The notes below the pieces were generated by a model. The model was not told the origin of the DNA. It made no database searches and saw only the letters and a list, made by a program, of their open reading frames with translations. The translations under genes and the position numbers were made by a program. Shown here one piece after another: positions 1 through 64,000 of a DNA stretch of 64,000 bases; the stretch's first letter is position 1, and each line of letters begins with the position of its first letter. Origin of the DNA: Pantoea sp. At-9b (GTDB lineage Bacteria; Pseudomonadota; Gammaproteobacteria; Enterobacterales; Enterobacteriaceae); the NCBI RefSeq assembly GCF_000175935.2, contig NC_014840.1:257081-321080 (forward strand), given 5' to 3'.

Positions 1-59
1 ATGGTTAAAGCTGTTACGGTAATTTTCGAAACGGGACATGGTCATTTCCTCTTAGTTGA

Positions 60-677
60 TCAGGATTCAATTAGGGCATGCAGTTTTGCGACTGCACGCA
101 TGACAGCAGGGCGTGCGGATACGGTGGCAAACCAGCGGGTAAGGTTGGGCAATCCCTCCAGGCTGACGCCTGCGAATTCACGTCGCCACATCCAGCCGTA
201 ATGCGCGATATCAGCGATGGAGTACTCATCGCCAGCAATCCAGGGGGTCTCCCCAAGTTGGCGTTCCAGCAGACCGGTAACTCTGCGGGCTTCCGCGCTG
301 AACCGCTGCTGCGCCAGCGGTTGCGGCTCGGTGGCCAGGCGGGTGAAAAATCCAGCCTGTCCGAATGCAGGGCTGAGCGCGGAGGCGTGGAAAAAGAGCT
401 GTTCAAATACCCGAGCGCGGGAAGCTCCGGAGGCGGGCAGGAGTCTGCCGTGCTTTTCCGCCAGATAAACCAGAATCGCTGCTGACTCGCTCAGCACACT
501 ATCGTTGTCACGCAGCACGGGTACCTTGCCGTTCGGATTGAGCGTCAGGAAGTCATCACGCTTTTGCTCTCCCTCGCGGACGTTAACGGCGTGCAGCTGC
601 CAGGGTTGCTCCAGTTCTTCCAGCATGATGGCTGGCTTGATGCTATTGGGGGTGGCGAAGGCGTAAAGTTCATACAT
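60..677 (-). CDS. Glutathione S-transferase family protein
   Basis: The 205-residue protein has an N-terminal thioredoxin-like GST domain (about residues 1-78) and an all-alpha C-terminal domain (about 85-200). The N-terminal segment carries a TPN motif (residues 9-11) followed by IKPAIMLEE, as in the nu-class/YfcG-like bacterial GSTs. The ESAAILVYLAEKHG stretch (about 64-77) is the glutathione gamma-glutamyl binding segment. Such proteins conjugate glutathione or reduce disulfides in the cytoplasm; the substrate cannot be read from sequence. The start at 677 gives a full family length. It is divergent from a LysR gene starting at 809, which is a plausible regulator. Family is sure; class is tentative. 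Confidence 0.9.
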   Translation of the reverse strand: MYELYAFATPNSIKPAIMLEELEQPWQLHAVNVREGEQKRDDFLTLNPNGKVPVLRDNDSVLSESAAILVYLAEKHGRLLPASGASRARVFEQLFFHASALSPAFGQAGFFTRLATEPQPLAQQRFSAEARRVTGLLERQLGETPWIAGDEYSIADIAHYGWMWRREFAGVSLEGLPNLTRWFATVSARPAVMRAVAKLHALIES

Positions 678-808
678 GGTCAGGCTCCACTTCAGGTTTA
701 AACAGGCGATGACTGTTGCCCGTTGTCGTTGATGTGAAGTATCTGCTAATGTCCGGGGGTAATGGCAGACAGCTAAAAACCATAATTGCTATTCCCAGGA
801 GGAATGAC

Positions 809-1687
809 ATGGATCGCTTTCAGGCAATGCAGATGTATGTTCAGGTGGTGGATGCGGGATCATTTTCTGCGGCGGCACGTATCCTTAATATCGGTCAGCC
901 CGCGGTGTCCAAGACCATCGCTCAGCTGGAAAAGCATCTGGACGTGCGTTTATTGCTGCGGACCACTCATGGATTAACGCCGACAGAGGCGGGGCAGCGA
1001 TTCTATGAGCGGGTGCGGATCACCCTGCAGCAGGCTGAAGAAGCCGAAATCGCTGCAAGGGGGGCGGATAAGGGGCTGACAGGGATTCTTCGGGTTGCTG
1101 CGGCACCGACCTTCGCCAGATTGCATGTCATTCCGCACCTGGCAACGTTTATGGCACAACATCCAGAGCTGCAGGTAGATATCATGCTCGACGATCGCCC
1201 CATTGATCTTATCTCCGAAGGTATTGATATCTGCCTGCGCATGGGCACTTTGCAGGATTCAGGTGCGGTCGCGCGTAAGCTCGCCACTTCACGCCGCTCT
1301 GCTCTGGCTACGTCAGAGTATTTGTCCCGGTACGGGTATCCTCAACATCCTCGTGAGCTGAGTCAGCATGAGGCACTTATTTTCAGCCCGTTAAACGATA
1401 CATGGCAGTTCAGTCGTAAAGACGAAGTCGAAAATGTCAGTTTACAAGGGCGACTTCATCTCAGCGCAGCGGAAGGTATTCGCTCAGCCGTTCTTGCGCA
1501 CATGGGGATTACCGTCGCGTCAGACTGGATGTTTTCCGAGGAGATTACTGACGGAACCGTTGAGCGTCTGGTGAGTGACTGGACTTTACCCGATATTGAT
1601 CTGTGGGCGGTTTTTCCCGGCGGACGAATGGCCACAGCAAAAGCGCGTCAGTTTGCCGCGTTTGTTGAATCCCTGTTCGAAGCATGA
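809..1687 (+). CDS. LysR-family transcriptional regulator
   Basis: The 292-residue protein has an N-terminal winged helix-turn-helix (residues about 1-60, with FSAAARILNIGQPAVSKTI) and a type-2 periplasmic-binding-like effector domain. I chose the ATG at 809 over the upstream in-frame start at 716 because a strong AGGAGG site precedes it by a few bases and the protein then starts MDRFQAMQ, as is usual in this CrgA/DsdC-like branch. It faces away from the GST gene, so the 131-base intergenic region probably holds a shared control region. The effector is unknown. Confidence 0.9.
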   Translation: MDRFQAMQMYVQVVDAGSFSAAARILNIGQPAVSKTIAQLEKHLDVRLLLRTTHGLTPTEAGQRFYERVRITLQQAEEAEIAARGADKGLTGILRVAAAPTFARLHVIPHLATFMAQHPELQVDIMLDDRPIDLISEGIDICLRMGTLQDSGAVARKLATSRRSALATSEYLSRYGYPQHPRELSQHEALIFSPLNDTWQFSRKDEVENVSLQGRLHLSAAEGIRSAVLAHMGITVASDWMFSEEITDGTVERLVSDWTLPDIDLWAVFPGGRMATAKARQFAAFVESLFEA

Positions 1688-1977
1688 TGTTTCCCTGAAC
1701 TCACCGTGGTCACTTTGGTCTGTTGAACGTTATTTAACCGGCGTTGCCACAGGCAGCCTTTCATGCGGATATCAGGCTTTTATTCACAGGCTATTGAGCC
1801 GGATATGCACGCTGATTGTGGATAACTGCCATGAAATGTTTAACGCGTCGCTCAGGGGCTGAAGCGGACATAACGGTGACAGATGCGGACAAAAGAGGGT
1901 AACCGTCTTGAGTCTGACTATCCCGTTAGGTCACCCTGTATTGACGAAGTGAGTCCACTTTTATCAAAGGGAAAAAG

Positions 1978-2289
1978 ATGAGGTTTTATAGCAGCAAGGA
2001 ATTTACCGGCTCTAAAGCCTGGGAATCATTACCTGTAGCGAGTTTTGATAATACCAGTGTGAAGCTGCACTGGACGGATCAACCTTACAAGTGGCATATC
2101 AACGACGGACATGAAGTCTTTGCGGTGATGGATGGCTGCGTTGAGATGTTTTATAAAGAAAATGGCCAGGTAAAAAGTAAGATGCTGCATACGGGTGATA
2201 TTTTCTACGCCAGTGAAGGGACAGAACACGTCGCGCATCCACAAGGCGCAGCGCGGGTGTTGGTTATCGAAAAAGAGGGATCTGTTTAG
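1978..2289 (+). CDS. Small cupin-domain protein
   Basis: This 103-residue protein is a single cupin beta-barrel. The segment W-H-I-N-D-G-H-E-V-F (about residues 41-50) resembles cupin motif 1, and H-T-G-D-I-F-Y-A-S-E-G-T-E-H-V (about 71-85) resembles motif 2, with candidate metal-binding His and Glu residues. An AAAGGGAAAAAG stretch lies just before the ATG. Stand-alone cupins of this size are usually stress-related or sugar/metal-binding proteins of unknown function. It has no obvious operon partner. Confidence 0.75.
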   Translation: MRFYSSKEFTGSKAWESLPVASFDNTSVKLHWTDQPYKWHINDGHEVFAVMDGCVEMFYKENGQVKSKMLHTGDIFYASEGTEHVAHPQGAARVLVIEKEGSV

Positions 2290-2613
2290 ACACATCACAA
2301 ATGATGTTCCACAGCGGATTCATACCCAGACTCTGAAGAGGGTATGCTGGTGGACAAGGCCCCAATGTCAGGGATTTATCCTGCTCGCCGTTTTCTGGCA
2401 ACCTCACTTACACCCCCTCGATAAATCCATAATTGTTTTCAACAGAGAGTGATGACCAAATCATTGCCATAGTGGCGGGTTGAATTCTCCATACAACCAG
2501 TTAGCGTATGAATTTTATTGAGATGTTGCGTTGCCAGGAGAAGATTGCGTGAAGCGAATCAAAGAACAAATCAGGGAATTGCTTCACATAGTGAAGCAAT
2601 GCCCGGTGCCGGT
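2290..2613. other. Intergenic stretch with two perfect hairpins
   Basis: No convincing gene lies in these 324 bases. There are two perfect inverted repeats. CATACCC at 2321-2327 pairs with GGGTATG at 2340-2346, just after the cupin gene. ATTGCTTCAC at 2578-2587 pairs with GTGAAGCAAT at 2591-2600, just after the convergent FMN-reductase gene. They probably act as transcript 3' ends for the two convergent genes, although neither is followed by a long T run. Confidence 0.5.
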
Positions 2614-3165
2614 TCAGTCAGTTTCTGCTATTGCGCTCTCAATGTTGCGCCATAGGTCGGCCAGCCTTTGGCATACCTCTGCATTTTCGATTAATGAAAA
2701 TTCTGTGGATTCAGGTAGCACATAAGGCGTAGCAAGCGTCGCTCTGGGACAACATTGGTCAGGCAATAGCGCGCCCATTACGGTTAATGTTTCAGCAAGC
2801 TGTGAGTGGGCCAGATGCGCTCTCACAGACAAGTTAGGCAATGCCAATGGCTTATCCAGCAATTCACCGCTGCTCACGATCCAGTCGAGTGCATTTTTAA
2901 TCACCCCGGTAACACCGTGTGCGTATTCCGGGCTGGCTAATAAGATCAGATCTGCTCTGGAAAGTGCTCGTCTCCAGTGGTCCACCGCCAGGTTCTCGGT
3001 GTTTTCATTATCGACGTTAAAAAGCGGAATTTTATCCAGTGAATCATATATTTCGAACGTGATACCCGCAGGGCAGAGAAGGGACATAGCCCGTAAAAAA
3101 GCGCTATTGAGAGAAGCAGAACGAAGACTGCCAGAAATGCCTAAGACATATTTTCCATCACGCAT
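2614..3165 (-). CDS. NADPH-dependent FMN reductase-like flavoprotein
   Basis: The 183-residue protein has a flavodoxin-like fold of the NAD(P)H:FMN reductase / chromate reductase family. The N-terminal G-I-S-G-S-L-R-S-A-S-L-N (about residues 9-20) is the phosphate-binding loop, and S-P-E-Y-A-H-G-V-T-G-V-I-K-N-A-L-D-W (about 78-95) is the second FMN-binding signature of the family. The expected role is cytoplasmic two-electron reduction of flavin, quinones or azo/chromate compounds. It stands alone and converges on the cupin gene. Confidence 0.85.
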   Translation of the reverse strand: MRDGKYVLGISGSLRSASLNSAFLRAMSLLCPAGITFEIYDSLDKIPLFNVDNENTENLAVDHWRRALSRADLILLASPEYAHGVTGVIKNALDWIVSSGELLDKPLALPNLSVRAHLAHSQLAETLTVMGALLPDQCCPRATLATPYVLPESTEFSLIENAEVCQRLADLWRNIESAIAETD

Positions 3166-3250
3166 TGAAGTCGCTCCCTGAAATTTTATCTTATTTAATA
3201 TTGAACACCACTTAGGCTACAAGTGAAAACCGTAACATCTCCCTGGTTCT

Positions 3251-3311
3251 GTCCGCTAATGGCACAGAGTAAACGGGGTTAACGGCTGCTATGAGCGAGG
3301 AGCAGATCTTT
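3251..3311 (+). repeat. Short degenerate repeat, copy 1
   Basis: The segment begins GTCCGCTAATGGCACAGAG and ends GCTATGAGCGAGGAGCAGATCTTT. The same ends recur at 4021-4087 with a different 20-30 base middle. The two copies bracket the LysE-type gene. The arrangement looks like a dispersed intergenic repeat rather than a coding sequence. Confidence 0.5.
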
Positions 3312-3380
3312 AAAAATGATATTTAATGGATTGATTGCAGAGAACTAAATGATTAGCATCTTCTCTTTCGGACAAAGAAA

Positions 3381-4001
3381 ATGACTGTTAACGATTCCCT
3401 CTTCGCATTCTCTCTCGCAGCACTGTTACTTACCCTGACTCCCGGCCTCGATACGGCACTTATTCTGCGCACCGCTTGTGCTGAGGGCGGTAAAAAGGCT
3501 TTTCACGCTGCACTTGGCATTGATGCTGGCTGTTTTATATGGGGCGCGCTGGTCGCGTTAGGTCTTGGCGCTCTTCTGGCGGTTTCAGAGATGGCTTACA
3601 CTGTGCTCAAAGTTTGTGGCGCTGTCTACCTGAGCTGGCTGGGCTTACAACTCCTGATACGTCCCCGAGCCTCTTTCAGTGATGGCGATGACAACAACGG
3701 TTCTCAGAGGAACTGGTTTATGAGAGGAATGCTGGGCAATGTGCTCAATCCCAAAATGGGCATTTTCTATGTCTCTTTTTTGCCGCAGTTCATACCTGTC
3801 GGTCACTCACCTTTGATATGGACTTTTATTCTGGTCAGCATCCACGTGGCGATTGGGACTATATGGTCAGTCACGCTCATTTTATCCACGCATTTTGCGT
3901 CAGCATTATTGAAGAAAAGCCGCGTTGTCCAGGTGATGGACAGAGCAACAGGGGGCTTATTTTTATGCTTCGCGGCTAAACTTGCTATAAGCACGAGATA
4001 G
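3381..4001 (+). CDS. LysE/RhtB-family amino-acid exporter
   Basis: The 206-residue membrane protein has about six hydrophobic segments. The N-terminal L-T-L-T-P-G-L-D-T-A-L-I (about residues 17-28) is the signature of LysE/RhtB exporters, which push amino acids or their analogues out of the cytoplasm using the proton motive force. G-N-V-L-N-P-K-M-G-I-F (about 117-127) is the second conserved block. Length is normal for the family. It is monocistronic and bracketed by two copies of a short repeat. The exact substrate is not readable. Confidence 0.9.
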   Translation: MTVNDSLFAFSLAALLLTLTPGLDTALILRTACAEGGKKAFHAALGIDAGCFIWGALVALGLGALLAVSEMAYTVLKVCGAVYLSWLGLQLLIRPRASFSDGDDNNGSQRNWFMRGMLGNVLNPKMGIFYVSFLPQFIPVGHSPLIWTFILVSIHVAIGTIWSVTLILSTHFASALLKKSRVVQVMDRATGGLFLCFAAKLAISTR

Positions 4002-4020
4002 CCTTGGGTTAGCTGTAAAC

Positions 4021-4087
4021 GTCCGCTCTTGGCACGAAGCTGCCAGAAGTAGGGCCTTGGTCAGCTATGAGCGAAAAGCGGATCTTT
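4021..4087 (+). repeat. Short degenerate repeat, copy 2
   Basis: It begins GTCCGCTCTTGGCACGAAG and ends GCTATGAGCGAAAAGCGGATCTTT, matching the ends of the copy at 3251-3311. It lies immediately after the LysE-type gene and just before the end of the GntR gene on the other strand. Confidence 0.5.
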
Positions 4088-4115
4088 CCATTACTTTCTC
4101 CAGTTCACCAAATCA

Positions 4116-4766
4116 TCAGGATATAACAATTCCCCGTGCTCTCAGGCTACGTCTGCTTGAATTGATGACCTCCAGCAGGCGTGAGTGGCTTTCGCGTAGA
4201 TGCCCGGAAAGTAATTCCGCCGCTTTTTCAATGTCCTGCGATCGAAGCGCAGCGATTATTGCATGATGATCATCCCAGGCGGGGTTGGATGGCGCGTTGT
4301 CGAGCCATCGGGCCCGTGAGAGGCGGCGCAGGGCATCACTTACCCCCTCGATAATAAATGCATTCTGACAAAGGCGGGCCAACTGGAGATGGAATTGTGT
4401 TCCGGCATCATGCATCGCCTCTTCAGAGGTATCACTGGCCTCCACTTCGAATAGGGCTTCCAGGCCATTTAGTTGTTCTTCCGTGATCCTGCTGGCTGAA
4501 AGTTTTAACGCGGCCACTTCCAGCACTTCCCGATATATACACAATTGTTCCACTTCACTGACATCGATCGGTGCCACCGTCCAGCGTATTCCATCACGGC
4601 ATACCAGCCCCTCGGACTCCAGCTTTTGTAATGCAGCACGTACCGGCGTTCGTGACGCGTTAAACGTCGCTTCAGCCCAGCGTTCCGTAAGTCTTTCTCC
4701 CGGGCCCAGCTCCATGTTGAGTATCAGTTTTCTTAATTGGTTTTCAACGTCTGATGCCTGGCTCAT
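4116..4766 (-). CDS. GntR-family (FCD-type) transcriptional regulator
   Basis: The 216-residue protein has an N-terminal winged helix (about residues 3-70, with ERLTERWAEATFNASRTPVR) and an all-helical FCD ligand domain (about 78-205), the arrangement of the FadR/VanR subgroup. I chose the ATG at 4766 over an upstream in-frame start at 4835 because AGGAGGACA lies before it and the longer version would run through the operator. It is divergent from an MdtG-like pump. The intergenic region contains the perfect palindrome 4823-4836, so it most likely represses the pump gene and itself. Confidence 0.9.
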   Translation of the reverse strand: MSQASDVENQLRKLILNMELGPGERLTERWAEATFNASRTPVRAALQKLESEGLVCRDGIRWTVAPIDVSEVEQLCIYREVLEVAALKLSASRITEEQLNGLEALFEVEASDTSEEAMHDAGTQFHLQLARLCQNAFIIEGVSDALRRLSRARWLDNAPSNPAWDDHHAIIAALRSQDIEKAAELLSGHLRESHSRLLEVINSSRRSLRARGIVIS

Positions 4767-4813
4767 GACGACAATGTCCTCCTGGATTGACAGTAAATTG
4801 CGCAATCGATATT

Positions 4814-4836
4814 GTATACCAGTTTGGTATACCAAA
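4814..4836. promoter_or_regulatory. Probable GntR operator in divergent promoter region
   Basis: TTTGGTATACCAAA (4823-4836) is a perfect 14-base palindrome. A second core GTATACCA begins at 4814, so GTATACC occurs twice, 13 bases apart. GTATAC-centred palindromes are typical targets of FCD-type GntR regulators. The site lies between the divergent starts at 4766 and 4850 and would overlap the promoter of the MFS gene. Confidence 0.7.
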
Positions 4837-4849
4837 AAAGAGTGCTTTT

Positions 4850-6052
4850 ATGACCCAAATTTATAACAGGTTTTGGCTGCGAAACCTGATCGTTTGCTTT
4901 ATTGGCTCGTTCTCAACCGTCTTTGCTATGACCCTGATGCTGCCGTTTTTGCCCTTGTATGTCGAAGAGCTTGGTGTTCGTGGACATGCAGCTGTTGTCC
5001 AGTGGTCTGGTGTGGCATTTAGCGCAACTTTTATCACTGCCGGGTTGATCGCGCCCGTCTGGGGGCGACTGGGTGACAAGTTTGGACGCAAGTCGATGCT
5101 TGTCAGAGCCAGCCTGGGGATGGCGATGACTGTTTCGCTTATGGGGGTGGTGACAAATATCTGGCAACTCGTCGGACTGAGGTTGTTAGTTGGTCTGGCC
5201 GGGGGCTATTCATCCGGAGCGACCATTCTCATCGCAGTCCAGGCTCCCAGAGAACGTGCCGCGTGGGCGCTGGGGATTGTTTCATCCGGCGTAATGGCTG
5301 GTAATCTTGCGGGCCCACTTGCCGGGGGATGGCTGCCGGGGCTGATTGGTATCCGCTCCACGTTTCTTTGCGCCGGTGCACTGATATTTCTGGCTTTTAT
5401 CATGACCCTCTCTTTCATCCGCGAAGAGGTGCCAAAACCCGTGGATACTGCAGCCAAAACGCGAGTGAGCTGGTCGGAACTGCCTGCCCGCTCAGTGATT
5501 ATCTGCATGCTTTGCACGGGCCTGTTACTGATGCTGGCCAATATGTCGATAGAACCCATTATTACAGTCTATGTACGCACCTTAGTCAGCGATGCCTCTC
5601 AGGTGACAAAAGTAGCGGGATATGTGATGGCTGCAGCGGCCCTGGGAAGCATTATTTCCGCCTCCTGGCTTGGGAAACTGGCAGACAGAAAAGGACATAT
5701 GTTCATTATCACGCTGGCACTGGCTGCGGCTGGTTTGTTGCTGATCCCACAGGCATTTGTCTCATCAGGCTGGCAGTTGATTGCTCTGCGCTTCCTTATG
5801 GGGCTGGCGCTGGGTGGGTTACTGCCCTGTATTGCGGCGGTGATACGTCATCGCGTACCAGAAGGAATGGTAGGCAGCATCCTCGGCTATTCGGTTGCCG
5901 CGCAGTTCGCAGGCCAGTTCATCGGGCCGCTGCTCGGAGGGGTGGTCGGCGGTCATATAGGAATGCGAGCTGTGTTTCTGGCAACCAGCTGCATCCTGCT
6001 GCTGGGCGCGGCCTGGAATCTCAAAATACATCGCCAGTCAGTTCCACACTGA
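4850..6052 (+). CDS. MdtG-like MFS multidrug efflux transporter
   Basis: The 400-residue protein has about twelve membrane segments and the MFS loop motif G-R-L-G-D-K-F-G-R-K (about residues 72-81). P-F-L-P-L-Y-V-E-E-L-G-V (about 28-39) and the general layout resemble the Escherichia coli MdtG drug/proton antiporter. The ATG at 4850 (MTQIYNRFW) gives the usual short cytoplasmic N-terminus; an earlier in-frame start at 4787 would put the operator inside the gene. The divergent GntR gene and palindromic operator suggest ligand-induced expression. The substrate is unknown. Confidence 0.85.
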   Translation: MTQIYNRFWLRNLIVCFIGSFSTVFAMTLMLPFLPLYVEELGVRGHAAVVQWSGVAFSATFITAGLIAPVWGRLGDKFGRKSMLVRASLGMAMTVSLMGVVTNIWQLVGLRLLVGLAGGYSSGATILIAVQAPRERAAWALGIVSSGVMAGNLAGPLAGGWLPGLIGIRSTFLCAGALIFLAFIMTLSFIREEVPKPVDTAAKTRVSWSELPARSVIICMLCTGLLLMLANMSIEPIITVYVRTLVSDASQVTKVAGYVMAAAALGSIISASWLGKLADRKGHMFIITLALAAAGLLLIPQAFVSSGWQLIALRFLMGLALGGLLPCIAAVIRHRVPEGMVGSILGYSVAAQFAGQFIGPLLGGVVGGHIGMRAVFLATSCILLLGAAWNLKIHRQSVPH

Positions 6053-6092
6053 CTGACTGCTCTATCTTTCACCTGTAAATTGCGGAGATCTC

Positions 6093-6683
6093 ATGACAAC
6101 TCAACTCAATAATATCCATAAAAACAGCGCATTGCTGGTAATGGACTTTCAGGCGGTGATTCTTAATCACTTTCTCCCGCAAGATCGCGCTGGTGACGTT
6201 ATTCGTAATACTGCATCGCTGATAGCCTCTGCACGCGCCGCAGGCGTACCCGTCATCTACATCAGTGTTGGATTTCGTCAGGGCTATCCTGAGGTCAGCC
6301 AAAACAACACGATTTTCTCGGCGATCAAAAACAATGGAATTTTCATAACCGGCAGCGAGGGTGCGGCCATTCACACTGCTGTTGCACCGGCAGAAAATGA
6401 GGTCGTCATCATTAAACGCCGAATTGGTGCTTTTTCATTTACCGATCTCGAGATGATTCTTCGCGCGCAAGGCATCGAAACCTTGATCCTTGCTGGTGTC
6501 ACTACCAGTGGCGTGGTGCTTTCTACAGTCGGGCAAGCTTTTGATCTGGATTACCGTCTGGTGGTTGCGAGTGATTGCTGTGCCGATCCGGACCATGACA
6601 TCAACTTGTTTTTACTCGAAAAAATCCTACCTCAACACGCTATTGTGGCCCGTTCATCTGCAATATCAGACGCCTGGGCATAA
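6093..6683 (+). CDS. Isochorismatase-like (cysteine hydrolase fold) protein without catalytic Cys
   Basis: The 196-residue protein has the isochorismatase-like fold. The family's catalytic Asp is at D18 (in LLVMDFQ) and the catalytic Lys at K108 (in VIIKRRIGAF). The loop that normally reads T-D/N-x-C-V-L-S-T reads T-S-G-V-V-L-S-T here, so the nucleophilic Cys position (about 141) is Val. A subgroup of family members shares this change, so the protein may not be a typical amidohydrolase. It follows the MFS gene by 40 bases on the same strand and may be co-transcribed with it. Confidence 0.8.
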   Translation: MTTQLNNIHKNSALLVMDFQAVILNHFLPQDRAGDVIRNTASLIASARAAGVPVIYISVGFRQGYPEVSQNNTIFSAIKNNGIFITGSEGAAIHTAVAPAENEVVIIKRRIGAFSFTDLEMILRAQGIETLILAGVTTSGVVLSTVGQAFDLDYRLVVASDCCADPDHDINLFLLEKILPQHAIVARSSAISDAWA

Positions 6684-6747
6684 AAATCTGAGTATTTGGC
6701 CGTCGCAATAACCACAGGTTACCAGTGATATCTGACCAGGAACGAGC

Positions 6748-7320
6748 TTAGTTCAGCAGACCCAGGTGCTCGACAAGGATTGAACTACCGATGGCAATCA
6801 GTACCACGCCGCCGAGGATTTCTGCCCATTTGCCGAACTTCGCGCCGAGAAAACGGCCCAGCAGCATGCCGCTGGCGGCCATCACCGTGGTTGCGGCACC
6901 GATTGCCAGTGCCGTCACCACGATGTTCACCTGCAAAAATGCCAGGCCAACGCCCACGGCCATCGCATCAAGGCTGGTGGCAATGGCGGTCGTCACCAGC
7001 AACCAGAATCCATGGCGGCGCGGTGCCTCTTGCGGCTCGTCAGTTTCTTTGCGGATGCCTTCAACGATCATACGAGCGCCCAGCACAAACAGGAGCGTAA
7101 ATGCGACCCAATGATCCCAGCTCATGATGAATTGGCTGGCAGCAAGACCGATTCCCCAACCGATAACGGGTGTAATGGCTTCAATAACGCCGAAGATCAG
7201 GCCGGTGCGCAGCACCTCTTTGAAAGGAGGGCGGTGCAGTGAGGCACCTTTACCAATGGCGGCGGCAAAGGCATCCATCGACATGCCAAAGGCCAGAATG
7301 ATCACAGCATAAAAGCTCAT
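6748..7320 (-). CDS. mntP: Manganese efflux pump MntP
   Basis: The 190-residue inner-membrane protein has two similar halves of three helices. Each half carries a conserved Asp motif: [10 protein letters not shown] at about residues 11-20 and [12 protein letters not shown] at about 113-124. These motifs and the length match Escherichia coli MntP, which exports Mn(II) and protects against manganese overload. It is monocistronic and converges on the isochorismatase-like gene. In E. coli it is controlled by MntR and a yybP-ykoY riboswitch. I could not find the conserved riboswitch core in the roughly 300 bases upstream here. Confidence 0.93.
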
Positions 7321-7704
7321 AACTGATTCCCGGGTGTGCTTTCAAATCGGGGAAAGCGTGAAGTTTTTTAAGAGGTCGCTATCGTGCCACAAAACAAGAA
7401 ATAAAAAAACCTTAAAATTCAAGATGTTATAGCTATGGCTAAGTTTGATAGCCAAGGCTATAGCTGCTGTCGAATTAACCTTATCGATAGTGACACTGCA
7501 TAGAAGGACGGATGCAGCTAAAACCTTAATAAACGCATAAGCCATTGCTGCTTTTCACTCACGCGGTGAGGTAGAGTGGTATTTCCCATTATCCGCATCT
7601 CTTGCTTCTTCGCAGATAAGGTTGCTGCCGGGTTAAACGTGTTCCAGTTAAAGGCAAAAGGACTCGCATGATCTACTGTGCGGGCAGAAATGATAAGTGA
7701 GGGA
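7321..7704. other. mntP leader region, no gene recognised
   Basis: This 384-base AT-rich stretch holds the mntP promoter and leader on the minus strand. A 67-codon minus-strand frame (7342-7545) lacks a recognisable ribosome site or family and I do not call it. Short inverted repeats are present (for example TAGCTATGGCTAAG against AGCCAAGGCTATAGCTG around 7430-7466), so a structured leader RNA is possible. Confidence 0.4.
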
Positions 7705-7887
7705 ATGATGAGAGACTTACTTGAGCTGATTGCTGACTTTTTTATCTACTGGCCAACAGGAAAGAAAGGAAAAACGTTAAAGAAGAAGAGGTCCTCAGAT
7801 CTGCAATATCGGCCTGTTTGTAAGATTGTACAGACGGAGCTGACGCGTGAGAACGTCAAGACGCGGGGCGAAACGTCCAAAAATTGA
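7705..7887 (+). CDS. Possible small basic protein (hypothetical)
   Basis: The open frame of 60 codons starts at one of two adjacent ATGs (7705 or 7708) preceded by AGTGAGGG. The product starts with a hydrophobic stretch (DLLELIADFFIYWP) followed by a lysine-rich segment (GKKGKTLKKKR). I do not recognise it. It stands just upstream of the first DUF1471 cassette and may be a small membrane-associated protein or a chance frame. Confidence 0.3.
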   Translation: MMRDLLELIADFFIYWPTGKKGKTLKKKRSSDLQYRPVCKIVQTELTRENVKTRGETSKN

Positions 7888-7967
7888 TGCTCCGTTGCTT
7901 ATCGACAAAGGTCCGGGAAGCCTGTCATGCGTACCTGTGCTATACCGGATTATCAACCCTGATTGAC

Positions 7968-7996
7968 ATTTTCCTTCTCCTTCGGAGAGGGAAAAT
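7968..7996. terminator. Strong hairpin, probable terminator
   Basis: Thirteen-base arms ATTTTCCTTCTCC and GGAGAGGGAAAAT pair with one wobble around a three-base loop. It lies 80 bases after the possible small gene and just before the first DUF1471 cassette. The T and A runs on both sides would let it work in either direction. Confidence 0.5.
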
Positions 7997-8146
7997 GGGG
8001 TCAAGATCTTCAGATTAATCCATATTCAATTTTTTTGAATTATATCAGCAAATCCCTCAGCTTTTCCTCGCCGCCCGACAGGTCTATTCTCTCTCACATC
8101 GAGGCACAACGCCTCACCGACTAAACAAACTTCTGAGGAAATGACC

Positions 8147-8356
8147 ATGAAATCTATCAAAACTTTCGTTGCAGTTGCGGCCCTGTCACTGGTTTCTTTC
8201 GGCAGCTTTGCCCAGAGCATTACCGCTTCCGCTTCAACCCTGGACGGCGCAGAAGCCAAAATCGCCGCGCAGGCAAAACAGGCAGGTGCTTCCTACAAAA
8301 TCACCGGCGCACGCGTAGACAACGGTGCTTACCTGTCAGCGGAACTGACTAAATAA
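8147..8356 (+). CDS. YhcN/BhsA-family (DUF1471) periplasmic protein, paralogue 1, copy A
   Basis: The 69-residue precursor has a clear signal peptide (MKSIKTF, hydrophobic core, cut after SFA) and a mature DUF1471 domain starting QSITASASTLDGAEAKIAAQA. Proteins of this family (YhcN, BhsA, McbA) are small periplasmic or outer-membrane-associated proteins induced by acid, peroxide or other stress; their mechanism is poorly known. The start is the second ATG (8147), because GAGGAAATG supplies the ribosome site just before it and the first ATG (8141) is too close to it. A paralogue follows 123 bases downstream. Confidence 0.9.
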   Translation: MKSIKTFVAVAALSLVSFGSFAQSITASASTLDGAEAKIAAQAKQAGASYKITGARVDNGAYLSAELTK

Positions 8357-8375
8357 GGTAATAATTAGCAAGATC

Positions 8376-8416
8376 ACAGTTATCGCACTAATTATCAATA
8401 ATGAAACGATAACTGT
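8376..8416 (+). promoter_or_regulatory. Intercistronic stem-loop between the two DUF1471 genes
   Basis: ACAGTTATCG (8376-8385) and CGATAACTGT (8407-8416) form a perfect ten-base stem; AT-rich flanks could extend it. The same stem is conserved at 19321-19361, where the one difference lies in the loop. It may stabilise or partly terminate the upstream message. Confidence 0.6.
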
Positions 8417-8479
8417 AGTTATTATTACTTTCATCGAAGGCGCACAGCCTTCCAACCAGACAAATTAAGGATTAAGACC

Positions 8480-8695
8480 ATGAAAACTATCAAAGCACTG
8501 TCAATCGCCGCTGTAGCCGCTCTTTCCCTGATGTCAGCAGCCAGCTTCGCGCAGAGCATCTCTGTGACCTCTTCAACGCTGGACGGTGCGGAAGCGAAAA
8601 TCGCTGCACAGGCAGCTCAGCAGGGTGCACAGTACAAAATCACTGAAGCGAACACCAATAACCGTGTTCACATGACCGCAGAACTGTACAAATAA
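8480..8695 (+). CDS. YhcN/BhsA-family (DUF1471) periplasmic protein, paralogue 2, copy A
   Basis: The 71-residue precursor has its own signal peptide (cut after ASFA) and a DUF1471 domain (QSISVTSSTLDGAEAKIAAQ) that diverges from paralogue 1 in its second half (QYKITEANTNNRVHMTAELYK). AAGGATTAAGACC before the ATG serves as ribosome site. It shares an operon-like unit with paralogue 1 and is followed by a terminator. A near-identical copy lies at 19425-19640, and the second half recurs in the chimera at 28441-28650. Confidence 0.9.
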   Translation: MKTIKALSIAAVAALSLMSAASFAQSISVTSSTLDGAEAKIAAQAAQQGAQYKITEANTNNRVHMTAELYK

Positions 8696-8722
8696 CGGAT
8701 AGTCGTACAGTGAAGTGCCGGG

Positions 8723-8755
8723 AAAGGTCGCCATAGAGCGGCCTTTCTTGTTTTT
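8723..8755 (+). terminator. Rho-independent terminator of cassette A
   Basis: AAAGGTCGC (8723-8731) pairs with GCGGCCTTT (8738-8746), followed by CTTGTTTTT. Copies B and C carry an equivalent hairpin with a GCAA loop. Confidence 0.8.
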
Positions 8756-8877
8756 GTATGCCGCTCAACGGCAAATCAACAGTTCCTCCACACCAGCAAT
8801 CAGCGCAACTTCTGCCGTGTTTCCCCAAGCATACTGAAACAGCAGGGAGTTGAAGCCAATTGACCCGTTACATTATG

Positions 8878-8893
8878 CTGGCAACATTGCCAG
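8878..8893. promoter_or_regulatory. Palindrome upstream of the second GntR gene
   Basis: CTGGCAA-CA-TTGCCAG is a perfect inverted repeat with seven-base arms, 48 bases before the GntR start at 8942. It could be an operator for that gene or part of its leader. Confidence 0.4.
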
Positions 8894-8941
8894 CGTACCC
8901 GACTCAGGGCCGCCTAACCTCCATTGTATAAAAAGGTCCTT

Positions 8942-9619
8942 ATGAACAAAGGAATGCTTATTTCACGCACCACCCTGCACAGTGAAATAGCAGATGCTAT
9001 CCGGGAGATGATCGTCAGTGGTGAACTGGAACCCGGTGACAGAATCCCGGAAAAAGATCTCTGTGAACGGTTCGGGATATCCCGCACGCCGTTGCGGGAA
9101 GCACTTAAGGTGCTGGCGACTGAGGGCATGCTGGTGTTGCTGCCACAGCGCGGTGCGCGCGTAGCGACCCTGACCGATGAAGAACTGAGTGAACTGTTTC
9201 CCATCATCGCCAGCCTGGAAGGACTGGCGTGTGAACTGGCCTGCGTGCAGATAACTGACGAAGAAATGGCGCATATTGAACAGCTGCATGCCGATATGCT
9301 GCGAAGCTACCAACAGCAGGACAAGCTGGAATACGCACGCTTAAATCGGGAAATCCATCTCGCCTTATTCGATGCCGCACGCAATCAATCGTTGGTGACC
9401 TTCTACCGCAATCTGGAACAACGTATCCGTAATATCCGCCACACCGTGCGTCAACTGCCTGATGACTGGCGGCTGGCGGTGCAGGAGCATGAGGAAATCA
9501 TGGTTTGCCTGCGCGCCCGTGAATCCGCTCGTCTGGCGCAAACCATGCGTCAGCACGTGATGAATACCGCCAACGCGGTCCGTAATGCTGTAAACGCCAG
9601 CCGACTCACTTCCGAGTAA
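8942..9619 (+). CDS. GntR-family (FCD-type) transcriptional regulator
   Basis: The 225-residue protein has a winged helix (about residues 8-72, with DLCERFGISRTPLREALK) and a helical FCD domain with the family's metal/ligand His residues in its later part (N-R-E-I-H and the E-H-E-E-I segment). The ATG at 8942 follows AAAAAGGTCCTT; an alternative is 8954. It precedes an amino-acid-type ABC importer and a PLP enzyme on the same strand. The operator-like TTTTCGT-TG-ACGAAAA at 9731-9746 suggests it controls them. Confidence 0.9.
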   Translation: MNKGMLISRTTLHSEIADAIREMIVSGELEPGDRIPEKDLCERFGISRTPLREALKVLATEGMLVLLPQRGARVATLTDEELSELFPIIASLEGLACELACVQITDEEMAHIEQLHADMLRSYQQQDKLEYARLNREIHLALFDAARNQSLVTFYRNLEQRIRNIRHTVRQLPDDWRLAVQEHEEIMVCLRARESARLAQTMRQHVMNTANAVRNAVNASRLTSE

Positions 9620-9623
9620 AGAT

Positions 9624-9647
9624 TGACGGCGGGGTCGCTCGCCGTCA
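9624..9647 (+). terminator. Hairpin after the GntR gene
   Basis: TGACGGCG (9624-9631) and CGCCGTCA (9640-9647) pair perfectly around an eight-base loop, four bases after the stop codon. There is no long T run, so termination may be partial. Confidence 0.55.
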
Positions 9648-9730
9648 GCACATCTCTACGACTTTCCCTGACTTTGCCGCCTGGGCATGCTGCTGCCTTT
9701 TGGCAATATGAATTCATTATACATTATTAA

Positions 9731-9746
9731 TTTTCGTTGACGAAAA
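9731..9746. promoter_or_regulatory. Candidate GntR operator before the ABC transporter genes
   Basis: TTTTCGT-TG-ACGAAAA is a perfect inverted repeat with seven-base arms and a GT..AC core of the kind bound by FCD-type GntR proteins. It lies 114 bases before the start of the substrate-binding protein gene, in an AT-rich promoter-like stretch. Confidence 0.5.
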
Positions 9747-9859
9747 CTTCACCAACGATTCATTCTGACGTCCAGCGCTTACGTCATCTGTTCCCGTTGG
9801 TGCATGGGAACAGCCAAATTCACATTTGATTGCAACATTTGGCCTGGCACGGAGAAACC

Positions 9860-10768
9860 ATGAAACCCTATCTGCCCCTGTTCACCGTATTCACCCTGGG
9901 AATGCTCGCTTTGCCGGTTGCGGGCGAGGAACTTAACGGAACACTGAAGAAGATTGCCGATAGCGGAGAAATCGCCGTCGGGCATCGCGATGGCGCAGTG
10001 CCTTTTTCCTATTACGATGACAAGCAGCAGCCAATCGGCTACGCGATGGATATCTGCGGGGCAGTGGTGGATGCAGTCAAAGCCAAGCTGAACAAACCCG
10101 ATCTGAAGGTTGATACGATGGCCGTGACCGGTGCTACGCGTATCCCGTTGCTGGCCAATGGCACCATAGACATGGAATGCGGCACCACAACGAACAACGC
10201 GGAACGGCAAAAACAGGTCACTTTCTCCACGACGTATTTCGTTGCGGCGGTTCGCATCATGTCCAAAAAATCGGCTCCGGTGTCGGATATGGCCGAACTG
10301 AAAGGCAAAGCGGTGGTGACGTTGGCTGGCACTACCAGCGTCAAGATCATCAACGATGCTAACAATGCTCAACATCTGGGGATGCGCATTCTATTGGCGA
10401 AAGATCTGGCTGAAGGGATGCTGACGCTGGAAACCGGTCGTGCTGCGGCTTTCATTTTCGACGATGTCTCCCTGGCGGGCGCTCGCGCTACAGCCAAATC
10501 TCCCGACGACTACCAGATCTCTGAGCAGCCGTTATCAGTAGAACCCTATGGCATCATGCTGCGCCGCGACGATCCGCAGTTCAAAGCGTTGGTGAATGCT
10601 GCTATTGAGGGGCTGTATAAAAGCGGCGCTATCAACGCCATCTATGACAAATGGTTTACCCAGCCGATTGCCCCGATGAATGTAAACATGAACTTCCCCA
10701 TATCGGCACAGTTGCAGAAAGCCATCGCTAACCCGACCGACGATCCAAACCCCGAGCTGTATCGTTAA
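9860..10768 (+). CDS. Amino-acid ABC transporter, periplasmic substrate-binding protein (GltI-like)
   Basis: The 302-residue precursor has a signal peptide (MKPYLPLFTVFTLGMLALPVAG) and a family-3 solute-binding fold. G-H-R-D-G-A-V-P-F-S-Y-Y (about residues 41-52) and D-M-E-C-G-T-T-T-N-N-A-E-R (about 107-119) match the GltI/AatJ glutamate-aspartate binding proteins. GGAG lies nine bases before the chosen ATG at 9860. The two permease genes follow directly. Glutamate, aspartate or a related dicarboxylic amino acid is the likely ligand, but the specificity is inferred from family only. Confidence 0.88.
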   Translation: MKPYLPLFTVFTLGMLALPVAGEELNGTLKKIADSGEIAVGHRDGAVPFSYYDDKQQPIGYAMDICGAVVDAVKAKLNKPDLKVDTMAVTGATRIPLLANGTIDMECGTTTNNAERQKQVTFSTTYFVAAVRIMSKKSAPVSDMAELKGKAVVTLAGTTSVKIINDANNAQHLGMRILLAKDLAEGMLTLETGRAAAFIFDDVSLAGARATAKSPDDYQISEQPLSVEPYGIMLRRDDPQFKALVNAAIEGLYKSGAINAIYDKWFTQPIAPMNVNMNFPISAQLQKAIANPTDDPNPELYR

Positions 10769-10795
10769 GCCGTAAAGTGTGGGAAGGAAATACAC

Positions 10796-11527
10796 ATGAA
10801 CTACCACTGGAACTGGGCTGCCTTCTTTGATGTGTCACTGGACGGTGCACATAGCTGGTGGGAAACGCTGGTCATGGGGTTGGGCTGGACCGCTGCCACC
10901 GCGGTCGGTGCTTTCGCCATTGCGTTGCTGCTTGGCTCGCTGGCTGGTGTCCTGCGGAACTTACCATCACGCGGGCTGAACGGCATGGGCAGTGCCTTCG
11001 TCGAAGTGTTCCGTAATATCCCACTGCTGATGCAGATGTTCCTGTGGTACTTCGTGTTGCCGGAAGCATTGCCCCGTGCGGCTGGGGATTGGCTGAAGCA
11101 ATTGCCAAATGCCCAGTTCTACACCGCGGTATTATGCCTCGGTTGTTATCACGGTGCGCGCATGGCGGAAGTGGTGCGCGCCGGGCTGGAGAGTTTGTCT
11201 AAAGGCCAGCGCATGGCCGGGCAGGCGTTGGGGCTGACGCTGCCTCAAACCTATCGCTATGTCCTGCTGCCGGTGGCGTATCGCATTGTAACCCCCGCCA
11301 TTACCTCAGAATTTCTCAGCTGTACCAAAAATACCTCAGTGGCGCTGGCGATCGGCCTGATCGAGCTGACCGGCAGCGCCCGTGCCATGCAGGAAAACAC
11401 ATTTCAGGTCTTCGAGGCGTTCAGCGTCGCTACGGTGTTGTATCTGCTGCTCAATATGGCGATCGTCTTCGCGATGCGCGGCATCGAAAAGCGGGCGGCG
11501 CTGCCGGGCTTTGGAAAAAAAGGATAG
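10796..11527 (+). CDS. Amino-acid ABC transporter permease (GltJ-like)
   Basis: The 243-residue protein has about five or six membrane segments. Its E-V-F-R-N-I-P-L-L-M-Q-M-F-L-W-Y block (about residues 68-83) is typical of polar amino-acid permeases, and the EAA loop lies near G-L-E-S-L-S-K-G-Q-R-M-A-G-Q-A-L-G (about 128-144). A GGAAGG ribosome site precedes it. It ends three bases before the second permease gene, so the two are surely co-transcribed and form the heteromeric channel. Confidence 0.9.
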   Translation: MNYHWNWAAFFDVSLDGAHSWWETLVMGLGWTAATAVGAFAIALLLGSLAGVLRNLPSRGLNGMGSAFVEVFRNIPLLMQMFLWYFVLPEALPRAAGDWLKQLPNAQFYTAVLCLGCYHGARMAEVVRAGLESLSKGQRMAGQALGLTLPQTYRYVLLPVAYRIVTPAITSEFLSCTKNTSVALAIGLIELTGSARAMQENTFQVFEAFSVATVLYLLLNMAIVFAMRGIEKRAALPGFGKKG

Positions 11528-11530
11528 GTT

Positions 11531-12223
11531 ATGCTGTCGGGATTTGACATTCAAAGCATCGTTAGCGCGCTGCCCTATCTGTTTATGACAGGTATGCGCT
11601 TCACCCTCAGCCTGACACTTTGTGCCACGGTAATTGGCATTGTGTTCGGTACTGCTCTGGCCATCATGCGTCTGTCCCGCTTCCCACTGCTGGTGATGCT
11701 GGCTTCCAGTTACGTCAATCTGATGCGTTCATTGCCGCTGGTGCTGGTGATTTTCTGGTTCTACTTCCTGGTGCCTTACCTGCTTCAGTGGCTCACCGGT
11801 TCCTCGTTTCCGGTCCGGGTAGATCCGTTCTGGTCATCGGTGATTACCTTTACCTTGTTCGAAGCCTGCTATTTCTGCGAAATCGTTCGCTCGGGAATCC
11901 AGTCGTTGCCGCGAGGCCAGAGCAGTGCCGCGCTGGCACTGGGTCTCACCCCCGCGCAGTCTCTGCTTTACGTGATATTGCCGCAGGCGATGCGCAACAT
12001 GCTGCCGCTGTTCCTGACGCAAACCATCATTCTTTTTCAGGACACCTCGCTGGTCTATGTCCTCTCGATCACTGATTTCCTCGGCGCTGCCGCCAAAGTA
12101 GCCCAGCGCGACGGCCGTCTGCTGGAGATGTACCTGTTTGCGGCGGCGGTCTATTTCCTGATCTCTTACGGCGCTTCGTGCGGCGTGCGCTATCTGCAAA
12201 AGCGCATCTCCATCGTGCGCTAA
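11531..12223 (+). CDS. Amino-acid ABC transporter permease (GltK-like)
   Basis: The 230-residue membrane protein has the same layout as the upstream permease: M-R-S-L-P-L-V-L-V-I-F-W-F-Y (about residues 64-77) and an EAA loop near G-I-Q-S-L-P-R-G-Q-S-S-A-A-L-A-L-G (about 123-139). It would pair with the upstream permease. No ATP-binding gene follows; the next gene is a PLP enzyme. The importer must therefore borrow an ATPase encoded elsewhere, or the system is incomplete. Confidence 0.9.
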   Translation: MLSGFDIQSIVSALPYLFMTGMRFTLSLTLCATVIGIVFGTALAIMRLSRFPLLVMLASSYVNLMRSLPLVLVIFWFYFLVPYLLQWLTGSSFPVRVDPFWSSVITFTLFEACYFCEIVRSGIQSLPRGQSSAALALGLTPAQSLLYVILPQAMRNMLPLFLTQTIILFQDTSLVYVLSITDFLGAAAKVAQRDGRLLEMYLFAAAVYFLISYGASCGVRYLQKRISIVR

Positions 12224-12252
12224 CGCGATATTTCAACCTGACGGATGTTTCG

Positions 12253-13476
12253 ATGACTGTACCCCACAATAATGATTACGCCCTGCATGCTAACGATCCT
12301 GACGCTCTGCTGCGCGAGTCGGCGGCACGAACGGAAACGTTGTTAAATGGCCGTATTGTGCTTTATGCCGGGGCGAACCTGCCCAGTCCGGCAGCGATGG
12401 CCGCCTATGCTCCAGGGTTAAGCGCTTATCCGGCGATGGGGCCCGCTTTCAGCAAGGAGCAGCCAGATACCGGGCTGGTTTCAACACTGGAAGTCGCACT
12501 GGAGCAAGAAATCAATGGGTTGCTTGGTTCTGCATGGGCGGAAACCCGATTGCCCAATTGCACTACCGCTAATCTGGCGGTATTCCACGCTTTCAGCCAG
12601 CCGGGCGATTTGCTGCTGGCCCCGGATGCGGCCCATGGCGGACACCTGAGCCAACGCCGCAACGGTACGCCTGCTCTGGCTGGCTTGCGGGTGGAGGAAT
12701 TGCCGTTCGACGCGTCAAACTGTTGTCTCGATGCGGTAGCGGCAGCGGAACAGGTCCGTCAACGACGACCCGCCATGGTGATGTTGGGGCGCTCTGTCAT
12801 GATCACACCCGACGATGTGGAGCCAGTAGTAGAGGCGGCCCGTGCAGTCGGTGCCATCACGGTGTTCGATGCATCTCATGTGCTGGGCCTGATTATCGGC
12901 GGCGTATTTCCCAATCCGCTGGCAATGGGCGTCGATATTCTGACCAGCTCCACCTACAAAACGCTGCCAGGTCGACCGCACAGCATCATCGCCGGACGTG
13001 ATGCCGCACAGGGGAAACACTTAGCACAACTCATCGGACAGCGGTTGATTGCCAACGCCGATGCAGGCTGTCTGCCGTCATTGCTGGTCACGTTGCAAGA
13101 AGCCCGTCAGGAAGGTGTCGGTTACGCTCAGCAAATCTGCCGCAATACAACAGCCATGGCTGAGGCATTGCAGGGGTTTGCTGTGACGGTCACCGCGGCG
13201 AAACCCGGGCAAACGGCTACCCACCAATTGCTGATACCCATGAGCGATGTAATGCCAGCCAGCGCGGTGATTGACCATCTGGCCCGTCAGGGTGTGCTGG
13301 TGGGTACCTGCAATGATCCCCTGGCTCCCGGTAGATTCGCCCTGCGAGTGGGCACCCAGTTTATGACCAGACAGGGATGTGACGAAAAGGATTTCGAGGT
13401 ATTTGCCCGTCGCCTGGCGGCGTTATTGGTGCGCGACCCGGATGGGCGTATGGCTTGTCTTCCTGAAAACGGATAA
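12253..13476 (+). CDS. Serine hydroxymethyltransferase-like PLP enzyme
   Basis: The 407-residue protein is a fold-type I PLP enzyme closest in layout to GlyA. V-F-D-A-S-H-V-L-G-L-I-I-G-G (about residues 204-217) corresponds to the GlyA D-x-A-H-V-x-G-L-I block, with D206 and H209 contacting PLP, and S-S-T-Y-K-T-L-P-G-R (232-241) holds the presumed Schiff-base lysine K236. The usual Thr/His run before the lysine is changed (S-S-T-Y), and the protein is clearly divergent. An amino-acid aldolase or alpha-methylserine-type activity is as likely as housekeeping SHMT. It starts 30 bases after the permease and probably acts on what the importer brings in. Confidence 0.8.
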   Translation: MTVPHNNDYALHANDPDALLRESAARTETLLNGRIVLYAGANLPSPAAMAAYAPGLSAYPAMGPAFSKEQPDTGLVSTLEVALEQEINGLLGSAWAETRLPNCTTANLAVFHAFSQPGDLLLAPDAAHGGHLSQRRNGTPALAGLRVEELPFDASNCCLDAVAAAEQVRQRRPAMVMLGRSVMITPDDVEPVVEAARAVGAITVFDASHVLGLIIGGVFPNPLAMGVDILTSSTYKTLPGRPHSIIAGRDAAQGKHLAQLIGQRLIANADAGCLPSLLVTLQEARQEGVGYAQQICRNTTAMAEALQGFAVTVTAAKPGQTATHQLLIPMSDVMPASAVIDHLARQGVLVGTCNDPLAPGRFALRVGTQFMTRQGCDEKDFEVFARRLAALLVRDPDGRMACLPENG

Positions 13477-13503
13477 ACGGCGTCCCTTCGTTGGTTGTGA
13501 ACC

Positions 13504-13537
13504 TCCGGTGAGAACAACATGGTGGTTTATCACCGGA
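13504..13537 (+). terminator. Hairpin after the SHMT-like gene
   Basis: TCCGGTGA (13504-13511) and TCACCGGA (13530-13537) pair perfectly around an 18-base loop, 28 bases after the stop codon. It lacks a T run; it is probably the transcript end. Confidence 0.4.
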
Positions 13538-13749
13538 ATACACAAATACTCATTTACTCAAAAACTCATGGAGACAGGCATTTAGCGGTAGAGGTAGCTG
13601 CCAATCCCCACTAAAGTGACGATGTCACTTTTTGTTGCGGTCACTGTTGGCCGATTAGCCGTATTCATTGTCCATATACGGATACTTTGCACCATCCGGC
13701 TTTCTGTATTCTGTGACGACGAGACCTTGTCTGTGTCAAAGGAAAATAC

Positions 13750-14142
13750 ATGAAAACGCATCGTCAGATTGTCGTTGACGCCTTAACGGAAATTGTCAGC
13801 AACCCAATACATGATGAAGTGAAAATCGCGTCATATTTTTCGCCTGCCTATCAGCAATATGTTGATGGCAAGCATATGGATTACCGCGATTTCATCAAAC
13901 ATATGGCAGTGCTGAAAACGTTGACGCATCAGATGCAGGTAACAATGCTAAGCATTGTTTCTGAAGGAAACAGGGTCTGCACGCATCATCGCGTTAAGGT
14001 TGAAAAACACAATGGTGCACGCAGCGAAGTGGAGGTGATGGCACACTTCACGTTGGCAGCAGATCGGATTGTCCGATGTGATGAATTAACCCGTCAGATA
14101 TCCGGTGATAAGCGTGATCATGATTTGGGCAGCAGGATCTAA
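13750..14142 (+). CDS. SnoaL/NTF2-like fold small protein
   Basis: The 130-residue protein has the pattern of a SnoaL-like polyketide-cyclase/NTF2 fold: an N-terminal helix with Y-F-S-P-A-Y-Q-Q-Y-V-D-G, a middle segment M-D-Y-R-D-F-I-K-H, and alternating strands ending with a D-R-I-V-R-C-D-E-L-T block. Family members bind or isomerise small hydrophobic molecules. An AAAGGAAAATAC stretch precedes the ATG. It has no operon partner and the substrate is unknown. Confidence 0.65.
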   Translation: MKTHRQIVVDALTEIVSNPIHDEVKIASYFSPAYQQYVDGKHMDYRDFIKHMAVLKTLTHQMQVTMLSIVSEGNRVCTHHRVKVEKHNGARSEVEVMAHFTLAADRIVRCDELTRQISGDKRDHDLGSRI

Positions 14143-14208
14143 GCTGTCAACGAAGCCTTGCCCATCATTTCATCATTGCAATGATGGGGCGGCGGAATGA
14201 AACATTAG

Positions 14209-15126
14209 TCAGTCCTGCCAGCGCCATTCAGGCTGACTGAGATGTTTGGCAAAAAAGTCCGACAGTGCTTTTACCTTAAGCGGGCGGCTGCGCGATGTCG
14301 GGGTAACAAAGTAGAGCCCTCCCTGGGTCATCGACCACTCATCAAGCAGATGCACCAGTCTCCCGTCTTTCAGATACTCAGCGGCAATAAATTCAGGCAG
14401 TTCGGCGATACCCAACCCCGCCAACAGCGGCGGCAGCAGCGCGTCGGAGTTGGTTACCCGCAACGGGCCGTTCGGCACAATATCTTCCTGCAAACCAGAC
14501 GAGTGGCTAAACCGCCACACCTGGCTTCGTGCCCTGTAGGCATAGCTGAAGCACTGCCGGGCAGACAACTCACGCGGATGCTGCGGCATACCGTGTTGTG
14601 CGAGGTAAGCCGGTGACGCCACCAGATACTGCGTCACCGCACACAGCCGGCGTGCGACCAGTGAGGAATCCGGCAGCGACGCAATACGCAATGCGGCGTC
14701 AAAGCCCTCCGCGATCAGATCGACTGACGCATCGGACAGATGCAGATCCACGCTCAGTTCCGGGAACTGGCGAATAAGTTCTGGCATCAGGGGGGCAACC
14801 CACCGCAGTCCAAATGACATCGGGACGGCCAGCCGTACCTGACCGCGTGGTTGTACTGCCAGATCGTGCGCTTCGCTTTCCATTTCTTCCGCCTGGCGAT
14901 ACATCTCCGAGGCCTTGGTAACCATGCTCTGACCAAACTCCGTCAGAGCCAGCTGGCGTGACGTTCGGTTAAACAGCCTGCCGCCCAGTCGCTCCTCAAG
15001 CCGTGCCACAGCGCGGGAAACGGTCGGTACGGATACGCCCATCACTCTGGCCGCAGCAGCAAAAGAACCTTCCTCTGCCACCTTTGCGAACATCGCGAGT
15101 CCTTCAAAATCGGGAAATTTGTTCAT
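14209..15126 (-). CDS. LysR-family transcriptional regulator
   Basis: The 305-residue protein has an N-terminal winged helix (F-A-A-A-A-R-V-M-G-V-S-V-P-T-V-S-R-A-V at about residues 22-40) and a substrate-binding domain of the CrgA-like subgroup. It is divergent from the VOC-protein gene at 15264; the 137 bases between them contain repeats of TTTCAAAT and the inverted repeat GACAAC-C-GTTGTC (15205-15217). It is therefore the likely regulator of the VOC/SnoaL/SDR group. Confidence 0.9.
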   Translation of the reverse strand: MNKFPDFEGLAMFAKVAEEGSFAAAARVMGVSVPTVSRAVARLEERLGGRLFNRTSRQLALTEFGQSMVTKASEMYRQAEEMESEAHDLAVQPRGQVRLAVPMSFGLRWVAPLMPELIRQFPELSVDLHLSDASVDLIAEGFDAALRIASLPDSSLVARRLCAVTQYLVASPAYLAQHGMPQHPRELSARQCFSYAYRARSQVWRFSHSSGLQEDIVPNGPLRVTNSDALLPPLLAGLGIAELPEFIAAEYLKDGRLVHLLDEWSMTQGGLYFVTPTSRSRPLKVKALSDFFAKHLSQPEWRWQD

Positions 15127-15263
15127 TTCAAATTTGCAATGATGAGTTTCAAATCATTCTATTTTGAAAATCACCTTTCGTCGATATGCTTTTCACATCG
15201 CGATGACAACCGTTGTCGCCCGGGACTCAGATTCGGGTCATTAACGCATTACAGGGATAAAAA

Positions 15264-15818
15264 ATGAAAACCAACCGCATCGCTTCAACACTGTTTGCTT
15301 CCTCTCTGTTACTGGGAGCGGCCAGCGTCGCTGCACCGGCCTTCAGCGCCAGCCAGCCGCCGCTGGTCACGATTTCCGGCGTGGATCATGCCGGGATTAA
15401 CGTCCCGGATTTGGATAAAGCCATCGCATTTTTCCAGACCACTTTCGGCGCGACACTGGAATCAGACATCACCCCGGGAGCCATCCCGGATGCGTGGAAA
15501 GCGGCTTTTAACTGGCATCAGTCCAGTGAACTTAAGCGTTTTGTCATGATGCGCCTGCCGGATGGCACCGGTGTGGAACTCTTCCAGTATCGGGGTGAGT
15601 TAATCGGTCATGAGCGTCCTCATCAGGATGATGACGCCGCGACGCACATCGCGCTGAAAACGCATGACGTACAGACCAGCTATGCAGCCATCAAGCAAGC
15701 CGGGCTGAAAACCCTGAACGAGCCAGTGACAAACGCCGATGGCACCCAGTGGTTTTACTTCCTGACGCCGTGGGGCTCGCAGATTGAGCTGGTTGGCAAA
15801 GTGAAAACATCAAACTGA
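15264..15818 (+). CDS. Secreted VOC-superfamily (glyoxalase-like) protein
   Basis: The 184-residue precursor carries an apparent signal peptide (MKTNRIASTLFASSLLLGAASVAAPAFSA) and one vicinal-oxygen-chelate domain: V-D-H-A-G-I-N-V-P-D-L-D-K-A-I-A-F-F (about residues 41-58) and a C-terminal strand ending W-G-S-Q-I-E-L-V. D-H, H-I-A and the final E-L positions supply potential metal ligands. Periplasmic VOC proteins are uncommon. It is followed 12 bases later by another secreted small protein, so the two form a unit under the divergent LysR gene. Confidence 0.8.
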   Translation: MKTNRIASTLFASSLLLGAASVAAPAFSASQPPLVTISGVDHAGINVPDLDKAIAFFQTTFGATLESDITPGAIPDAWKAAFNWHQSSELKRFVMMRLPDGTGVELFQYRGELIGHERPHQDDDAATHIALKTHDVQTSYAAIKQAGLKTLNEPVTNADGTQWFYFLTPWGSQIELVGKVKTSN

Positions 15819-15830
15819 CAGGACACTGAG

Positions 15831-16286
15831 ATGAAAAAGATATTTACCCAAGGCTTACTCCTGACCGCTTTGCTGGCAGGCACCTATAACGTATTTGCGG
15901 AGAACACCACCATGAACATCACCACCACTGAGACGGTTCCTGCGGGTTTGCAGCAGCTGATTGATCGCCACTTTGCCATCTGGAACAACACCGATGCCAC
16001 TGAGCGGGCGAAAGGTTTTGCCGGTGTCTATACATCTGATTTTTTCGTTGCCGATTACGACGGACTGAATAAGGGGGCGGAACGCGTGAATGCCGCCATC
16101 AGCCGAGTGCAGTCAAAACACCCTGGTTTTATCTTTACCCCGGCTCCCGTCGAGTGGAATCACGGCATTGCCCGTGTGACATGGGGCTATGGCCCGAAAG
16201 ATAACCCTTACCTGGTGCGGGGGGAAGATGTCATTACCGTCAGCGGCGACAGGCTGTCGAGCGCCCGTGTTTTTCTCAGCAAATGA
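15831..16286 (+). CDS. Secreted SnoaL/NTF2-like protein
   Basis: The 151-residue precursor has a signal peptide (MKKIFTQGLLLTALLAGTYNVFA) and a SnoaL-like domain with L-I-D-R-H-F-A-I-W-N-N-T-D (about residues 43-55), a middle Y-T-S-D-F-F-V-A-D-Y-D-G segment and a C-terminal V-E-W-N-H-G-I-A-R-V-T-W-G-Y block. It lies 12 bases after the VOC gene with a GGACACTGAG ribosome site, and likely shares its role. The substrate is unknown. Confidence 0.7.
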   Translation: MKKIFTQGLLLTALLAGTYNVFAENTTMNITTTETVPAGLQQLIDRHFAIWNNTDATERAKGFAGVYTSDFFVADYDGLNKGAERVNAAISRVQSKHPGFIFTPAPVEWNHGIARVTWGYGPKDNPYLVRGEDVITVSGDRLSSARVFLSK

Positions 16287-16343
16287 TGCAGTACGGGCAA
16301 TCATTATCAATTATCCACCTGTGTGAAGAGTGTTTTTCTGATT

Positions 16344-16361
16344 AGTGCGTTTTTCCGCACT
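16344..16361 (+). terminator. Small hairpin after the VOC/SnoaL pair
   Basis: AGTGCG (16344-16349) pairs with CGCACT (16356-16361) around a T-rich loop, 57 bases after the stop codon. It is probably the end of the two-gene unit; the support is weak. Confidence 0.35.
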
Positions 16362-16450
16362 GATTAAAGACGTTACAGTGCTTGCCGGACGTAATAGCCG
16401 GGTTTTCACTGTAATTCATTGATTAAAAATTAATATTAAGGGGTTACACC

Positions 16451-17200
16451 ATGAGTAAAAAACTTTCGGACAAAATCGCGTTAGTCACAGGCGGCAGCTC
16501 AGGTATCGGCTTGGCGTCAGCGCAGGAGCTGGCAGAGCAGGGCGCGACAGTGTATATCACGGGCCGCCGCCAGGAAGAACTCGATGCCGCAGTGGCCTTA
16601 ATCGGGCCGTCAGCAAGAGGGATTCGTGCTGATGCCTCGGTATTAAGCGACCTCGATACTGTGTTTTCGACCATCGCCAGCGCGTCAGGCAAACTGGACA
16701 TACTGTTCGCCAATGCGGGTGGCGGCGACATGATGCCGCTGGGCAGCATCACTGAAGAACACTTTGACCGTATTTTCGGCACTAACGTGCGTGGCGTGCT
16801 GTTCACCGTTCAGAAGGCGCTACCGCTGCTGACAAATGGTGCTTCCGTGATTCTTACCGGTTCAACAGCCGCGACGAAAGGCACCGCCAACTTCAGCGTT
16901 TACAGCGCAAGTAAGGCTGCGGTGCGTAACCTGGCCCGTTCCTGGGCGCTTGATCTGAAAGACCGTGGTATTCGCATCAATGTGGTCAGCCCTGGACCGA
17001 TCCGCACGCCAGGCCTGGGAGGGCTTGTCCCGGAAGAACATCGTCAGGGGCTGTTTGACATGCTGGCCGCTGGCGTACCGCTGGGTCGCCTTGGTGAACC
17101 AGAAGAAATTGGTAAAACGGTCGCGTTTCTGGCGTCTGACGATGCGAGTTTTATTAACGCGTCTGAAATCTTCGTTGACGGCGGACTCGCTCAAATTTAA
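16451..17200 (+). CDS. Short-chain dehydrogenase/reductase (SDR)
   Basis: The 249-residue protein is a classical SDR. The cofactor loop T-G-G-S-S-G-I-G is at residues 13-20, N-A-G-G at 88-91, catalytic S138 in I-L-T-G-S-T, and Y151-x-x-x-K155 in V-Y-S-A-S-K. The F-V-D-G-G-L-A-Q-I end is typical of the family. It would reduce or oxidise a small carbonyl/alcohol with NAD(P)H. It has a GGGGTTACACC ribosome site and its own leader, and lies in the LysR-flanked group of oxidoreductases. Confidence 0.9.
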
Positions 17201-17379
17201 CTCGTACACCCGCTATTTAATTACTGCTCCGAAGCAATTTATACGCTTATCGGCCGCATAGCCTTGCGTCATAAATGCCAGAATGAATGTTCGATGTACG
17301 TTAACCAATTACGGTCGGAATTTATTTATGGCATGACGTCAGGCGGGAATAACCTGCACATCATTAATGGAGAATGACC

Positions 17380-18207
17380 ATGAGCTTTATTACTACATCT
17401 GACAAAACCCGTATCTTTTATAAAGACTGGGGTGACAAAAATGCCCAGCCAGTTATTTTCTCACACGGATGGCCACTCAGTTCTGATGCATGGGACGGGC
17501 AAATGCTCTTTCTGTTGCAGCAAGGTTACCGGGTAATTGCACACGATCGTCGCGGACACGGTCGCTCAGATCAGCCAGCTTACGGCAATAATATGGACAC
17601 CTACGCCGATGACCTGGCAGCCCTGCTGGATGAGCTGGATATTAAAAATGCGGTGCTGGTGGGTCACTCGACCGGGGGCGGTGAAGTTGCTCACTACATC
17701 GGTCGCCATGGTGTAGGCCGAGTGGCTAAAGCCGTACTGGTGGGGGCGGTGCCACCGGTCATGGTTTCAACGGCACAGTGGCCGGAAGGGACTGATATCT
17801 CGGTATTTGATAACATTCGTCAGAGCGTGATGGATAACCGTTCAGACTTTTATCTCAACCTGGCGATTCCTTTCTATGGCATGAACCGGGAGGGTGTGGC
17901 GATCAACGAAGGTCTGCGCCTGAGCTTCTGGAATCAGGGGATGGCGGGATCGATTGTCGGCCAGTACGCCTGTATCAAAGAGTTCTCTGAAGTGGACTAC
18001 ACGGAAGACCTGAAAAAGATTACCGTTCCGGCGCTGGTTATTCATGGTGATGACGACCAGATTGTCCCCATCGCTCATTCAGGCATCCTTGCGGCAGATA
18101 TTATTCCCAATGCTGAGTTGAAGATTTATGTCGGTGCGTCACATGGCCTGGCAGCAACGCATCAGAACCAGCTTAATAATGATCTTCTGGCATTTATTAA
18201 ATCCTGA
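17380..18207 (+). CDS. Alpha/beta-hydrolase, non-haem chloroperoxidase/esterase-like
   Basis: The 275-residue protein has an alpha/beta-hydrolase fold. [10 protein letters not shown] (about residues 27-36) forms the oxyanion loop, G-H-S-T-G-G (95-100) holds the nucleophile S97, H-G-D-D-D-Q-I-V-P holds the acid and G-A-S-H-G-L the catalytic His. The sequence type is that of the cofactor-free haloperoxidase/aryl-esterase group. I prefer the second ATG (17380) because GGAGA abuts the first one (17374). It is followed by a terminator hairpin. Confidence 0.88.
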
Positions 18208-18216
18208 ATCAGGAAT

Positions 18217-18250
18217 GCTTACTACCTTATCCATCGATAGGGTGGTAAGC
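18217..18250 (+). terminator. Terminator hairpin after the hydrolase gene
   Basis: GCTTACTACC (18217-18226) pairs with GGTGGTAAGC (18241-18250) with one wobble, followed by GTATTTATTT. Confidence 0.65.
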
Positions 18251-18414
18251 GTATTTATTTAAATGCATTTGATTTGCTATCCCCACAGGTTACAAGCCCC
18301 GCTATAAACGACTTAAAAATTCGAGACAGAACTACGAACCATGGTTAAAATGGACGCGCTTACATCATTTAAAAGCAAAATTTTATCGGGATGATAACCT
18401 GGCAGGGTATAAAA

Positions 18415-18888
18415 ATGAGAACCGCTTCCATTCTTTTCGCTTCAGCTTTGCTATGCCTTTCAGCTACACAAGTACAGGCAGAGACCGGCTCCGGACTTCC
18501 AATGAATCAAGTTTATCTGGGAGCAATCCATCTCCCGGATTTCAATGGAAGAGACAGTCAATACGCCAGATTTAAAACAAGAATTACCAACGAAATGAAG
18601 ACCGGACCAAATTTTGCGGGCCACTATGCCATCGTGACTGTTGGGTGCGGCACCAGTTGTAACTTTTCCTTTGTGGGGGACGTAGCGACAGGTCAGGTCT
18701 ACACCTTTCCTTATGGCGGGGAACAATACTACATGCTTCAGTTGCGATACGGGGTTAAAGATAACTCTGTATCGGTAAGATGGGTAGAAAACGAAGTATG
18801 TAATTCTGACTACATTAGCTGGAATGGTCATGAGTTCACTTCTACTGGCAAAACTGTCCTCGGGGCAAGAGAAAAGTGTGACTATTAA
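18415..18888 (+). CDS. Exported protein of unknown function, about 157 residues
   Basis: I do not recognise a specific name. The protein starts with a signal peptide (MRTASILFASALLCLSATQVQA) and the mature part contains four Cys residues in two groups (C-G-T-S-C and single Cys near V-C-N-S-D and E-K-C-D-Y), suggesting disulfides in the periplasm. N-F-A-G-H-Y-A-I-V-T-V-G-C-G-T-S-C is the most distinctive segment. The ATG at 18415 is chosen because the signal peptide begins there. It is monocistronic, with a terminator hairpin 16 bases downstream. Confidence 0.75.
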   Translation: MRTASILFASALLCLSATQVQAETGSGLPMNQVYLGAIHLPDFNGRDSQYARFKTRITNEMKTGPNFAGHYAIVTVGCGTSCNFSFVGDVATGQVYTFPYGGEQYYMLQLRYGVKDNSVSVRWVENEVCNSDYISWNGHEFTSTGKTVLGAREKCDY

Positions 18889-18903
18889 CGCGTAGTGATC
18901 ACT

Positions 18904-18933
18904 CCCCTCTCCGTATCCCTGTTCAGAGAGGGG
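18904..18933 (+). terminator. Terminator hairpin
   Basis: CCCCTCTC (18904-18911) pairs with GAGAGGGG (18926-18933), followed by GAAACTTTTCT. It ends the exported-protein gene just before cassette B. Confidence 0.6.
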
Positions 18934-19091
18934 GAAACTTTTCTGCTCCCTTCTGTCGCATAATATTCATTCAATATTTTTGAACTCTATCAGCAAAACC
19001 CTCAGCTTTTCCTCACCGCTCGACAGGTCTATTCTCTCTCACATCGAGGCACAACGCCTCACCGACTAAACAAACTTCTGAGGAAATGACC

Positions 19092-19301
19092 ATGAAATCT
19101 ATCAAAACTTTCGTTGCAGTTGCGGCCCTGTCACTGGTTTCTTTCGGCAGCTTTGCCCAGAGCATTACCGCTTCCGCTTCAACCCTGGACGGTGCAGAAG
19201 CCAAAATCGCCGCGCAGGCAAAACAGGCAGGTGCTTCCTACAAAATCACCGGCGCACGCGTAGACAACGGAGCTTACCTGTCAGCGGAACTGACTAAATA
19301 A
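19092..19301 (+). CDS. YhcN/BhsA-family (DUF1471) periplasmic protein, paralogue 1, copy B
   Basis: The 69-residue product is identical to that of copy A (8147-8356); the DNA differs at silent positions such as GGC/GGT before GCAGAAGCC and GGT/GGA before GCTTAC. It has the same signal peptide, GAGGAAATGACC ribosome site and upstream leader, so it should be under the same control as copy A. Confidence 0.9.
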   Translation: MKSIKTFVAVAALSLVSFGSFAQSITASASTLDGAEAKIAAQAKQAGASYKITGARVDNGAYLSAELTK

Positions 19302-19320
19302 GGTAATAATTAGCAAGATC

Positions 19321-19361
19321 ACAGTTATCGCACTAATTATCAATTATGAAACGATAACTGT
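19321..19361 (+). promoter_or_regulatory. Intercistronic stem-loop, copy B
   Basis: ACAGTTATCG and CGATAACTGT again form a perfect ten-base stem. The loop differs from copy A by one base (CAATTATG versus CAATAATG), so the stem is the conserved part. Confidence 0.6.
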
Positions 19362-19424
19362 AGTTATTATTACTTTCATCGAAGGCGCACAGCCTTCCAA
19401 CCAGACAAATTAAGGATTAAGACC

Positions 19425-19640
19425 ATGAAAACTATCAAAGCACTGTCAATCGCCGCTGTAGCCGCTCTTTCCCTGATGTCAGCAGCCAGCTTCGCGCAAA
19501 GCATCTCTGTGACCTCTTCAACGCTGGACGGTGCAGAAGCGAAAATCGCTGCACAGGCAGCCCAGCAGGGTGCACAGTACAAAATTACCGAAGCGAACAC
19601 CAATAACCGTGTTCACATGACCGCAGAACTGTACAAATAA
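19425..19640 (+). CDS. YhcN/BhsA-family (DUF1471) periplasmic protein, paralogue 2, copy B
   Basis: The 71-residue product is identical to that of copy A (8480-8695); the few base differences (for example CAG/CAA, GCG/GCA, GCT/GCC) are silent. The pattern of silent-only change implies recent duplication or gene conversion with selection on the protein. Confidence 0.9.
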   Translation: MKTIKALSIAAVAALSLMSAASFAQSISVTSSTLDGAEAKIAAQAAQQGAQYKITEANTNNRVHMTAELYK

Positions 19641-19669
19641 CGGATGGTCGTACAGGGACGTGCCGGAAG

Positions 19670-19695
19670 AGGTCGCCGCAAGGCGGCCTTTTTCG
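19670..19695 (+). terminator. Rho-independent terminator of cassette B
   Basis: AGGTCGCC (19670-19677) pairs with GGCGGCCT (19682-19689) around a GCAA loop and runs into TTTTT. Confidence 0.85.
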
Positions 19696-19936
19696 TGTTG
19701 CCTGTACGGCAGTGATGAATTTTCCCACCATCAACCTTGCCTACCCACTACTCGATCCTCGTTCAGTTTTCTCGCGGCCACCACTTACCAGGGCTGAATA
19801 CCGGTGAGATCCGTCGCTACCCTGCCTGTGCAATGAGGGCGGGTATCCGCTCAGGTTTTGAAGCCGCAGTCCTCGCTCATGGCGCATACGCGAACCCCCG
19901 CAAATCGTAAGGATCAGAGATTTTTTACGCTTTATT

Positions 19937-19967
19937 GATAATGAAATTGTAAATCACTCTCATTATT
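19937..19967. promoter_or_regulatory. Two overlapping Fur-box-like sequences
   Basis: On the plus strand GATAATGAAATTGTAAATC (19937-19955) matches 13 of 19 positions of the Fur consensus. On the minus strand AATAATGAGAGTGATTTAC (19967-19949) also matches 13 of 19. They lie about 80-110 bases before the TonB-like gene, where the operon promoter should be. The rest of the 407-base gap (19641-20047) shows no gene. Confidence 0.55.
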
Positions 19968-20047
19968 GTTAGTGTTCGTATCAAATTCTTACAACTCTTA
20001 TCTGACATAACAGATCCTGGATACAGGTCACGGGTTTTGACAGTCAT

Positions 20048-20956
20048 GTGCCAGTAAAACTCGCCAGAGGCAGATATTGGGCAGTGCATTTAGGGGCAGG
20101 GAAGGTTTTGCTGACATCTGATTATTCTGTGAAGTCGTCAGGTACGGCTGGGTTTTTGACTCAGTCGCCTTGGTTCTCGCATCGCAAAGCCCTCTCAGTT
20201 TGTTCCTCGGTTGCGGCACATCTCTTGCTTTTGGTGTTACTGGCGAGCTTCCGTAACGCACCCTTGCCGATAAAGAACGAGGCGGGTCATGCCGGTAATC
20301 AAATCTCCGTCGTAAATTTGAATCAGGCGATGTTGCCGGTTGTTGAGCCGCAGCCTTCTTTACCAGAACCGCAGGTGACGTTGCCCAAAACCGTTGTCGT
20401 CAGCAAGGCAGAGATTGTCGTTGAAAGGCAAAAGCCCGCCACGCAACATCCGCCGGTAAAAAAAGCCATGACGACAGAAAACCAACCTGTCAGGCCGCGC
20501 CCGGTGGTGAAACCCGTGTTACAGCCAGTAACCACGGATATGCAACGGCAAGCGGAACCCGCACCACAGAAAGCAATATCTGAGTCGACGACCGCCACGG
20601 TTACCTCTGGCAGTGGTGGCGATGCCGCACCGGGTGGTGAAAGCACCTCCGGCCATGCCGCGAAGGGGGCTGGCAATGCAACTACGTCCAGGGTTCGGGT
20701 GCTGAACCGTCGGGTCAATTATCCTGCCCGCGCTCGCTCAATGGGCGTAGAAGGCCGGGTGAAGGTGCAGTTCGATATCAGTGCGTCTGGAACAATAAAA
20801 AATATTCAAATTCTTGCTGAAGATCCTGCGGGTGTATTTAGCGGCGATCTGCGGCGGGATATTACACGCTGGCGCTATGACATTACTGGTGAAGTTAAAA
20901 ACCAGATTGTTACCGTTATTTATAAGTTAGATGGGCGTATTCAGGTCATAAACTGA
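20048..20956 (+). CDS. fusB: TonB-like energy-transducing protein (FusB-type)
   Basis: The protein of about 302 residues has one membrane anchor (A-L-S-V-C-S-S-V-A-A-H-L-L-L-L-V-L-L-A at about 48-66), a proline-rich periplasmic spacer (about 95-190) and a TonB C-terminal domain (V-N-Y-P-A-R-A-R-S-M-G-V-E-G-R-V at about 223-238). It would transmit proton-motive force to the receptor encoded 20 bases downstream. The start is uncertain: the frame opens with GTG at 20048, but a TTG near 20108 preceded by GGGAAGG is also possible. Dedicated TonB-like genes are a hallmark of the Fus ferredoxin-uptake operon; the symbol is by analogy. Confidence 0.75.
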   Translation: MPVKLARGRYWAVHLGAGKVLLTSDYSVKSSGTAGFLTQSPWFSHRKALSVCSSVAAHLLLLVLLASFRNAPLPIKNEAGHAGNQISVVNLNQAMLPVVEPQPSLPEPQVTLPKTVVVSKAEIVVERQKPATQHPPVKKAMTTENQPVRPRPVVKPVLQPVTTDMQRQAEPAPQKAISESTTATVTSGSGGDAAPGGESTSGHAAKGAGNATTSRVRVLNRRVNYPARARSMGVEGRVKVQFDISASGTIKNIQILAEDPAGVFSGDLRRDITRWRYDITGEVKNQIVTVIYKLDGRIQVIN

Positions 20957-20976
20957 GTTTCACTTCTGGGAAAATC

Positions 20977-23547
20977 ATGAAAATAGCAGGTTGTATTATT
21001 ATACCGCTTAGCATGTTTGCTATGCCATCGGTAGCGGAAACGCATGCCGCAATTCAGGACGTAAATACCACCACCGAAGAATCTGGCACTGAACAGCCGG
21101 AGGATTCCGGTGATACCATTATTGTTCGCTCTGCGCCAACCAGCCAGACCATGGGCACGCAGGTGATTAACGCCGAACAAATCGCGCGTTATCCGACCGG
21201 TAATGGCACCATTACCGAATTGCTGAAACACAATCCAAATGTGCGTTTTGCAAACAATACCGACTCCAGCAATAACCCGGGTGAGATTGCGCCGGAGAAT
21301 GTCTCGTTTCACGGTGAGAAGTTTTATAACAACAACTTTATGATTGACGGTCTGTCGAACAATAATACTGTCAATCCGGGCAGTAATAATGGTGATTTGA
21401 CCGCTGATCCCGATGGTTACAGCCCGACAGACCTCCCCGCAGGGGGTACGCAGTCGTTCTGGATAAACTCTGAACTGCTTGACAAGCTAGAAGTTTTTGA
21501 CAGCAATGTCTCTGCAAAATATGGTGATTTCACTGGTGGCGTAGTTGATGCACGTCTGAAAGACCCCTCCCTTGATCGTGCTTCCGGCAGAGTTTCATGG
21601 CGTACTACGCGTGACAGCTGGACGAAATATCATATTGATGAATCAAAGCGTGAAAGTTTTGAAGAGGCGACTGACCTGTCAAATCAACCAAGATTCACTA
21701 AAAATTTCTACTCGGTCAGTGTTAACCAACCTTTAAATGACAGTGCGGGTCTCATCTTCTCGTATAACAGGCAGGAATCGAAGATCCCTTTTTATAACCC
21801 CAATATGAATATGTGGACCAATCAGGAACGCATTGCCGAAACTTATTTATTGAAGGGAACATGGTTTGCGGAAAATGGGGATATTTTCCGACTGACCGGT
21901 ATGTACGCGCCACATGAATCGACTTATTACAAAAAGGAGATGATGAATGGCGGTTTTACCAATAAGGGTGGCGGCTATAGGGCAAATATTGAATGGGAAC
22001 ATTTCGCTCCTTGGGGCAAAGTGACCAGCCTTGCAGGCTATCAATACGAGCAAAACAAGATCGAGCATGCAGCAGATTCTTACCAGTTATGGTATCGCTA
22101 CAATACGAGTCGGAACTTCACGTCGGATGCAATCACCTGGGGAAGCACCGCTGCTGGCTCTAATGCGCAGTACGGTTACATCGGCGGATACGGTACGTTT
22201 GGTACCGACAAGTCCACCACCACATTAAAGCAGGACGCAGAATTTAATCCTTTCTCTGCATGGGGCATCACCCATCAACTGGACGCGGGCTGGCAGACAG
22301 ACTTTTATCAGGCGCGGTATCGCCGATTCAGTGATGTTTCCACCAGTACCGGCACCCCGACCATTGACACCAGCGTTGTTTGTACATCTGGAGATGTCTA
22401 CTGCATTGACGGTGAGCAGTATATTAAAAACCGCAGGGTGTATCCGGCACGCAGTGTTGAGGGTAACTACACCAATTACGCCCTCTACCTCCAGGACAGC
22501 ATGCTTTATAAGCGTCTTGAAATCACGCCGGGAGTTCGTCTCCAGTACGATGATTTTATGAAGAACCTGACGTTAGCTCCCCGTTTTGCTACATCGCTGG
22601 ATGTCTTCGGTGACCGTTCAACACGTCTGTTTGGCGGTGCCAACCGCTACTACGGGCAGAACCTGCTGGCCTACAAATTGCGTTCGGGGATTAGCGAGTA
22701 CATTGCTCAGACACGTACCAGCGCGAACAGTGCCTGGGTCGGAGATACGTCCAAATACAATTCATACGATTACGATATCTCCGATTTGAAAACCCCTTAC
22801 AGCGATGAACTGTCTCTGGGGCTGTCCCAGCGAGTGATGGACACCGTCTGGACCCTCAAATGGGTTAACCGTAAAGGCCGCGACCAGTTCGGCCGGGACA
22901 GCTACACCGACTCAAGTGGGCAGAAATATTACATCCTGAACAATAACGCGAAAACGGAAGGGAATACCTGGTCGCTGACAGCGCAACCTATCAGCCCGTA
23001 TCACTTTAGTGTGGCAGATATCAGTTGGGAACTGGGGGCCAGCATCGTCAGGAATAAGTCCAGCTCACAGACGTATTACGATCAGTCGGACAGTGATGAC
23101 AATATGGTCATCATTGATGGGAAGTTGATGGAAAAAGGAGACATGAAGGCGCTCGATTACAACACGCCTTGGACCGCCTTTATCAATGTGAATACCTTCT
23201 TCCCGGCGATCAATCTGAACTGGAGCCAAAACATCGGTTACACCGCGGGGTACACCGGTTATACCACCTCGTCTATTGCCTGCCCTTCGGGTAACAGTGC
23301 CTGCGGCAGTTATGAAGGCAATGCCAGCCTGTACCAGAAAACCAAATATGACGACTACTTCACCTATGACTGGCGCTTCGCCTGGTCGCAGCCCACTTTC
23401 CAGAATCAATCTGTAGAGCTGACGCTGGACGTGTTGAATGTGTTTGATACCGCTATCGAAGCCAGTCAGACCACCGGCAGCTCTGCCAAAACCGTGACCT
23501 ACAAAACCGGACGGCAGTTCTGGTTTGGTGTCGCTTATAACTGGTAA
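20977..23547 (+). CDS. fusA: TonB-dependent outer-membrane receptor (FusA-type)
   Basis: The 856-residue precursor has a signal peptide (cut near S-V-A-E-T), a TonB-box-like D-T-I-I-V-R-S-A-P at about residues 45-53, a plug domain (about 55-210, with F-M-I-D-G-L-S) and a 22-strand-type barrel ending in W-F-G-V-A-Y-N-W with the terminal aromatic. It would import a large iron substrate across the outer membrane. The following gene is an M16 protease and the next an SbmA/YddA-type ABC protein. This matches FusA of ferredoxin-importing Pectobacterium and YddB of E. coli. Substrate identity is inferred, not seen. Confidence 0.85.
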   Translation: MKIAGCIIIPLSMFAMPSVAETHAAIQDVNTTTEESGTEQPEDSGDTIIVRSAPTSQTMGTQVINAEQIARYPTGNGTITELLKHNPNVRFANNTDSSNNPGEIAPENVSFHGEKFYNNNFMIDGLSNNNTVNPGSNNGDLTADPDGYSPTDLPAGGTQSFWINSELLDKLEVFDSNVSAKYGDFTGGVVDARLKDPSLDRASGRVSWRTTRDSWTKYHIDESKRESFEEATDLSNQPRFTKNFYSVSVNQPLNDSAGLIFSYNRQESKIPFYNPNMNMWTNQERIAETYLLKGTWFAENGDIFRLTGMYAPHESTYYKKEMMNGGFTNKGGGYRANIEWEHFAPWGKVTSLAGYQYEQNKIEHAADSYQLWYRYNTSRNFTSDAITWGSTAAGSNAQYGYIGGYGTFGTDKSTTTLKQDAEFNPFSAWGITHQLDAGWQTDFYQARYRRFSDVSTSTGTPTIDTSVVCTSGDVYCIDGEQYIKNRRVYPARSVEGNYTNYALYLQDSMLYKRLEITPGVRLQYDDFMKNLTLAPRFATSLDVFGDRSTRLFGGANRYYGQNLLAYKLRSGISEYIAQTRTSANSAWVGDTSKYNSYDYDISDLKTPYSDELSLGLSQRVMDTVWTLKWVNRKGRDQFGRDSYTDSSGQKYYILNNNAKTEGNTWSLTAQPISPYHFSVADISWELGASIVRNKSSSQTYYDQSDSDDNMVIIDGKLMEKGDMKALDYNTPWTAFINVNTFFPAINLNWSQNIGYTAGYTGYTTSSIACPSGNSACGSYEGNASLYQKTKYDDYFTYDWRFAWSQPTFQNQSVELTLDVLNVFDTAIEASQTTGSSAKTVTYKTGRQFWFGVAYNW

Positions 23548-23559
23548 CCCTCCACGTTG

Positions 23560-23604
23560 CCTCCGGCGGAATGCCGGAGGATTTGTGCTGCGCGCTTGCA
23601 GCAC
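23560..23604 (+). promoter_or_regulatory. Two tandem perfect hairpins between receptor and protease genes
   Basis: CCTCCGGC-GGAAT-GCCGGAGG (23560-23580) and GTGCTGC-GCGCTT-GCAGCAC (23585-23604) fill the 78-base gap between the two coding regions. Neither has a T run. They probably protect the upstream receptor message or set a lower level for the protease and ABC genes. Confidence 0.65.
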
Positions 23605-23625
23605 CCGATCTTATAAGGAAGAAAC

Positions 23626-26397
23626 ATGTGTAAACGCAGACGTTTTGCCGGGGTTACACTCTTGCTGCTGGCCTTATCTCAGCCAGCATTGGGTGAAGAA
23701 GTGAAAACAACGCTGCCGGTTGTAACAGAAGGCGTATTGGCTAATGGGCTTCAATACACCCTGGCACCGATCAAATCCGATGCCGGACGCATTGATGTCC
23801 GACTGAGCGTGGAGGCCGGATCGCTTGATGAAACCAACGATCAGTCAGGTGTGGCGCATATGGTTGAGCATATGGTGTTTCGCGCCAGCGACGCCTGGCC
23901 GGAGGGGGTGTCGACGGCGCTTGCGCAGCAGGGGTGGTCGCGCGGTGCAAATTATAATGCGGTAACCAATTACGAACGCACCCAGTTCATGATGAGCCCG
24001 CCTGATGGGGTAAAAGGGTTAGGTTTAGCCTTACAGGCACTGGCGCAGATGACGGCGCATGCACGTATTACTCAACCTGATCTGGATGATGAACGCAAAG
24101 TCATCCTCGAAGAGTGGCGGGGAAAGCTGGGTGTTGCAGCCCGGATGAACCAGCAGCGCATTGCGGCCCTGCGTGAGGGTTCCCGCTATCCTGACCGACC
24201 GACCATCGGGCAAGTTGCATCCATTGAGCATACCCCGGCAACCACGCTGCAAGCGTTTTATCAGCGCTGGTATCACCCGGCCAATATGCGTCTCCTGATC
24301 ATCGGTGATTTCGAGCCAGAGAAAGTGAAAGCGCTGATTACCCAAAATTTTGCCGGATTACCAGCCATCACTGTTCCGTTGCGGCAGGACAGCGATTACA
24401 ACCAGCAACTGAAAAAGCAGCTGCGGGTGATCCATCTGCAGGATTCGGAAAGCGGCGGCAGTCAGGTTTCGTGGGTAAACCGCTTTGATGAAAAACAGAT
24501 GCAGGGCACCGCAGGTTATCGGGATCGGTTGATCAACCAAATCACCCTCAGCGTGCTTACCCGTCAGCTCAAACGTCAGCAAAATGCCCTGCCAGACTCG
24601 ATTGGCAACATCGTCGCGCGGAAATCTGAAACCGGCCGCTCTACCGTGGCGTTTGGACTGTTTGTTGATGTGATGCCGGGTGACTATAAGTTGGGCCTGG
24701 AAACGCTGATCCGTGAGCGCGAACGGCTGATACGTTTTGGTCTGGATGCAGACGAAGTTGCAGATGTGAAAAGTGATTTATTGGATGCGGCAACGCGTTT
24801 GGCGGGCAAACCGGAAAACCGGACGTTCACTGACTGGGTCCAGACGCTGGCGATTGCCTGGCAGCAACAACAGCCATACGTCGACTCTCAGCAGCGTGGT
24901 GTCCGTGCGCTGGCTGAGCTCAAGACCATCACCAGCGCGGATATTAACGCACGTCTGAAAAAGTGGTTACAGGCACCGGATCAAGTGGTGCAGTTCAGCG
25001 TTCCCGGACGGGTTGTCTACAGTGTGCCATTGCCTTCCGAGATTCAGCGGATGGTCACGCAAATTTCCACTGAGTCATTAACGCCTACAGTGATGGTAAA
25101 GACATCTGCTTTGGCACCCTTGCCGGATCACGATACTTCGGGTAAACGCACCTCCGTGAAAAATTACCCGGCAGAATCAGTGCAGGAGTGGCAGCTCAGT
25201 AACGGCGATCGTGTGGTCTGGATGAAAACAGCACCGGCAAAAGGCCGTCTGTGGTTCGAAGCGCAGAGTAATGCTGGCTATCTTGGTTATGGGCTGAGTG
25301 CCTGGCAGGCGCAATTAGCGACTCAATTGTTGAGGTATGGTGCCCCGACGGGTTGGAACGAAGATGACTATCGACGCTGGAAGCAGGACAAGGATCTTTC
25401 GCTGAGTGTCAGTCAGCAGGAGTACAACCTGGAGATCCTCGGAAATGCGCCTGCCAGTGAGCTCAATACACTCCTGCATGCTTATCAATTGCTGCACACT
25501 GATAATCATATCGATCCTGCTTCAATCAAAAACAGCATCCTGACGTTTGCTCGCCAACAGGTCATGCAGGACAGCTCTCTTTCTTCTCAACGTCAGAAAG
25601 AAGTGACCAATCTGCGTTACGGCAGAGCGTCGTTCGCGATGCCGGATGAAGCCCAGCTTTCGACTCTCAGCGCTGCAACGCTGGCTGAACAGTGGAAAAA
25701 AATCAGCGCTGCGCCTGTGACCTTCTTTGTGATGGCCGACCTGCCTGAAAATACGCTCCGGGAGGCGGTTGAACGCTATCTGGCAGGTATTAAACGTGGC
25801 GTTCCCTTACCCGCCGCACCGTATGTCGCGTTGCCTGGGCATCGTGAAAAAGTCAGTCAGCTAAACAGTGAACCGAAAGCTGATGTGACGTTATGGAGCT
25901 ACAGCGATGAAGTCTGGTCGCCGGAACGCGCAGTACAGGTCAGCATCGCCGAAAATCTGGTTACCCGGCATCTTAAAAAGGTACTGCGCGATGACGCCCG
26001 GGGTATCTATAACCTGAGATTTAGCACGGTGCTTAATGACAGAACTAACAGGATTGAAACCGAACTACGGTTCAGCACCTCTCCTGAGCGTGCCAGGGAG
26101 TTGGCGTTACTCGCCCGGCAGGCATTTGAACATGCTCAGAGCCAGATCAATGATCGCACCGTGAAAGAGATGAAAGCTTCATTCCGACGTTCACAAGCCT
26201 TATGGCAAACCTACGACTTTATGACTCAGCGCCGGCTGATACTCAGCTACCGCCATTTCAATAATCCAGGTTATCTCTCCCGCGTTTCATCACTGGATAA
26301 CGCCATTACCACTGACGGCGTTCGTGCGATGGCATCGCGTATCTACAACCCGAAAAATCTGGTGATTTACACGGTTCTGCCGCAAGAGAAGAAATAA
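23626..26397 (+). CDS. fusC: Periplasmic M16-family zinc protease (FusC/PqqL-type)
   Basis: The 923-residue precursor has a signal peptide (RRRFAGVTLLLLALSQPALG) and the inverted zinc motif H78-x-x-E81-H82 (A-H-M-V-E-H-M-V-F), with the third ligand at E163 in E-R-K-V-I-L-E-E-W. Two M16 half-domains are expected (about 25-480 and 520-900); only the first keeps the zinc motif, as usual. In Fus systems FusC cuts the imported ferredoxin in the periplasm to release iron; PqqL of E. coli is the same type. AAGGAAGAAAC precedes the ATG. The stop overlaps the start of the ABC gene (TAATG). Confidence 0.87.
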   Translation: MCKRRRFAGVTLLLLALSQPALGEEVKTTLPVVTEGVLANGLQYTLAPIKSDAGRIDVRLSVEAGSLDETNDQSGVAHMVEHMVFRASDAWPEGVSTALAQQGWSRGANYNAVTNYERTQFMMSPPDGVKGLGLALQALAQMTAHARITQPDLDDERKVILEEWRGKLGVAARMNQQRIAALREGSRYPDRPTIGQVASIEHTPATTLQAFYQRWYHPANMRLLIIGDFEPEKVKALITQNFAGLPAITVPLRQDSDYNQQLKKQLRVIHLQDSESGGSQVSWVNRFDEKQMQGTAGYRDRLINQITLSVLTRQLKRQQNALPDSIGNIVARKSETGRSTVAFGLFVDVMPGDYKLGLETLIRERERLIRFGLDADEVADVKSDLLDAATRLAGKPENRTFTDWVQTLAIAWQQQQPYVDSQQRGVRALAELKTITSADINARLKKWLQAPDQVVQFSVPGRVVYSVPLPSEIQRMVTQISTESLTPTVMVKTSALAPLPDHDTSGKRTSVKNYPAESVQEWQLSNGDRVVWMKTAPAKGRLWFEAQSNAGYLGYGLSAWQAQLATQLLRYGAPTGWNEDDYRRWKQDKDLSLSVSQQEYNLEILGNAPASELNTLLHAYQLLHTDNHIDPASIKNSILTFARQQVMQDSSLSSQRQKEVTNLRYGRASFAMPDEAQLSTLSAATLAEQWKKISAAPVTFFVMADLPENTLREAVERYLAGIKRGVPLPAAPYVALPGHREKVSQLNSEPKADVTLWSYSDEVWSPERAVQVSIAENLVTRHLKKVLRDDARGIYNLRFSTVLNDRTNRIETELRFSTSPERARELALLARQAFEHAQSQINDRTVKEMKASFRRSQALWQTYDFMTQRRLILSYRHFNNPGYLSRVSSLDNAITTDGVRAMASRIYNPKNLVIYTVLPQEKK

Positions 26398-28067
26398 TGA
26401 ATAAGAAACTGGCCACGGTGTGGCAACTGAGCCGGGCGTTCTGGGGCGGCAAGCAGAGCTGGAGTGCGTGGTTAATTCTGGCGGTGATCCTGGGTCTGGG
26501 GGGATCGATCGTCTGGCTGAACGTATTGATCAACGACTGGAGCAAATCCTTCTATGACGCGTTAGGAGAGTTTAATGGCTCAAAGGTCTACAGCCTGGTG
26601 AAGGAGTATTGTGTCTTCATCCTGATCTATATCGGCGTGTTCGTTTATCAGGACTGGTTTACCCGGCTGCTGATTATTCGCTGGCGTAAATCGCTGACGG
26701 CTCAGCTGGTGGACAGCTGGCTGGCGAAACAGGCTTACTATCATCTGTCCCTCACCGGAAAGGTTGATAACCCGGATCAGCGTATTGCCGAAGACATCAA
26801 CTTCTTTGTCGATAAGACTATCAGCCTGCTGGTGTCGTTCCTGATCACCAGCGCTCAGTTGTTCTCGTTTGTCTGGATTCTGTGGAAGCTGTCGGGCGTT
26901 CAGACCTTCACCCTGTTTGGACAGGAGTGGGTGATTAAAGGCTACCTGGTCTGGGTCGCGGTGCTTTACACCCTGGTGGGCAGTCTGGTGACGCACCTGA
27001 TAGGTAAGAAGTTGCATGGGCTAAACTATCAGAAACAACGGGCCGAAGCTGACTTCCGCGCAGCCTTGTTACGTAAGCACGATAACGCTGAGCAGATCGC
27101 GCTGTATCAGGGGGAATCCTGGGAGAAACAGCATCTGAATCGTGCCTTTAGCGCTATCGCACAAAACTGGCGCGCATTGATGAACGGCGAACGTAACCTG
27201 GGCTTCTTCACTACCGGTTACACCCGGATCAGCCTGATTGTACCGGTGTTTGCTGCGCTGCCATTGTTTATGGCGAAAACGATCACCCTCGGTGGTCTGA
27301 TGCAGGTGCGTTCTGCCTTTGGTCAGGTTCATGGCGCTTTGAGCTGGTTTATTCGTGTTTACAAAGCGCTGGTGGAGCTGTCGGCCAGTATCTCGCGTCT
27401 GGAGCAGTTCTGCCAGGCGATCGCGGCATGTCAGAACGGCAAGAATGCCAATCCGGCTGGCGAAATCGTCGAGGTTGATAAACTGACGGTAACCACTCCG
27501 CAAGGGAAGGCGTTGCTGTCAGATATGCAATTCCGTTTTCCCGTCGGAAGCTGGAGCAAACTTTCTGGTCGCAGCGGTATCGGCAAATCAACCTTGCTGA
27601 GAACGCTGGTCGGTGTCTGGCCCTGGTTTGAAGGCCATTGGCAGAGCCAGCAGGGCAAAAGCCTTTTGCTTCCCCAGAGGGCTTATATCGGACAGGGTAC
27701 ATTGCGTGAGGTGCTGTGCTATCCGCAGCAGCCTGACCCTGATTCGGAGAAACTGGCCCGCTATCTGGCAGATACTGGCCTTGGGGAGTGGAGTGGGGCG
27801 CTTGATAAGCAACTTAACTGGGAACAGGTTTTGTCAGGCGGTCAGAAACAGAGGCTGGCATTTGCCCGGGCATTGCGACTGAAACCAGACGTACTGTGGC
27901 TGGATGAAGCGACCAGCAGCCTGGATGCTCAGTCGGCGCGTGAGATGTTGCTACTGCTGAAAACCCGGCTGCCAGATTGTACAGTCATTGCAATAACACA
28001 CCAGACCGATATCGACGGACACTTTGGTCAGCATCTCAATCTTGATAGCGTAGCGGCAGGGAAATAG
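26397..28067 (+). CDS. fusD: SbmA/YddA-type ABC transporter, fused membrane and ATPase domains (FusD-type)
   Basis: The 556-residue protein has an N-terminal membrane domain of about six helices (about residues 20-320, ABC_membrane_2/SbmA-BacA type). Its C-terminal ATPase has Walker A G-R-S-G-I-G-K-S-T (391-399), signature L-S-G-G-Q (479-483) and Walker B V-L-W-L-D-E (499-504). It overlaps the protease gene by one base (TAATG), so translation is coupled. FusD/YddA proteins are proposed to move peptide products across the inner membrane after proteolysis; direction is not settled by sequence. A hairpin follows at 28081. Confidence 0.87.
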   Translation: MNKKLATVWQLSRAFWGGKQSWSAWLILAVILGLGGSIVWLNVLINDWSKSFYDALGEFNGSKVYSLVKEYCVFILIYIGVFVYQDWFTRLLIIRWRKSLTAQLVDSWLAKQAYYHLSLTGKVDNPDQRIAEDINFFVDKTISLLVSFLITSAQLFSFVWILWKLSGVQTFTLFGQEWVIKGYLVWVAVLYTLVGSLVTHLIGKKLHGLNYQKQRAEADFRAALLRKHDNAEQIALYQGESWEKQHLNRAFSAIAQNWRALMNGERNLGFFTTGYTRISLIVPVFAALPLFMAKTITLGGLMQVRSAFGQVHGALSWFIRVYKALVELSASISRLEQFCQAIAACQNGKNANPAGEIVEVDKLTVTTPQGKALLSDMQFRFPVGSWSKLSGRSGIGKSTLLRTLVGVWPWFEGHWQSQQGKSLLLPQRAYIGQGTLREVLCYPQQPDPDSEKLARYLADTGLGEWSGALDKQLNWEQVLSGGQKQRLAFARALRLKPDVLWLDEATSSLDAQSAREMLLLLKTRLPDCTVIAITHQTDIDGHFGQHLNLDSVAAGK

Positions 28068-28317
28068 CACTGCGTCACCGCCAGGTGGAGTGGATTAAAA
28101 CATGCTCCGCCTGGTTCGCTACCAGAAATACCAGCGCCATTCAGCAGCCTTATACGGTGGTTATACGTTTTTACTGGGTTATTCAAAAGGGTCAGGCTGC
28201 GTTAAGCCTGTGAGTTATTGAAGCAGAGTCGTGTTTGTCAGCGAAAAGATGGCACGCCATACTCAGTGCCCTCTTTGAAAGGGAACTTATGTTGTCACTG
28301 TTCACAGCTTAACATTT
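28068..28317. other. Intergenic stretch with terminator-like hairpin
   Basis: CCAGGTGGAG (28081-28090) pairs with CTCCGCCTGG (28105-28114) with one wobble, 14 bases after the ABC gene, and is probably the operon end. No gene is seen in the remaining bases before cassette C. Confidence 0.5.
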
Positions 28318-28440
28318 ATTCAGTTTTTTTGAACTCTATCAGCAAAACCCTCAGCTTTTCCTCAGCGCTCGACAGGTCTATTCTCTCTCACATCGAGGCA
28401 CAACGCCTCACCGACTAAACAAACTTCTGAGGAAATGACC

Positions 28441-28650
28441 ATGAAATCTATCAAAACTTTCGTTGCAGTTGCGGCCCTGTCACTGGTTTCTTTCGGCAGC
28501 TTTGCGCAGAGCATAACCGCTTCCGCTTCAACCCTGGACGGCGCAGAAGCCAAAATCGCCGCGCAGGCAGCCCAGCAGGGTGCACAGTACAAAATCACCG
28601 AAGCGAACACCAATAACCGTGTTCACATGACCGCAGAACTGTACAAATAA
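28441..28650 (+). CDS. Chimeric YhcN/BhsA-family (DUF1471) periplasmic protein
   Basis: The 69-residue precursor has the signal peptide and first half of paralogue 1 (MKSIKTF to E-A-K-I-A-A-Q-A) and the second half of paralogue 2 (A-Q-Q-G-A-Q-Y-K-I-T-E-A to E-L-Y-K). The join is in frame within a conserved segment, so the folded domain should be intact. It is preceded by the same leader and GAGGAAATGACC ribosome site as the other copies. Confidence 0.9.
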   Translation: MKSIKTFVAVAALSLVSFGSFAQSITASASTLDGAEAKIAAQAAQQGAQYKITEANTNNRVHMTAELYK

Positions 28651-28679
28651 CGGATGGTCGTACAGGGAAGTGCCGGAAA

Positions 28680-28703
28680 AGGTCGCCGCAAGGCGGCCTT
28701 TTT
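28680..28703 (+). terminator. Rho-independent terminator of cassette C
   Basis: AGGTCGCC-GCAA-GGCGGCCT followed by TTTTT, the same as in copy B. Confidence 0.85.
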
Positions 28704-28777
28704 CGTATTCACAGCGACTGTCTACGGGAACAGGAACACTCCACTGCCATTTTCGAGCATTAATCGCTTATGGATTT

Positions 28778-29551
28778 TCAGGTCAAAAAGTCACGTGGTG
28801 TCGAGCCCAGTATCGAACGAAAAGCCGCAGTAAAAGCAGCCGGACATGAAAAGCCGAGTTGGTAGGCAACCTGTTTAATGGGAATACCAGCGGAAAGCAA
28901 ATCCAGGGATACACAGATCCGTGCCCGCTGTTTCCAGGTTCTGAAGCTGAAGCCAGTATCCTGGATAAACAGTCGAGAGAAGGTACGCTCCGACATGGCT
29001 GCAATGTCCGCGAGGTCGCTCATTGAGGCTGCCCAATGATGATGAATAAGTAACTCTGAGGCGGCATGCGACAGACGCTCGTCCTGCGGCATCGGAAGCT
29101 CGGCTGCGAGATGGTCTGTTTCACTCAGGATCTCCATTAACAATAGAGCCATCGCCCTCTGACTCGTGCTCCGATATTCGGGACTGAACAATCCGGCGAT
29201 AAGCTCTTTCACCAGTGGTGTCGCCGTGATGACATGCACATCGTTGCTCTTGATAAAACTTGTGCATGCTTCAATAAGATTGCGGCTGAAGTAAAGCGTG
29301 CGAAGTTCAGTATGCGAAAGCAAGCTGTAACTGTGCTCCTGAAGTGGTGGGAGCCAGAGGGCACGCTGAGGAGGGATTACCCATCGCTTCTCTTCCGTTT
29401 CAACCAACATAACACCCCGGGTCGCAAACAGGAGCTGCCCCTCGATATGATAATGCGGGGGATCCACCTCTCCTCGTTTATAACTTTTGGCGAGTGTTGA
29501 CCAGCCTATCGCTTCATCATGTCTTGGCGCTTTAGCTACATTGTTTGGCAT
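28778..29551 (-). CDS. AraC-family transcriptional regulator with cupin-like sensor domain
   Basis: The 257-residue protein has an N-terminal cupin-like domain (about residues 20-90; H-Y-H-I-E-G-Q-L-L-F-A-T-R-G-V and the I-P-P-Q-R-A-L-W-L-P-P segment) and a C-terminal pair of AraC helix-turn-helices (about 155-255; S-E-R-T-F-S-R-L-F and Q-V-A-Y-Q-L-G-F-S-C-P-A-A-F). It belongs to the NimR/YeaM-like branch that usually controls an adjacent divergent MFS gene. That fits here: the fsr-type gene starts 136 bases away on the other strand. Confidence 0.9.
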   Translation of the reverse strand: MPNNVAKAPRHDEAIGWSTLAKSYKRGEVDPPHYHIEGQLLFATRGVMLVETEEKRWVIPPQRALWLPPLQEHSYSLLSHTELRTLYFSRNLIEACTSFIKSNDVHVITATPLVKELIAGLFSPEYRSTSQRAMALLLMEILSETDHLAAELPMPQDERLSHAASELLIHHHWAASMSDLADIAAMSERTFSRLFIQDTGFSFRTWKQRARICVSLDLLSAGIPIKQVAYQLGFSCPAAFTAAFRSILGSTPRDFLT

Positions 29552-29686
29552 TTCAGATTACAACCCTGCATTTATGATTATCCTGCTCACGATGTCCAGA
29601 TCGGTTGAACACCGATATTACGGACAACTTAAGCAACGAACGCAACCTCCAAATTGATTCATCTTCATCTGCAAAGAGATAAAAAT

Positions 29687-30919
29687 ATGGCTTCGCTTTC
29701 TACTGACTCCGATAATTCTTCAGCGATAACGCCCGTCAAAACGTCAGAGCCAGTCCAGGGGTTTTTAATCACTATTGTGGGAGCAACAGCCCTCGCACAT
29801 GGCTGTAATGACATGATCCAGGCTGTACTGCCCTCGATCTATCCCATGCTAAAAGCGAGTTTCACGCTCACTTATGCGCAGATCGGACTGATATCGTTGG
29901 TGTATCAGATTACGGCTTCTTTGCTGCAACCCTGGATAGGACTCTACACCGACAAACATCCCCAACCATTTCTGTTGCCGGCGGGAATGGGGGTCACTCT
30001 GTTGGGGATTGGGTTACTCGCTATTGCCAGTAATTTCATGATGATTTTGACTGCCGCCGCGTTAGTTGGGGTCGGGTCCTCCATCTTCCATCCTGAAGCA
30101 TCCCGCATTGCTCGTATGGCTTCAGGTGGGCGATTTGGAACCGCTCAGTCTGCTTTCCAGGTCGGTGGGAACGCGGGATCTGCATTCGGACCATTACTGG
30201 CGGCATTGTTGATAATCCCTCACGGCCAGTTGTCCGTGGCCTGGCTGATGCTTTGCGCGCTGGTTGCCATTGTTATTCTGACGAAACTCAGTCAGTGGTC
30301 AGCCCGTCATGGTCATGCGCATATGAAACGGCATGGTAGTGCCGCACTGCAAAAACTGCCAAAAGTGAAAGTGTTACAGGCCCTGGTAGTCGTCAGTATT
30401 CTGATGTTCGCTAAATTTACCTACATCGCTTCACTGAGCAACTATTTCACATTTTATCTTGTCCATCGTTTTAGTTTGCCTTTAGAGCAGGCCCAGATGT
30501 GCTTGTTTGCATTTCTTGCCGCCGTGGCAGTTGGAACATTCGTAGGAGGGCCGGTCGGTGACCGTATAGGCCGTAAGGCCGTTGTCTGGGTTTCATTTTT
30601 GGGGGTCATTCCGTTTTCCCTGCTTTTGCCCCACGTGGATCTTATCTGGACGATCGTCTTAACAATCCTTATTGGTCTGATTCTGTCTTCTGCTTTCTCA
30701 GCGCTTGTTGTTTACGCTCAGGAAATCGTCCCCGGCCGTGCCGGTATGGTTGCCGGAATCATGTTTGGTACGATGTTTGGTATCGGTGGACTTGCCGCAG
30801 CAGGTCTTGGAAAGTTGGCAGATATGTATGGCATTAACTGGGTATATAGCTTATGCGCCTTCCTGCCGTTGCTGGGATTCGCCACTCTCTTTATGCCGAA
30901 TACAAAACAAAAGCGTTAA
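29687..30919 (+). CDS. Fsr-like MFS efflux transporter (fosmidomycin-resistance family)
   Basis: The 410-residue protein has about twelve membrane helices. H-G-C-N-D-M-I-Q-A-V-L-P-S-I-Y-P (about residues 37-52), F-H-P-E-A-S-R-I-A-R-M-A-S-G-G-R (about 135-150) and Y-A-Q-E-I-V-P-G-R-A-G-M-V (about 345-357) closely follow the E. coli Fsr pump, which exports fosmidomycin and similar compounds. The ATG at 29687 gives the short hydrophilic N-terminus. The divergent AraC gene is the likely regulator. Orthology to Fsr is probable, substrate untested. Confidence 0.88.
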   Translation: MASLSTDSDNSSAITPVKTSEPVQGFLITIVGATALAHGCNDMIQAVLPSIYPMLKASFTLTYAQIGLISLVYQITASLLQPWIGLYTDKHPQPFLLPAGMGVTLLGIGLLAIASNFMMILTAAALVGVGSSIFHPEASRIARMASGGRFGTAQSAFQVGGNAGSAFGPLLAALLIIPHGQLSVAWLMLCALVAIVILTKLSQWSARHGHAHMKRHGSAALQKLPKVKVLQALVVVSILMFAKFTYIASLSNYFTFYLVHRFSLPLEQAQMCLFAFLAAVAVGTFVGGPVGDRIGRKAVVWVSFLGVIPFSLLLPHVDLIWTIVLTILIGLILSSAFSALVVYAQEIVPGRAGMVAGIMFGTMFGIGGLAAAGLGKLADMYGINWVYSLCAFLPLLGFATLFMPNTKQKR

Positions 30920-31003
30920 TTCAGACCGCGCTCCTGCAAGGTATCTAAACATCATGTCGAAGCGATCGCGGTGGATTAACGGCAGCGCGTAATCTTCGGG
31001 CTT

Positions 31004-31037
31004 AAAGAGGTCGCCGTGAGGCGACCTCTTTCTTTTT
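31004..31037. terminator. Bidirectional terminator between fsr-like and autotransporter genes
   Basis: AAAGAGGTCGCC (31004-31015) and GGCGACCTCTTT (31020-31031) form a perfect twelve-base stem with a GTGA loop, followed by CTTTTTG. A and T runs on both sides serve the two convergent genes. Confidence 0.9.
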
Positions 31038-31099
31038 GCCTGCACCTCTTTCGTCACCGAGCACAGGCATTCGCAGCAACGTAAATGCTATGCCTGAAC

Positions 31100-34000
31100 C
31101 TAAAACCCGATATTCACGCGCACCATAATCATCTGTGAACGTGTTTGCTGCTCATCCAGCCCGAGCGTGCCCTGGTAGGCGATGCCTGGCGTGATATCGT
31201 GCGGCAGCAGAAAATCAAGGCCAACACCCAAAGCCAACGTCTGCGTGCTCTGTTGATAGAGCGACATGCTCCAGGTATCGTTGCCCACATCGGCATAGCC
31301 GACACGTGCTTTGCCGTTGTCATTCATCAGCTGCGAATACTCAAGGCGGCTCTGGAGTTTCACAAAGCCCCAACTGGTCGGTACGCTGTGTTCGCCGCGC
31401 AGACCGGCGGTCGTCACAACTTGAGCAAACGTTTGAGGTGCGAAAGCCAGGTTGAATAGCCCGGCATCGGATTCGGCATAGCCATCCAGCCAGGTACGGT
31501 AGTACTGAATGCGTGCGTAAGGTGAAATGAGGCTGCTGACCGTGCGGAACTCATAACCTGAGGTTAGCGAACTGAACACCTGGCGACCTGAACGGCTGCC
31601 ACGTGCAAAAGCATCCGATTCACTCACATAACGTTTGCTGTCGAACTCAAGACTGCTATAGCCCAGCAGCCCATCAATGAAGAACGCATCCGGGTGCCAG
31701 CTGCCATAAAGGGCGGAGCTGATTGACCGTCCGTTTTCCCGTGAACCGGCGTCACCAACGTCACTCACGTCGCGGCCAAAACCAATCCCCATCCCCGCAG
31801 TAAATGAGGGGGTGAATCGATAATCGCTACCGGTGGTGATACCCACCAGGGTATGGCTGAAACGCACCGCATCGTCTTTATCACTGCCAAAATCGATATA
31901 ACCGCCGGTCCACCAGGACAGGCGATTGTCCTCGTTGCGCGCGGTGAATGGGTTTACCGGAGATTGCGGTTGTGGGTGCTCTTCCTGATATTTACGCTGC
32001 TGCTGCCAGGCACTGGCCCACAGGTCTTTATCTGTTTCGCGTTCAGAGCGACTGGTGGGCATATTGAAATGGATGCCATTGTGACCGGAAGGGAGACTGA
32101 CACCGCTGTGCAGTTGTTCCAGCCGGTCATTAAAGTTGCGTATCTGTGCTTTAGCAAAGTTCTGCGCTGCCTGTACCTGTGCGCTGATCAGACCAATCAC
32201 ATCGGCATCGGTAGCAGGGTTGGGTCTCGCAGCAATGGTCAGCGTCACGGTCGCTGGCTGGGTCGTTCCTGTGGAGCTGGTCAGTTCATAGCGCAGTGCA
32301 ACGGTGCCGCTCGCCTGGGCTGCGGCGGTAAACAGTAACTGATACGTTGCCCCCGAAGACTGGATAGTCGCTGAACCGAGGCTGCTTTGTGGTTGATCGA
32401 GCAAACGCGCACCCGTGAAAGGCCCGCCTGTTGCACCCTCGACAAGATTTACCTTCACTGACTGCCCGGCATATAACGAGGCACTGTGATCAGCAGCCAC
32501 AGGTGCCGCGGCGTTAATGGTCAGCGTATAGGCTGACTGCACGCTAGCGGCGTTTGCATCCGTTGCGATGAGGGTAAAGGGGGCCGTGCCTGCAGCGGTT
32601 GGGGTACCTTTCAGTTCGCCATTCGCAAAAGTCAGTCCCTGAGGTAATGAACCGTTTAGTTGCCAGCTGTATGGAGTGGTTCCGCCCGAAACGCTGAAGG
32701 TCTGACGGTAGGCGGTTCCCACCGTCGCTGTTGGCAATGTACCGCTGGCAGGTGACATTGTCAGGCTGGTGGCCGTCACCGTCAGCGATACCGTCGCTTC
32801 CTGGGAGGTTCCCCAGGCGTTGGTTGCACTGTAGGTAAAATTGTCGCTACCGGAATAACCACTCACCGGGGTGTAACGGATGCTGGTGCCAGAAACCAGC
32901 GCCGTACCGTGACTGGCCTGACGGACAATCTTCAGGCTGGTGACGGCACCGGCGATTGCCAGGGTGATGCTGTTGTCGTTACTGCCTGAATCCACTGTTG
33001 CCGTGACGTCGTTTGCAACCGGCGCAGTGCTGCCTGCGGTGACATTCAGCGTGTAGTTAACCGTGCTGCTGGCACTGTTACTGTCTGTTGCTGTGACCTG
33101 GATGCTGAAGCTGCCGGTCTGAGTCGGCGTGCCAGAGATAACCCCGGTACTGCTGTTCAGTGTTAATCCTGTTGGCAATCCCGTCGCGCTCCAGCTGTAG
33201 GGGGCGGTGCCGCCCGTGGCCGTTAATGTCTGAGACCATGCGCTGTCTGTTGTGGCAGCGGGAAGAGCACCGGCCGCAGGGGAGAACGTAAATGTGGGTG
33301 CCGTGACAGTCAAGTCAACGGTGGCATTCGCGGAAGTCCCCGCGCTGTTGGTCGCATTCCAGCTGAAACTGTCGCTGCCCGAATATCCTGCTGTTGGTGT
33401 GTAGGTAATGCTGGTGCCCGAAGCCGTGGCTGTGCCATGTGCGGGTGCCGAGGCGACCGAAACAGAGCTTGCCGTGCCGCCACTGGTGGAGAGGCTTATC
33501 ACGTTATCTGAGCTGTTAGCCGCGACATTGGCGGTACTGTTGTTTGCCACCACAGCAGCTTCCGCGCGCGTGACATTCAGCGTATAGGATTTGGTTGTGG
33601 CGTCTTCAGCCGTAACCACGATGGCAATGGCAGTTGAGGCCCCTGCCGTCAGGCTAATTGCAGGGGAAGCTGAACCTGAAGTCACAGTGGTGCCATTCAC
33701 CGTGACCGTTGCATTGGCATCGGTGGTGGTCGGGGTAACGGTGATGGTGGATACGCTGTTGGCTACCGATGCGCTATAGCTGGTGGTGCCGGCACTGAAG
33801 GAGGGAGAAAGTGTACCATCCGAAAGTGACAGGCTGCTTAATGTTGCATCGCTGGAGGGGATTGCTGCCGTACCGTTGCAGGTAACAGCAAAATTGCTTA
33901 ATTGACCATATGATGAGGTCAGCCTGAGACGAACACCATCGGTTGAGAGCGTACCCACTGTATAACTCAACGTCACGGTATGCGCAGAGTTGCTGGTTGA

Positions 34001-34309
34001 CTGTGAAGCCGAGTAGACCTGGAAAACGGTTTCCTCGTAATCAGTCAGACCAAAACCATCGAAGAATAATTCGTCGCTGTCATATGCGCTGCCGCTATCG
34101 GTGACTGAGACTGTGAGTGTATCGCCAGCATCAAACGCTGATGCAGGATAAGCATTGGTGTTGAAATTCAGTGACGTCGAACCGGAAAGCGCATTCAGAG
34201 CGATACAGCCGCTGGAAAGCGCAAAAGCAGAGGAGAGCGTGGACAGGAACAGGATGAGAAAAGCAAATACACCCCCAACCGCCCGCTGCAGTATGTAAAA
34301 GTAACGCAT
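31100..34309 (-). CDS. Autotransporter adhesin with Ig-like/cadherin-like repeats
   Basis: The protein of about 1069 residues has a signal peptide (hydrophobic run V-F-A-F-L-I-L-F-L-S-T-L-S-S-A-F-A) and a Thr/Ser-rich passenger. The passenger holds one cadherin-like sandwich domain (about 150-250) and alternating He_PIG/Ig-like repeats (P-A-A-G-A-L-P-A-A-T near 345 and P-A-S-G-T-L-P-T-A-T near 520, each followed by Y-S-W and L-P-x-G-L-T segments). A C-terminal beta-barrel (about 780-1069) ends R-V-N-I-G-F. It would be a surface adhesin secreted by the type Va route. Three consecutive ATGs mark the start; 34309 is the most internal. It is monocistronic. Confidence 0.87.
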   Translation of the reverse strand: MRYFYILQRAVGGVFAFLILFLSTLSSAFALSSGCIALNALSGSTSLNFNTNAYPASAFDAGDTLTVSVTDSGSAYDSDELFFDGFGLTDYEETVFQVYSASQSTSNSAHTVTLSYTVGTLSTDGVRLRLTSSYGQLSNFAVTCNGTAAIPSSDATLSSLSLSDGTLSPSFSAGTTSYSASVANSVSTITVTPTTTDANATVTVNGTTVTSGSASPAISLTAGASTAIAIVVTAEDATTKSYTLNVTRAEAAVVANNSTANVAANSSDNVISLSTSGGTASSVSVASAPAHGTATASGTSITYTPTAGYSGSDSFSWNATNSAGTSANATVDLTVTAPTFTFSPAAGALPAATTDSAWSQTLTATGGTAPYSWSATGLPTGLTLNSSTGVISGTPTQTGSFSIQVTATDSNSASSTVNYTLNVTAGSTAPVANDVTATVDSGSNDNSITLAIAGAVTSLKIVRQASHGTALVSGTSIRYTPVSGYSGSDNFTYSATNAWGTSQEATVSLTVTATSLTMSPASGTLPTATVGTAYRQTFSVSGGTTPYSWQLNGSLPQGLTFANGELKGTPTAAGTAPFTLIATDANAASVQSAYTLTINAAAPVAADHSASLYAGQSVKVNLVEGATGGPFTGARLLDQPQSSLGSATIQSSGATYQLLFTAAAQASGTVALRYELTSSTGTTQPATVTLTIAARPNPATDADVIGLISAQVQAAQNFAKAQIRNFNDRLEQLHSGVSLPSGHNGIHFNMPTSRSERETDKDLWASAWQQQRKYQEEHPQPQSPVNPFTARNEDNRLSWWTGGYIDFGSDKDDAVRFSHTLVGITTGSDYRFTPSFTAGMGIGFGRDVSDVGDAGSRENGRSISSALYGSWHPDAFFIDGLLGYSSLEFDSKRYVSESDAFARGSRSGRQVFSSLTSGYEFRTVSSLISPYARIQYYRTWLDGYAESDAGLFNLAFAPQTFAQVVTTAGLRGEHSVPTSWGFVKLQSRLEYSQLMNDNGKARVGYADVGNDTWSMSLYQQSTQTLALGVGLDFLLPHDITPGIAYQGTLGLDEQQTRSQMIMVRVNIGF

Positions 34310-34345
34310 CATCATTTACCCTGATAGGTTAATATTTATTATATT

Positions 34346-34365
34346 AAATAAGATTAATCTTATTT
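34346..34365. promoter_or_regulatory. Perfect 20-base palindrome in the autotransporter promoter region
   Basis: AAATAAGATTAATCTTATTT is a perfect palindrome 37 bases before the autotransporter start. Its position and symmetry suggest a dimeric-regulator operator; the regulator is not known. Confidence 0.55.
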
Positions 34366-34816
34366 GATGACGCTACCATGGATGAGGGTGATCTGATAGA
34401 TGGGTGTGGCGCTTTTTTAGGGTTTATTTCATGGGATTGCAGAAGGTGGCATGCCTTGCTGGCAGGCATGAAATAACTGTGGTTAATTATTTTGTCTTAT
34501 GTTTTTGGCCGATTATGCAGTTGTAAATTTTATCAGTTAACTTGAGTCTGGAAATCTATTGCTGCTTATCCGCTTTTAGTTGGATGTTATCACTGCTAAT
34601 CAGGGTGAATGCAGTGGGTTTTTATGAACAATAAAAACCATCAACAATGGAATAAGGTTTCAATTTGGAAGGGAAATTATATTCCCCACCTTAACTGACC
34701 AATATTTATTCAATTTCGGCTCGCAGGTATGGGCGGCTCGTCAGCTCCACTCCGCACACCTGCAAAGCCGGTCATCTCCACCGAAACGCAATAACGCGTT
34801 TTGGGTCTACCGGCCA

Positions 34817-34883
34817 GGGCTGATAGCGCCTCATGCCTGGCGCTTCAGCAACAGTGCATAAGTCTTTTATCAGCGCCCTTTTT
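34817..34883 (+). ncRNA. Candidate structured RNA or attenuator before two small membrane-protein genes
   Basis: GGGC-TGATA (34817-34825) pairs with TATCA and GCCC (34868-34878) with a two-base bulge; inside lies the hairpin GCGCC (34826-34830) with GGCGC (34839-34843). TTTTT (34879-34883) follows at once, as in a terminator. It stops 41 bases before the gene at 34924. The remaining bases of the 614-base gap 34310-34923 hold the palindrome 34346-34365 and a CATGCCT/AGGCATG repeat (34450-34470); no gene is seen. Confidence 0.4.
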
Positions 34884-34923
34884 ATGTTTTCCTATTCGTA
34901 TTCATCGCAATAAGGACATCTGC

Positions 34924-35205
34924 ATGAAAATCTACTGGACACTCAGAAGTATCCCCGAGCTATCACAACTCTCATCAAAAGAGTGTGGCAAACGCTGGAA
35001 CGACATCTATACCTCAACCTTTCGGCACTGGGAAACATGGACCGGGCTGTTACTCTGTGCACTCTTATCCGGCGCAGGCGTCAAATTATTTGGTTTCCCG
35101 GGTGTTATCGCCATGGGAGCGATTGGCGGTTTTGTTTACGGTCAAATTGTCATTCACGTTGCCCGCAAATATTACAGACAACGTTTGCTGGGTGAACCAG
35201 GCTGA
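34924..35205 (+). CDS. Small inner-membrane protein, unknown function
   Basis: The 93-residue protein starts MKIYWTLRSIPEL, has two hydrophobic segments (L-L-L-C-A-L-L-S-G-A-G-V and G-V-I-A-M-G-A-I-G-G-F-V-Y-G) and ends in a basic tail (A-R-K-Y-Y-R-Q-R). The frame remains open upstream to 34801, but AAGGACATCTGC just before 34924 and the sequence character support this start. I do not recognise it. A second small membrane protein follows 58 bases later. Confidence 0.65.
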   Translation: MKIYWTLRSIPELSQLSSKECGKRWNDIYTSTFRHWETWTGLLLCALLSGAGVKLFGFPGVIAMGAIGGFVYGQIVIHVARKYYRQRLLGEPG

Positions 35206-35263
35206 GCCTTTTAGTAAATGGTCAAAATCCGACAGGAACAACAGCCAGAATCAGGGAACTGAT

Positions 35264-35455
35264 ATGAAGCATTATGTGATTGAATTCGTCTTTAGCGCCG
35301 TATGCTTTTCCGTGTTTTGGGGTGCGGCCATGTGGTTTGCGCAGTGGAAAAAAGCAGGGATTTCATCCCGAAAAGCGCTTTGCATATCGGTAATCTCAGG
35401 TCCGCTTTTCGCATCCGGAGTTTTTCTTCTGAGGTATATCAGGCACCTTTTTTAA
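35264..35455 (+). CDS. Small inner-membrane protein, unknown function
   Basis: The 63-residue protein MKHYVIEFVFSAV... has two predicted membrane helices (about residues 5-25 and 40-58) separated by a basic loop (Q-W-K-K-A-G-I-S-S-R-K). A CAGGGAACTGAT ribosome site precedes the ATG. It probably shares a transcript with the gene at 34924; together they may form a small membrane pair. Function unknown. Confidence 0.6.
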   Translation: MKHYVIEFVFSAVCFSVFWGAAMWFAQWKKAGISSRKALCISVISGPLFASGVFLLRYIRHLF

Positions 35456-35670
35456 CACAAAAGTGCTACCGTCACCCTCTACGCCCGACCCGTTTCGGGC
35501 TATATCGTAAAAAATTGCTCTTTGCTGGTGTCGTCAGGTGCTTTATGATTTATGAATCTTTAAACAATACACCATGTATCGTAGGCATTTAATTATTGAG
35601 TCATTTTATATATGGATGTTTACCGTGTCTGGCTGAGAATGTTGACCAGAAGGTGAGTAGGGAGAGAAAA

Positions 35671-36237
35671 GTGAAAATAAATTATAATCCACCGGCGCTT
35701 GAAAGTTTAGATATCTTAGGAATCAACCTGAATCCATCTTTGATGAAGATGTTAGGTATTCATTTCGAAAAGATAAAGATCAGTAGCGACCTATACAGAA
35801 AGGTATATGAATTTTATCATGTGAATGATTTTTTTTGGAAGTCGATCTATAACGGCATGTATAGTGATCCTTTAAACGCTAGTGGTGAGTTAAAGAAAGA
35901 AGAACATTATGGCTTAAGGTTTTCTATTGTAAAAATAAAGGGTGGTGATTGCAAACACGAATACTGGATAAAGCAGTTTTCAGAAAGGCGTGCTCACGAA
36001 AATTTAAGAGGAAAATATCATTGTAATGAAGAGCAAAAGAAAAAAGTAGAAGATTTAAGAGGGAAAGGTGATGAATACTATGATTGCTTTGATATTGTTT
36101 GTTATTTGATTGACAATCACAAAAAAGACATTATTGAAATAGAGGTTTGGGATAATGATGAGAATTGTCAGGAATTCTACTTTCAAAAGGCTTTAGATAC
36201 ACCAATAATATTTCGTAAGTCTACTGGGGCAGATTGA
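35671..36237 (+). CDS. Orphan AT-rich gene, unknown cytoplasmic protein
   Basis: The 188-residue product is lysine- and aspartate-rich with no signal peptide or membrane segment. I chose GTG at 35671 because GGAGAG lies five bases before it and the frame upstream has only a TTG at 35596. Base composition is visibly more AT-rich than the flanking core-like genes, suggesting recent transfer. Regions such as Y-Y-D-C-F-D-I-V-C-Y-L-I-D and I-E-I-E-V-W-D-N-D-E are reminiscent of small effector-immunity proteins, but I cannot assign a family. Confidence 0.6.
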   Translation: MKINYNPPALESLDILGINLNPSLMKMLGIHFEKIKISSDLYRKVYEFYHVNDFFWKSIYNGMYSDPLNASGELKKEEHYGLRFSIVKIKGGDCKHEYWIKQFSERRAHENLRGKYHCNEEQKKKVEDLRGKGDEYYDCFDIVCYLIDNHKKDIIEIEVWDNDENCQEFYFQKALDTPIIFRKSTGAD

Positions 36238-36361
36238 TTTGATGATTATTTTTTGGGTGTAAAGCAATCAATGCAGGAGCATCAGCATGAGCACCGAGAA
36301 TATCTCCGACATAATTGGTGTATGTTGAACGACAGGGGGCAATTCTCGTTTGTTAACTTTC

Positions 36362-37615
36362 TCAATGAGAATTCCAGTTGATTATACGAATTGGACCCGG
36401 GTCTCCTTCATCTAACATGACCAATGTACTGACTAAAACATTGGCACGAGCACGAGGGCCAAGCCGTTCCTCCCGCTCCCATCCATTAATTTCTAATACG
36501 TTAATGATGCGAGACACATCAACCAGACATCTTATTTTATATTCAATTCCATCCATGCCGTAGGCTTTAGTCAATTCATTAAATCTGGTTACAGCCGCGT
36601 TATACCCTCTTGGTGGTGTTAAACCTGCCAGAGCGAAGAGAGATTTAACTTCAGGAAAAGAGATGTTGCGTAACAGTTCAGACGTGGGCATTTCTGGCCC
36701 CCATTTTATCAGGCCGATGCCCATCAGTTCTTCAATAATCGCTGTGTCCACAAAGTCTTCATGCAACACCGTACTTCCCGTATGCTGTGTCAGATACCAA
36801 TGAGCAGCCTCCTGAGAAACACTATTCATTATATCCGCAAGTGGGTCACGACGTGCCAGTGAGCCTCTGAGACCGAACTCCTCATTGACAAATTCTCTGG
36901 GAAGCCAGGGTTCCTCTACTTTTTCAAGGTATTGGTCCAAAAGTGGCCAGCGGATACCGCATCGGATGGCTTCGAGAATAGCTGGCCAGCGTGAGGAAAA
37001 ACCGGACTCATAAAGAAAGGACGAAAGTGCCTCTTTAAAGAAGGTGATACCTTCCTGATAGCGAGCGAAAAGCTCAATTTCGTGATCAGCCAGGTTTATA
37101 CAGAATGGCGTTAACGAGGGTGCTGGGCGAGTAGGCAAGGGTATCTTCTTCACAAAAGAGTGAGCCTGATATGGGGTCTCACGGAAAATAAAATTTTTCT
37201 GGGGCGGCCAGTTTTCAGGCCACGGATTGCAACGTAAAACGGGCGGACAGGACTTCAAAACGTTTGCTATTTCAGGAGAGGGAGTGTGTGTTTTCGCGGA
37301 AAGAATCATCTCCTCCACTTCTTCAAGAGATTTTAACGCGTCAGCATATTTAATAAGGCGATCATCTATTTCGATTTTATAGCGAGCTAACTTATCACAC
37401 TCATTATGTATTCGTGTCTGAACCGGATGGGACTGTATATCCCACCCTGAGTATTCTTGAGCCGCGATAGTGGCGGTATCATTAAGCCAGCGCTGAACCA
37501 GACGTTCCTGAAGAGGAATGCTGGCTAACCTGTGTTCGACAGCTTCACGTGCTGCCATTGCCCGGTCATATGCAAGACTCAGCGCAATAACGAACGGATC
37601 TTTTGATTTTGACAT
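36362..37615 (-). CDS. Uncharacterised 417-residue protein
   Basis: I do not recognise a family. The protein is soluble, starts with a helical segment (A-Y-D-R-A-M-A-A-R-E-A-V-E-H-R-L), contains a proline-rich linker (about 110-175) and a mixed C-terminal part ending I-R-I-I-N-W-N-S-H. No catalytic motif is evident. A CACTCACCAACGAGGAG-like stretch and GGGAGGGAAAGAACGTC lie upstream of the ATG. The next gene on the same strand (37755-38201) codes for a small membrane protein, but the 139-base gap makes co-transcription uncertain. Confidence 0.65.
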   Translation of the reverse strand: MSKSKDPFVIALSLAYDRAMAAREAVEHRLASIPLQERLVQRWLNDTATIAAQEYSGWDIQSHPVQTRIHNECDKLARYKIEIDDRLIKYADALKSLEEVEEMILSAKTHTPSPEIANVLKSCPPVLRCNPWPENWPPQKNFIFRETPYQAHSFVKKIPLPTRPAPSLTPFCINLADHEIELFARYQEGITFFKEALSSFLYESGFSSRWPAILEAIRCGIRWPLLDQYLEKVEEPWLPREFVNEEFGLRGSLARRDPLADIMNSVSQEAAHWYLTQHTGSTVLHEDFVDTAIIEELMGIGLIKWGPEMPTSELLRNISFPEVKSLFALAGLTPPRGYNAAVTRFNELTKAYGMDGIEYKIRCLVDVSRIINVLEINGWEREERLGPRARANVLVSTLVMLDEGDPGPIRIINWNSH

Positions 37616-37754
37616 GACGTTCTTTCCCTCCCTGACGGACCGACTTACTCCTCGTTGGTGAGTGTAATCTGATCTCTCGTAAAGTGCCTGTCGTGATACT
37701 GTATATCAATCAAATGATCACCTTTCTTCGCTCGAACTAAAATGAATAGGTATG

Positions 37755-38201
37755 TTAAACCGGTGGGCCAGCAAACCAGGACACGACCAGAAATAGCAAC
37801 AGGAGCGCACAGATAAGCCCGACATACAGCAAGATCGCGTAGAACGCCAACGTACTTCCACCAAACAGCATGGCACCACTGACACTCCATGCGTTCTCCT
37901 TTCGAATGCCACCGATAAAAGCGCAGAGCAGGGCAATAATTGCCATACCAATCCCTGCATTGTCGAGCAGAGCATCAATATCAGGAGCGCGTTTTTTGGC
38001 AGTTGCGGGTGGTTCTTCTCCCTTCAGGCCAGCAATAATCCCCGTTTTAACGGCAGAGACTTTGTCTGCAACGATGTGTTCAAGTGACTGTGTGGGTGAA
38101 GTGAAAGGGCCTGTGGTGAAATGGAAAACGCTGAGCATCAAAGCCACGGCACCTAAAAGCATGCCCGCTGAACTCCATTTATTTTGCGATAACGTGCTCA
38201 T
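37755..38201 (-). CDS. Small inner-membrane protein, YidI-like layout
   Basis: The 148-residue protein has about four hydrophobic segments (residues about 12-30, 84-98, 105-118 and 120-143) and a polar stretch between the first and second (T-Q-S-L-E-H-I-V-A-D-K-V to P-P-A-T-A-K-K-R). The layout is that of small hypothetical enterobacterial membrane proteins; the resemblance to YidI is only in size and topology. GGGAGGGTTA precedes the ATG. Function unknown. Confidence 0.6.
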   Translation of the reverse strand: MSTLSQNKWSSAGMLLGAVALMLSVFHFTTGPFTSPTQSLEHIVADKVSAVKTGIIAGLKGEEPPATAKKRAPDIDALLDNAGIGMAIIALLCAFIGGIRKENAWSVSGAMLFGGSTLAFYAILLYVGLICALLLLFLVVSWFAGPPV

Positions 38202-38554
38202 TAACCCTCCCTGTCATTCCAATAGGTTTTGTCGTTAAATCAGAATCTTTCATTAGCCTGTCGCATATTAATCCAAGCATGTTGATATCATACCGTACTC
38301 ACCTGTGGGATTTTAGAAAGTTTGTCCTGATTATTAATATGCGAAACAAGTATCGGAGGTGAATTATATGCCTGGACAATAATATGTTTCCGGTATTGTG
38401 GATTTTGTCCGCATTTTTCTATATCAGATGATTCCCATAGACAGGTTTCTATCATTGGTCTATCCATTCAGTTCACCCTATTTTTCCTTTTAGAGAAAAA
38501 GGCTTTTCCGCATTTATGCAATAACATCGTGATTCAGGAACAGGACGTTTACTC
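38202..38554. other. AT-rich intergenic stretch without a recognised gene
   Basis: These 353 bases separate the membrane-protein gene from the large orphan at 38555. I see promoter-like AT-rich sequence but no convincing open frame, hairpin or repeat. Confidence 0.4.
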
Positions 38555-40576
38555 ATGAAATCTCTCGTCGAAGTATATGACTTACAACAGCAAGTAAAGC
38601 GTAATTTAAGTCAAAAGAATTACCAAAACCTTGAGCGGCTGTTTGCACCGTTGGTGGGGCCGGATCTGCATAAAGTGTTGCAAATTCAGTTCCTGTTTAA
38701 CCCTCAGGTTGAAGAGGCGAATGAAATACTGCAACAACTTCATGCCTGGCAGCAGGAAATGCCGCAGAGTTATTATCCTTATGTCTTTATTGCCGGCTTT
38801 TGGTATATGACCGCTGCCAATGAGCGTGGGATACAAACTATGGACCGCGTAACTCTCGCGCAACGCCTGCGATTCAGCATTGCCAACGACCAGTTTTTTT
38901 ACTGGGCGTTGAAAACTCTTGAATTCAATCCTGAAAGTGTTGTGACCCTCAACAAGTTATTAGAGGCATCAGGCCGATTTGGTATACCTGACTGGCTTGA
39001 GTTGCCAGTCAATCAGCCGATTAGCTTCACCTGCGCGCATTACGATGGGGAGGCCAGAGAATATATATCTTCATTTGCAGGATATAGCCTTCCAGAGGGA
39101 GCGATTAACATAACGCTTTCGACACCAACTGCTGATGAAATGAGCTTCATTCCACTCTATTGGTTGAGGCACATTCTGATAACGGCACCTGAACATATTG
39201 AGTCAAGAAAAACGATTATCAGGTTTCTGTCGCCAAGATGGTATGGTGATGAAAAGTATGAAAAAGTAGATCAATTCCTGGCAAGCGATTACTGCTCAGG
39301 TTTATCTGCTTTCCAGATAAAAATATTGCATCGCGAGAAAGAATATGACCGGCTAACGGCATATAACACGCTGCCATCAATCAATCTTCGAAAAGCGCTG
39401 GAAAAGAGTGAGAAGCATTTCGCAGAACTGGTTAATGACCACCTCAGTGACGAAGAAGACTCTCTGACCCGGTTCGAATATATTGATTTCTGTTACCATA
39501 TTCTGACGACTATGCCTGACGATCGTCAGAATTCGAGAGATGCATTGGTACAAAGTATTTATCAATCATTGCATGACATTGTCAGACTGGCTTCACCCTG
39601 GATTATTTTCTATCGGGCCACTGAGGTTTTCAATGTCCTGTTCTCAATGATGAAGATTTATGAGTTTGAAGATAAGTTGAATGTCTTTGACAACCTCTCC
39701 AGACAAACGCGTTATCGCAATCTTACATCCCCGTTGGAAGTTTTATACAGCGCCCTGGCGGCAAACTTTCCCTTATCTGACGTTTTCCTTGAAACTCAAC
39801 GCGAAAGTATTGAGCGTTATTACATTTCCGCAGAACGCAATCTTGATTACGGTATGTTCAGATTGCACATTTTCATCCTGAGTAAGATGGGCTATGCTGC
39901 TTCGATAAAGCCTGTAATTGAAAAATTTGCCACTGAATATCGTGGGGTTAACGCATCCATACTGTGTTATGAAATTTATCACGGTAACACCCCGGGTCTT
40001 GCACAAATGTTTTCGGTTAATACGAATATCGATAAATCCAATATGTTCCTTGATATTGCCGTGCAGCGAAGATCTTCACAGGCGATGTTGATTAAATCGC
40101 GTGATTTAGAGACTTTGATAGAAGGTAACGATAATCCCTCAGTGAAGGCAGAATTAGCCATTGAAAGAGAGAGATTGTTAAAACTCAATATCCAGTCGGG
40201 GGATGCATTATCACAGTATGATTATGCATGTAGTTTAATTGCATCCAGTGATGAGAAGCAGATTCGCCAGGGGTTGTTTATTGAGGCCCCCAAAGTATTG
40301 CTGCAAGCGCGTGTAAGGTTGGATCAGTTGGCCTATATCGCCTATCTGTATGCTTTTTGCGCATTTAATGCTCGGGGTATGGATAAAAATCTATTTGTTA
40401 TGGATTTCTGGATCAAACAGGCGATGCAATGGGATGCAGATCCCAACTACTGGAATTTCCTTCAGAAGGTCAAAGAAGGGGTTGCCTTAAGACCTTTGTA
40501 TAATTACTACGTAAAAAGGTCTAAAAGTAAGATTTCTGAGGAAATGAAAAACATTATGGAACATGTGATTCAATAA
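38555..40576 (+). CDS. Large orphan protein, helical, possibly DUF4034-like N-terminus
   Basis: The 673-residue product is soluble, strongly helical and lacks signal peptide or membrane segments. The N-terminal third (F-I-A-G-F-W-Y-M-T-A-A-N-E-R-G and the later A-L-K-T-L-E-F-N-P-E-S-V-V-T-L) resembles DUF4034-type helical-repeat proteins; the C-terminal third has TPR/Sel1-like spacing (D-Y-A-C-S-L-I-A-S-S-D-E-K-Q-I-R-Q-G-L). The Lys/Asp/Asn content is high and the codon usage AT-leaning, suggesting transfer. It is followed 13 bases later by a 37-residue membrane peptide gene. No function assigned. Confidence 0.7.
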   Translation: MKSLVEVYDLQQQVKRNLSQKNYQNLERLFAPLVGPDLHKVLQIQFLFNPQVEEANEILQQLHAWQQEMPQSYYPYVFIAGFWYMTAANERGIQTMDRVTLAQRLRFSIANDQFFYWALKTLEFNPESVVTLNKLLEASGRFGIPDWLELPVNQPISFTCAHYDGEAREYISSFAGYSLPEGAINITLSTPTADEMSFIPLYWLRHILITAPEHIESRKTIIRFLSPRWYGDEKYEKVDQFLASDYCSGLSAFQIKILHREKEYDRLTAYNTLPSINLRKALEKSEKHFAELVNDHLSDEEDSLTRFEYIDFCYHILTTMPDDRQNSRDALVQSIYQSLHDIVRLASPWIIFYRATEVFNVLFSMMKIYEFEDKLNVFDNLSRQTRYRNLTSPLEVLYSALAANFPLSDVFLETQRESIERYYISAERNLDYGMFRLHIFILSKMGYAASIKPVIEKFATEYRGVNASILCYEIYHGNTPGLAQMFSVNTNIDKSNMFLDIAVQRRSSQAMLIKSRDLETLIEGNDNPSVKAELAIERERLLKLNIQSGDALSQYDYACSLIASSDEKQIRQGLFIEAPKVLLQARVRLDQLAYIAYLYAFCAFNARGMDKNLFVMDFWIKQAMQWDADPNYWNFLQKVKEGVALRPLYNYYVKRSKSKISEEMKNIMEHVIQ

Positions 40577-40589
40577 AGGGGATTAGCCG

Positions 40590-40703
40590 ATGTCAGTCGT
40601 TTTCTTTGTTATTTTCGTAGCAGTAATGTTCTTCTTCGTCAGGCCAAGGCTCCTGAAGGCACAAAAACAGGCTACCACGGTTATGTTACCAAGAAAGAAA
40701 TAG
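40590..40703 (+). CDS. Small single-pass membrane protein, 37 residues
   Basis: The frame ATG at 40590 to TAG at 40703 encodes MSVVFFVIFVAVMFFFVRP followed by a basic tail (R-L-L-K-A-Q-K-Q ... P-R-K-K). It has one strong hydrophobic helix with positive-inside tail, and AAAGGGG as ribosome site nine bases upstream. The short gap (13 bases) to the 673-residue gene suggests one transcript. Function unknown; a partner or toxin-like role cannot be excluded. Confidence 0.5.
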   Translation: MSVVFFVIFVAVMFFFVRPRLLKAQKQATTVMLPRKK

Positions 40704-41124
40704 TCCCTGACCGTAGCCATCGTATCACAGGCATCCGGGTAGTTACTGTTAACTGGCGGGCCCTTTATTGGTAAGGGGGCTTGCTGGTTACTTTACTGAC
40801 GGATGCTGCTGACCACGTTCGGCCAGAAACTGATTGAACGTCTGGCATGATGAAGCGCTGTCTGGAGATTTTTTTAAATCACTGACGCTCGACAGTTGTC
40901 GTGCCACAACATGAGTTCCTGGTATTGGCCACTCTCTGGCTGACCGGTAAAACCGTTAAGTGGTTTTGGATACGGCTGGTGAATTTTCGTAAGTTGACAG
41001 CAGTGATGCCTGTAGCTCCCCACTAAGTTCGGAAAAAATCAGAATCATTTTCGCAAGATTCGGGTCAGCAGCATAAAAACAGGCAAGGGGAAAATTACCT
41101 GATCAGCGTTCGGCAAATGATGCC
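40704..41124. other. Decayed sequence, no intact gene
   Basis: The stretch contains an imperfect hairpin (GTTAACTGGCGGGCCCTT against AAGGGGGCTTGCTGGTTAC, about 40748-40791) and short broken frames, and leads into a PIN-domain remnant whose in-frame upstream part is interrupted by a TAA near 41073. It looks like debris from earlier insertions. Confidence 0.4.
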
Positions 41125-41235
41125 ATGATTGCCGCAACTGCATACCGACATGACATGACTGTCGTTACCTGGAATGTGAAAGATTTCGAAGAATTAGGCG
41201 TTAAGTTGCTTAATCCGTGGGAGTGGCATCCGTAA
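41125..41235 (+). pseudogene. C-terminal remnant of a PIN-domain (VapC/FitB-type) toxin gene
   Basis: The frame reads M-I-A-A-T-A-Y-R-H-D-M-T-V-V-T-W-N-V-K-D-F followed by E-E-L-G-V-K-L-L-N-P-W-E, the well-known end of FitB/VapC-type PIN RNases (D-x-x-I-A-A-T-A ... T-x-N-V-K-D-F). The same frame continues upstream for about 16 codons to a stop near 41073, so the first two thirds, including the first acidic residues, are missing. No matching antitoxin gene is seen nearby. It is a relic. Confidence 0.75.
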
Positions 41236-41359
41236 AGCCTTTGCAGTGTTCTGTATTTAAGGTTAATTAAAAGAATTGTATCAATTTCCCCCACACTTTG
41301 GCATGCTGTCCGGTTGGGTTGTTCCCGGCCGCTCACGCGCTTATCGGTTGGGGATTTCT

Positions 41360-42013
41360 ATGCCATATCAACGTAAACATCGTCCTTTTACTTCCTTATC
41401 CCGACGCAGTCGTCGTCGGAAAGTTATTCAGCTTAAAAATCGCATCCATCAGGAACGCCATCGCTGTGGCGGAGTATTCTACGACGAGTGTGATTTCTCC
41501 CGTTATGGAGAAGGTTCGGCATATGTCTGGGAATGGAGTGACATCTTTTTCGTCGGGTTAGCGCCTGATGTTTTCTGGAATGCCGAGATCATCACTGCTG
41601 AACTGGCTTTAAGAGATGCGATAGAGTCTCGTACTTTTGAGAAAGCTTCTTCTCTGTTGAATGAACAGGAGCGTCAGCAGGAATTTAGAATGGAGACTCG
41701 ACCCAATTTCAATGCGAAAGGGAAAATTGTCAGTCACACACTGATTAGGCAGCAAGAGCAAGAATATTCGATCTTCGATGGTCTTACATTTTCGCAGTAT
41801 GTCCAAAAGTGTGAAGGGGAAATGACTCGCGATGTTCCCATTATCTGCCGGGGATATCAGTACTTACCCGGATATGTGTATGGGCGGGGGCTTCGTATCA
41901 TTGTTGATGCTCCTTCATTAAGCCTGCAGGTTATTGAAGCAGCGATAGCTGATTTTCGTGCACGAGGTGAGGTCGAATGGTGTTCTGCAGAACCCGTAGT
42001 ATTTAAACCATAG
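41360..42013 (+). CDS. Orphan protein, arginine-rich N-terminus
   Basis: The 217-residue product starts MPYQRKHRPF and has a strongly basic N-terminus (S-R-R-S-R-R-R-K-V). It also has a middle segment E-W-S-D-I-F-F-V-G-L-A-P-D-V-F-W-N-A-E-I and an internal R-Q-Q-E-Q-E-Y-S-I-F-D-G region. GGTTGGGGA supplies the ribosome site for the ATG at 41360; the longer frame from 41276 has none. I do not recognise the family. The position between a toxin relic and an IS remnant points to a mobile-region cargo gene. Confidence 0.6.
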   Translation: MPYQRKHRPFTSLSRRSRRRKVIQLKNRIHQERHRCGGVFYDECDFSRYGEGSAYVWEWSDIFFVGLAPDVFWNAEIITAELALRDAIESRTFEKASSLLNEQERQQEFRMETRPNFNAKGKIVSHTLIRQQEQEYSIFDGLTFSQYVQKCEGEMTRDVPIICRGYQYLPGYVYGRGLRIIVDAPSLSLQVIEAAIADFRARGEVEWCSAEPVVFKP

Positions 42014-42075
42014 CTGCTGAGCTCGGTGTTCAGGCATATATGCCGTTAAAAACGCAGGGACTCGCATGATTTGCC

Positions 42076-42447
42076 TTGCTGGGTGCTAACCATATTGCCA
42101 GACAGCTGTTGAACCAGTATGACTCCAGTCCCAGTCTATCACCGACATTAATTCTGGCTCAGTTCCGGAAGGGCAGTCAGTACGGCAGCGATGACTGGCA
42201 GCGGTTCTGCCGGGCCCATAACCTGTCGCCGAGCATGAGCCGTCGCGGCAACTGCTGGGATAATGCGGTAGCAGAATCGTTCTTCAGCTCGCTTAAAAAG
42301 GAGCGCATCAGAAAGCGGATATACAAAACCCGGGACATGGCCCGGGCGGATATCTTCGATTACATTGAAACGTTCTACAACCGGACCCGGCGGCACAGCC
42401 ATCTGGGTGGCGTCAGTCCGGGGGCCTTCGAAAAGGCCTCGTCGTGA
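42076..42447 (+). pseudogene. IS3-family transposase OrfB, C-terminal fragment
   Basis: The 123 codons match the end of an IS3-family DDE transposase: G-S-Q-Y-G-S-D-D-W-Q-R-F, S-M-S-R-R-G-N-C-W-D-N-A-V-A-E-S-F-F-S-S-L-K with the catalytic Glu, and F-Y-N-R-T-R-R-H-S-H-L-G. The expected H-S-D-R-G block at its start is spoiled (Q-F-R-K-G), and the first half and OrfA are absent, so the element cannot move by itself. It marks an old insertion at the edge of the nif region. Confidence 0.88.
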
Positions 42448-42482
42448 GGACAGAGACTGTCTGTGGAAACGGGGTCACTCCA
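42076..42482 (+). mobile_element. Truncated IS3-family element with probable right end
   Basis: The transposase fragment is followed by GTGGAAACGGGGTCACTCCA (42463-42482), whose reverse complement (TGGAGTGACCCCGTTTCC...) has the look of an IS3-family terminal repeat. No left end was found, so only the right part of the element survives. Confidence 0.6.
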
Positions 42483-42483
42483 G

Positions 42484-42618
42484 CTAAGCCCGGAAGATGC
42501 TGAAGGGAATGTGGTTAATGAAGCACGGGTAGAGCTATCGCGTCTGCTGCCTTTAATGAAAGTCATGTTTGTAGCGTCAAACGTCAACCTTGCAATAAGG
42601 TTACATGAATACTACTAA
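42484..42618 (+). pseudogene. C-terminal remnant of an unidentified gene beside the IS end
   Basis: An open frame of 44 codons begins at the IS edge and reads L-S-P-E-D-A-E-G-N-V-V-N-E-A-R-V-E-L-S followed by a helical end with L-A-I-R-L-H-E-Y-Y. No start codon or ribosome site precedes it. It is probably the tail of a gene disrupted by the IS; the stop codon lies inside the first inverted repeat of the AbiE promoter region. Confidence 0.4.
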
Positions 42619-42694
42619 TTGGTGGTATTCATGTGTATTTGACGGGTTTTGCGAATTCAGGTATACATGAATACTAAACTTATGTGGTATTCAC
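42603..42694. promoter_or_regulatory. Two inverted repeats in the abiE promoter
   Basis: IR1 is ACATGAATAC (42603-42612) with GTATTCATGT (42625-42634), a perfect ten-base repeat. IR2 is ACATGAATAC (42665-42674) with GTATTCAC (42687-42694), nearly the same sequence. Their left arms are identical and lie 62 bases apart. AbiEi antitoxins are known to bind paired inverted repeats in their own promoter and repress it, which fits well. Confidence 0.75.
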
Positions 42695-42706
42695 GGGAAC
42701 TTATCG

Positions 42707-43252
42707 ATGGACAGAATGACTGCTATTGAACGCTTTAACGCCTTCGATAAGAAAGGGCGTTATGTCTTCACTACTCGTGATCTGGCCAAAATTTTCCATG
42801 AAGACAGTCCTAAGACATTGAATGCAGGACTGAATCGTCTGGTTAAGGATGGCATCCTTTCTCGAGCCATTCGTGGTGTATATGTTTACGCCCATGCCAG
42901 AAGTAAAGATGCCTACACACTTGAGCGCATTGTTCTGGCACTGCGCCGGGGAGAGTATAACTATCTCAGCCTCGAATCAGCGTTATCAGCGTATGGTGTC
43001 ATCTCCCAAATCCCCATTGGCCGCATCACGGTGATGACAACCGGACGCTCAGAAGAACATAAAACCCCTTTCGGGGTGATTGAGTTCACCCATACTAAAC
43101 GTTCTCCTGAACAGATTTTACGGGATACTTATATGGGGGACTCGCCGCTGCGGCAGGCGACGATGGCAGCTGCAGCAAGGGATTTGCGCCGTGTCGGGCG
43201 TAACACGCATCTGATCGATGAATCGGAGTTGAACCGTGAATCAGAAAGTTAA
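42707..43252 (+). CDS. abiEi: AbiEi-type antitoxin/repressor
   Basis: The 181-residue protein has an N-terminal winged helix (about residues 5-70; F-T-T-R-D-L-A-K-I-F and S-R-A-I-R-G-V-Y-V-Y) and the AbiEi C-terminal domain (Y-L-S-L-E-S-A-L-S-A-Y-G-V-I-S-Q-I at about 86-102). It neutralises the AbiEii toxin and represses the operon. The last 17 bases overlap the toxin gene, giving coupled translation. Two inverted repeats lie immediately upstream. Confidence 0.9.
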   Translation: MDRMTAIERFNAFDKKGRYVFTTRDLAKIFHEDSPKTLNAGLNRLVKDGILSRAIRGVYVYAHARSKDAYTLERIVLALRRGEYNYLSLESALSAYGVISQIPIGRITVMTTGRSEEHKTPFGVIEFTHTKRSPEQILRDTYMGDSPLRQATMAAAARDLRRVGRNTHLIDESELNRESES

Positions 43253-44153
43253 TTTTGCCGTACTGGTCAGTCAGGCGATGGAGTCCGCTGAGCTTGAAGG
43301 TCTACGGAGCGTGGTGGAAAAAGAACTTTTGCACTACGACATTCTCTACTGCCTGGATAATGCCGGTTTATTACAGGATCTGACTTTCCAGGGAGGGACC
43401 TCATTAAGGCTCTGTTATGGTGGTAACCGATTCAGTGAGGATCTGGATTTTGCGGGTGGAACTGAGTTTTCCGGTTCACATCTCAAGAACATGAAAACCT
43501 GCATTGAAGATTATCTGGGAACGCGTTACGGATTAGAGGTCAGCGTAAAAGAGCCAAATGAGTTACGGCGGGAGCCGGGCTATGAGGATATTCGTATTGA
43601 TAAATGGCAGGTATCCGTCACCACCTCCCCTGAAAGGCGTGATATGCCAAAGCAGCGTATCAAGATTGAGATTGCAAATATTCCCGCCTACACGAGAGTG
43701 CCGATGGGACTATCACGTAACTATACGGTTCTACCTGATGGCTATGCTGACACGCTTGTGATGTGTGAAACGCTTGATGAAGTGATGAGTGACAAACTCA
43801 TTTCCCTGGTCGCCACAACAAAATATGTCCGCTATCGCGATATCTGGGATCTGCCGTGGTTACTCCAGCAGAACGCGGCCTATGATATTGAACTGATTCG
43901 CAGGAAAATTCAGGACTATCGGATCCCAAACTACAGGGAACTTTTAAAGCTTCGCCTGGAGAGCATTGACCAGACGGTCAGCGATGGACGGTTTGAAGCA
44001 GAAATGCGGCGTTTTTTACCGCAGACAGTTTTTGACAGAACGCTGGGGCGTGCTGAATTTACCGGTTATCTAAGTAACAGGCTCAAAACTCTGTTAAGTT
44101 CCTTACAAAAGGAGCTGGAAGGGGAGGGAAGAGGGAATCCATTTCTGATGTGA
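43236..44153 (+). CDS. abiEii: AbiEii-type nucleotidyltransferase toxin
   Basis: The 305-residue protein belongs to the AbiEii/AbiGii (DUF1814) group of the nucleotidyltransferase superfamily. G-G-T-S-L-R-L (53-59) and S-E-D-L-D-F (67-72) give the motif with the two catalytic acidic residues; R-Y-R-D-I-W-D-L (about 200-207) is the later conserved block. With AbiEi it forms a toxin-antitoxin pair known for phage abortive infection and for stabilising mobile DNA. It overlaps the antitoxin gene by 17 bases and is intact. Confidence 0.9.
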   Translation: MNQKVNFAVLVSQAMESAELEGLRSVVEKELLHYDILYCLDNAGLLQDLTFQGGTSLRLCYGGNRFSEDLDFAGGTEFSGSHLKNMKTCIEDYLGTRYGLEVSVKEPNELRREPGYEDIRIDKWQVSVTTSPERRDMPKQRIKIEIANIPAYTRVPMGLSRNYTVLPDGYADTLVMCETLDEVMSDKLISLVATTKYVRYRDIWDLPWLLQQNAAYDIELIRRKIQDYRIPNYRELLKLRLESIDQTVSDGRFEAEMRRFLPQTVFDRTLGRAEFTGYLSNRLKTLLSSLQKELEGEGRGNPFLM

Positions 44154-44476
44154 AAAATTTACTCTGAATACTGTGGAAACCGCCGACTGATTCGCATATT
44201 CAATTCCAGCAAAGAGTGGCTCTCTACTTTGTAATTAGTTACAACAAACAGAATGATTATGATCAACTACAGGCGCGCTACCTAACCGCTGATGCCCCTC
44301 TCCACCAAAAGTCAGTGCAAACCTCGTACATAATTCACTGTTAAGCGAATTCGGCTGGGTGTCTGGGCAGGGATTTATTGGTTGTGTAATGTATGCTGTA
44401 ACTATACCCATGTTAATTACAGTTTGAATTTCCCCCGCTAAAGGTCAGCAGTTACCTGCCGTCTTTGTCCCGGAAA
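44154..44476. other. Intergenic stretch between abiE and nif
   Basis: These 323 bases lie between the toxin stop and the nifQ stop (convergent). I see no gene, no direct repeat and no integrase site. A short TGTGGAAAC near 44173 recalls the IS end at 42463 but is too short to judge. Confidence 0.4.
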
Positions 44477-44983
44477 TCACGAATTATCAAAGCACACTTG
44501 CCTTTCACAACACTCATCACAACTTGGTGAACGACAAATTAATTCACCCTGTGCATGCAAACAACGCTGGCGGTAGAAAAACTTTTTCCAGCGCATGTTT
44601 TTATCATTCATCACTACCAGCTCAGGAAAGCAGTCACTCATCAGTTGCCGCAGCTCGGCTCTGGAACTCAGACCCAGATCTTCCCAAAGATGGTTAAAAG
44701 CCAGCGAGACGCTGGCAATAATACAGTGCATCGGCTCTGCGTCTGGCTGCATATATTCCGCCAGCCATAACGTCAGTTGTTGCTGCTCATCGCTGCGCGT
44801 GGCGATCAGTTCACTCATGAGTTGATGGCGCATCTGCGTATCTGCTGGAATTAACGGTTGCCGGGCTGGTAGTGGCAACTGCACCCACTGATGCGGAGAA
44901 AGTCCCATTCTCTTTGGATAACTACCGCATCCCTGAAGATAGAGAGATACCAACCGACGTAACCAGTCTTGTTGTGCCGTCAT
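44477..44983 (-). CDS. nifQ: NifQ, molybdenum donor for FeMo-co synthesis
   Basis: The 168-residue protein ends with the NifQ signature C-x4-C-x2-C-x5-C (C-R-S-P-S-C-D-E-C-C-E-R-Q-V-C), which holds an Fe-S/Mo-Fe-S cluster. NifQ supplies molybdenum in a usable form to NifEN/NifH during cofactor assembly. Its start codon overlaps the nifB stop (ATGA at 44983-44980), so it is the second gene of the nifBQ operon. The length is normal. It is the left end of the nif cluster. Confidence 0.95.
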   Translation of the reverse strand: MTAQQDWLRRLVSLYLQGCGSYPKRMGLSPHQWVQLPLPARQPLIPADTQMRHQLMSELIATRSDEQQQLTLWLAEYMQPDAEPMHCIIASVSLAFNHLWEDLGLSSRAELRQLMSDCFPELVVMNDKNMRWKKFFYRQRCLHAQGELICRSPSCDECCERQVCFDNS

Positions 44984-46383
44984 GCAACCCCCTTATTACG
45001 CAAGCTCAGGGATGTTGTCCGCGCACGATAATCCTGCCACCAGCGATCCAGGGCTTCCGTTACCGGTTGCCAGGCATCATCTACGCAAGGTTGAATACCG
45101 CGCGCTTCGAGTTTTTGCCAGGGCGTATACCCCATCCGTACACAAAAAACTGCCTTTACATCGGCCAGTAGGTCAAAAATCGCCGCCATGCGCGCTTCGC
45201 TGTCCGGTTCAGGTTCACAGCTGTCGCTGCCGTGACAGTATTTTGGCGTGAAACGCTGATTCACCAAGACCACCCCAGCCGCAGAAAGGCTGTAGATATA
45301 AAACCGCTCGGCATGACCAAAATGGTTGTCGATCACATCCCCGCGTTGCGAGGCGACAGCCACCAGGCAAGCCTCTTCCTCATCCGATTCTCCCCGGGTC
45401 GCAATGCTGGCATGCAACTTCGCCCGCTGAAACAACACAGGCAGCCAGGGTTGCGAAGCGGATTCGGGTTCCGGAATCGCGGCAAACTGCTGGCTACGAT
45501 CTTCTCCCAGCATACCAATCGCATCCGCCCGGCACTGATGACAGTGCGTCATCTGCGGGATGATCTCGCCACAGCGTTGCCTGACTGCGGCGACCATCGC
45601 CGCATCAGGTTCCGGTTGCCCGTTCAGGCCAAATACCGTGCCATGTTCGGGGCGTGCAATCAGCGGCATGATGTTATGGATAAATGCGCCACTGGTTTGC
45701 AGCAACTGGCTGACATCGGGTAATGCATGCTCGTTAATACCGGGGATCAACACCGAGTTGATTTTCACCAATACGCCTTGCGATGTCAGGCGGCGCACAC
45801 CTTCCAGTTGTCGGGCGATCAGAATTTCACCTGCTTCACGCCCGCTGTAACGCTCGCCATCCAGCCACAGCCAGGCATAAATTTGCGCCGCAATGTCGGG
45901 GTCAAGCGTGTTAATGGTGACCGTGACATGATCAACACCCAGTGCCACCAGTCGATCAGCCGCATCAGGCAGCATCAGGCCATTGGTGGAGAGGCATAAT
46001 TTCAGGTCCGGAAACGCTTCACGCACTTGTACAAGGGTGCTAAAGGTACGATGGATATTCGCCAGCGGATCGCCAGGTCCAGCGATACCCACCACCGATA
46101 ATTGTGGGATCGCGGTCGCCACTTGACGAACTTTAGCAACCGCCTGTTCAGGCGTGAGCAGGGTAGAGGAGACGCCCGGTCGCGATTCGTTACTGCAATC
46201 AAACTTGCGATTGCAGTAATTACATTGCAGGTTACAGGCAGGCGCGACCGGCAGATGCATTCGCGCGAAACGATGGTGCCCACTGCGTGAGTAACAGGGA
46301 TGTGACGCAACTTTACCCGCGACCAGATCGGTCAGCGTCTCACGGGTCGGTGCCTGGCAGGCGGTAGAGGAGCAGGAAGTCAT
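44980..46383 (-). CDS. nifB: NifB, radical-SAM FeMo-co core synthase
   Basis: The 467-residue protein has a radical SAM domain with C50-x3-C54-x2-C57 (A-C-N-L-Q-C-N-Y-C) and a C-terminal NifX/NafY-like cofactor-carrier domain (about 350-455; D-N-H-F-G-H-A-E-R-F). It makes the NifB-co precursor from two 4Fe-4S clusters and SAM. The ATG at 46383 (MTSCSSTACQ) follows AAGGTAA and gives the Klebsiella length; an upstream in-frame start at 46443 would run into the sigma-54 promoter. A GG-N10-GC promoter (46420-46435) and NifA site (46525-46540) lie upstream. Confidence 0.97.
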   Translation of the reverse strand: MTSCSSTACQAPTRETLTDLVAGKVASHPCYSRSGHHRFARMHLPVAPACNLQCNYCNRKFDCSNESRPGVSSTLLTPEQAVAKVRQVATAIPQLSVVGIAGPGDPLANIHRTFSTLVQVREAFPDLKLCLSTNGLMLPDAADRLVALGVDHVTVTINTLDPDIAAQIYAWLWLDGERYSGREAGEILIARQLEGVRRLTSQGVLVKINSVLIPGINEHALPDVSQLLQTSGAFIHNIMPLIARPEHGTVFGLNGQPEPDAAMVAAVRQRCGEIIPQMTHCHQCRADAIGMLGEDRSQQFAAIPEPESASQPWLPVLFQRAKLHASIATRGESDEEEACLVAVASQRGDVIDNHFGHAERFYIYSLSAAGVVLVNQRFTPKYCHGSDSCEPEPDSEARMAAIFDLLADVKAVFCVRMGYTPWQKLEARGIQPCVDDAWQPVTEALDRWWQDYRARTTSLSLRNKGVA

Positions 46384-46419
46384 GGCGTTACCTTGATGAT
46401 GTAGTCTTAAACTGCCTGC

Positions 46420-46435
46420 TGCAATATATGTACCG
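46420..46435 (-). promoter_or_regulatory. Sigma-54 promoter of nifBQ
   Basis: On the minus strand CGGTACATATATTGCA contains GG-N10-GC with the TTGCA -12 element. The expected transcription start is near 46409, giving a leader of about 26 bases before nifB. Confidence 0.85.
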
Positions 46436-46524
46436 TTTGCCACCTGGTTAATACGATGAAATTAAAGCACTTTATTCAGCGAGCCGCGCCAGGCTTTGTT
46501 ATATTCGCCACCTGTAGCTGACAA

Positions 46525-46540
46525 TGTGCAGATCATCACA
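46525..46540. promoter_or_regulatory. NifA upstream activator site for nifB
   Basis: TGT-GCAGATCATC-ACA matches TGT-N10-ACA exactly. Its centre is about 123 bases upstream of the predicted nifB start point, within the nifA-nifB gap just after the nifA stop. Confidence 0.85.
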
Positions 46541-46547
46541 ATGTGGA

Positions 46548-48119
46548 TCAGATGCGTGGCATGGTGATATCCATCGTCTGGATGCGATAGGCAACCTGAC
46601 GTGGTGTCATCCCCAATAAACGCGCCGCTTTGGCCTGCACCCACCCGGCTTTTTCCAGCGCAGCGATCAGCCGCTGGCGTTCATCAAGATTCTGATCAAG
46701 CCAACTGTCCTCGCGTGGTGCGCTGACCGCCAGCGGTTTCGGTACTGTTTCCCGGTGATTGAACAGGATCACCTCACGATCAATTAACCCGCTATCCGAC
46801 ATCACCGCCGAACGTTCCAGACAGTTTTCCAGTTCGCGCACATTACCCGGCCAGTTGTAACTCAGCAGCAGGCGAATTGCCCCTTCACTGATCCGCAGAG
46901 TGCGGTGCTGGTGTTGCCCGATTTTGCGTACCAGAAAGTGTGCCAGTTCAGGAATATCATCCTGCCGTTCACGCAGCGGAGGAAGAGAGACCGGCATCAC
47001 GTTCAGGCGGTAATACAGGTCTTCGCGGAAATTCCCGTTGCGTACCTCTTCCTCCAGGTTGCGGTTGGTCGCGGCGATGATCCGTACATTGACCTGAAGG
47101 GTTTCATCACCACCGACCCGTTCCATTTCTCCTTCCTGTAATATCCGCAACAATTTAGCCTGAAAAGAGGCGCTGCTTTCACCAATTTCATCAAGGAAAA
47201 GCGTGCCACCATCTGCCAGTTCAAAACGTCCTTTTCGCTGACGCACTGCCCCGGTAAACGCGCCTTTCTCATGACCAAAAAGTTCACTCTCAAGCAGGGT
47301 GTCGGGCAAAGCCGCACAGTTAAACTTCACAAAAGGGAAGGTGGACCGCGGGGAATTATGATGAATGGCGTTGGCAATTAATTCCTTACCAGTCCCACTT
47401 TCACCCCGCACCAACACCGTGGTATCCCAGCGTGAGACCTGCCGAATAATGTCCAGTGTCTGCTGCATCGCCGGGCTCTTTCCCACCATATTTTCGAAGC
47501 CGAAGTTGTGGGCAGGAACACAGTTGCGCCCCTTGGCGGCGGCTATCACTGCCGGACGTGGAACGGAAGGAAGTGGTGATGACAGCAGGCGCACCGTCTG
47601 CGCTACCAGATTGGCGACAGTTTCAAGAAAGCGGGTACAGGAGGTGAGCCGTGATTCAGCCTGCGCCATCGGTTGGGCGGCCAAAACCCCAATCGGTTTT
47701 GAGTCTGGCCCCATCAGCGGCACGGCAATGAAGGGCAGGTTGTAGTCGTACAATCCCAGGCGATCAAGGAAACGTGGGTCATCTGCCAGTCGCGGCAAAA
47801 CCAACGATTGCCCCTGAGACACCACCGTACCAACCAGCCCCTCTCCGATACGATAACGGACTTTCAGGCCATCGGTCAGTTGTTGCACGTCGGCCTCCGG
47901 TAGCGCCGCGATGGTCAGCAGGTCCTGTTGACTGTCGCTCAGGCAAATCATGCCATGCTGCATAAATGCATCATTATGCAGTACGTACAACACGTCCTGT
48001 AATGTCCGATCTCGCTCCGTCGAGCGACTCAACACCACGCTAAGGCGTTGCATCGCGGTAAACTGTTGGGACAGATCAAAACGCCAAACCCGGTTGTCGG
48101 ATTCAAATTGCTGGGTCAT
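46548..48119 (-). CDS. nifA: NifA, sigma-54-dependent activator of nif genes
   Basis: The 523-residue protein has an N-terminal GAF domain (about 20-180), an AAA+ domain and a C-terminal Fis-type helix-turn-helix ([19 protein letters not shown]). The AAA+ domain has Walker A G-E-S-G-T-G-K (239-245), the sigma-54 contact loop G-A-F-T-G-A (286-291) and Walker B L-F-L-D-E (307-311). It lacks the Cys-rich interdomain linker of oxygen-sensitive rhizobial NifA, consistent with control by NifL. It overlaps nifL by four bases (ATGA), so the two are made in matched amounts. Confidence 0.97.
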
Positions 48120-49600
48120 TTGGCACCTCCGGTCAGTGAGGCAAATAACGGGAAACGCAAGGTCAGGCAGGACCCACCTTCAGGCGGAGAAGTGAGCTCA
48201 ATCGCCCCACGATGATGGGCGACCAGAGTCTGAATCAGCCGCAGCTCCATCCCTTTACCCGGGGCGTTTAATGCATCAGCGCTATGGTTGTAGCGCACAT
48301 GCTTCAGCGGGACGTTGTCGCATAAGTAAAATGCCAGCCAGCCCTCTTCTTCGTGGGCATACAACTGCGTTTCCAGCACGAAATTCGGCACTTCAGCGGC
48401 CAGATCTAAAGTGCGATCCAGCCATAAACTGAGACAGGCGAGTACCTGTGTTCGCTGGCCGAAACACACCAGCTCAGGGGCACCCTGAGTCACCTGCAAG
48501 CTTCCCCCTGGCTGGTAACGCGTGTGATAAAGGGCGCGCAGGTCGGCAAAAAAATCCCTAAGAGGCCACATGGTCGCTGGCTCAAGATCCAGAGAAGGGC
48601 GACAGCGTTGCAGACGCGCCATCGCTTCTTCACCTTCATGCCAGGCCGAATTGAGCGCTACATTGCTGTTGTCACCATTTAAACGACGAGCAGCTGCTAA
48701 CATATTGATGGGGCAATTCAGCTGAATTAATGCGGCATCAAGGGAATCACGGATCGCCGCCAGCAATTTACCGGTGGTCATATGTTGTTTGAGTCGATCG
48801 AGCCGCCCCTGTTCCTGCTGTTGCTGCTGCTGGGTGTGATCGGTGATCACCACCAGCGTTCGGGCGAGGCCGTTATCAATAAAATAACGGCTGACTTCCT
48901 CGCTGACACCCGGCAGGGTCCAGCACGTCACCCGGAGCCAGCGCACAGTGCCACACAGCACCACCGGAGTCACTGCTCCCTCGGCAAACGCCTTTTTCCG
49001 CGCAGAAAAATCCAGTTCAGTCAGCAACTCTTTGCCACCACAATCGGCGCATAATGTCTTATAAGTCAGGTTATCCATAATCACCTGATCCTGTTCGTCC
49101 ACCACGACGACAGCGGCTGGAATATTATTCAGCACGGCTTCGGTTAACGTCATTTGATTGCGCAGGCGTTGTTCCAGCGCATAGCCCGTGCTGATATCAC
49201 GCTGCATCGCCAGATAATGTTCCAGCTCCCCACAGGCATTGACGACCGGGGTGATATCAATTTCCACTAAAAACAAGCTTCCATCGCGACGGCGGTTAAT
49301 CAATTGCCCACGCCAGGGTTGCCGCAGATGCAGGCAACGCCACATATCCTCATAAATTATCCGTGGGGTTTGTTTACTGGCCAGCAGCCGTGGGTTTTGT
49401 TGCAACAGCTCTTCCAGCGGATAGCCCGTCTGACGGCAGAACGCCGGATTGGCGTAAATGATACGGGCCTCAGCATCCGTTAGTGAGATAGCAACAGGTG
49501 CCTCTTCAACAATGGTCAGAAACAGCCCGGGATGTTGCTGAGAAAGCCCTCGTGCAATGGCTTGCGGTTCAGCGGCATCCATCATCATATTCTCAGTCAT
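48116..49600 (-). CDS. nifL: NifL, redox/nitrogen-sensing anti-activator
   Basis: The 494-residue protein has an FAD-binding PAS domain (about 25-140; [10 protein letters not shown]) and a second PAS region (about 155-270). A C-terminal histidine-kinase-like part ([12 protein letters not shown] and G-G-S-C-L-T-L-R-F) lacks a usual phospho-His box. It binds and inactivates NifA under oxygen or fixed nitrogen. The Q-rich T-Q-Q-Q-Q-Q-Q-E-Q linker is typical. I chose ATG at 49600 over GTG at 49603 because GGAGG spacing is better. Confidence 0.96.
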
Positions 49601-49627
49601 CACATCCTCCGGAACTCAGGTTATTTG

Positions 49628-49643
49628 TGTCGCAGTTATGACA
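49628..49643. promoter_or_regulatory. NifA site between nifL and nifF
   Basis: TGT-CGCAGTTATG-ACA matches TGT-N10-ACA. It lies just upstream of the nifL start codon, between the nifL promoter and gene, and about 271 bases upstream of the nifF start point. A distant upstream site for nifF near nifL is also known in Klebsiella, so it most likely serves nifF. Confidence 0.7.
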
Positions 49644-49697
49644 ATTTGTGCCACCTGTCGACATTTGCCGCAGCGGTGGCGACCTGTCGAATAACCA

Positions 49698-49713
49698 TGC
49701 AAACACTAAGCCT
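49698..49713 (-). promoter_or_regulatory. Sigma-54 promoter of nifLA
   Basis: On the minus strand AGGCTTAGTGTTTGCA has GG-N10-GC with a perfect TTGCA. The expected start is near 49687, 87 bases before nifL. In related bacteria this promoter is activated by NtrC~P. Confidence 0.8.
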
Positions 49714-49833
49714 TAAGCGGTAGCAACTCGCCCTAACCTTGATCCAGATCGGTTTTAGCCGCACATCCCTCATGAAATTGCCAAAAAAGCTTCCTGCCGC
49801 GACAGAAAGCGCGCCTGAGATGCGTCTCAGCTG

Positions 49834-49869
49834 GTGCGTGACGGTGCAAAATTGTGCAACGTTTGTGCA
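49834..49869. promoter_or_regulatory. Helically phased GTGC repeats, candidate NtrC region
   Basis: GTGC occurs at 49834, 49844, 49854 and 49865, that is every 10-11 bases, the last three as GTGCA. GTGC/GCAC is the NtrC half-site core. The array is centred about 150-180 bases upstream of the predicted nifL start, where NtrC enhancers are expected. A CTGAGA-TGCG-TCTCAG inverted repeat lies beside it (49815-49830). Confidence 0.45.
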
Positions 49870-49880
49870 GCCAGGATAGC

Positions 49881-49896
49881 TGGCACAGCATTCGCA
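49881..49896 (+). promoter_or_regulatory. Sigma-54 promoter of nifF
   Basis: TGGCACAGCATTCGCA has the consensus -24 element TGGCAC and GG-N10-GC spacing; the -12 element TCGCA differs by one base. The start point is expected near 49907, 32 bases before the nifF ATG. Confidence 0.85.
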
Positions 49897-49938
49897 ACAG
49901 TAAAGAGGACCGATTCTTTTATTTCACAGGAGCGCGAC

Positions 49939-50469
49939 ATGGCGAACGTTGGTATTTTTTTTGGCACTGATACGGGTAAAACCCGCAAGATCGCTAAGAT
50001 GATCCACAAAAAGCTGGGAGAAGCGGCAGATACGCCGGTGAATATCAATCGCATCTCTCTTGAAACTTTCCTTTCGTACCCGGTATTGGTACTCGGCACG
50101 CCAACGCTTGGTGATGGACAATTGCCGGGAATCGATGCGGGCTGTGAAGAAGCATCGTGGGGAGAGTTTATGGCACAGCTTGATGGGGCAAGTCTGAACG
50201 GTAAAACCGTTGCGTTGTTCGGTCTGGGCGATCAAAAAGGCTACCCCGATAATTTTGTCAGTGGCATGCGCCCGCTGTATGACGCACTAAAAAACTGTGG
50301 CGCACAAATCATCGGGCAATGGCCCAATCAGGGGTATGAGTTCACTACTTCAGCGTCGCTGGAACAGGGCGATTTTGTCGGATTGGTGCTGGATCAGGAC
50401 AATCAGTATGACCTCACTGAGGAGCGACTTGACGCCTGGCTGGAGAGCATCAGACCGGTAATTATGTAG
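49939..50469 (+). CDS. nifF: NifF, flavodoxin electron donor to nitrogenase
   Basis: The 176-residue long-chain flavodoxin has the FMN phosphate loop G-T-D-T-G-K-T (residues 9-15) and the FMN-binding segments T-P-T-L-G-D-G (about 53-59) and F-G-L-G-D-Q-K-G-Y (about 93-101). It carries low-potential electrons, from NifJ in Klebsiella, to NifH. The ATG at 49939 follows CAGGAG and gives the known family length. It is the only plus-strand nif gene, divergent from nifLA and ended by a strong terminator. Confidence 0.96.
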   Translation: MANVGIFFGTDTGKTRKIAKMIHKKLGEAADTPVNINRISLETFLSYPVLVLGTPTLGDGQLPGIDAGCEEASWGEFMAQLDGASLNGKTVALFGLGDQKGYPDNFVSGMRPLYDALKNCGAQIIGQWPNQGYEFTTSASLEQGDFVGLVLDQDNQYDLTEERLDAWLESIRPVIM

Positions 50470-50502
50470 CCAGACCGTGCAATAAATCTCCACGTAGCCC
50501 TG

Positions 50503-50535
50503 AAGCCATTATCCTCTGCGATAATGGCTTTTTTT
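50503..50535. terminator. Bidirectional terminator between nifF and nifM
   Basis: AAGCCATTATC (50503-50513) and GATAATGGCTT (50520-50530) form a perfect eleven-base stem followed by TTTTT. It separates the convergent nifF and nifUSVWZM transcripts. Confidence 0.92.
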
Positions 50536-50539
50536 GTCG

Positions 50540-51325
50540 TCATTTTTCCAATAGCTGCTTCAGCCATTGCCGCTGCCATTGCTGTTGGTTTTGGCGAGTT
50601 AACAGCGAGCGCACTCGCGTCAATGCAGCTTCCTGTTCCATCGGGGCAGGCGGGCGAATCATTTCACACCACAACAAATGCCAGCCAAGCTGAGTTGCAA
50701 TCGGCTGGCTGACGGCATTGGGTTTCATCGCAAATAACACCTCTTCCAGCTCAGGATAGAGTAAGCCCCGACCAATCCAGCCCATACGGCCGCCCTCAAG
50801 TGCACTGGGACAATGCGACCAGCGTTGCGCCAGCGAGCTGAAAGCCTGCCGGTTGTTTGTTATCTGTAGCCGCAACTGCTGCATCTGACGATGCACTGCC
50901 GGACCATCCTGATCTGTGGTCAGTAACAAATGCCAGCACAGTCGCTGCTCCGGGCGCATAAACTGCCCCTGATGCCGCCGGTACCAAGCCAGCACCTGCA
51001 AATCATCCGGCACCGGTGCCTGTTCCGCCACCCGTGCCAGTTGGATTTCCATCCGTGTGTGATGCTGAATAATCGATAGCCGCTCGGCAGCAGAAAAATC
51101 ATGCGTTGAAAGGAGAGGAGAAAGTGACGTTGTCATGTTGGCAAGACAAGTCTCAGGAATGAGCTCCTCACCCGTCGCCCCCGCCACTGCATATTCCATC
51201 TGTCGCTGGCGTTGCCACAGCCGATTAAACTCCGCCAGTTGGCTGACGGATAAGGAATCCGGTTGGCACTGCCAGCGAGTTTGCGCCAGTTGCATCCGCG
51301 AGAAGCGTTCCCATAGCTCGGACAT
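50540..51325 (-). CDS. nifM: NifM, peptidyl-prolyl isomerase for NifH maturation
   Basis: The 261-residue protein has a helical N-terminal part and a parvulin-type (PpiC) domain near its end (about 140-240; W-H-L-L-L-T-T-D-Q-D-G, G-R-M-G-W-I-G-R-G and L-G-W-H-L-L-W-C-E). NifM folds and activates the NifH dimer. It is the last gene of the nifUSVWZM operon, five bases after nifZ. The length is usual for the family. Confidence 0.95.
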   Translation of the reverse strand: MSELWERFSRMQLAQTRWQCQPDSLSVSQLAEFNRLWQRQRQMEYAVAGATGEELIPETCLANMTTSLSPLLSTHDFSAAERLSIIQHHTRMEIQLARVAEQAPVPDDLQVLAWYRRHQGQFMRPEQRLCWHLLLTTDQDGPAVHRQMQQLRLQITNNRQAFSSLAQRWSHCPSALEGGRMGWIGRGLLYPELEEVLFAMKPNAVSQPIATQLGWHLLWCEMIRPPAPMEQEAALTRVRSLLTRQNQQQWQRQWLKQLLEK

Positions 51326-51330
51326 GACGA

Positions 51331-51768
51331 TTATTCCTCCAACAATTTGATCGCGCTGGCAGGAACCTGAAACCAGCGTTCACCAAACATCACGGTATAG
51401 ATCTCACCATGCTCCCCCTGGTCTGTGCGTTCAATGCGGCCCCGCGCGCCGGACCGCACGGCAACTTTCCCCTCCACCGTCAGGGTATGGCGACAGATCA
51501 CACTGTCGCCATACTGAAAATGCCCGGCATGCCAGGCTGCTGTTGCGCTGATGATTTCCTGCTCGCGACAACCGACAATCATGTCGCTATTGAGGAAGTG
51601 GACCTGATAGATAATCTGATCCAGCAAGAAAGTCCCGCATGAACGCACAAAACCGGTACTGCCGCGCCGTACCAGTAGCTCTCCCGTGGCGTAACCGTAC
51701 ATGGTGCCGTCATTACGGATGGCACGGATCACCCTGACTTCATCGCCTAATGCGAATTTTGTTCTCAT
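51331..51768 (-). CDS. nifZ: NifZ, P-cluster assembly factor
   Basis: The 145-residue protein has the NifZ domain in its first half (F-A-L-G-D-E-V-R-V-I-R-A-I-R-N-D-G-T, residues about 5-22) and a second similar segment (S-G-A-R-G-R-I-E-R-T-D). NifZ helps form the second P-cluster of the MoFe protein. Its start overlaps the nifW stop by four bases (ATGA), and GAGGCCAGCC-like sequence serves as ribosome site. Confidence 0.94.
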   Translation of the reverse strand: MRTKFALGDEVRVIRAIRNDGTMYGYATGELLVRRGSTGFVRSCGTFLLDQIIYQVHFLNSDMIVGCREQEIISATAAWHAGHFQYGDSVICRHTLTVEGKVAVRSGARGRIERTDQGEHGEIYTVMFGERWFQVPASAIKLLEE

Positions 51769-52022
51769 GGCTGGCCTCCTTGCGTGTAATGCTGATAACT
51801 CTCTGTCAGTAAACGTCGGGCCAGCAGCCAGGGTGCACGCGGTTCGTCTTCCAGATGATTTTGTAGAGGTACGTTGTCGCGTATCTTACGGTGAAATTCA
51901 CGCAACACCGGCAGGCAACAGGGTTTCAGCAAGGTGGCATCATAATCAACGGCAAAAAACACAAAAAAGGATTCCGCCGTGTCCAGCGTATCAACGCCGG
52001 GTATCTGATAAAACCATTGCAT
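51765..52022 (-). CDS. nifW: NifW, nitrogenase stabilising/protective protein
   Basis: The 85-residue protein has the NifW pattern: F-Y-Q-I-P-G-V-D-T-L-D-T-A-E-S-F-F (about residues 4-20), F-A-V-D-Y-D, and C-C-L-P-V-L-R-E-F-H. NifW associates with the MoFe protein and protects it from oxygen or aids its maturation. It begins one base after the nifV stop. The length agrees with the Klebsiella protein. Confidence 0.93.
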   Translation of the reverse strand: MQWFYQIPGVDTLDTAESFFVFFAVDYDATLLKPCCLPVLREFHRKIRDNVPLQNHLEDEPRAPWLLARRLLTESYQHYTQGGQP

Positions 52023-52023
52023 A

Positions 52024-53166
52024 TTAGATCCTTAGCGTTGGCACTGTTTCACCGCATAACTGATCATAAATGGCGATCAACTCGTAATCCTGCGGAATAC
52101 GTTTCCAGCTTTCGGCAAAACGGCGGATCGCCGGTAGCAACAAATCTATTTGCAGTGTGTCGAGGGTATATCCCATTTTGCTGAACACGCCATCCACTGC
52201 CTGCCGCCCGGAGTGCTTACCCAGCACCAGTCGATATTCACGTCCTACCAGCGCCGGGTCGATAGCCTGATAACTCTCCCGATCGCGCAGTAAGGCAGCG
52301 ACATGCACGCCGGATTCATGGGTGAAAACTTGATCGCCCACCAACGGATGCTGAACATCGATGGTACGTTGTGCCGCTTCAGCGACCTGCTGACATAGCG
52401 CCGGGAGCAGACGAAAATCGACGCCGCAGTCCTGCTCCAGACAGCGGCTGAGACCGAGTGCGACCGTCTCCAGCGCCGCATTGCCTGCCCGTTCACCTAA
52501 TCCCAACACGGTCGTGTTCACGCTGGTTGCACCGGCCTGGACAGCGGCCAGCGTGTTGGCGGTTGCCAGACCTAAATCATCGTGCGCATGCATTTCAATC
52601 TCGAATGGCCAAATGTTACGCAGCGCGGTAATACGGGCAGCGGTGGTAAAGGGATCAAGCACTCCCAGGGTATCGGCAAAGCGCAGCCGTTGCGCACCAG
52701 CTTCCTGTGCCGCCTGCGCCACCAGGCGTAGATCGCGATCGCTGGAGCGGGAAGCATCTTCACATCCCACGCAAACCTTCATCCCCAACGATCGTGACAA
52801 CGCAATGAGATCGGCAAGCCGCTCCAGTAAGACCGGCAGTGCCTCACGTAACTTGTACTGCCGCAGCTTTTCGGAAGTGGGCAGCGAGATATCGACCCAG
52901 TCCATCCCCAACTCCGCACTCTGGCGGATCTCATCAGCGTTCATGCGACACCAGGTCATTAAGGTGGCATCAGGCAGATGGCGGCGAACCAGTTGGATGC
53001 GTGCGCGCTCCTCTTCACCCATGGCCGGGGTTCCTACTTCCAGCGCTGTGATACCGGCATCGTATAACGCTTCTGCGATGGCGATTTTTTCACTGGCGCG
53101 AAACGCTACGCCAGGACTCTGTTCACCGTCCCGCAGGGTGGTATCGTTAATCAAAACTGTAGACAT
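52024..53166 (-). CDS. nifV: NifV, homocitrate synthase
   Basis: The 380-residue protein is an HMGL-like TIM-barrel enzyme: [17 protein letters not shown] (residues about 5-21) is the substrate/metal motif, and [15 protein letters not shown] (about 193-207) holds the second metal site. It condenses acetyl-CoA and 2-oxoglutarate to homocitrate, the organic ligand of FeMo-co. The ATG at 53166 has AGGAGG ten bases upstream; the longer frame from 53265 would overlap nifS. Confidence 0.96.
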
Positions 53167-53179
53167 CGCCGTATCCTCC

Positions 53180-54382
53180 TCAGCCGTAGGTGGGCATAAA
53201 TGCGGCCTGTTCCGGCGCAGGTTTGCCATCCTGCCAGTAAGGCGACAGCAGGCGGAGACGGGCAATAATGGCGGGCAACGTCTGAATGACGTACTCGATC
53301 TCTTTTTCCCGGGTATAACGCGACAGTGAAAAACGAATGCTGCCGTGCGCTGCCGTGTAGGGAATATTCATCGCCCGCATGACATGTGAGGGTTCAAGCG
53401 ATCCTGAAGTGCAGGCACTGCCGCTGGAAGCCGCAATCCCGGCCTGGTTCAACAGCAATAAAATGGCTTCCCCTTCGATATACTCAAACGCCAGATTGAC
53501 GGTGCCTGGAACACGCGGCTGTTCACCTCCCATCACCCGGACGGAAGGAATTTGGGCAATCACGCTTTGCTGGAGTCTGTCCCGCAACTGTCCGAGGGTA
53601 CTCATTCCCGGCAGATGCACCTGCGCCAGTTCACACGCCATCCCCATACCGACGATACCAGCGATATTTTCCGTACCGGCGCGACGTCCCCGTTCCTGGT
53701 GACCGCCGCGCAGCAAGGGACGAAAACGGGTTCCGCGCCGGAGATAGAGACAGCCCACACCTTTAGGTCCGTGCAGTTTATGGGCGGAACAGGAGAGCAT
53801 ATCGATCTTAGTCTGCCCCACATGGAGGGGAATCTTGCCTGTCACCTGTACCGCATCACAGTGGAATAACGCGCCATACTCATGGGCCAGCGCTGCCATG
53901 TCCTCCACCGGAAACATCACCCCGGTTTCGTTGTTGGCCCACATCACACTGACCACCGCCACCCGCTGGCTCAACGCCTGGCGATACTGCGCCATATCCA
54001 GTGCACCTTCACTATCGACTGCCAGTCGATGAATCAGGTAGCCATGGCGTTCCAGATACTCGCAAACCTCCAGTGTCGCCGGATGTTCGACCGCGGTGGT
54101 GATGATTTCCCGTCTTTCCGGCTGTGCCTCCACCGCACTGTGCAGCGCGGTGGAGGTGGCTTCGGTGGCGCAGGAGGTAAAGATAATTTCACTGCTGTGT
54201 TCCGCGCCGAGTAGCGCCGCCACCTGCTGATGGGCGCGTTCTAACGCAGCGCGGGATGGCGTACCAAAATCGTGGATCGAGGAGGGATTACCGTAATGCT
54301 CGGTTAAAAACGGCATCATCGCTTCAAGCACCATCGGGTCAATACGGGTGGTAGCGTTGTTATCCAGATAAACCTGCTTCAT
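53180..54382 (-). CDS. nifS: NifS, cysteine desulfurase
   Basis: The 400-residue fold-type I PLP enzyme starts [12 protein letters not shown]. The Schiff-base lysine is K202 in [10 protein letters not shown], and the sulfur-carrying Cys is C324 in [11 protein letters not shown]. It supplies sulfide for Fe-S clusters built on NifU. It lies 29 bases after nifU and 13 bases before nifV in the same operon. Confidence 0.96.
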
Positions 54383-54411
54383 ATGCGTGTTCCCCTTTGA
54401 TTAACGACGGT

Positions 54412-55236
54412 TTAAACCGCCACCACTTCCATATAACAACCGGTGCGTTCCATCAGTTTTTGCTGCAACCAGGCGAGGGTCATATCGGTCATCATGCAAC
54501 CGCTGCAACTGCCGGTCAGGCTGACAGTCACGGTGTGATTGGCGACATTCACCAGCGACATATCGCCGCCATCGGCCTGGATATGCGGCCGCAGTTCGGT
54601 GATGGTTTCCATCACGTCTTGCCAGTGGGGATCTTTGGCAGGGCTGACCGGGGCAGTCATCTCGGGAGCGCTGGCGAGAATAGCCGCGAGTGCCAGCTCG
54701 ATTTTTTCATGACAGGAGGTGCAGCCACCGCCCGCTTTGGTGTAGTTGATCACTTCCTCAAGTGTGGTAAGTCCGTTACTGAGCACGGCACGGCGGATGT
54801 GCCCCTCATCCACACCAAAGCATTTGCAAATCAACGCTCCTTCTTCGTGGTCATCGTCGAGGCTGAGCCCGCGATAGTTGGCAATTGCCGCATGCAGCGC
54901 TTCCTGGCCCATCACTGAACAATGCATTTTTTGTGGCGGCAGGCCGTCAAGGTAATCCGCAATTTGTTGATTGGTGACCTGTTCAGCTTCAGCAAGCGTG
55001 CGGCCAATAATCAGCTCAGTCAGAGCAGAAGACGAAGCAATGGCGCTGCCGCAACCAAAGGTCTGAAATCCGGCCTCCAGAATGGTTTCATTTTCCGGAT
55101 CAACTCGCAGCATCAGACGCAGAGCATCGCCGCAGCTCAGCGATCCCACATCGCCAATCGCGTTAGCTTCATCCACCACTCGGGCATTGCGGGGATTGAA
55201 AAAATGATCTTTCACCTTCTCGGAATAATTCCACAT
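54412..55236 (-). CDS. nifU: NifU, Fe-S cluster scaffold
   Basis: The 274-residue protein has three parts: an IscU-like domain with C35, C62 and C106; a central permanent [2Fe-2S] domain with C137, C139, C172 and C175; and a C-terminal Nfu domain with C244-x2-C247. It assembles clusters for nitrogenase using sulfur from NifS. The ATG at 55236 ([15 protein letters not shown]) follows GGGAG; an upstream start at 55320 lies inside the sigma-54 promoter. It leads the nifUSVWZM operon. Confidence 0.97.
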
Positions 55237-55315
55237 GCTCTCAGCTCCCAGTACTATGACGGAAAGCGCCTTGGCGCATTTCCCCGCCGTAATAAACAGC
55301 GGGATATCACTAGCA

Positions 55316-55331
55316 AGCAAAAGCAGTACCA
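55316..55331 (-). promoter_or_regulatory. Sigma-54 promoter of nifUSVWZM
   Basis: On the minus strand TGGTACTGCTTTTGCT has TGGTAC, GG-N10-GC and a good -12 element. The start is expected near 55305, about 69 bases before nifU. Confidence 0.87.
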
Positions 55332-55375
55332 GAAGTAAAAATCGATAATATTCAGTGCAATAGTGGATTTTTCAT

Positions 55376-55400
55376 AAAAAAACCGCGCTCAGTGTCGCGG
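55376..55400 (-). terminator. Terminator of nifENX
   Basis: On the minus strand CCGCG-ACACTGAG-CGCGG is followed by a run of seven T. It lies about 40 bases after the nifX stop and before the nifU promoter. Confidence 0.85.
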
Positions 55401-55405
55401 TGATA

Positions 55406-55421
55406 TGTGGGGTTTGTCACA
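55406..55421. promoter_or_regulatory. NifA upstream activator site for nifU
   Basis: TGT-GGGGTTTGTC-ACA matches TGT-N10-ACA exactly, centred about 108 bases upstream of the predicted nifU start point. Confidence 0.85.
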
Positions 55422-55439
55422 GTTGTGTCAGAGAAGCGA

Positions 55440-55898
55440 CTAGCGTATGTCTTTATCATCCCATTCTTTTTCCTCCAGCAATCGGGCGAAGCGCTCCGGG
55501 TCACGCTTCTTTTTACGCTGCTCTTTGTCGTACCAGTAGTGATGAATCTCCTGAAGCAATTCGCCAATGGTGGTACTCGCAGGCACACGCACCGCCCGCA
55601 CGCCAATTTGCAGTAGCTGGCGAAACACCATCTCGCCGATTGCCACACAATACAGGGTGACGCAATCTTCCAGCGCGTTGATGCGACTGCTGATTTTCTC
55701 CTCCTGATGGCCTGAAAATACGGCAAAGTCAGCCACGCGCAACAGCATCACTTCATGTTCTTTTACCCCGTATACCACCAGGCGGGGGGTTGCACCAAAA
55801 TGCTGGTCTACATGGAGGCAATCCGAGCTGGCAAAGGCCACTTTCATTGGCCACTCGTCCGCGCAGACGGTACTGAACTGCCGGTTAACATGGTACAT
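55440..55898 (-). CDS. nifX: NifX, FeMo-co precursor carrier
   Basis: The 152-residue protein holds one NifX/NafY-type domain (V-A-F-A-S-S-D-C-L-H-V-D-Q-H-F-G-A-T-P-R, about residues 20-39). It stores and transfers NifB-co and VK-cluster to NifEN. I chose ATG at 55898 (MYHVNRQFSTV), which aligns with the Klebsiella start and overlaps the nifN end by 14 bases; an earlier in-frame start is at 55916. Confidence 0.93.
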   Translation of the reverse strand: MYHVNRQFSTVCADEWPMKVAFASSDCLHVDQHFGATPRLVVYGVKEHEVMLLRVADFAVFSGHQEEKISSRINALEDCVTLYCVAIGEMVFRQLLQIGVRAVRVPASTTIGELLQEIHHYWYDKEQRKKKRDPERFARLLEEKEWDDKDIR

Positions 55899-57258
55899 GC
55901 TGAGCCCCCGGGCCAAATTGCTGGCGTAAAGGTGAACGCCAGGGGGAAAGGGAATGATGGTGCTGGCTCATCACATTAGCCAGTTCAAACAAGGTGTCAC
56001 GGATTCCCATATACCCCTGACGCACTCGACGAAACTCGCCCAACCGATCGTAAATGGGAAAACCGGCACGAATCAGGGAGAGACCCGCATGCCGGGCCAG
56101 ATCGGCCGCGTGAGAGTTTGCTACCAACAGGCTAGCCGGGTTGAGGCGTAGCAGATCCTGCATATCCTCCAAATCGCCAATGACCACCTCATCGACCGGT
56201 AAATGGGACAATCCTCTCTGGCTGACCGGCGCTATAATCGGGCCAGCGACCATGCCCTGGCTGGCGGCAAAATCACACCAGGCCGCCAGCAGATCGCCTT
56301 CTGCCGCCATGGCTATTGGCACGCCCTGAAGCCACATATGGCAGTCGATCATCGCATCCTGCAACTGCCCGCGTTGACGTTCTATCCAGCCTGGTACGCT
56401 GCGACCCGAGATCACCTTCAACTGGTTGATAAATTGATCGCACAACGCCAGTGTCATCAGATGCGGTAGGGTGATCACTTCACCACGGCTGCGCTGAGCC
56501 AGCAGGCTAGCGGCATGGGACAGCGACACACCAATGGCGAAGGTACACAGGCTTTGGCCCATCTGTTCGATGTGTGCGAGAGAGCTACCGCCTTGCGTCA
56601 CCGGTGAGAAATCACCACTCGCCAGATGCCCATCCAGCGATAACGACAGATCCGGCACCATCACGGGTTGCAAACCAAACGCCTCGACGTAGCTGCGTAG
56701 TAACTCCACCTCGCCGGGCGTGACCAAATGACTAAGCAGCAGATTGACGCGTCGATTGCGCCCCACGCCCAGCGGTTTATCCGGGACCCATTGCTCGATC
56801 ATACTTTCCACGACGGCACTGAAGCCATTCTCCAGTGAGCCGTAAAAATCAGGGGTATTGACCGTTAATAAGGCCACCCCTTTAAAGCGGGGGGACGCCT
56901 CACGAAACTGGCGTACTACGCGGGAAATGTCGCTACCCTGCGCCTCCGACAATCCGGTACTGAGCAATACGATGGCTTTCGGGTTATTGCGCTGACACAG
57001 CGTGTTCAGTGCCGTCATAATATTGTCGTCGGCTCCCATAATGGTCGACGTCGGGTCCATTGCGGTGGATTGCAGTGGGATAGGGTCATGAAAATGCTGG
57101 ATAAAAAAGACTTTAGCGAAGGCGCTGCACCCCTGCGCGCCATGTACCAGCGGAATACAATGTTCAAACCCCATGCTGGCGAGGATAGCACCGAGCGGTT
57201 GCCCGCTCTTGACCGGACTGACAGCCAACGGTTTTTTAGAACGAATAATCTCTGCCAT
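55885..57258 (-). CDS. nifN: NifN, FeMo-co assembly scaffold beta subunit
   Basis: The 457-residue protein is a NifK paralogue. K-S-G-Q-P-L-G-A-I-L-A-S-M-G-F (about residues 18-32) and H-G-A-Q-G-C-S-A-F-A-K (about 39-49) correspond to the NifK regions; with NifE it forms the NifE2N2 scaffold on which NifB-co becomes FeMo-co. It starts 15 bases after nifE and ends overlapping nifX. The length agrees with the family. Confidence 0.96.
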   Translation of the reverse strand: MAEIIRSKKPLAVSPVKSGQPLGAILASMGFEHCIPLVHGAQGCSAFAKVFFIQHFHDPIPLQSTAMDPTSTIMGADDNIMTALNTLCQRNNPKAIVLLSTGLSEAQGSDISRVVRQFREASPRFKGVALLTVNTPDFYGSLENGFSAVVESMIEQWVPDKPLGVGRNRRVNLLLSHLVTPGEVELLRSYVEAFGLQPVMVPDLSLSLDGHLASGDFSPVTQGGSSLAHIEQMGQSLCTFAIGVSLSHAASLLAQRSRGEVITLPHLMTLALCDQFINQLKVISGRSVPGWIERQRGQLQDAMIDCHMWLQGVPIAMAAEGDLLAAWCDFAASQGMVAGPIIAPVSQRGLSHLPVDEVVIGDLEDMQDLLRLNPASLLVANSHAADLARHAGLSLIRAGFPIYDRLGEFRRVRQGYMGIRDTLFELANVMSQHHHSLSPWRSPLRQQFGPGAQHVPC

Positions 57259-57273
57259 AACCTGCTCCTGCGG

Positions 57274-58647
57274 TTAATGCCACGGCGCGCGCGCATGGGT
57301 TTGTGACCATATCGGGCTTTCCAGCGTCTGGCACAATTGCTCCGCCAACGTAATGATGCCCTGATAGCCCGCATAAGCATGTTCACGTTCCTGATTGATA
57401 TCGAGGAACGGCAAGCGCGCTTTGTAGGCGGTATACATATTGCGTCCACCGGCGATCATCATGTCCGCCTGATAGCGGTAGACCACATCAAGCAGGGTGC
57501 GGGCATTTCCTTCATCCAGCATCAAGGCATCGTCACCCATCAGCTCACGGATGCGTTGTTTATCCTCTTCGGTGGACTTGCGCGTGCCGGTGGCAACCAC
57601 GGTCATGCCAAGATCCTGCAACGCTGACACTACCGACCACGACTTCACGCCACCGGTATAGAGCAACGCCTTACGTCCACGCAGACGTTCGCGATAGGGG
57701 GCCAGCGCCAGTTCAGCAGCCTGTTCTTCACGTGTAATCAATACTTCGGTGCGCTGCATCAGATCGTTATCACCGGTCAGAGCAGCCAACTGGCGCAGGG
57801 ATTCCGAGGTCGCACGCACCCCGTAGAAACTGCCTTCAAACCACGGGATGCCGTAACGCTGTTCCAACGCACGCGCCACGTTGATTAAGGCACGTGAGCA
57901 CACCAGCATGTTGACCTGCGCACGGTGCAGCGTCTGTATTTCAGCAAAACGGCCGTCGCCGGAAAGCGTGCCCAGCACGCGGATGCCCAACTCATCCAGC
58001 AACGGCTGGATATGCCAGAACTCCCCGGCAATATTGTATTCACCGATCAGCCCGATATCGTGACGATGTTCCGGCAGGAAAGGGGAGTTATCGGGCCAGG
58101 GAGCCGGCTCACGCCCGCCAATCACCTGCTTCACCATCATTTCACCGGCCAGACGATTACCGAGGTTTTTGCTGCCATAAAAACCGGCAACATCAATGGC
58201 GATCACCGGTACGCCGGTAGCCGTTGCCGCCGCCCGACACACCGCCTCGATATCGTCCCCTTCCATGGCCGGTACACAGGTGTTGTAGATAAACACCGCC
58301 GCCGGATGGTAACGATTGACGATATGGCGCACAGCATGAAATAAGCGACGTTCGCCGTGCCCCATAATCACATCCTGCTCATTTAAATCGGTAGTAAAGC
58401 CCAGCCGGTTTATCACCGCTCCCGAGCTAAAGCTGCCGCGATTATCCCAGGAGCTGCCGGTGCAACCAATTGGGCCATGAACCAGATGCGCCACATCAGC
58501 AATCGGCAGCAACGTAATTTGCGCACCATCGAAGGCACAGCCACCCGCCGTCGCCCCTGGCTTGGGCGCACTACAGCCGGACTTTTGCTTTTGGTTGTGT
58601 TCACAGGCAGGCTCATCCAGCAGTGCCAGAATCTCATTCCCCTTCAT
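57274..58647 (-). CDS. nifE: NifE, FeMo-co assembly scaffold alpha subunit
   Basis: The 457-residue protein is a NifD paralogue. C-A-F-D-G-A (about residues 37-42) and [11 protein letters not shown] (about 58-68) keep the cluster-ligand cysteines; [12 protein letters not shown] (about 121-132) is the third Cys block. It leads the nifENX operon, which has its own GG-N10-GC promoter (58684-58699) and NifA site (58733-58748). Confidence 0.97.
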
Positions 58648-58683
58648 AATTACCTCATTGACTGATTGGGTTAGCTTAGCCGT

Positions 58684-58699
58684 TGCAAATCACAGACCA
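58684..58699 (-). promoter_or_regulatory. Sigma-54 promoter of nifENX
   Basis: On the minus strand TGGTCTGTGATTTGCA has TGG at -24 and a perfect TTGCA at -12 with GG-N10-GC spacing. The start is near 58673, 26 bases before nifE. Confidence 0.87.
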
Positions 58700-58732
58700 G
58701 TTAATGCGCATTGATTTTAAAAGAGAAAATGT

Positions 58733-58748
58733 TGTCACTTTTGCAACA
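58733..58748. promoter_or_regulatory. NifA upstream activator site for nifE
   Basis: TGT-CACTTTTGCA-ACA matches TGT-N10-ACA, and with its neighbours forms TGTTG...CAACA. The centre is only about 68 bases from the start point, closer than the other sites in the cluster. Confidence 0.8.
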
Positions 58749-58810
58749 AAGCAGACAATGACGGCAGGGACCTCACAAGACAGAACACTTCCCGTGAGGC
58801 CGAAGGTGGA

Positions 58811-59473
58811 TCAGAAAACACGACTTTCCAGCGGATTGGTACGGTTGAGTCGTTTTGCCAGCCACGGAGGCAGTTGCCCGGCTAGCAGCTTGTTGATGTT
58901 GTCGCATTGGGTGGAAATGGCGAGTCCGGATGACACTTTCATCGGATGGATGTTATGGCGGATCAGTCTGGCCGCTGCGGGGCCGCCAATCGCCTCACAA
59001 AACAACAGCTGACAGTCACCCAGCAGTTTTGCCCGAACCTCATTTGGCTCCTGTTCCTGAGGCGCAGAGGGGTAACGACGTAAGCTATGCAACCAGTAGC
59101 CTTCATCATCAAAGCCGTAAATAAAGAACAACCGCCCCTGACCAAAATGACCATTGATCACCAGACCATCCTGCGAACAAAACGCCACCAACAATTGCGG
59201 CTTGCGCTGGGAACTGTTTTGGACACGCAGATGGAAGGGTAACTCACCGCGCAGGCAGGATTTAATCCGTGACCAGCGTCCGGGCGACATCAACACATCT
59301 TCAGCCGGAAAGAAGGCTTCAAGTTGACGCTGGGTGTAAGCCGCCAGGCGCGCAGGAGTTAACGCTTCATCCTGTTCGCGAGTCAGCCAAGTCATGATCT
59401 GCGCCGGTTGTAGCTCTGGCAGGCACTGAAACAGCGCCAGCATGCGCCAGAAAAGCACATCGTTGTCAGACAT
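58811..59473 (-). CDS. nifY: NifY, apo-MoFe protein chaperone
   Basis: The 220-residue protein has an N-terminal helical part (about 1-95) and a C-terminal NifX-like domain (about 105-215; G-L-V-I-N-G-H-F-G-Q-G-R-L-F-F). It binds apo-NifDK until cofactor is inserted. The ATG at 59473 (MSDNDVLFWRML) follows AGGGGG and matches the Klebsiella length; the longer frame from 59611 would overlap most of nifT. It overlaps the nifT end by eight bases. Confidence 0.95.
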   Translation of the reverse strand: MSDNDVLFWRMLALFQCLPELQPAQIMTWLTREQDEALTPARLAAYTQRQLEAFFPAEDVLMSPGRWSRIKSCLRGELPFHLRVQNSSQRKPQLLVAFCSQDGLVINGHFGQGRLFFIYGFDDEGYWLHSLRRYPSAPQEQEPNEVRAKLLGDCQLLFCEAIGGPAAARLIRHNIHPMKVSSGLAISTQCDNINKLLAGQLPPWLAKRLNRTNPLESRVF

Positions 59474-59702
59474 TATCCGCCCCCTGAATTTGTGCATCGC
59501 GACTGGCATGCAGGCTAACAGGAAAATTCGGCCGCCCCGGCTGAAGACTGACGTAATAGCAACGTCCACCCTCCAGCGCAACAGCCCCGCCCCAGCGTTC
59601 TGGTGTGTCATATTCGACCTGCGTCACCCTGGCCTCCAGATCCTGTTTGGCGATATAACAATACAAATCTGCGCCACGTTGGCGAAAAATCACCCTCGGC
59701 AT
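59466..59702 (-). CDS. nifT: NifT, small nif protein of unknown role
   Basis: The 78-residue protein has the NifT/FixU pattern (P-R-V-I-F-R at the start, L-Y-C-Y-I-A-K-Q-D-L-E-A at about 13-24, and W-G-G-A-V-A-L-E-G-G). Its role is not settled in any organism. Of two adjacent ATGs I prefer 59702 because GGGGGAG abuts the first. It lies between nifK and nifY, 42 bases after the nifK stop, with a strong hairpin in the gap. Confidence 0.92.
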   Translation of the reverse strand: MPRVIFRQRGADLYCYIAKQDLEARVTQVEYDTPERWGGAVALEGGRCYYVSLQPGRPNFPVSLHASRDAQIQGADNV

Positions 59703-59716
59703 CATCTCCCCCTGTA

Positions 59717-59735
59717 GCCCCGCCTCGGGCGGGGC
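59717..59735 (-). promoter_or_regulatory. Strong hairpin between nifK and nifT
   Basis: GCCCCGCC (59717-59724) and GGCGGGGC (59728-59735) pair perfectly around three bases. There is no T run. Placed directly after nifHDK, it may protect the 3' end of that message and lower nifT and nifY output. Confidence 0.7.
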
Positions 59736-59744
59736 GCATGATCA

Positions 59745-61307
59745 TTAACGAATAAGGTCAAAGCCGTAATCGGTTTTGCCAAGTTTGATGGTGTCTTTGT
59801 CCACTTTTTCCAGCACCGCATTCACCAGCGTGGTCAGCATGCTCATGGCACCCTCATAACCCCAGGTGGTCTGGCGATGCAGATGGTGGCGATCGAACAA
59901 GGGGAATCCCAGACGGATCAACGGCACTTCAAACTGTTCGCCTTTTGCCAGGGTGTCGCGTTGGATGAATTTGGCGTAGGAGTTACCGATCATAAAATCC
60001 GGCTGACGGGTGAACATCAGTGAACGGAAATGCCACAGGTCGCAGTTGATAAACACCTCGCTTTCTTTGCCGTAAGGTGACGTTTCCAGCATCTTTTTCA
60101 TGGCTTTCTGCCAGCGTTTGCTGCCGTTATGACACAGCACCACGGTGGGTTCACAGCCAAGCTCCAGCAGAAAACGGGTTAAGCCCATAACAAAATCCGG
60201 GTCACCAAACAGCCCGAATTTTTTGCCGTGCAGCCATGAGTGGGAATCCAGCATCATATCCACCAGACGGCCACGTTCCAGCGCCAACACATCGGGGATG
60301 GCTGTGCCGGTCAACTGGCTGACGGTCATCAGCAAGTCATCGGTAGCGGCCAGCCCCATTGGGATCTGCACCTCGGTCGCAGGTTGGTTCCACATCTCCT
60401 GCACCACTTTTTTGCTTTTCACCAGTTGCCAGGGCTGCAGCAACAACGTATCGATGGCATCGGGGGCCTCGCGCATCTCCTGCTGTGTGGTGCCTCCGGC
60501 ATACATGTGGTAATGCCCATCAGCCGGGGTGTCCAGCACCTCGGAAGGATCGGACAGCAGGCTACAGGGCACCGCCATTTGCGCCATCATGCGTTTCAGC
60601 ACGCGGAAATTGCCCAGATAAGTTTCGAAGCCAGTCACCATATTCAGACGGGGAATTCTGCCGGGTTGCGCCTCATGATCTGCCGTGAAAGTTTTGGCAA
60701 AACCTTCAAACATATTGTCCCAGCCGGTGATATGGCTGCCAATAAAACTCGGGGTATGCGCAAAGGGCACCGGCAGGCTGGCATCGACAAAACCGTCTTT
60801 CTTGGCGTTGGCGATAAATGCCTGCAAATCATCACCAATGACCTCGGCCATGCAGGTGGTGGAGACCGCGATGATCTCCGGTTTATACAGGATGCTGGCA
60901 TTTTGCAGCCCGGTATTCATGTTGTTATTGCCGCCGAACACCGCCGCATCCTCAGTCATCGAGTCTGATACGCAGGCCACCGGCTCCTTAAAATGACGGT
61001 TAAAATAGGTGCGAAAATAAGCCACACACCCCTGAGACCCGTGTACGTAGGGTAGGGTGTTGGCAAATCCCAGCGAGCAGAGCACCGCACCAAGAGGCTG
61101 GCAGGCTTTGGCCGGGTCAATGGTTAGCGCTTCGCGTTTGAAATTCAGGGCTTCGTATTCGGCAGTGGTGGTCCATTGAAAGACCTCCTGGACCCGTGCC
61201 TGATCCCAGGCTTCTTCCTGAGAACGTTTGCCACTGAACAGTTTCTGGTATTCATCCTGTTCGAATAAAGGATGACAATTATGAATCTTATCAACAGTCT
61301 GGCTCAT
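59745..61307 (-). CDS. nifK: NifK, nitrogenase MoFe protein beta subunit
   Basis: The 520-residue protein keeps the three P-cluster cysteines: C69 (D-P-A-K-A-C-Q-P-L-G), C94 (H-G-S-Q-G-C-V-A-Y-F) and C152 (V-S-T-T-C-M-A-E-V-I-G-D-D). With NifD it forms the alpha2-beta2 MoFe protein that reduces N2. The ATG at 61307 follows GGAGGAGAATACC and gives the known length. It begins 55 bases after nifD. Confidence 0.98.
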   Translation of the reverse strand: MSQTVDKIHNCHPLFEQDEYQKLFSGKRSQEEAWDQARVQEVFQWTTTAEYEALNFKREALTIDPAKACQPLGAVLCSLGFANTLPYVHGSQGCVAYFRTYFNRHFKEPVACVSDSMTEDAAVFGGNNNMNTGLQNASILYKPEIIAVSTTCMAEVIGDDLQAFIANAKKDGFVDASLPVPFAHTPSFIGSHITGWDNMFEGFAKTFTADHEAQPGRIPRLNMVTGFETYLGNFRVLKRMMAQMAVPCSLLSDPSEVLDTPADGHYHMYAGGTTQQEMREAPDAIDTLLLQPWQLVKSKKVVQEMWNQPATEVQIPMGLAATDDLLMTVSQLTGTAIPDVLALERGRLVDMMLDSHSWLHGKKFGLFGDPDFVMGLTRFLLELGCEPTVVLCHNGSKRWQKAMKKMLETSPYGKESEVFINCDLWHFRSLMFTRQPDFMIGNSYAKFIQRDTLAKGEQFEVPLIRLGFPLFDRHHLHRQTTWGYEGAMSMLTTLVNAVLEKVDKDTIKLGKTDYGFDLIR

Positions 61308-61362
61308 GGTATTCTCCTCCCGCGCCACAAATCGGTGAACTGACGGGATTGCATAAGAGATG

Positions 61363-62811
61363 TCAGGCGGACTTCAACCAGGGCGCTGTAAGCTGGCCCC
61401 AGGCGGGATTATTTAGGGTCATATCCATATCACGGGCAAAAATGGCAAAGCCGTCATAGCCGTGATAGGGACCGGAGTAGTCCCAGGAGTGCATCTGGCG
61501 GAACGGCACGCCCATCTTCTGGAAAATGTACTTTTCCTTGATCCCTGAGCCGATCAAGTCTGGCTTGAGCGCTTTGACAAATGCTTCCAGCTCATAACTG
61601 CTGGCATCGTCGAACAACAGCGTGCCCTCCTTCAGATCCGGCAAAGTACGGTCGTAGTCGTCGTTATGACCGAACTCGTAACCGGCGGCGATGATCTCCA
61701 TACCCAGATCTTCATAAGCACCAATCAGATGGCGTGGACGCAGCCCCCCCATGTAAAGCAGCACTTTGCGGCCTTCCAGCCGTGGCCGGTATTTCGCGAT
61801 GATGGCGTCGTTTTGCGCCTGATAGCGGGCAATCACCGCCTCGGCATTGGCACGAATCTGGTCATCAAACTGGTCGGCGATTTTGCGTAACGACTCAGCC
61901 ACTTTGGTCGGACCAAAGAAGTTGTATTCCATCCACGGAATGCCGTGCTTCTCTTCCATATGGCGCGAGATGTAGTTCATCGAGCGATAGCAGTGCACCA
62001 GATTAAGTTTCACAAACGGGGTGTTTTCCATTTCCACCAGCGTGCCATCGCCAGACCACTGCGCTACCACCCGCAACCCCATCTCCTCCAGCAGGATACG
62101 GGAGGCCCAGGCGTCGCCGCCGATGTTGTAGTCACCAATAATCGCCACATCGTAGGGAGTGGTGGTAAAGGGTTGCCCTTCGCGGTTGTCCAGCACCCAG
62201 TCACGGATCACATCATTGGCGATATGGTGCCCCAGCGACTGCGATACGCCGCGAAAGCCTTCGCAGCGTACCGGCACCACCGGTTTGTTGATGGCCGTGC
62301 TGCTGGCTTTCGCCACGGCGGAGATATCATCGCCAATCAGTCCTACCGGGCATTCCGACTGAATACTGATCCCTTTGGTTAGCGGGAACAGTTCCTCCAT
62401 CTCTTCAATCAATTTGGTGAGTTTTTTATCCCCGCCAAACACGATGTCACGCTCCTGAAAATCGGAGGTGAAATTGAGGGTCACAAAACTGTCGACCCCG
62501 CTGATCCCGGTAAAATAGTTACGGCGTCCGGCCCGTGAATACTGGCCGCAGCCAATGGGGCCGTGCGAGATATGGGCCATATCTTTGATTGGTCCAAACA
62601 CCACCCCTTTGGAACCGGCATAGGCACAGCCACGGACGGTCATCACACCAGGTTGTGATTTGCGGTTGGAGATGATGCATTTCCCGACACTCTCCATTTC
62701 CGGGTCGGTCACCATCATGTGTTTACGGCGTTCCTTGCGCGTTTTTTCCGGGTAGATCTCCAGCACCTCCTGGATAATCTCCAGATTACGATCGGCTGTT
62801 GCATTGCTCAT
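61363..62811 (-). CDS. nifD: NifD, nitrogenase MoFe protein alpha subunit
   Basis: The 482-residue protein has all expected ligands: P-cluster C62, C88 and C154, and FeMo-co C274 ([10 protein letters not shown]) and H441 (R-Q-M-H-S-W-D-Y). V70 and the [11 protein letters not shown] block are also conserved, so this is a Mo-type subunit rather than VnfD/AnfD. It lies 12 bases after nifH in the nifHDKTY operon. Confidence 0.98.
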
Positions 62812-62823
62812 GGGCTATTCCTG

Positions 62824-63801
<978 letters not shown>

Positions 63802-63858
63802 TTATTGTTTTCCTGCCGTCGCCAGACAGAACAAAGAAGAAACAATCGCCAGACCAAT

Positions 63859-63874
63859 TGTTGGAAACAACACA
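63859..63874. promoter_or_regulatory. NifA upstream activator site for nifH
   Basis: TGT-TGGAAACAAC-ACA matches TGT-N10-ACA, centred about 130 bases upstream of the nifH start point. Confidence 0.88.
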
Positions 63875-63906
63875 ATTACCCCGCACCCGGCAGTGGCCTG
63901 TAGCTT

Positions 63907-63922
63907 TGTGAGCTGTTCAACA
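63907..63922. promoter_or_regulatory. Second NifA site near the right edge
   Basis: TGT-GAGCTGTTCA-ACA matches TGT-N10-ACA, 48 bases beyond the nifH site. It is centred about 177 bases from the nifH start. It may strengthen nifH or serve a divergent gene beyond base 64000; nifJ occupies that place in Klebsiella. Confidence 0.65.
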
Positions 63923-64000
63923 GGTTGTCGGATCGGCTGTGCTGTTCCGCGCAATGCCACCCGCACTGTGCGACAGTGAAAAAAACCATCTCACTGTTTT

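Follow-up and report, generated by a model that had tools for sequence, protein, structure and literature searches.

Most work on the ferredoxin uptake (Fus) system has treated it as a means of iron piracy in soft-rot pathogens. Its four genes are named in PMC5095587, and the order fusBACD is given in PMC6963963. Several solved structures represent the FusBACD system of Pectobacterium (4zgv; 6b03/6b05/6brs; 7zc8/9hi3). In FusB, a double-arginine motif RRxxYP that replaces the generic TonB motif is needed for ferredoxin binding (PMC13253070), and residues H317 and R319 of the Pectobacterium protein contact ferredoxin. The TonB-box aspartate of the receptor (D53 in the numbering of PMC13253070) pairs with FusB R241, and a molecular switch formed by R241 and D322 was proposed in 2026. 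Conservation of D322 is restricted to Pectobacterium and Samsonia (PMC13253070), and this residue is therefore not a family-defining one. Seven ferredoxin-contact residues have been listed for the protease FusC (PMC6071955). Escherichia coli has a related set, YddB-PqqL-YddA, which likewise combines a receptor, an M16 protease and an SbmA-type ABC protein. FusA in Pantoea was mentioned already in a 2016 paper. The Fus machine itself is already known; the point of interest here is that one large plasmid carries both it and nitrogen fixation.

The window analysed here is a stretch of 64,000 nucleotides from Pantoea sp. At-9b. Its positions 20048-28067 hold four plus-strand genes in the known Fus order, fusB-fusA-fusC-fusD (Table 1), and the Pfam domains of the four open reading frames are TonB_C; Plug; Peptidase_M16 with M16_C; and ABC_membrane_2, SbmA_BacA and ABC_tran. 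The first-pass annotation of this DNA had proposed a TonB-like protein, a receptor, an M16 protease and an SbmA-type ABC protein that together form a complete Fus-type operon. Open reading frames and domains agree with the four assignments; gene content and order are those of Fus, and the best solved relatives of the receptor, the protease and the FusB domain are Fus proteins. Its two finer claims also hold: the HxxEH motif of the protease is intact (residues 78-82), and the last two genes, proposed to be translationally coupled, overlap at stop and start (TAATG). For fusB, the start is probably the TTG at 20108 (283 aa) and not the GTG at 20048, because in the relative G029 the open frame extends no more than a few codons upstream of this TTG, and GGGAAGG precedes the codon in both genomes. 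The same four-gene order recurs in loci of Pantoea, Klebsiella indica, Enterobacter, Kluyvera, Siccibacter, Cedecea, Erwinia, Dickeya, Pectobacterium, Brenneria and Samsonia. In the fus loci of Tatumella and Acinetobacter no fusD adjoins fusC, which implies that fusD is dispensable in some relatives. The operon is very probably a complete fusBACD system, carried on a large nif plasmid, and probably imports plant-type [2Fe-2S] ferredoxin for its iron.

Table 1. Features of the fus region and the nif cluster, in window positions
Feature	Position	Strand	Remarks
Repeat with two YdgH/BhsA/McbA-like genes, just upstream of the operon	18958..19699	+	G029 has two copies ahead of its fus genes, at ~93% identity
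Invariant 54-nt promoter-region footprint with overlapping Fur-like hexamers	19934..19987	+	Shared without any change by the window, G029 and Pantoea sp. AS-PWVM4
fusB, TonB-like energiser, RRVNYP motif	20108..20956 (listed ORF from GTG 20048)	+	PF03544
fusA, TonB-dependent ferredoxin receptor, 856 aa	20977..23547	+	Sequence match to 4zgv, fold search, tree
GC-rich hairpin between the fusA stop and fusC	23560..23580	+	9 pairs, 7 GC
fusC, periplasmic M16 protease, 923 aa	23626..26397	+	Sequence match to 6b03, contact residues, predicted fold
fusD, SbmA/ABCD-type ABC protein with fused ATPase, 556 aa	26397..28067	+	PF06472, PF05992, PF00005
Single-gene hybrid copy of the upstream repeat, just downstream of the operon	28307..28709	+	Matches two parts of the upstream repeat at 92% and 87% identity
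nif cluster (nifB, A, L, S, N, E, K, D, H named)	44980..63759	-	Runs on as a nifJ-type gene at the other contig end

The likeness to Pectobacterium includes the gene order, the adjacency of FusC and FusD and the double arginine of FusB; the receptors are 61% identical, and the proteases, both with HxxEH, 49% over their whole length. Against solved structures the receptor scores 1168 bits (E 0) with the FusA structure 4zgv, and the protease 955 bits with the FusC structure 6b03; the E. coli proteins are far more distant (YddB 288 bits, PqqL 176 bits). The composition had been recognized beforehand as that of Pectobacterium Fus and in part of E. coli yddAB-pqqL, and by these scores Fus is much the closer of the two. 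In a quick tree the receptor is nested inside the enterobacterial FusA together with those of Klebsiella, Enterobacter, Kluyvera and Siccibacter (SH-aLRT 99-100); for YddB and the siderophore receptors the comparison was one of score and fold, outside the tree, and the row of Klebsiella sp. BIGb0407, a 580-aa open-frame piece, was left out of it and its pocket figure disregarded. The closest receptors outside Pantoea (69-76% identical) are those of Klebsiella indica/variicola, Enterobacter sp. BIGb0383, Kluyvera ascorbata and Siccibacter colletis. The four-gene set is also found in K. indica, Enterobacter, Kluyvera and Siccibacter; nifH is present in K. indica and absent from the named Enterobacter, Kluyvera and Siccibacter genomes. 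A fold search with the receptor model placed 4zgv at rank 1 (TM 0.79/0.83), which agrees with the sequence and adds little to it, the model being of low confidence (mean pLDDT 62, 15 sequences). The TonB-box aspartate, D46, aligns with chain position 54 of 4zgv and is invariant in 15 receptors.

FusC is a two-half M16 protease with the zinc motif HxxEH, and its predicted fold lies nearest to the FusC-ferredoxin crystal structures 6b05/6b03 (TM 0.84/0.86); the lack of a PqqL/FusC-type cavity, named beforehand as refuting, is not seen in this prediction. By fold alone, other two-half M16 proteases such as 9ldy (TM 0.78/0.79) are also near, as is the first half of PqqL. Five of the seven ferredoxin-contact positions are kept (R180, R332, R798, Y298 and A428), although some of these, such as R180 and R332, are kept also in some distant M16 proteases with unassigned substrates; the two that differ from Pectobacterium are R796, here N, and M392, here L. 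For fusD, the best solved relative is 6tqe (257 bits).

Among solved structures the FusB domain comes closest to 7zc8 and to 9hi3, in which TonB and ferredoxin are fused. The double arginine is present in 26 of 27 FusB rows, this one included as RRVNYP. The C-terminus departs from the Pectobacterium pattern: RIQVIN stands at the end of the protein in place of the HI(R/Q)VDD of the Pectobacterium rows, so that it lacks the R241-D322 switch pair in that form. Here N, R, Q and I occupy the positions of D322, H317, R319 and D321, respectively. A count by eye over the 27 rows gives, at the D322 position, 16 with N, 9 with D and one each with K and S. A natural N at this position is a new detail, and such natural FusB variants allow a test of how general the R241-D322 switch is.

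A hairpin that follows fusA, seen in many operons of this kind, is another new detail. In 37 of 54 fus loci, that of the window among them, the 80 nt past the fusA stop fold with z < -2, compared with 67 of 218 further gene junctions from these loci; this junction control was added after controls with coding DNA, and a few fusA junctions from loci with odd coordinates may remain in it. G029 just misses the threshold (z -1.96), and the fold is absent from the close relatives K. indica L029 (z 0.22) and Siccibacter L076 (z -0.07). Rfam gave no match at the gathering threshold.

Upstream of fusB, the 54 nt listed in Table 1 are identical in G029 and AS-PWVM4, in surroundings that are ~79% identical to G029; the run is the third longest exact one in the 8.3-kb alignment of the window with G029. 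This invariant promoter-region footprint is likewise newly described here. Its three overlapping Fur-like boxes, at 19937-19955, 19943-19961 and 19949-19967, match 13, 13 and 12 bases of the 19-base Fur consensus. Singly they are weak, as 13/19 turns up in 211 of 2000 stretches of 600 bases drawn at random from the window, about one in ten. Of 26 other fus loci, 14 have matches of 14-16/19 in the 600 bases around the fusB frame start; the corresponding background is 76 of 2000 stretches at the composition of the window, and some of the compared genomes are AT-richer. A scan for sigma-70 promoters gave no promoter-like match in the footprint. The Fur-like boxes noted in the first-pass annotation are individually weak but lie in a conserved footprint. 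These motifs, the outcome of a scan for Fur boxes, suggest control of Fur type rather than NifA type, and Fur probably represses the operon when iron is plentiful.

The replicon that carries fus and nif is probably a circular plasmid of 321 kb; the Pectobacterium operon differs in this location. The nifJ-type gene at the far contig end (L108:71-3580) encodes a pyruvate:ferredoxin (flavodoxin) oxidoreductase. The operon had been described as lying beside the nitrogenase cluster; the two do share a contig, but fusD and nifB are 16.9 kb apart, with an AraC regulator, an MFS transporter, an autotransporter, an AbiE-type pair and unassigned genes between them. A near-mode search of a plasmid collection matched 51 records, none over more than 80% of the query; the best 20 of the 51 cover 5-6%, at the DUF1471 repeats that flank the operon. 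When the DNA downstream of the operon was searched in 40 relatives, 14 matched, with no clear empty site that lacks fus; outside the own genome these matches were partial (64-77% identity). Among 23 Fer2 matches in the own genome (G000), G029 and AS-PWVM4, with open frames of 92 to 533 aa, none had the length of a pectocin-like ferredoxin-bacteriocin (268-271 aa). In our literature search, conducted mostly at the level of titles and abstracts, none of these dealt with fus genes carried by a nif plasmid.

Gene content, order, homology, fold and catalytic motif are what the present data show, while the substrate, the import steps and the control by Fur are taken over from Pectobacterium. By this analogy, FusA at the cell surface would bind small [2Fe-2S] ferredoxin of the plant type. 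FusB, powered by a chromosome-encoded ExbB/ExbD motor, would pull the FusA plug and then the ferredoxin into the periplasm; a search for ExbD located two genes on contig C1 (4.37 Mb). FusC would then cleave the ferredoxin and free its iron, and FusD, as an SbmA-like ABC protein, probably carries a breakdown product, a guessed cargo, over the inner membrane. Fur probably represses the operon at high iron. The likely function is TonB-dependent uptake of ferredoxin, its proteolysis in the periplasm and the freeing of its iron, which would support growth.

An ordinary siderophore receptor with a protease as its chance neighbour would share with these data nothing beyond the common fold of TonB-dependent receptors. 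Siderophore receptors reach TM values of at most 0.55 (normalised by model) among the best 50 listed, against 0.79 for FusA; the score with 4zgv, the nesting of the receptor within the FusA tree and the retention of the four-gene order in many genera also speak against it. The clustering with siderophore receptors that had been named beforehand as refuting is absent, and this reading is refuted here. An importer of the same design with another small protein as its cargo, such as a ferredoxin from bacteria or algae or some other metalloprotein, is in our view unlikely. The available part of PMC6793856 does not identify the cargo of YddB/PqqL, and the FusB contact residues H317 and R319 are changed. 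The putative pocket is the most diverged part of FusA: 45 of its 117 docking residues (38%, against 64% elsewhere) are identical to those of Pectobacterium atrosepticum, or 49 (42%) in a pairwise alignment with the published numbering taken as 4zgv chain position, a shift of +1 lowering 49 to 38. The earlier argument that receptor divergence leaves room for another substrate is nevertheless weak, because the pocket is about as diverged in other Pectobacterium FusA (32-73% identity) and in two Dickeya (39% and 41%); as a substrate test the pocket residues are uninformative. Against another cargo stand also the retained double arginine and TonB-box aspartate, and the close-relative carriers, which belong largely to plant- or insect-associated genera.

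A further proposal, which would add to the reading as a plant-ferredoxin importer and not replace it, is that fus and nif form an adaptive package in which a pirated Fe-S source serves an iron-hungry nitrogenase; we regard it as rather improbable. In its favour, the window, G029 and AS-PWVM4 each have the two on a single contig, and divergence at four-fold sites is about equal in fusB/C/D (54-58%) and nifS/N/E (60-65%). Both occur in 7 of 392 genomes of the family sample against 1.65 expected (Fisher p 4.7e-4, kinship ignored), or in 6 of 391 without the own genome (p 0.002, kinship again ignored); counted by genus they coincide in 4 of 154 against 1.01 expected (p 0.01, with the same disregard of kinship), and in 3 of 153 without the own genus (p 0.04). 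With four weaker FusA matches (44-48%) included, 9 of 23 in the family sample are shared. This association rests on the family sample and not on the order-wide one, in which 8 of 394 genomes have fus, 29 have nif and 2 have both, one being that of the window; in the named set 5 of 25 fus carriers have nif, and both of these shares count against the proposal. For 35 relatives of the genus, the own genome excluded, a two-by-two table gives p 0.086. The distance of 17 kb here compares with 151 kb in one direction and 136 kb in the other in G029, and with more than 100 kb in AS-PWVM4, whose fus DNA is nearly the same as that of G029, which rules out a conserved fus-nif neighbourhood. Elsewhere the two are millions of bases apart on one contig (G160, G679, G739) or on different contigs (G507, G524, G703), and the nif-bearing genus relatives G006 and G033 are without fus. 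The suggested control by Fur rather than NifA also argues against a package, and a shared plant lifestyle explains the co-occurrence equally well and is the simpler cause. Of the proposed nitrogenase link, then, co-residence on one plasmid stands; the co-occurrence in the family takes no account of kinship, and the closeness seen here is not conserved in relatives.

A bolder interpretation, and to us a doubtful one, is that Pantoea nif plasmids unite the piracy system with nitrogenase because iron from chloroplast-type ferredoxin would feed the nitrogenase of bacteria living within plants; Fus would then be a trait of beneficial diazotrophs and not only a soft-rot weapon, and a FusB with N would use a release step unlike that of Pectobacterium. 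The presence of a complete and probably iron-controlled fus operon on Pantoea nif plasmids, and in the nifH-bearing Klebsiella indica, suggests that plant-associated diazotrophs may take iron from the ferredoxin of their hosts.

The 6.31-Mb genome of Pantoea sp. At-9b lies in six contigs, and the window is the final 64 kb of one of them (C4, 321,080 bp). The first-pass annotation described four adjacent plus-strand genes encoding TonB-like, receptor, M16 protease and ABC proteins; open reading frames and Pfam domains bear this out, and these genes, arranged head to tail, end in a fusC/fusD overlap (TAATG). Judging from sequence, fusB probably starts at TTG 20108 rather than at 20048, since in the related genome G029 (by name P. 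phytobeneficialis, we infer) its open frame starts only a few codons ahead of the same TTG, which in both is preceded by a GGGAAGG stretch.

Features of the window and of the contig that carries it (window positions)
Feature	Position	Strand	Basis
733-bp repeat, copies (the last a single-gene hybrid)	8023-8757; 18958-19699; 28307-28709		
165-aa gene	18391-18888		
Promoter-region footprint	19934-19987		
fusB, TonB-like	20048-20956	+	ORF listing, expected Pfam domain
fusA, receptor	20977-23547	+	ORF listing, expected Pfam domain
Hairpin	23560-23580		
fusC, M16 protease	23626-26397	+	ORF listing, expected Pfam domain
fusD, ABC protein	26397-28067	+	ORF listing, expected Pfam domain
Autotransporter, 1071 aa	31100-34315		
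DUF4034-domain protein, 673 aa	38555-40576		
AbiEi/AbiEii-type toxin-antitoxin pair	42707-44153		
nifB, A, L, S, N, E, K, D, H	44980-63759	-	gene naming
Pyruvate:ferredoxin (flavodoxin) oxidoreductase, nifJ by type	C4 opening	+	

Among sequences of solved structures, the receptor matched FusA (4zgv) over its length with 1168 bits and E. coli YddB with 288 bits, and no others at E < 1; the protease scored 955 bits against FusC (6b03) and 176 against PqqL. The TonB-like C-terminal domain was closest to 7zc8 and 9hi3, the latter a TonB-ferredoxin fusion; we presume that these two are the FusB structures described in PMC13253070. The fusD product is by Pfam of the SbmA/ABCD type with a fused ATPase (best solved relative 6tqe, 257 bits). 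Despite the low confidence of the receptor model (mean pLDDT 62), its nearest fold was 4zgv (TM 0.79/0.83), followed by YddB (0.67/0.75), and siderophore receptors among the best 50 listed did not exceed 0.55, normalised by the model's length. The protease model is good (mean pLDDT 88.8) and lies nearest to two FusC-ferredoxin crystal structures (0.84/0.86), then to a Porphyromonas M16 protease (9ldy, 0.78/0.79); PqqL gives a poor fit over the complete chain (0.46) but a good one when its first half is taken alone (6oft, 0.84-0.85 by target). Because 9ldy and the first half of PqqL fit so nearly, the fold alone indicates a two-half M16 protease, and it is the sequence that indicates FusC. The Fus-type identification thus holds by sequence and predicted fold: the receptor sides with FusA and not with siderophore receptors, and the protease with FusC. 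The operon is a true Fus operon, a further member of a known system; PMC5095587 already refers to a FusA of Pantoea.

The residues known from Pectobacterium are partly retained. The TonB-box aspartate of FusA is conserved, as are five of the seven FusC ferredoxin-contact positions listed in PMC6071955 (R180, R332, R798, Y298, A428; changed are R796 to N and M392 to L), positions also partly retained in distant proteases. Among the 117 FusA docking residues listed in PMC5095587, whose numbering is assumed to equal the 4zgv chain position, 45 (38%) are identical to 4zgv in a multiple alignment, against 64% elsewhere in the receptor, and 49 (42%) pairwise. The divergence of the receptor had been read as a hint of another substrate, but it is uninformative: identity is 32-73% in the remaining Pectobacterium rows, and 39% and 41% in the two from Dickeya, so the pocket speaks neither for nor against plant ferredoxin.

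By analogy with Pectobacterium, as described in PMC7593965, PMC13253070 and PMC6071955, FusA would bind ferredoxin, FusB would open the plug and pull ferredoxin in at the expense of the proton motive force, and FusC would cleave it and free the cluster; FusD is described as a putative ABC transporter in PMC7593965. A motor for FusB is probably available, since a search for ExbD gave two genes, both on the 4.37-Mb contig. PMC13253070 finds R242 critical for ferredoxin binding and puts R241-D322 forward as a switch. The window FusB has the motif RRVNYP, whose double arginine occurs in 26 of 27 aligned FusB rows, and ends in RIQVIN, Pectobacterium H317, R319, D321 and D322 being replaced by R, Q, I and N. 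At position 322 the alignment holds D in 9 rows of 27, N in 16, and K and S in one each; the same paper reports this aspartate absent in virtually all FusB except those of Pectobacterium and Samsonia, so that its absence here is compatible with Fus membership. From its residues, the published switch could not operate in the window FusB with those same amino acids.

Directly past the fusA stop lies a GC-rich 9-bp hairpin. The 80 nt beyond this stop fold with z < -2 in 37 of 54 fus loci, the window counted; in two coding controls 4 and 5 of 54 do so, and of other junctions between genes in these loci 67 of 218 (Fisher p 6e-7 versus the fusA junction, too small a value since the loci are related); K. 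indica and Siccibacter are without the fold. Its position is often conserved while the stem sequence varies between groups, and it may set the receptor level above the protease. Neither PMC6071955 nor PMC7593965 uses the word hairpin in its main text. Upstream, the footprint is identical in the window, G029 and Pantoea sp. AS-PWVM4, and is the third longest exact run of the whole window-G029 alignment. The Fur-like boxes reported earlier are present within it, as matches of 13, 13 and 12 of 19 in 6-base steps, but a single 13/19 match is not rare, being reached by 211 of 2000 random 600-base window stretches. Matches of 14-16/19 occur in 14 of 26 other loci (600 bases around the fusB open-frame start), against 76 of 2000 background stretches of the window's composition, and Fur control of the operon is likely.

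A quick tree of 36 receptors places the window FusA inside the enterobacterial FusA group (SH-aLRT 99-100) with G029, AS-PWVM4 and two further database sequences, next to Klebsiella indica/variicola, Enterobacter, Kluyvera and Siccibacter. Among loci drawn from 80 of 153 confirmed ones, the four-gene order is kept in Pantoea, Klebsiella, Cedecea, Enterobacter, Kluyvera, Siccibacter, Erwinia, Dickeya, Pectobacterium, Brenneria and Samsonia; Tatumella and Acinetobacter have fusC without an adjacent fusD. FusA occurs in one of 35 same-genus relatives (G029, 85%), three more giving weak receptor matches only. The window and G029 operons are 79.7% identical in DNA over 8.2 kb; G029 and AS-PWVM4, 97.5% identical over 8.8 kb, are therefore counted as a single lineage. 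Three Pectobacterium loci (brasiliense, carotovorum, fontis) have a receptor only 43-44% identical to that of the window, FusC (49%) and FusD (61-63%) as in other Pectobacterium, and no FusB match at E 1e-8, which looks like a receptor swap within the operon. A FusA homologue in another genome (G743:C4:24197-26716, 65% identical) is broken by a single in-frame TAG.

The operon is flanked by the repeat, which carries two DUF1471-type genes and through which it could be excised by recombination. G029 has two copies upstream of fus; in At-9b a 98% copy lies at C1:962280-963009, and weaker copies with a single gene occur on C1, C2, C3 and C5. Between window and G029 the repeats differ less (~93% identity) than the operon (80%), suggestive of gene conversion or a recent spread. 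The 165-aa gene, without Pfam match, stands immediately upstream of repeat and fus in the window, but its G029 counterpart (L119:176-766, 91.5% identical DNA) lies ~16 kb from nifH, so the plasmid region has been rearranged. Between fus and nif are the toxin-antitoxin pair, the DUF4034 gene in a lower-G+C stretch (43-45%) and the autotransporter, which carries Ig-like and cadherin-like domains; downstream of fus on the G029 contig lies DNA resembling the C-terminal end of the autotransporter gene (86% over 259 bases).

C4 is by implication a circular plasmid, since nifJ and nifH point away from each other where the two ends of the contig would join. The placing of fus beside the nitrogenase cluster stands as far as a shared contig goes, with 16.9 kb from the fusD end to nifB, but in G029 (one 290.6-kb contig, with fusA at 57.8-60.4 kb and nifH at 211.3 kb) and AS-PWVM4 (one 257.5-kb contig) they are >100 kb apart; G006 and G033 have nifH and lack FusA. 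Among 392 genomes of the family (FusA >1000 bits), 19 have FusA, 34 nifH and 7 both, against 1.65 expected (Fisher p 4.7e-4; 6 and p 0.002 minus the own genome); by genus, both occur in 4 of 154 (p 0.01; 3 of 153, p 0.04, minus the own genus). In an order-wide sample (394 genomes) 8 have FusA, 29 nifH and 2 both, and five of 25 named FusA-bearing genomes carry nifH (AS-PWVM4, K. indica, D. undicola, P. peruviense, B. roseae). All these counts and p values are uncorrected for ancestry, and plant habitat could account for the co-occurrence. Identity at four-fold sites between window and G029 (fusB, fusC and fusD 54-58%, fusA 40%, six nif genes 60-73%) would make fus and nif roughly alike in age on the plasmid lineage, which does not prove joint transfer. 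That fus benefits the nitrogenase is an idea only; the nif-plasmid setting is the interesting aspect of an otherwise known Fus operon.
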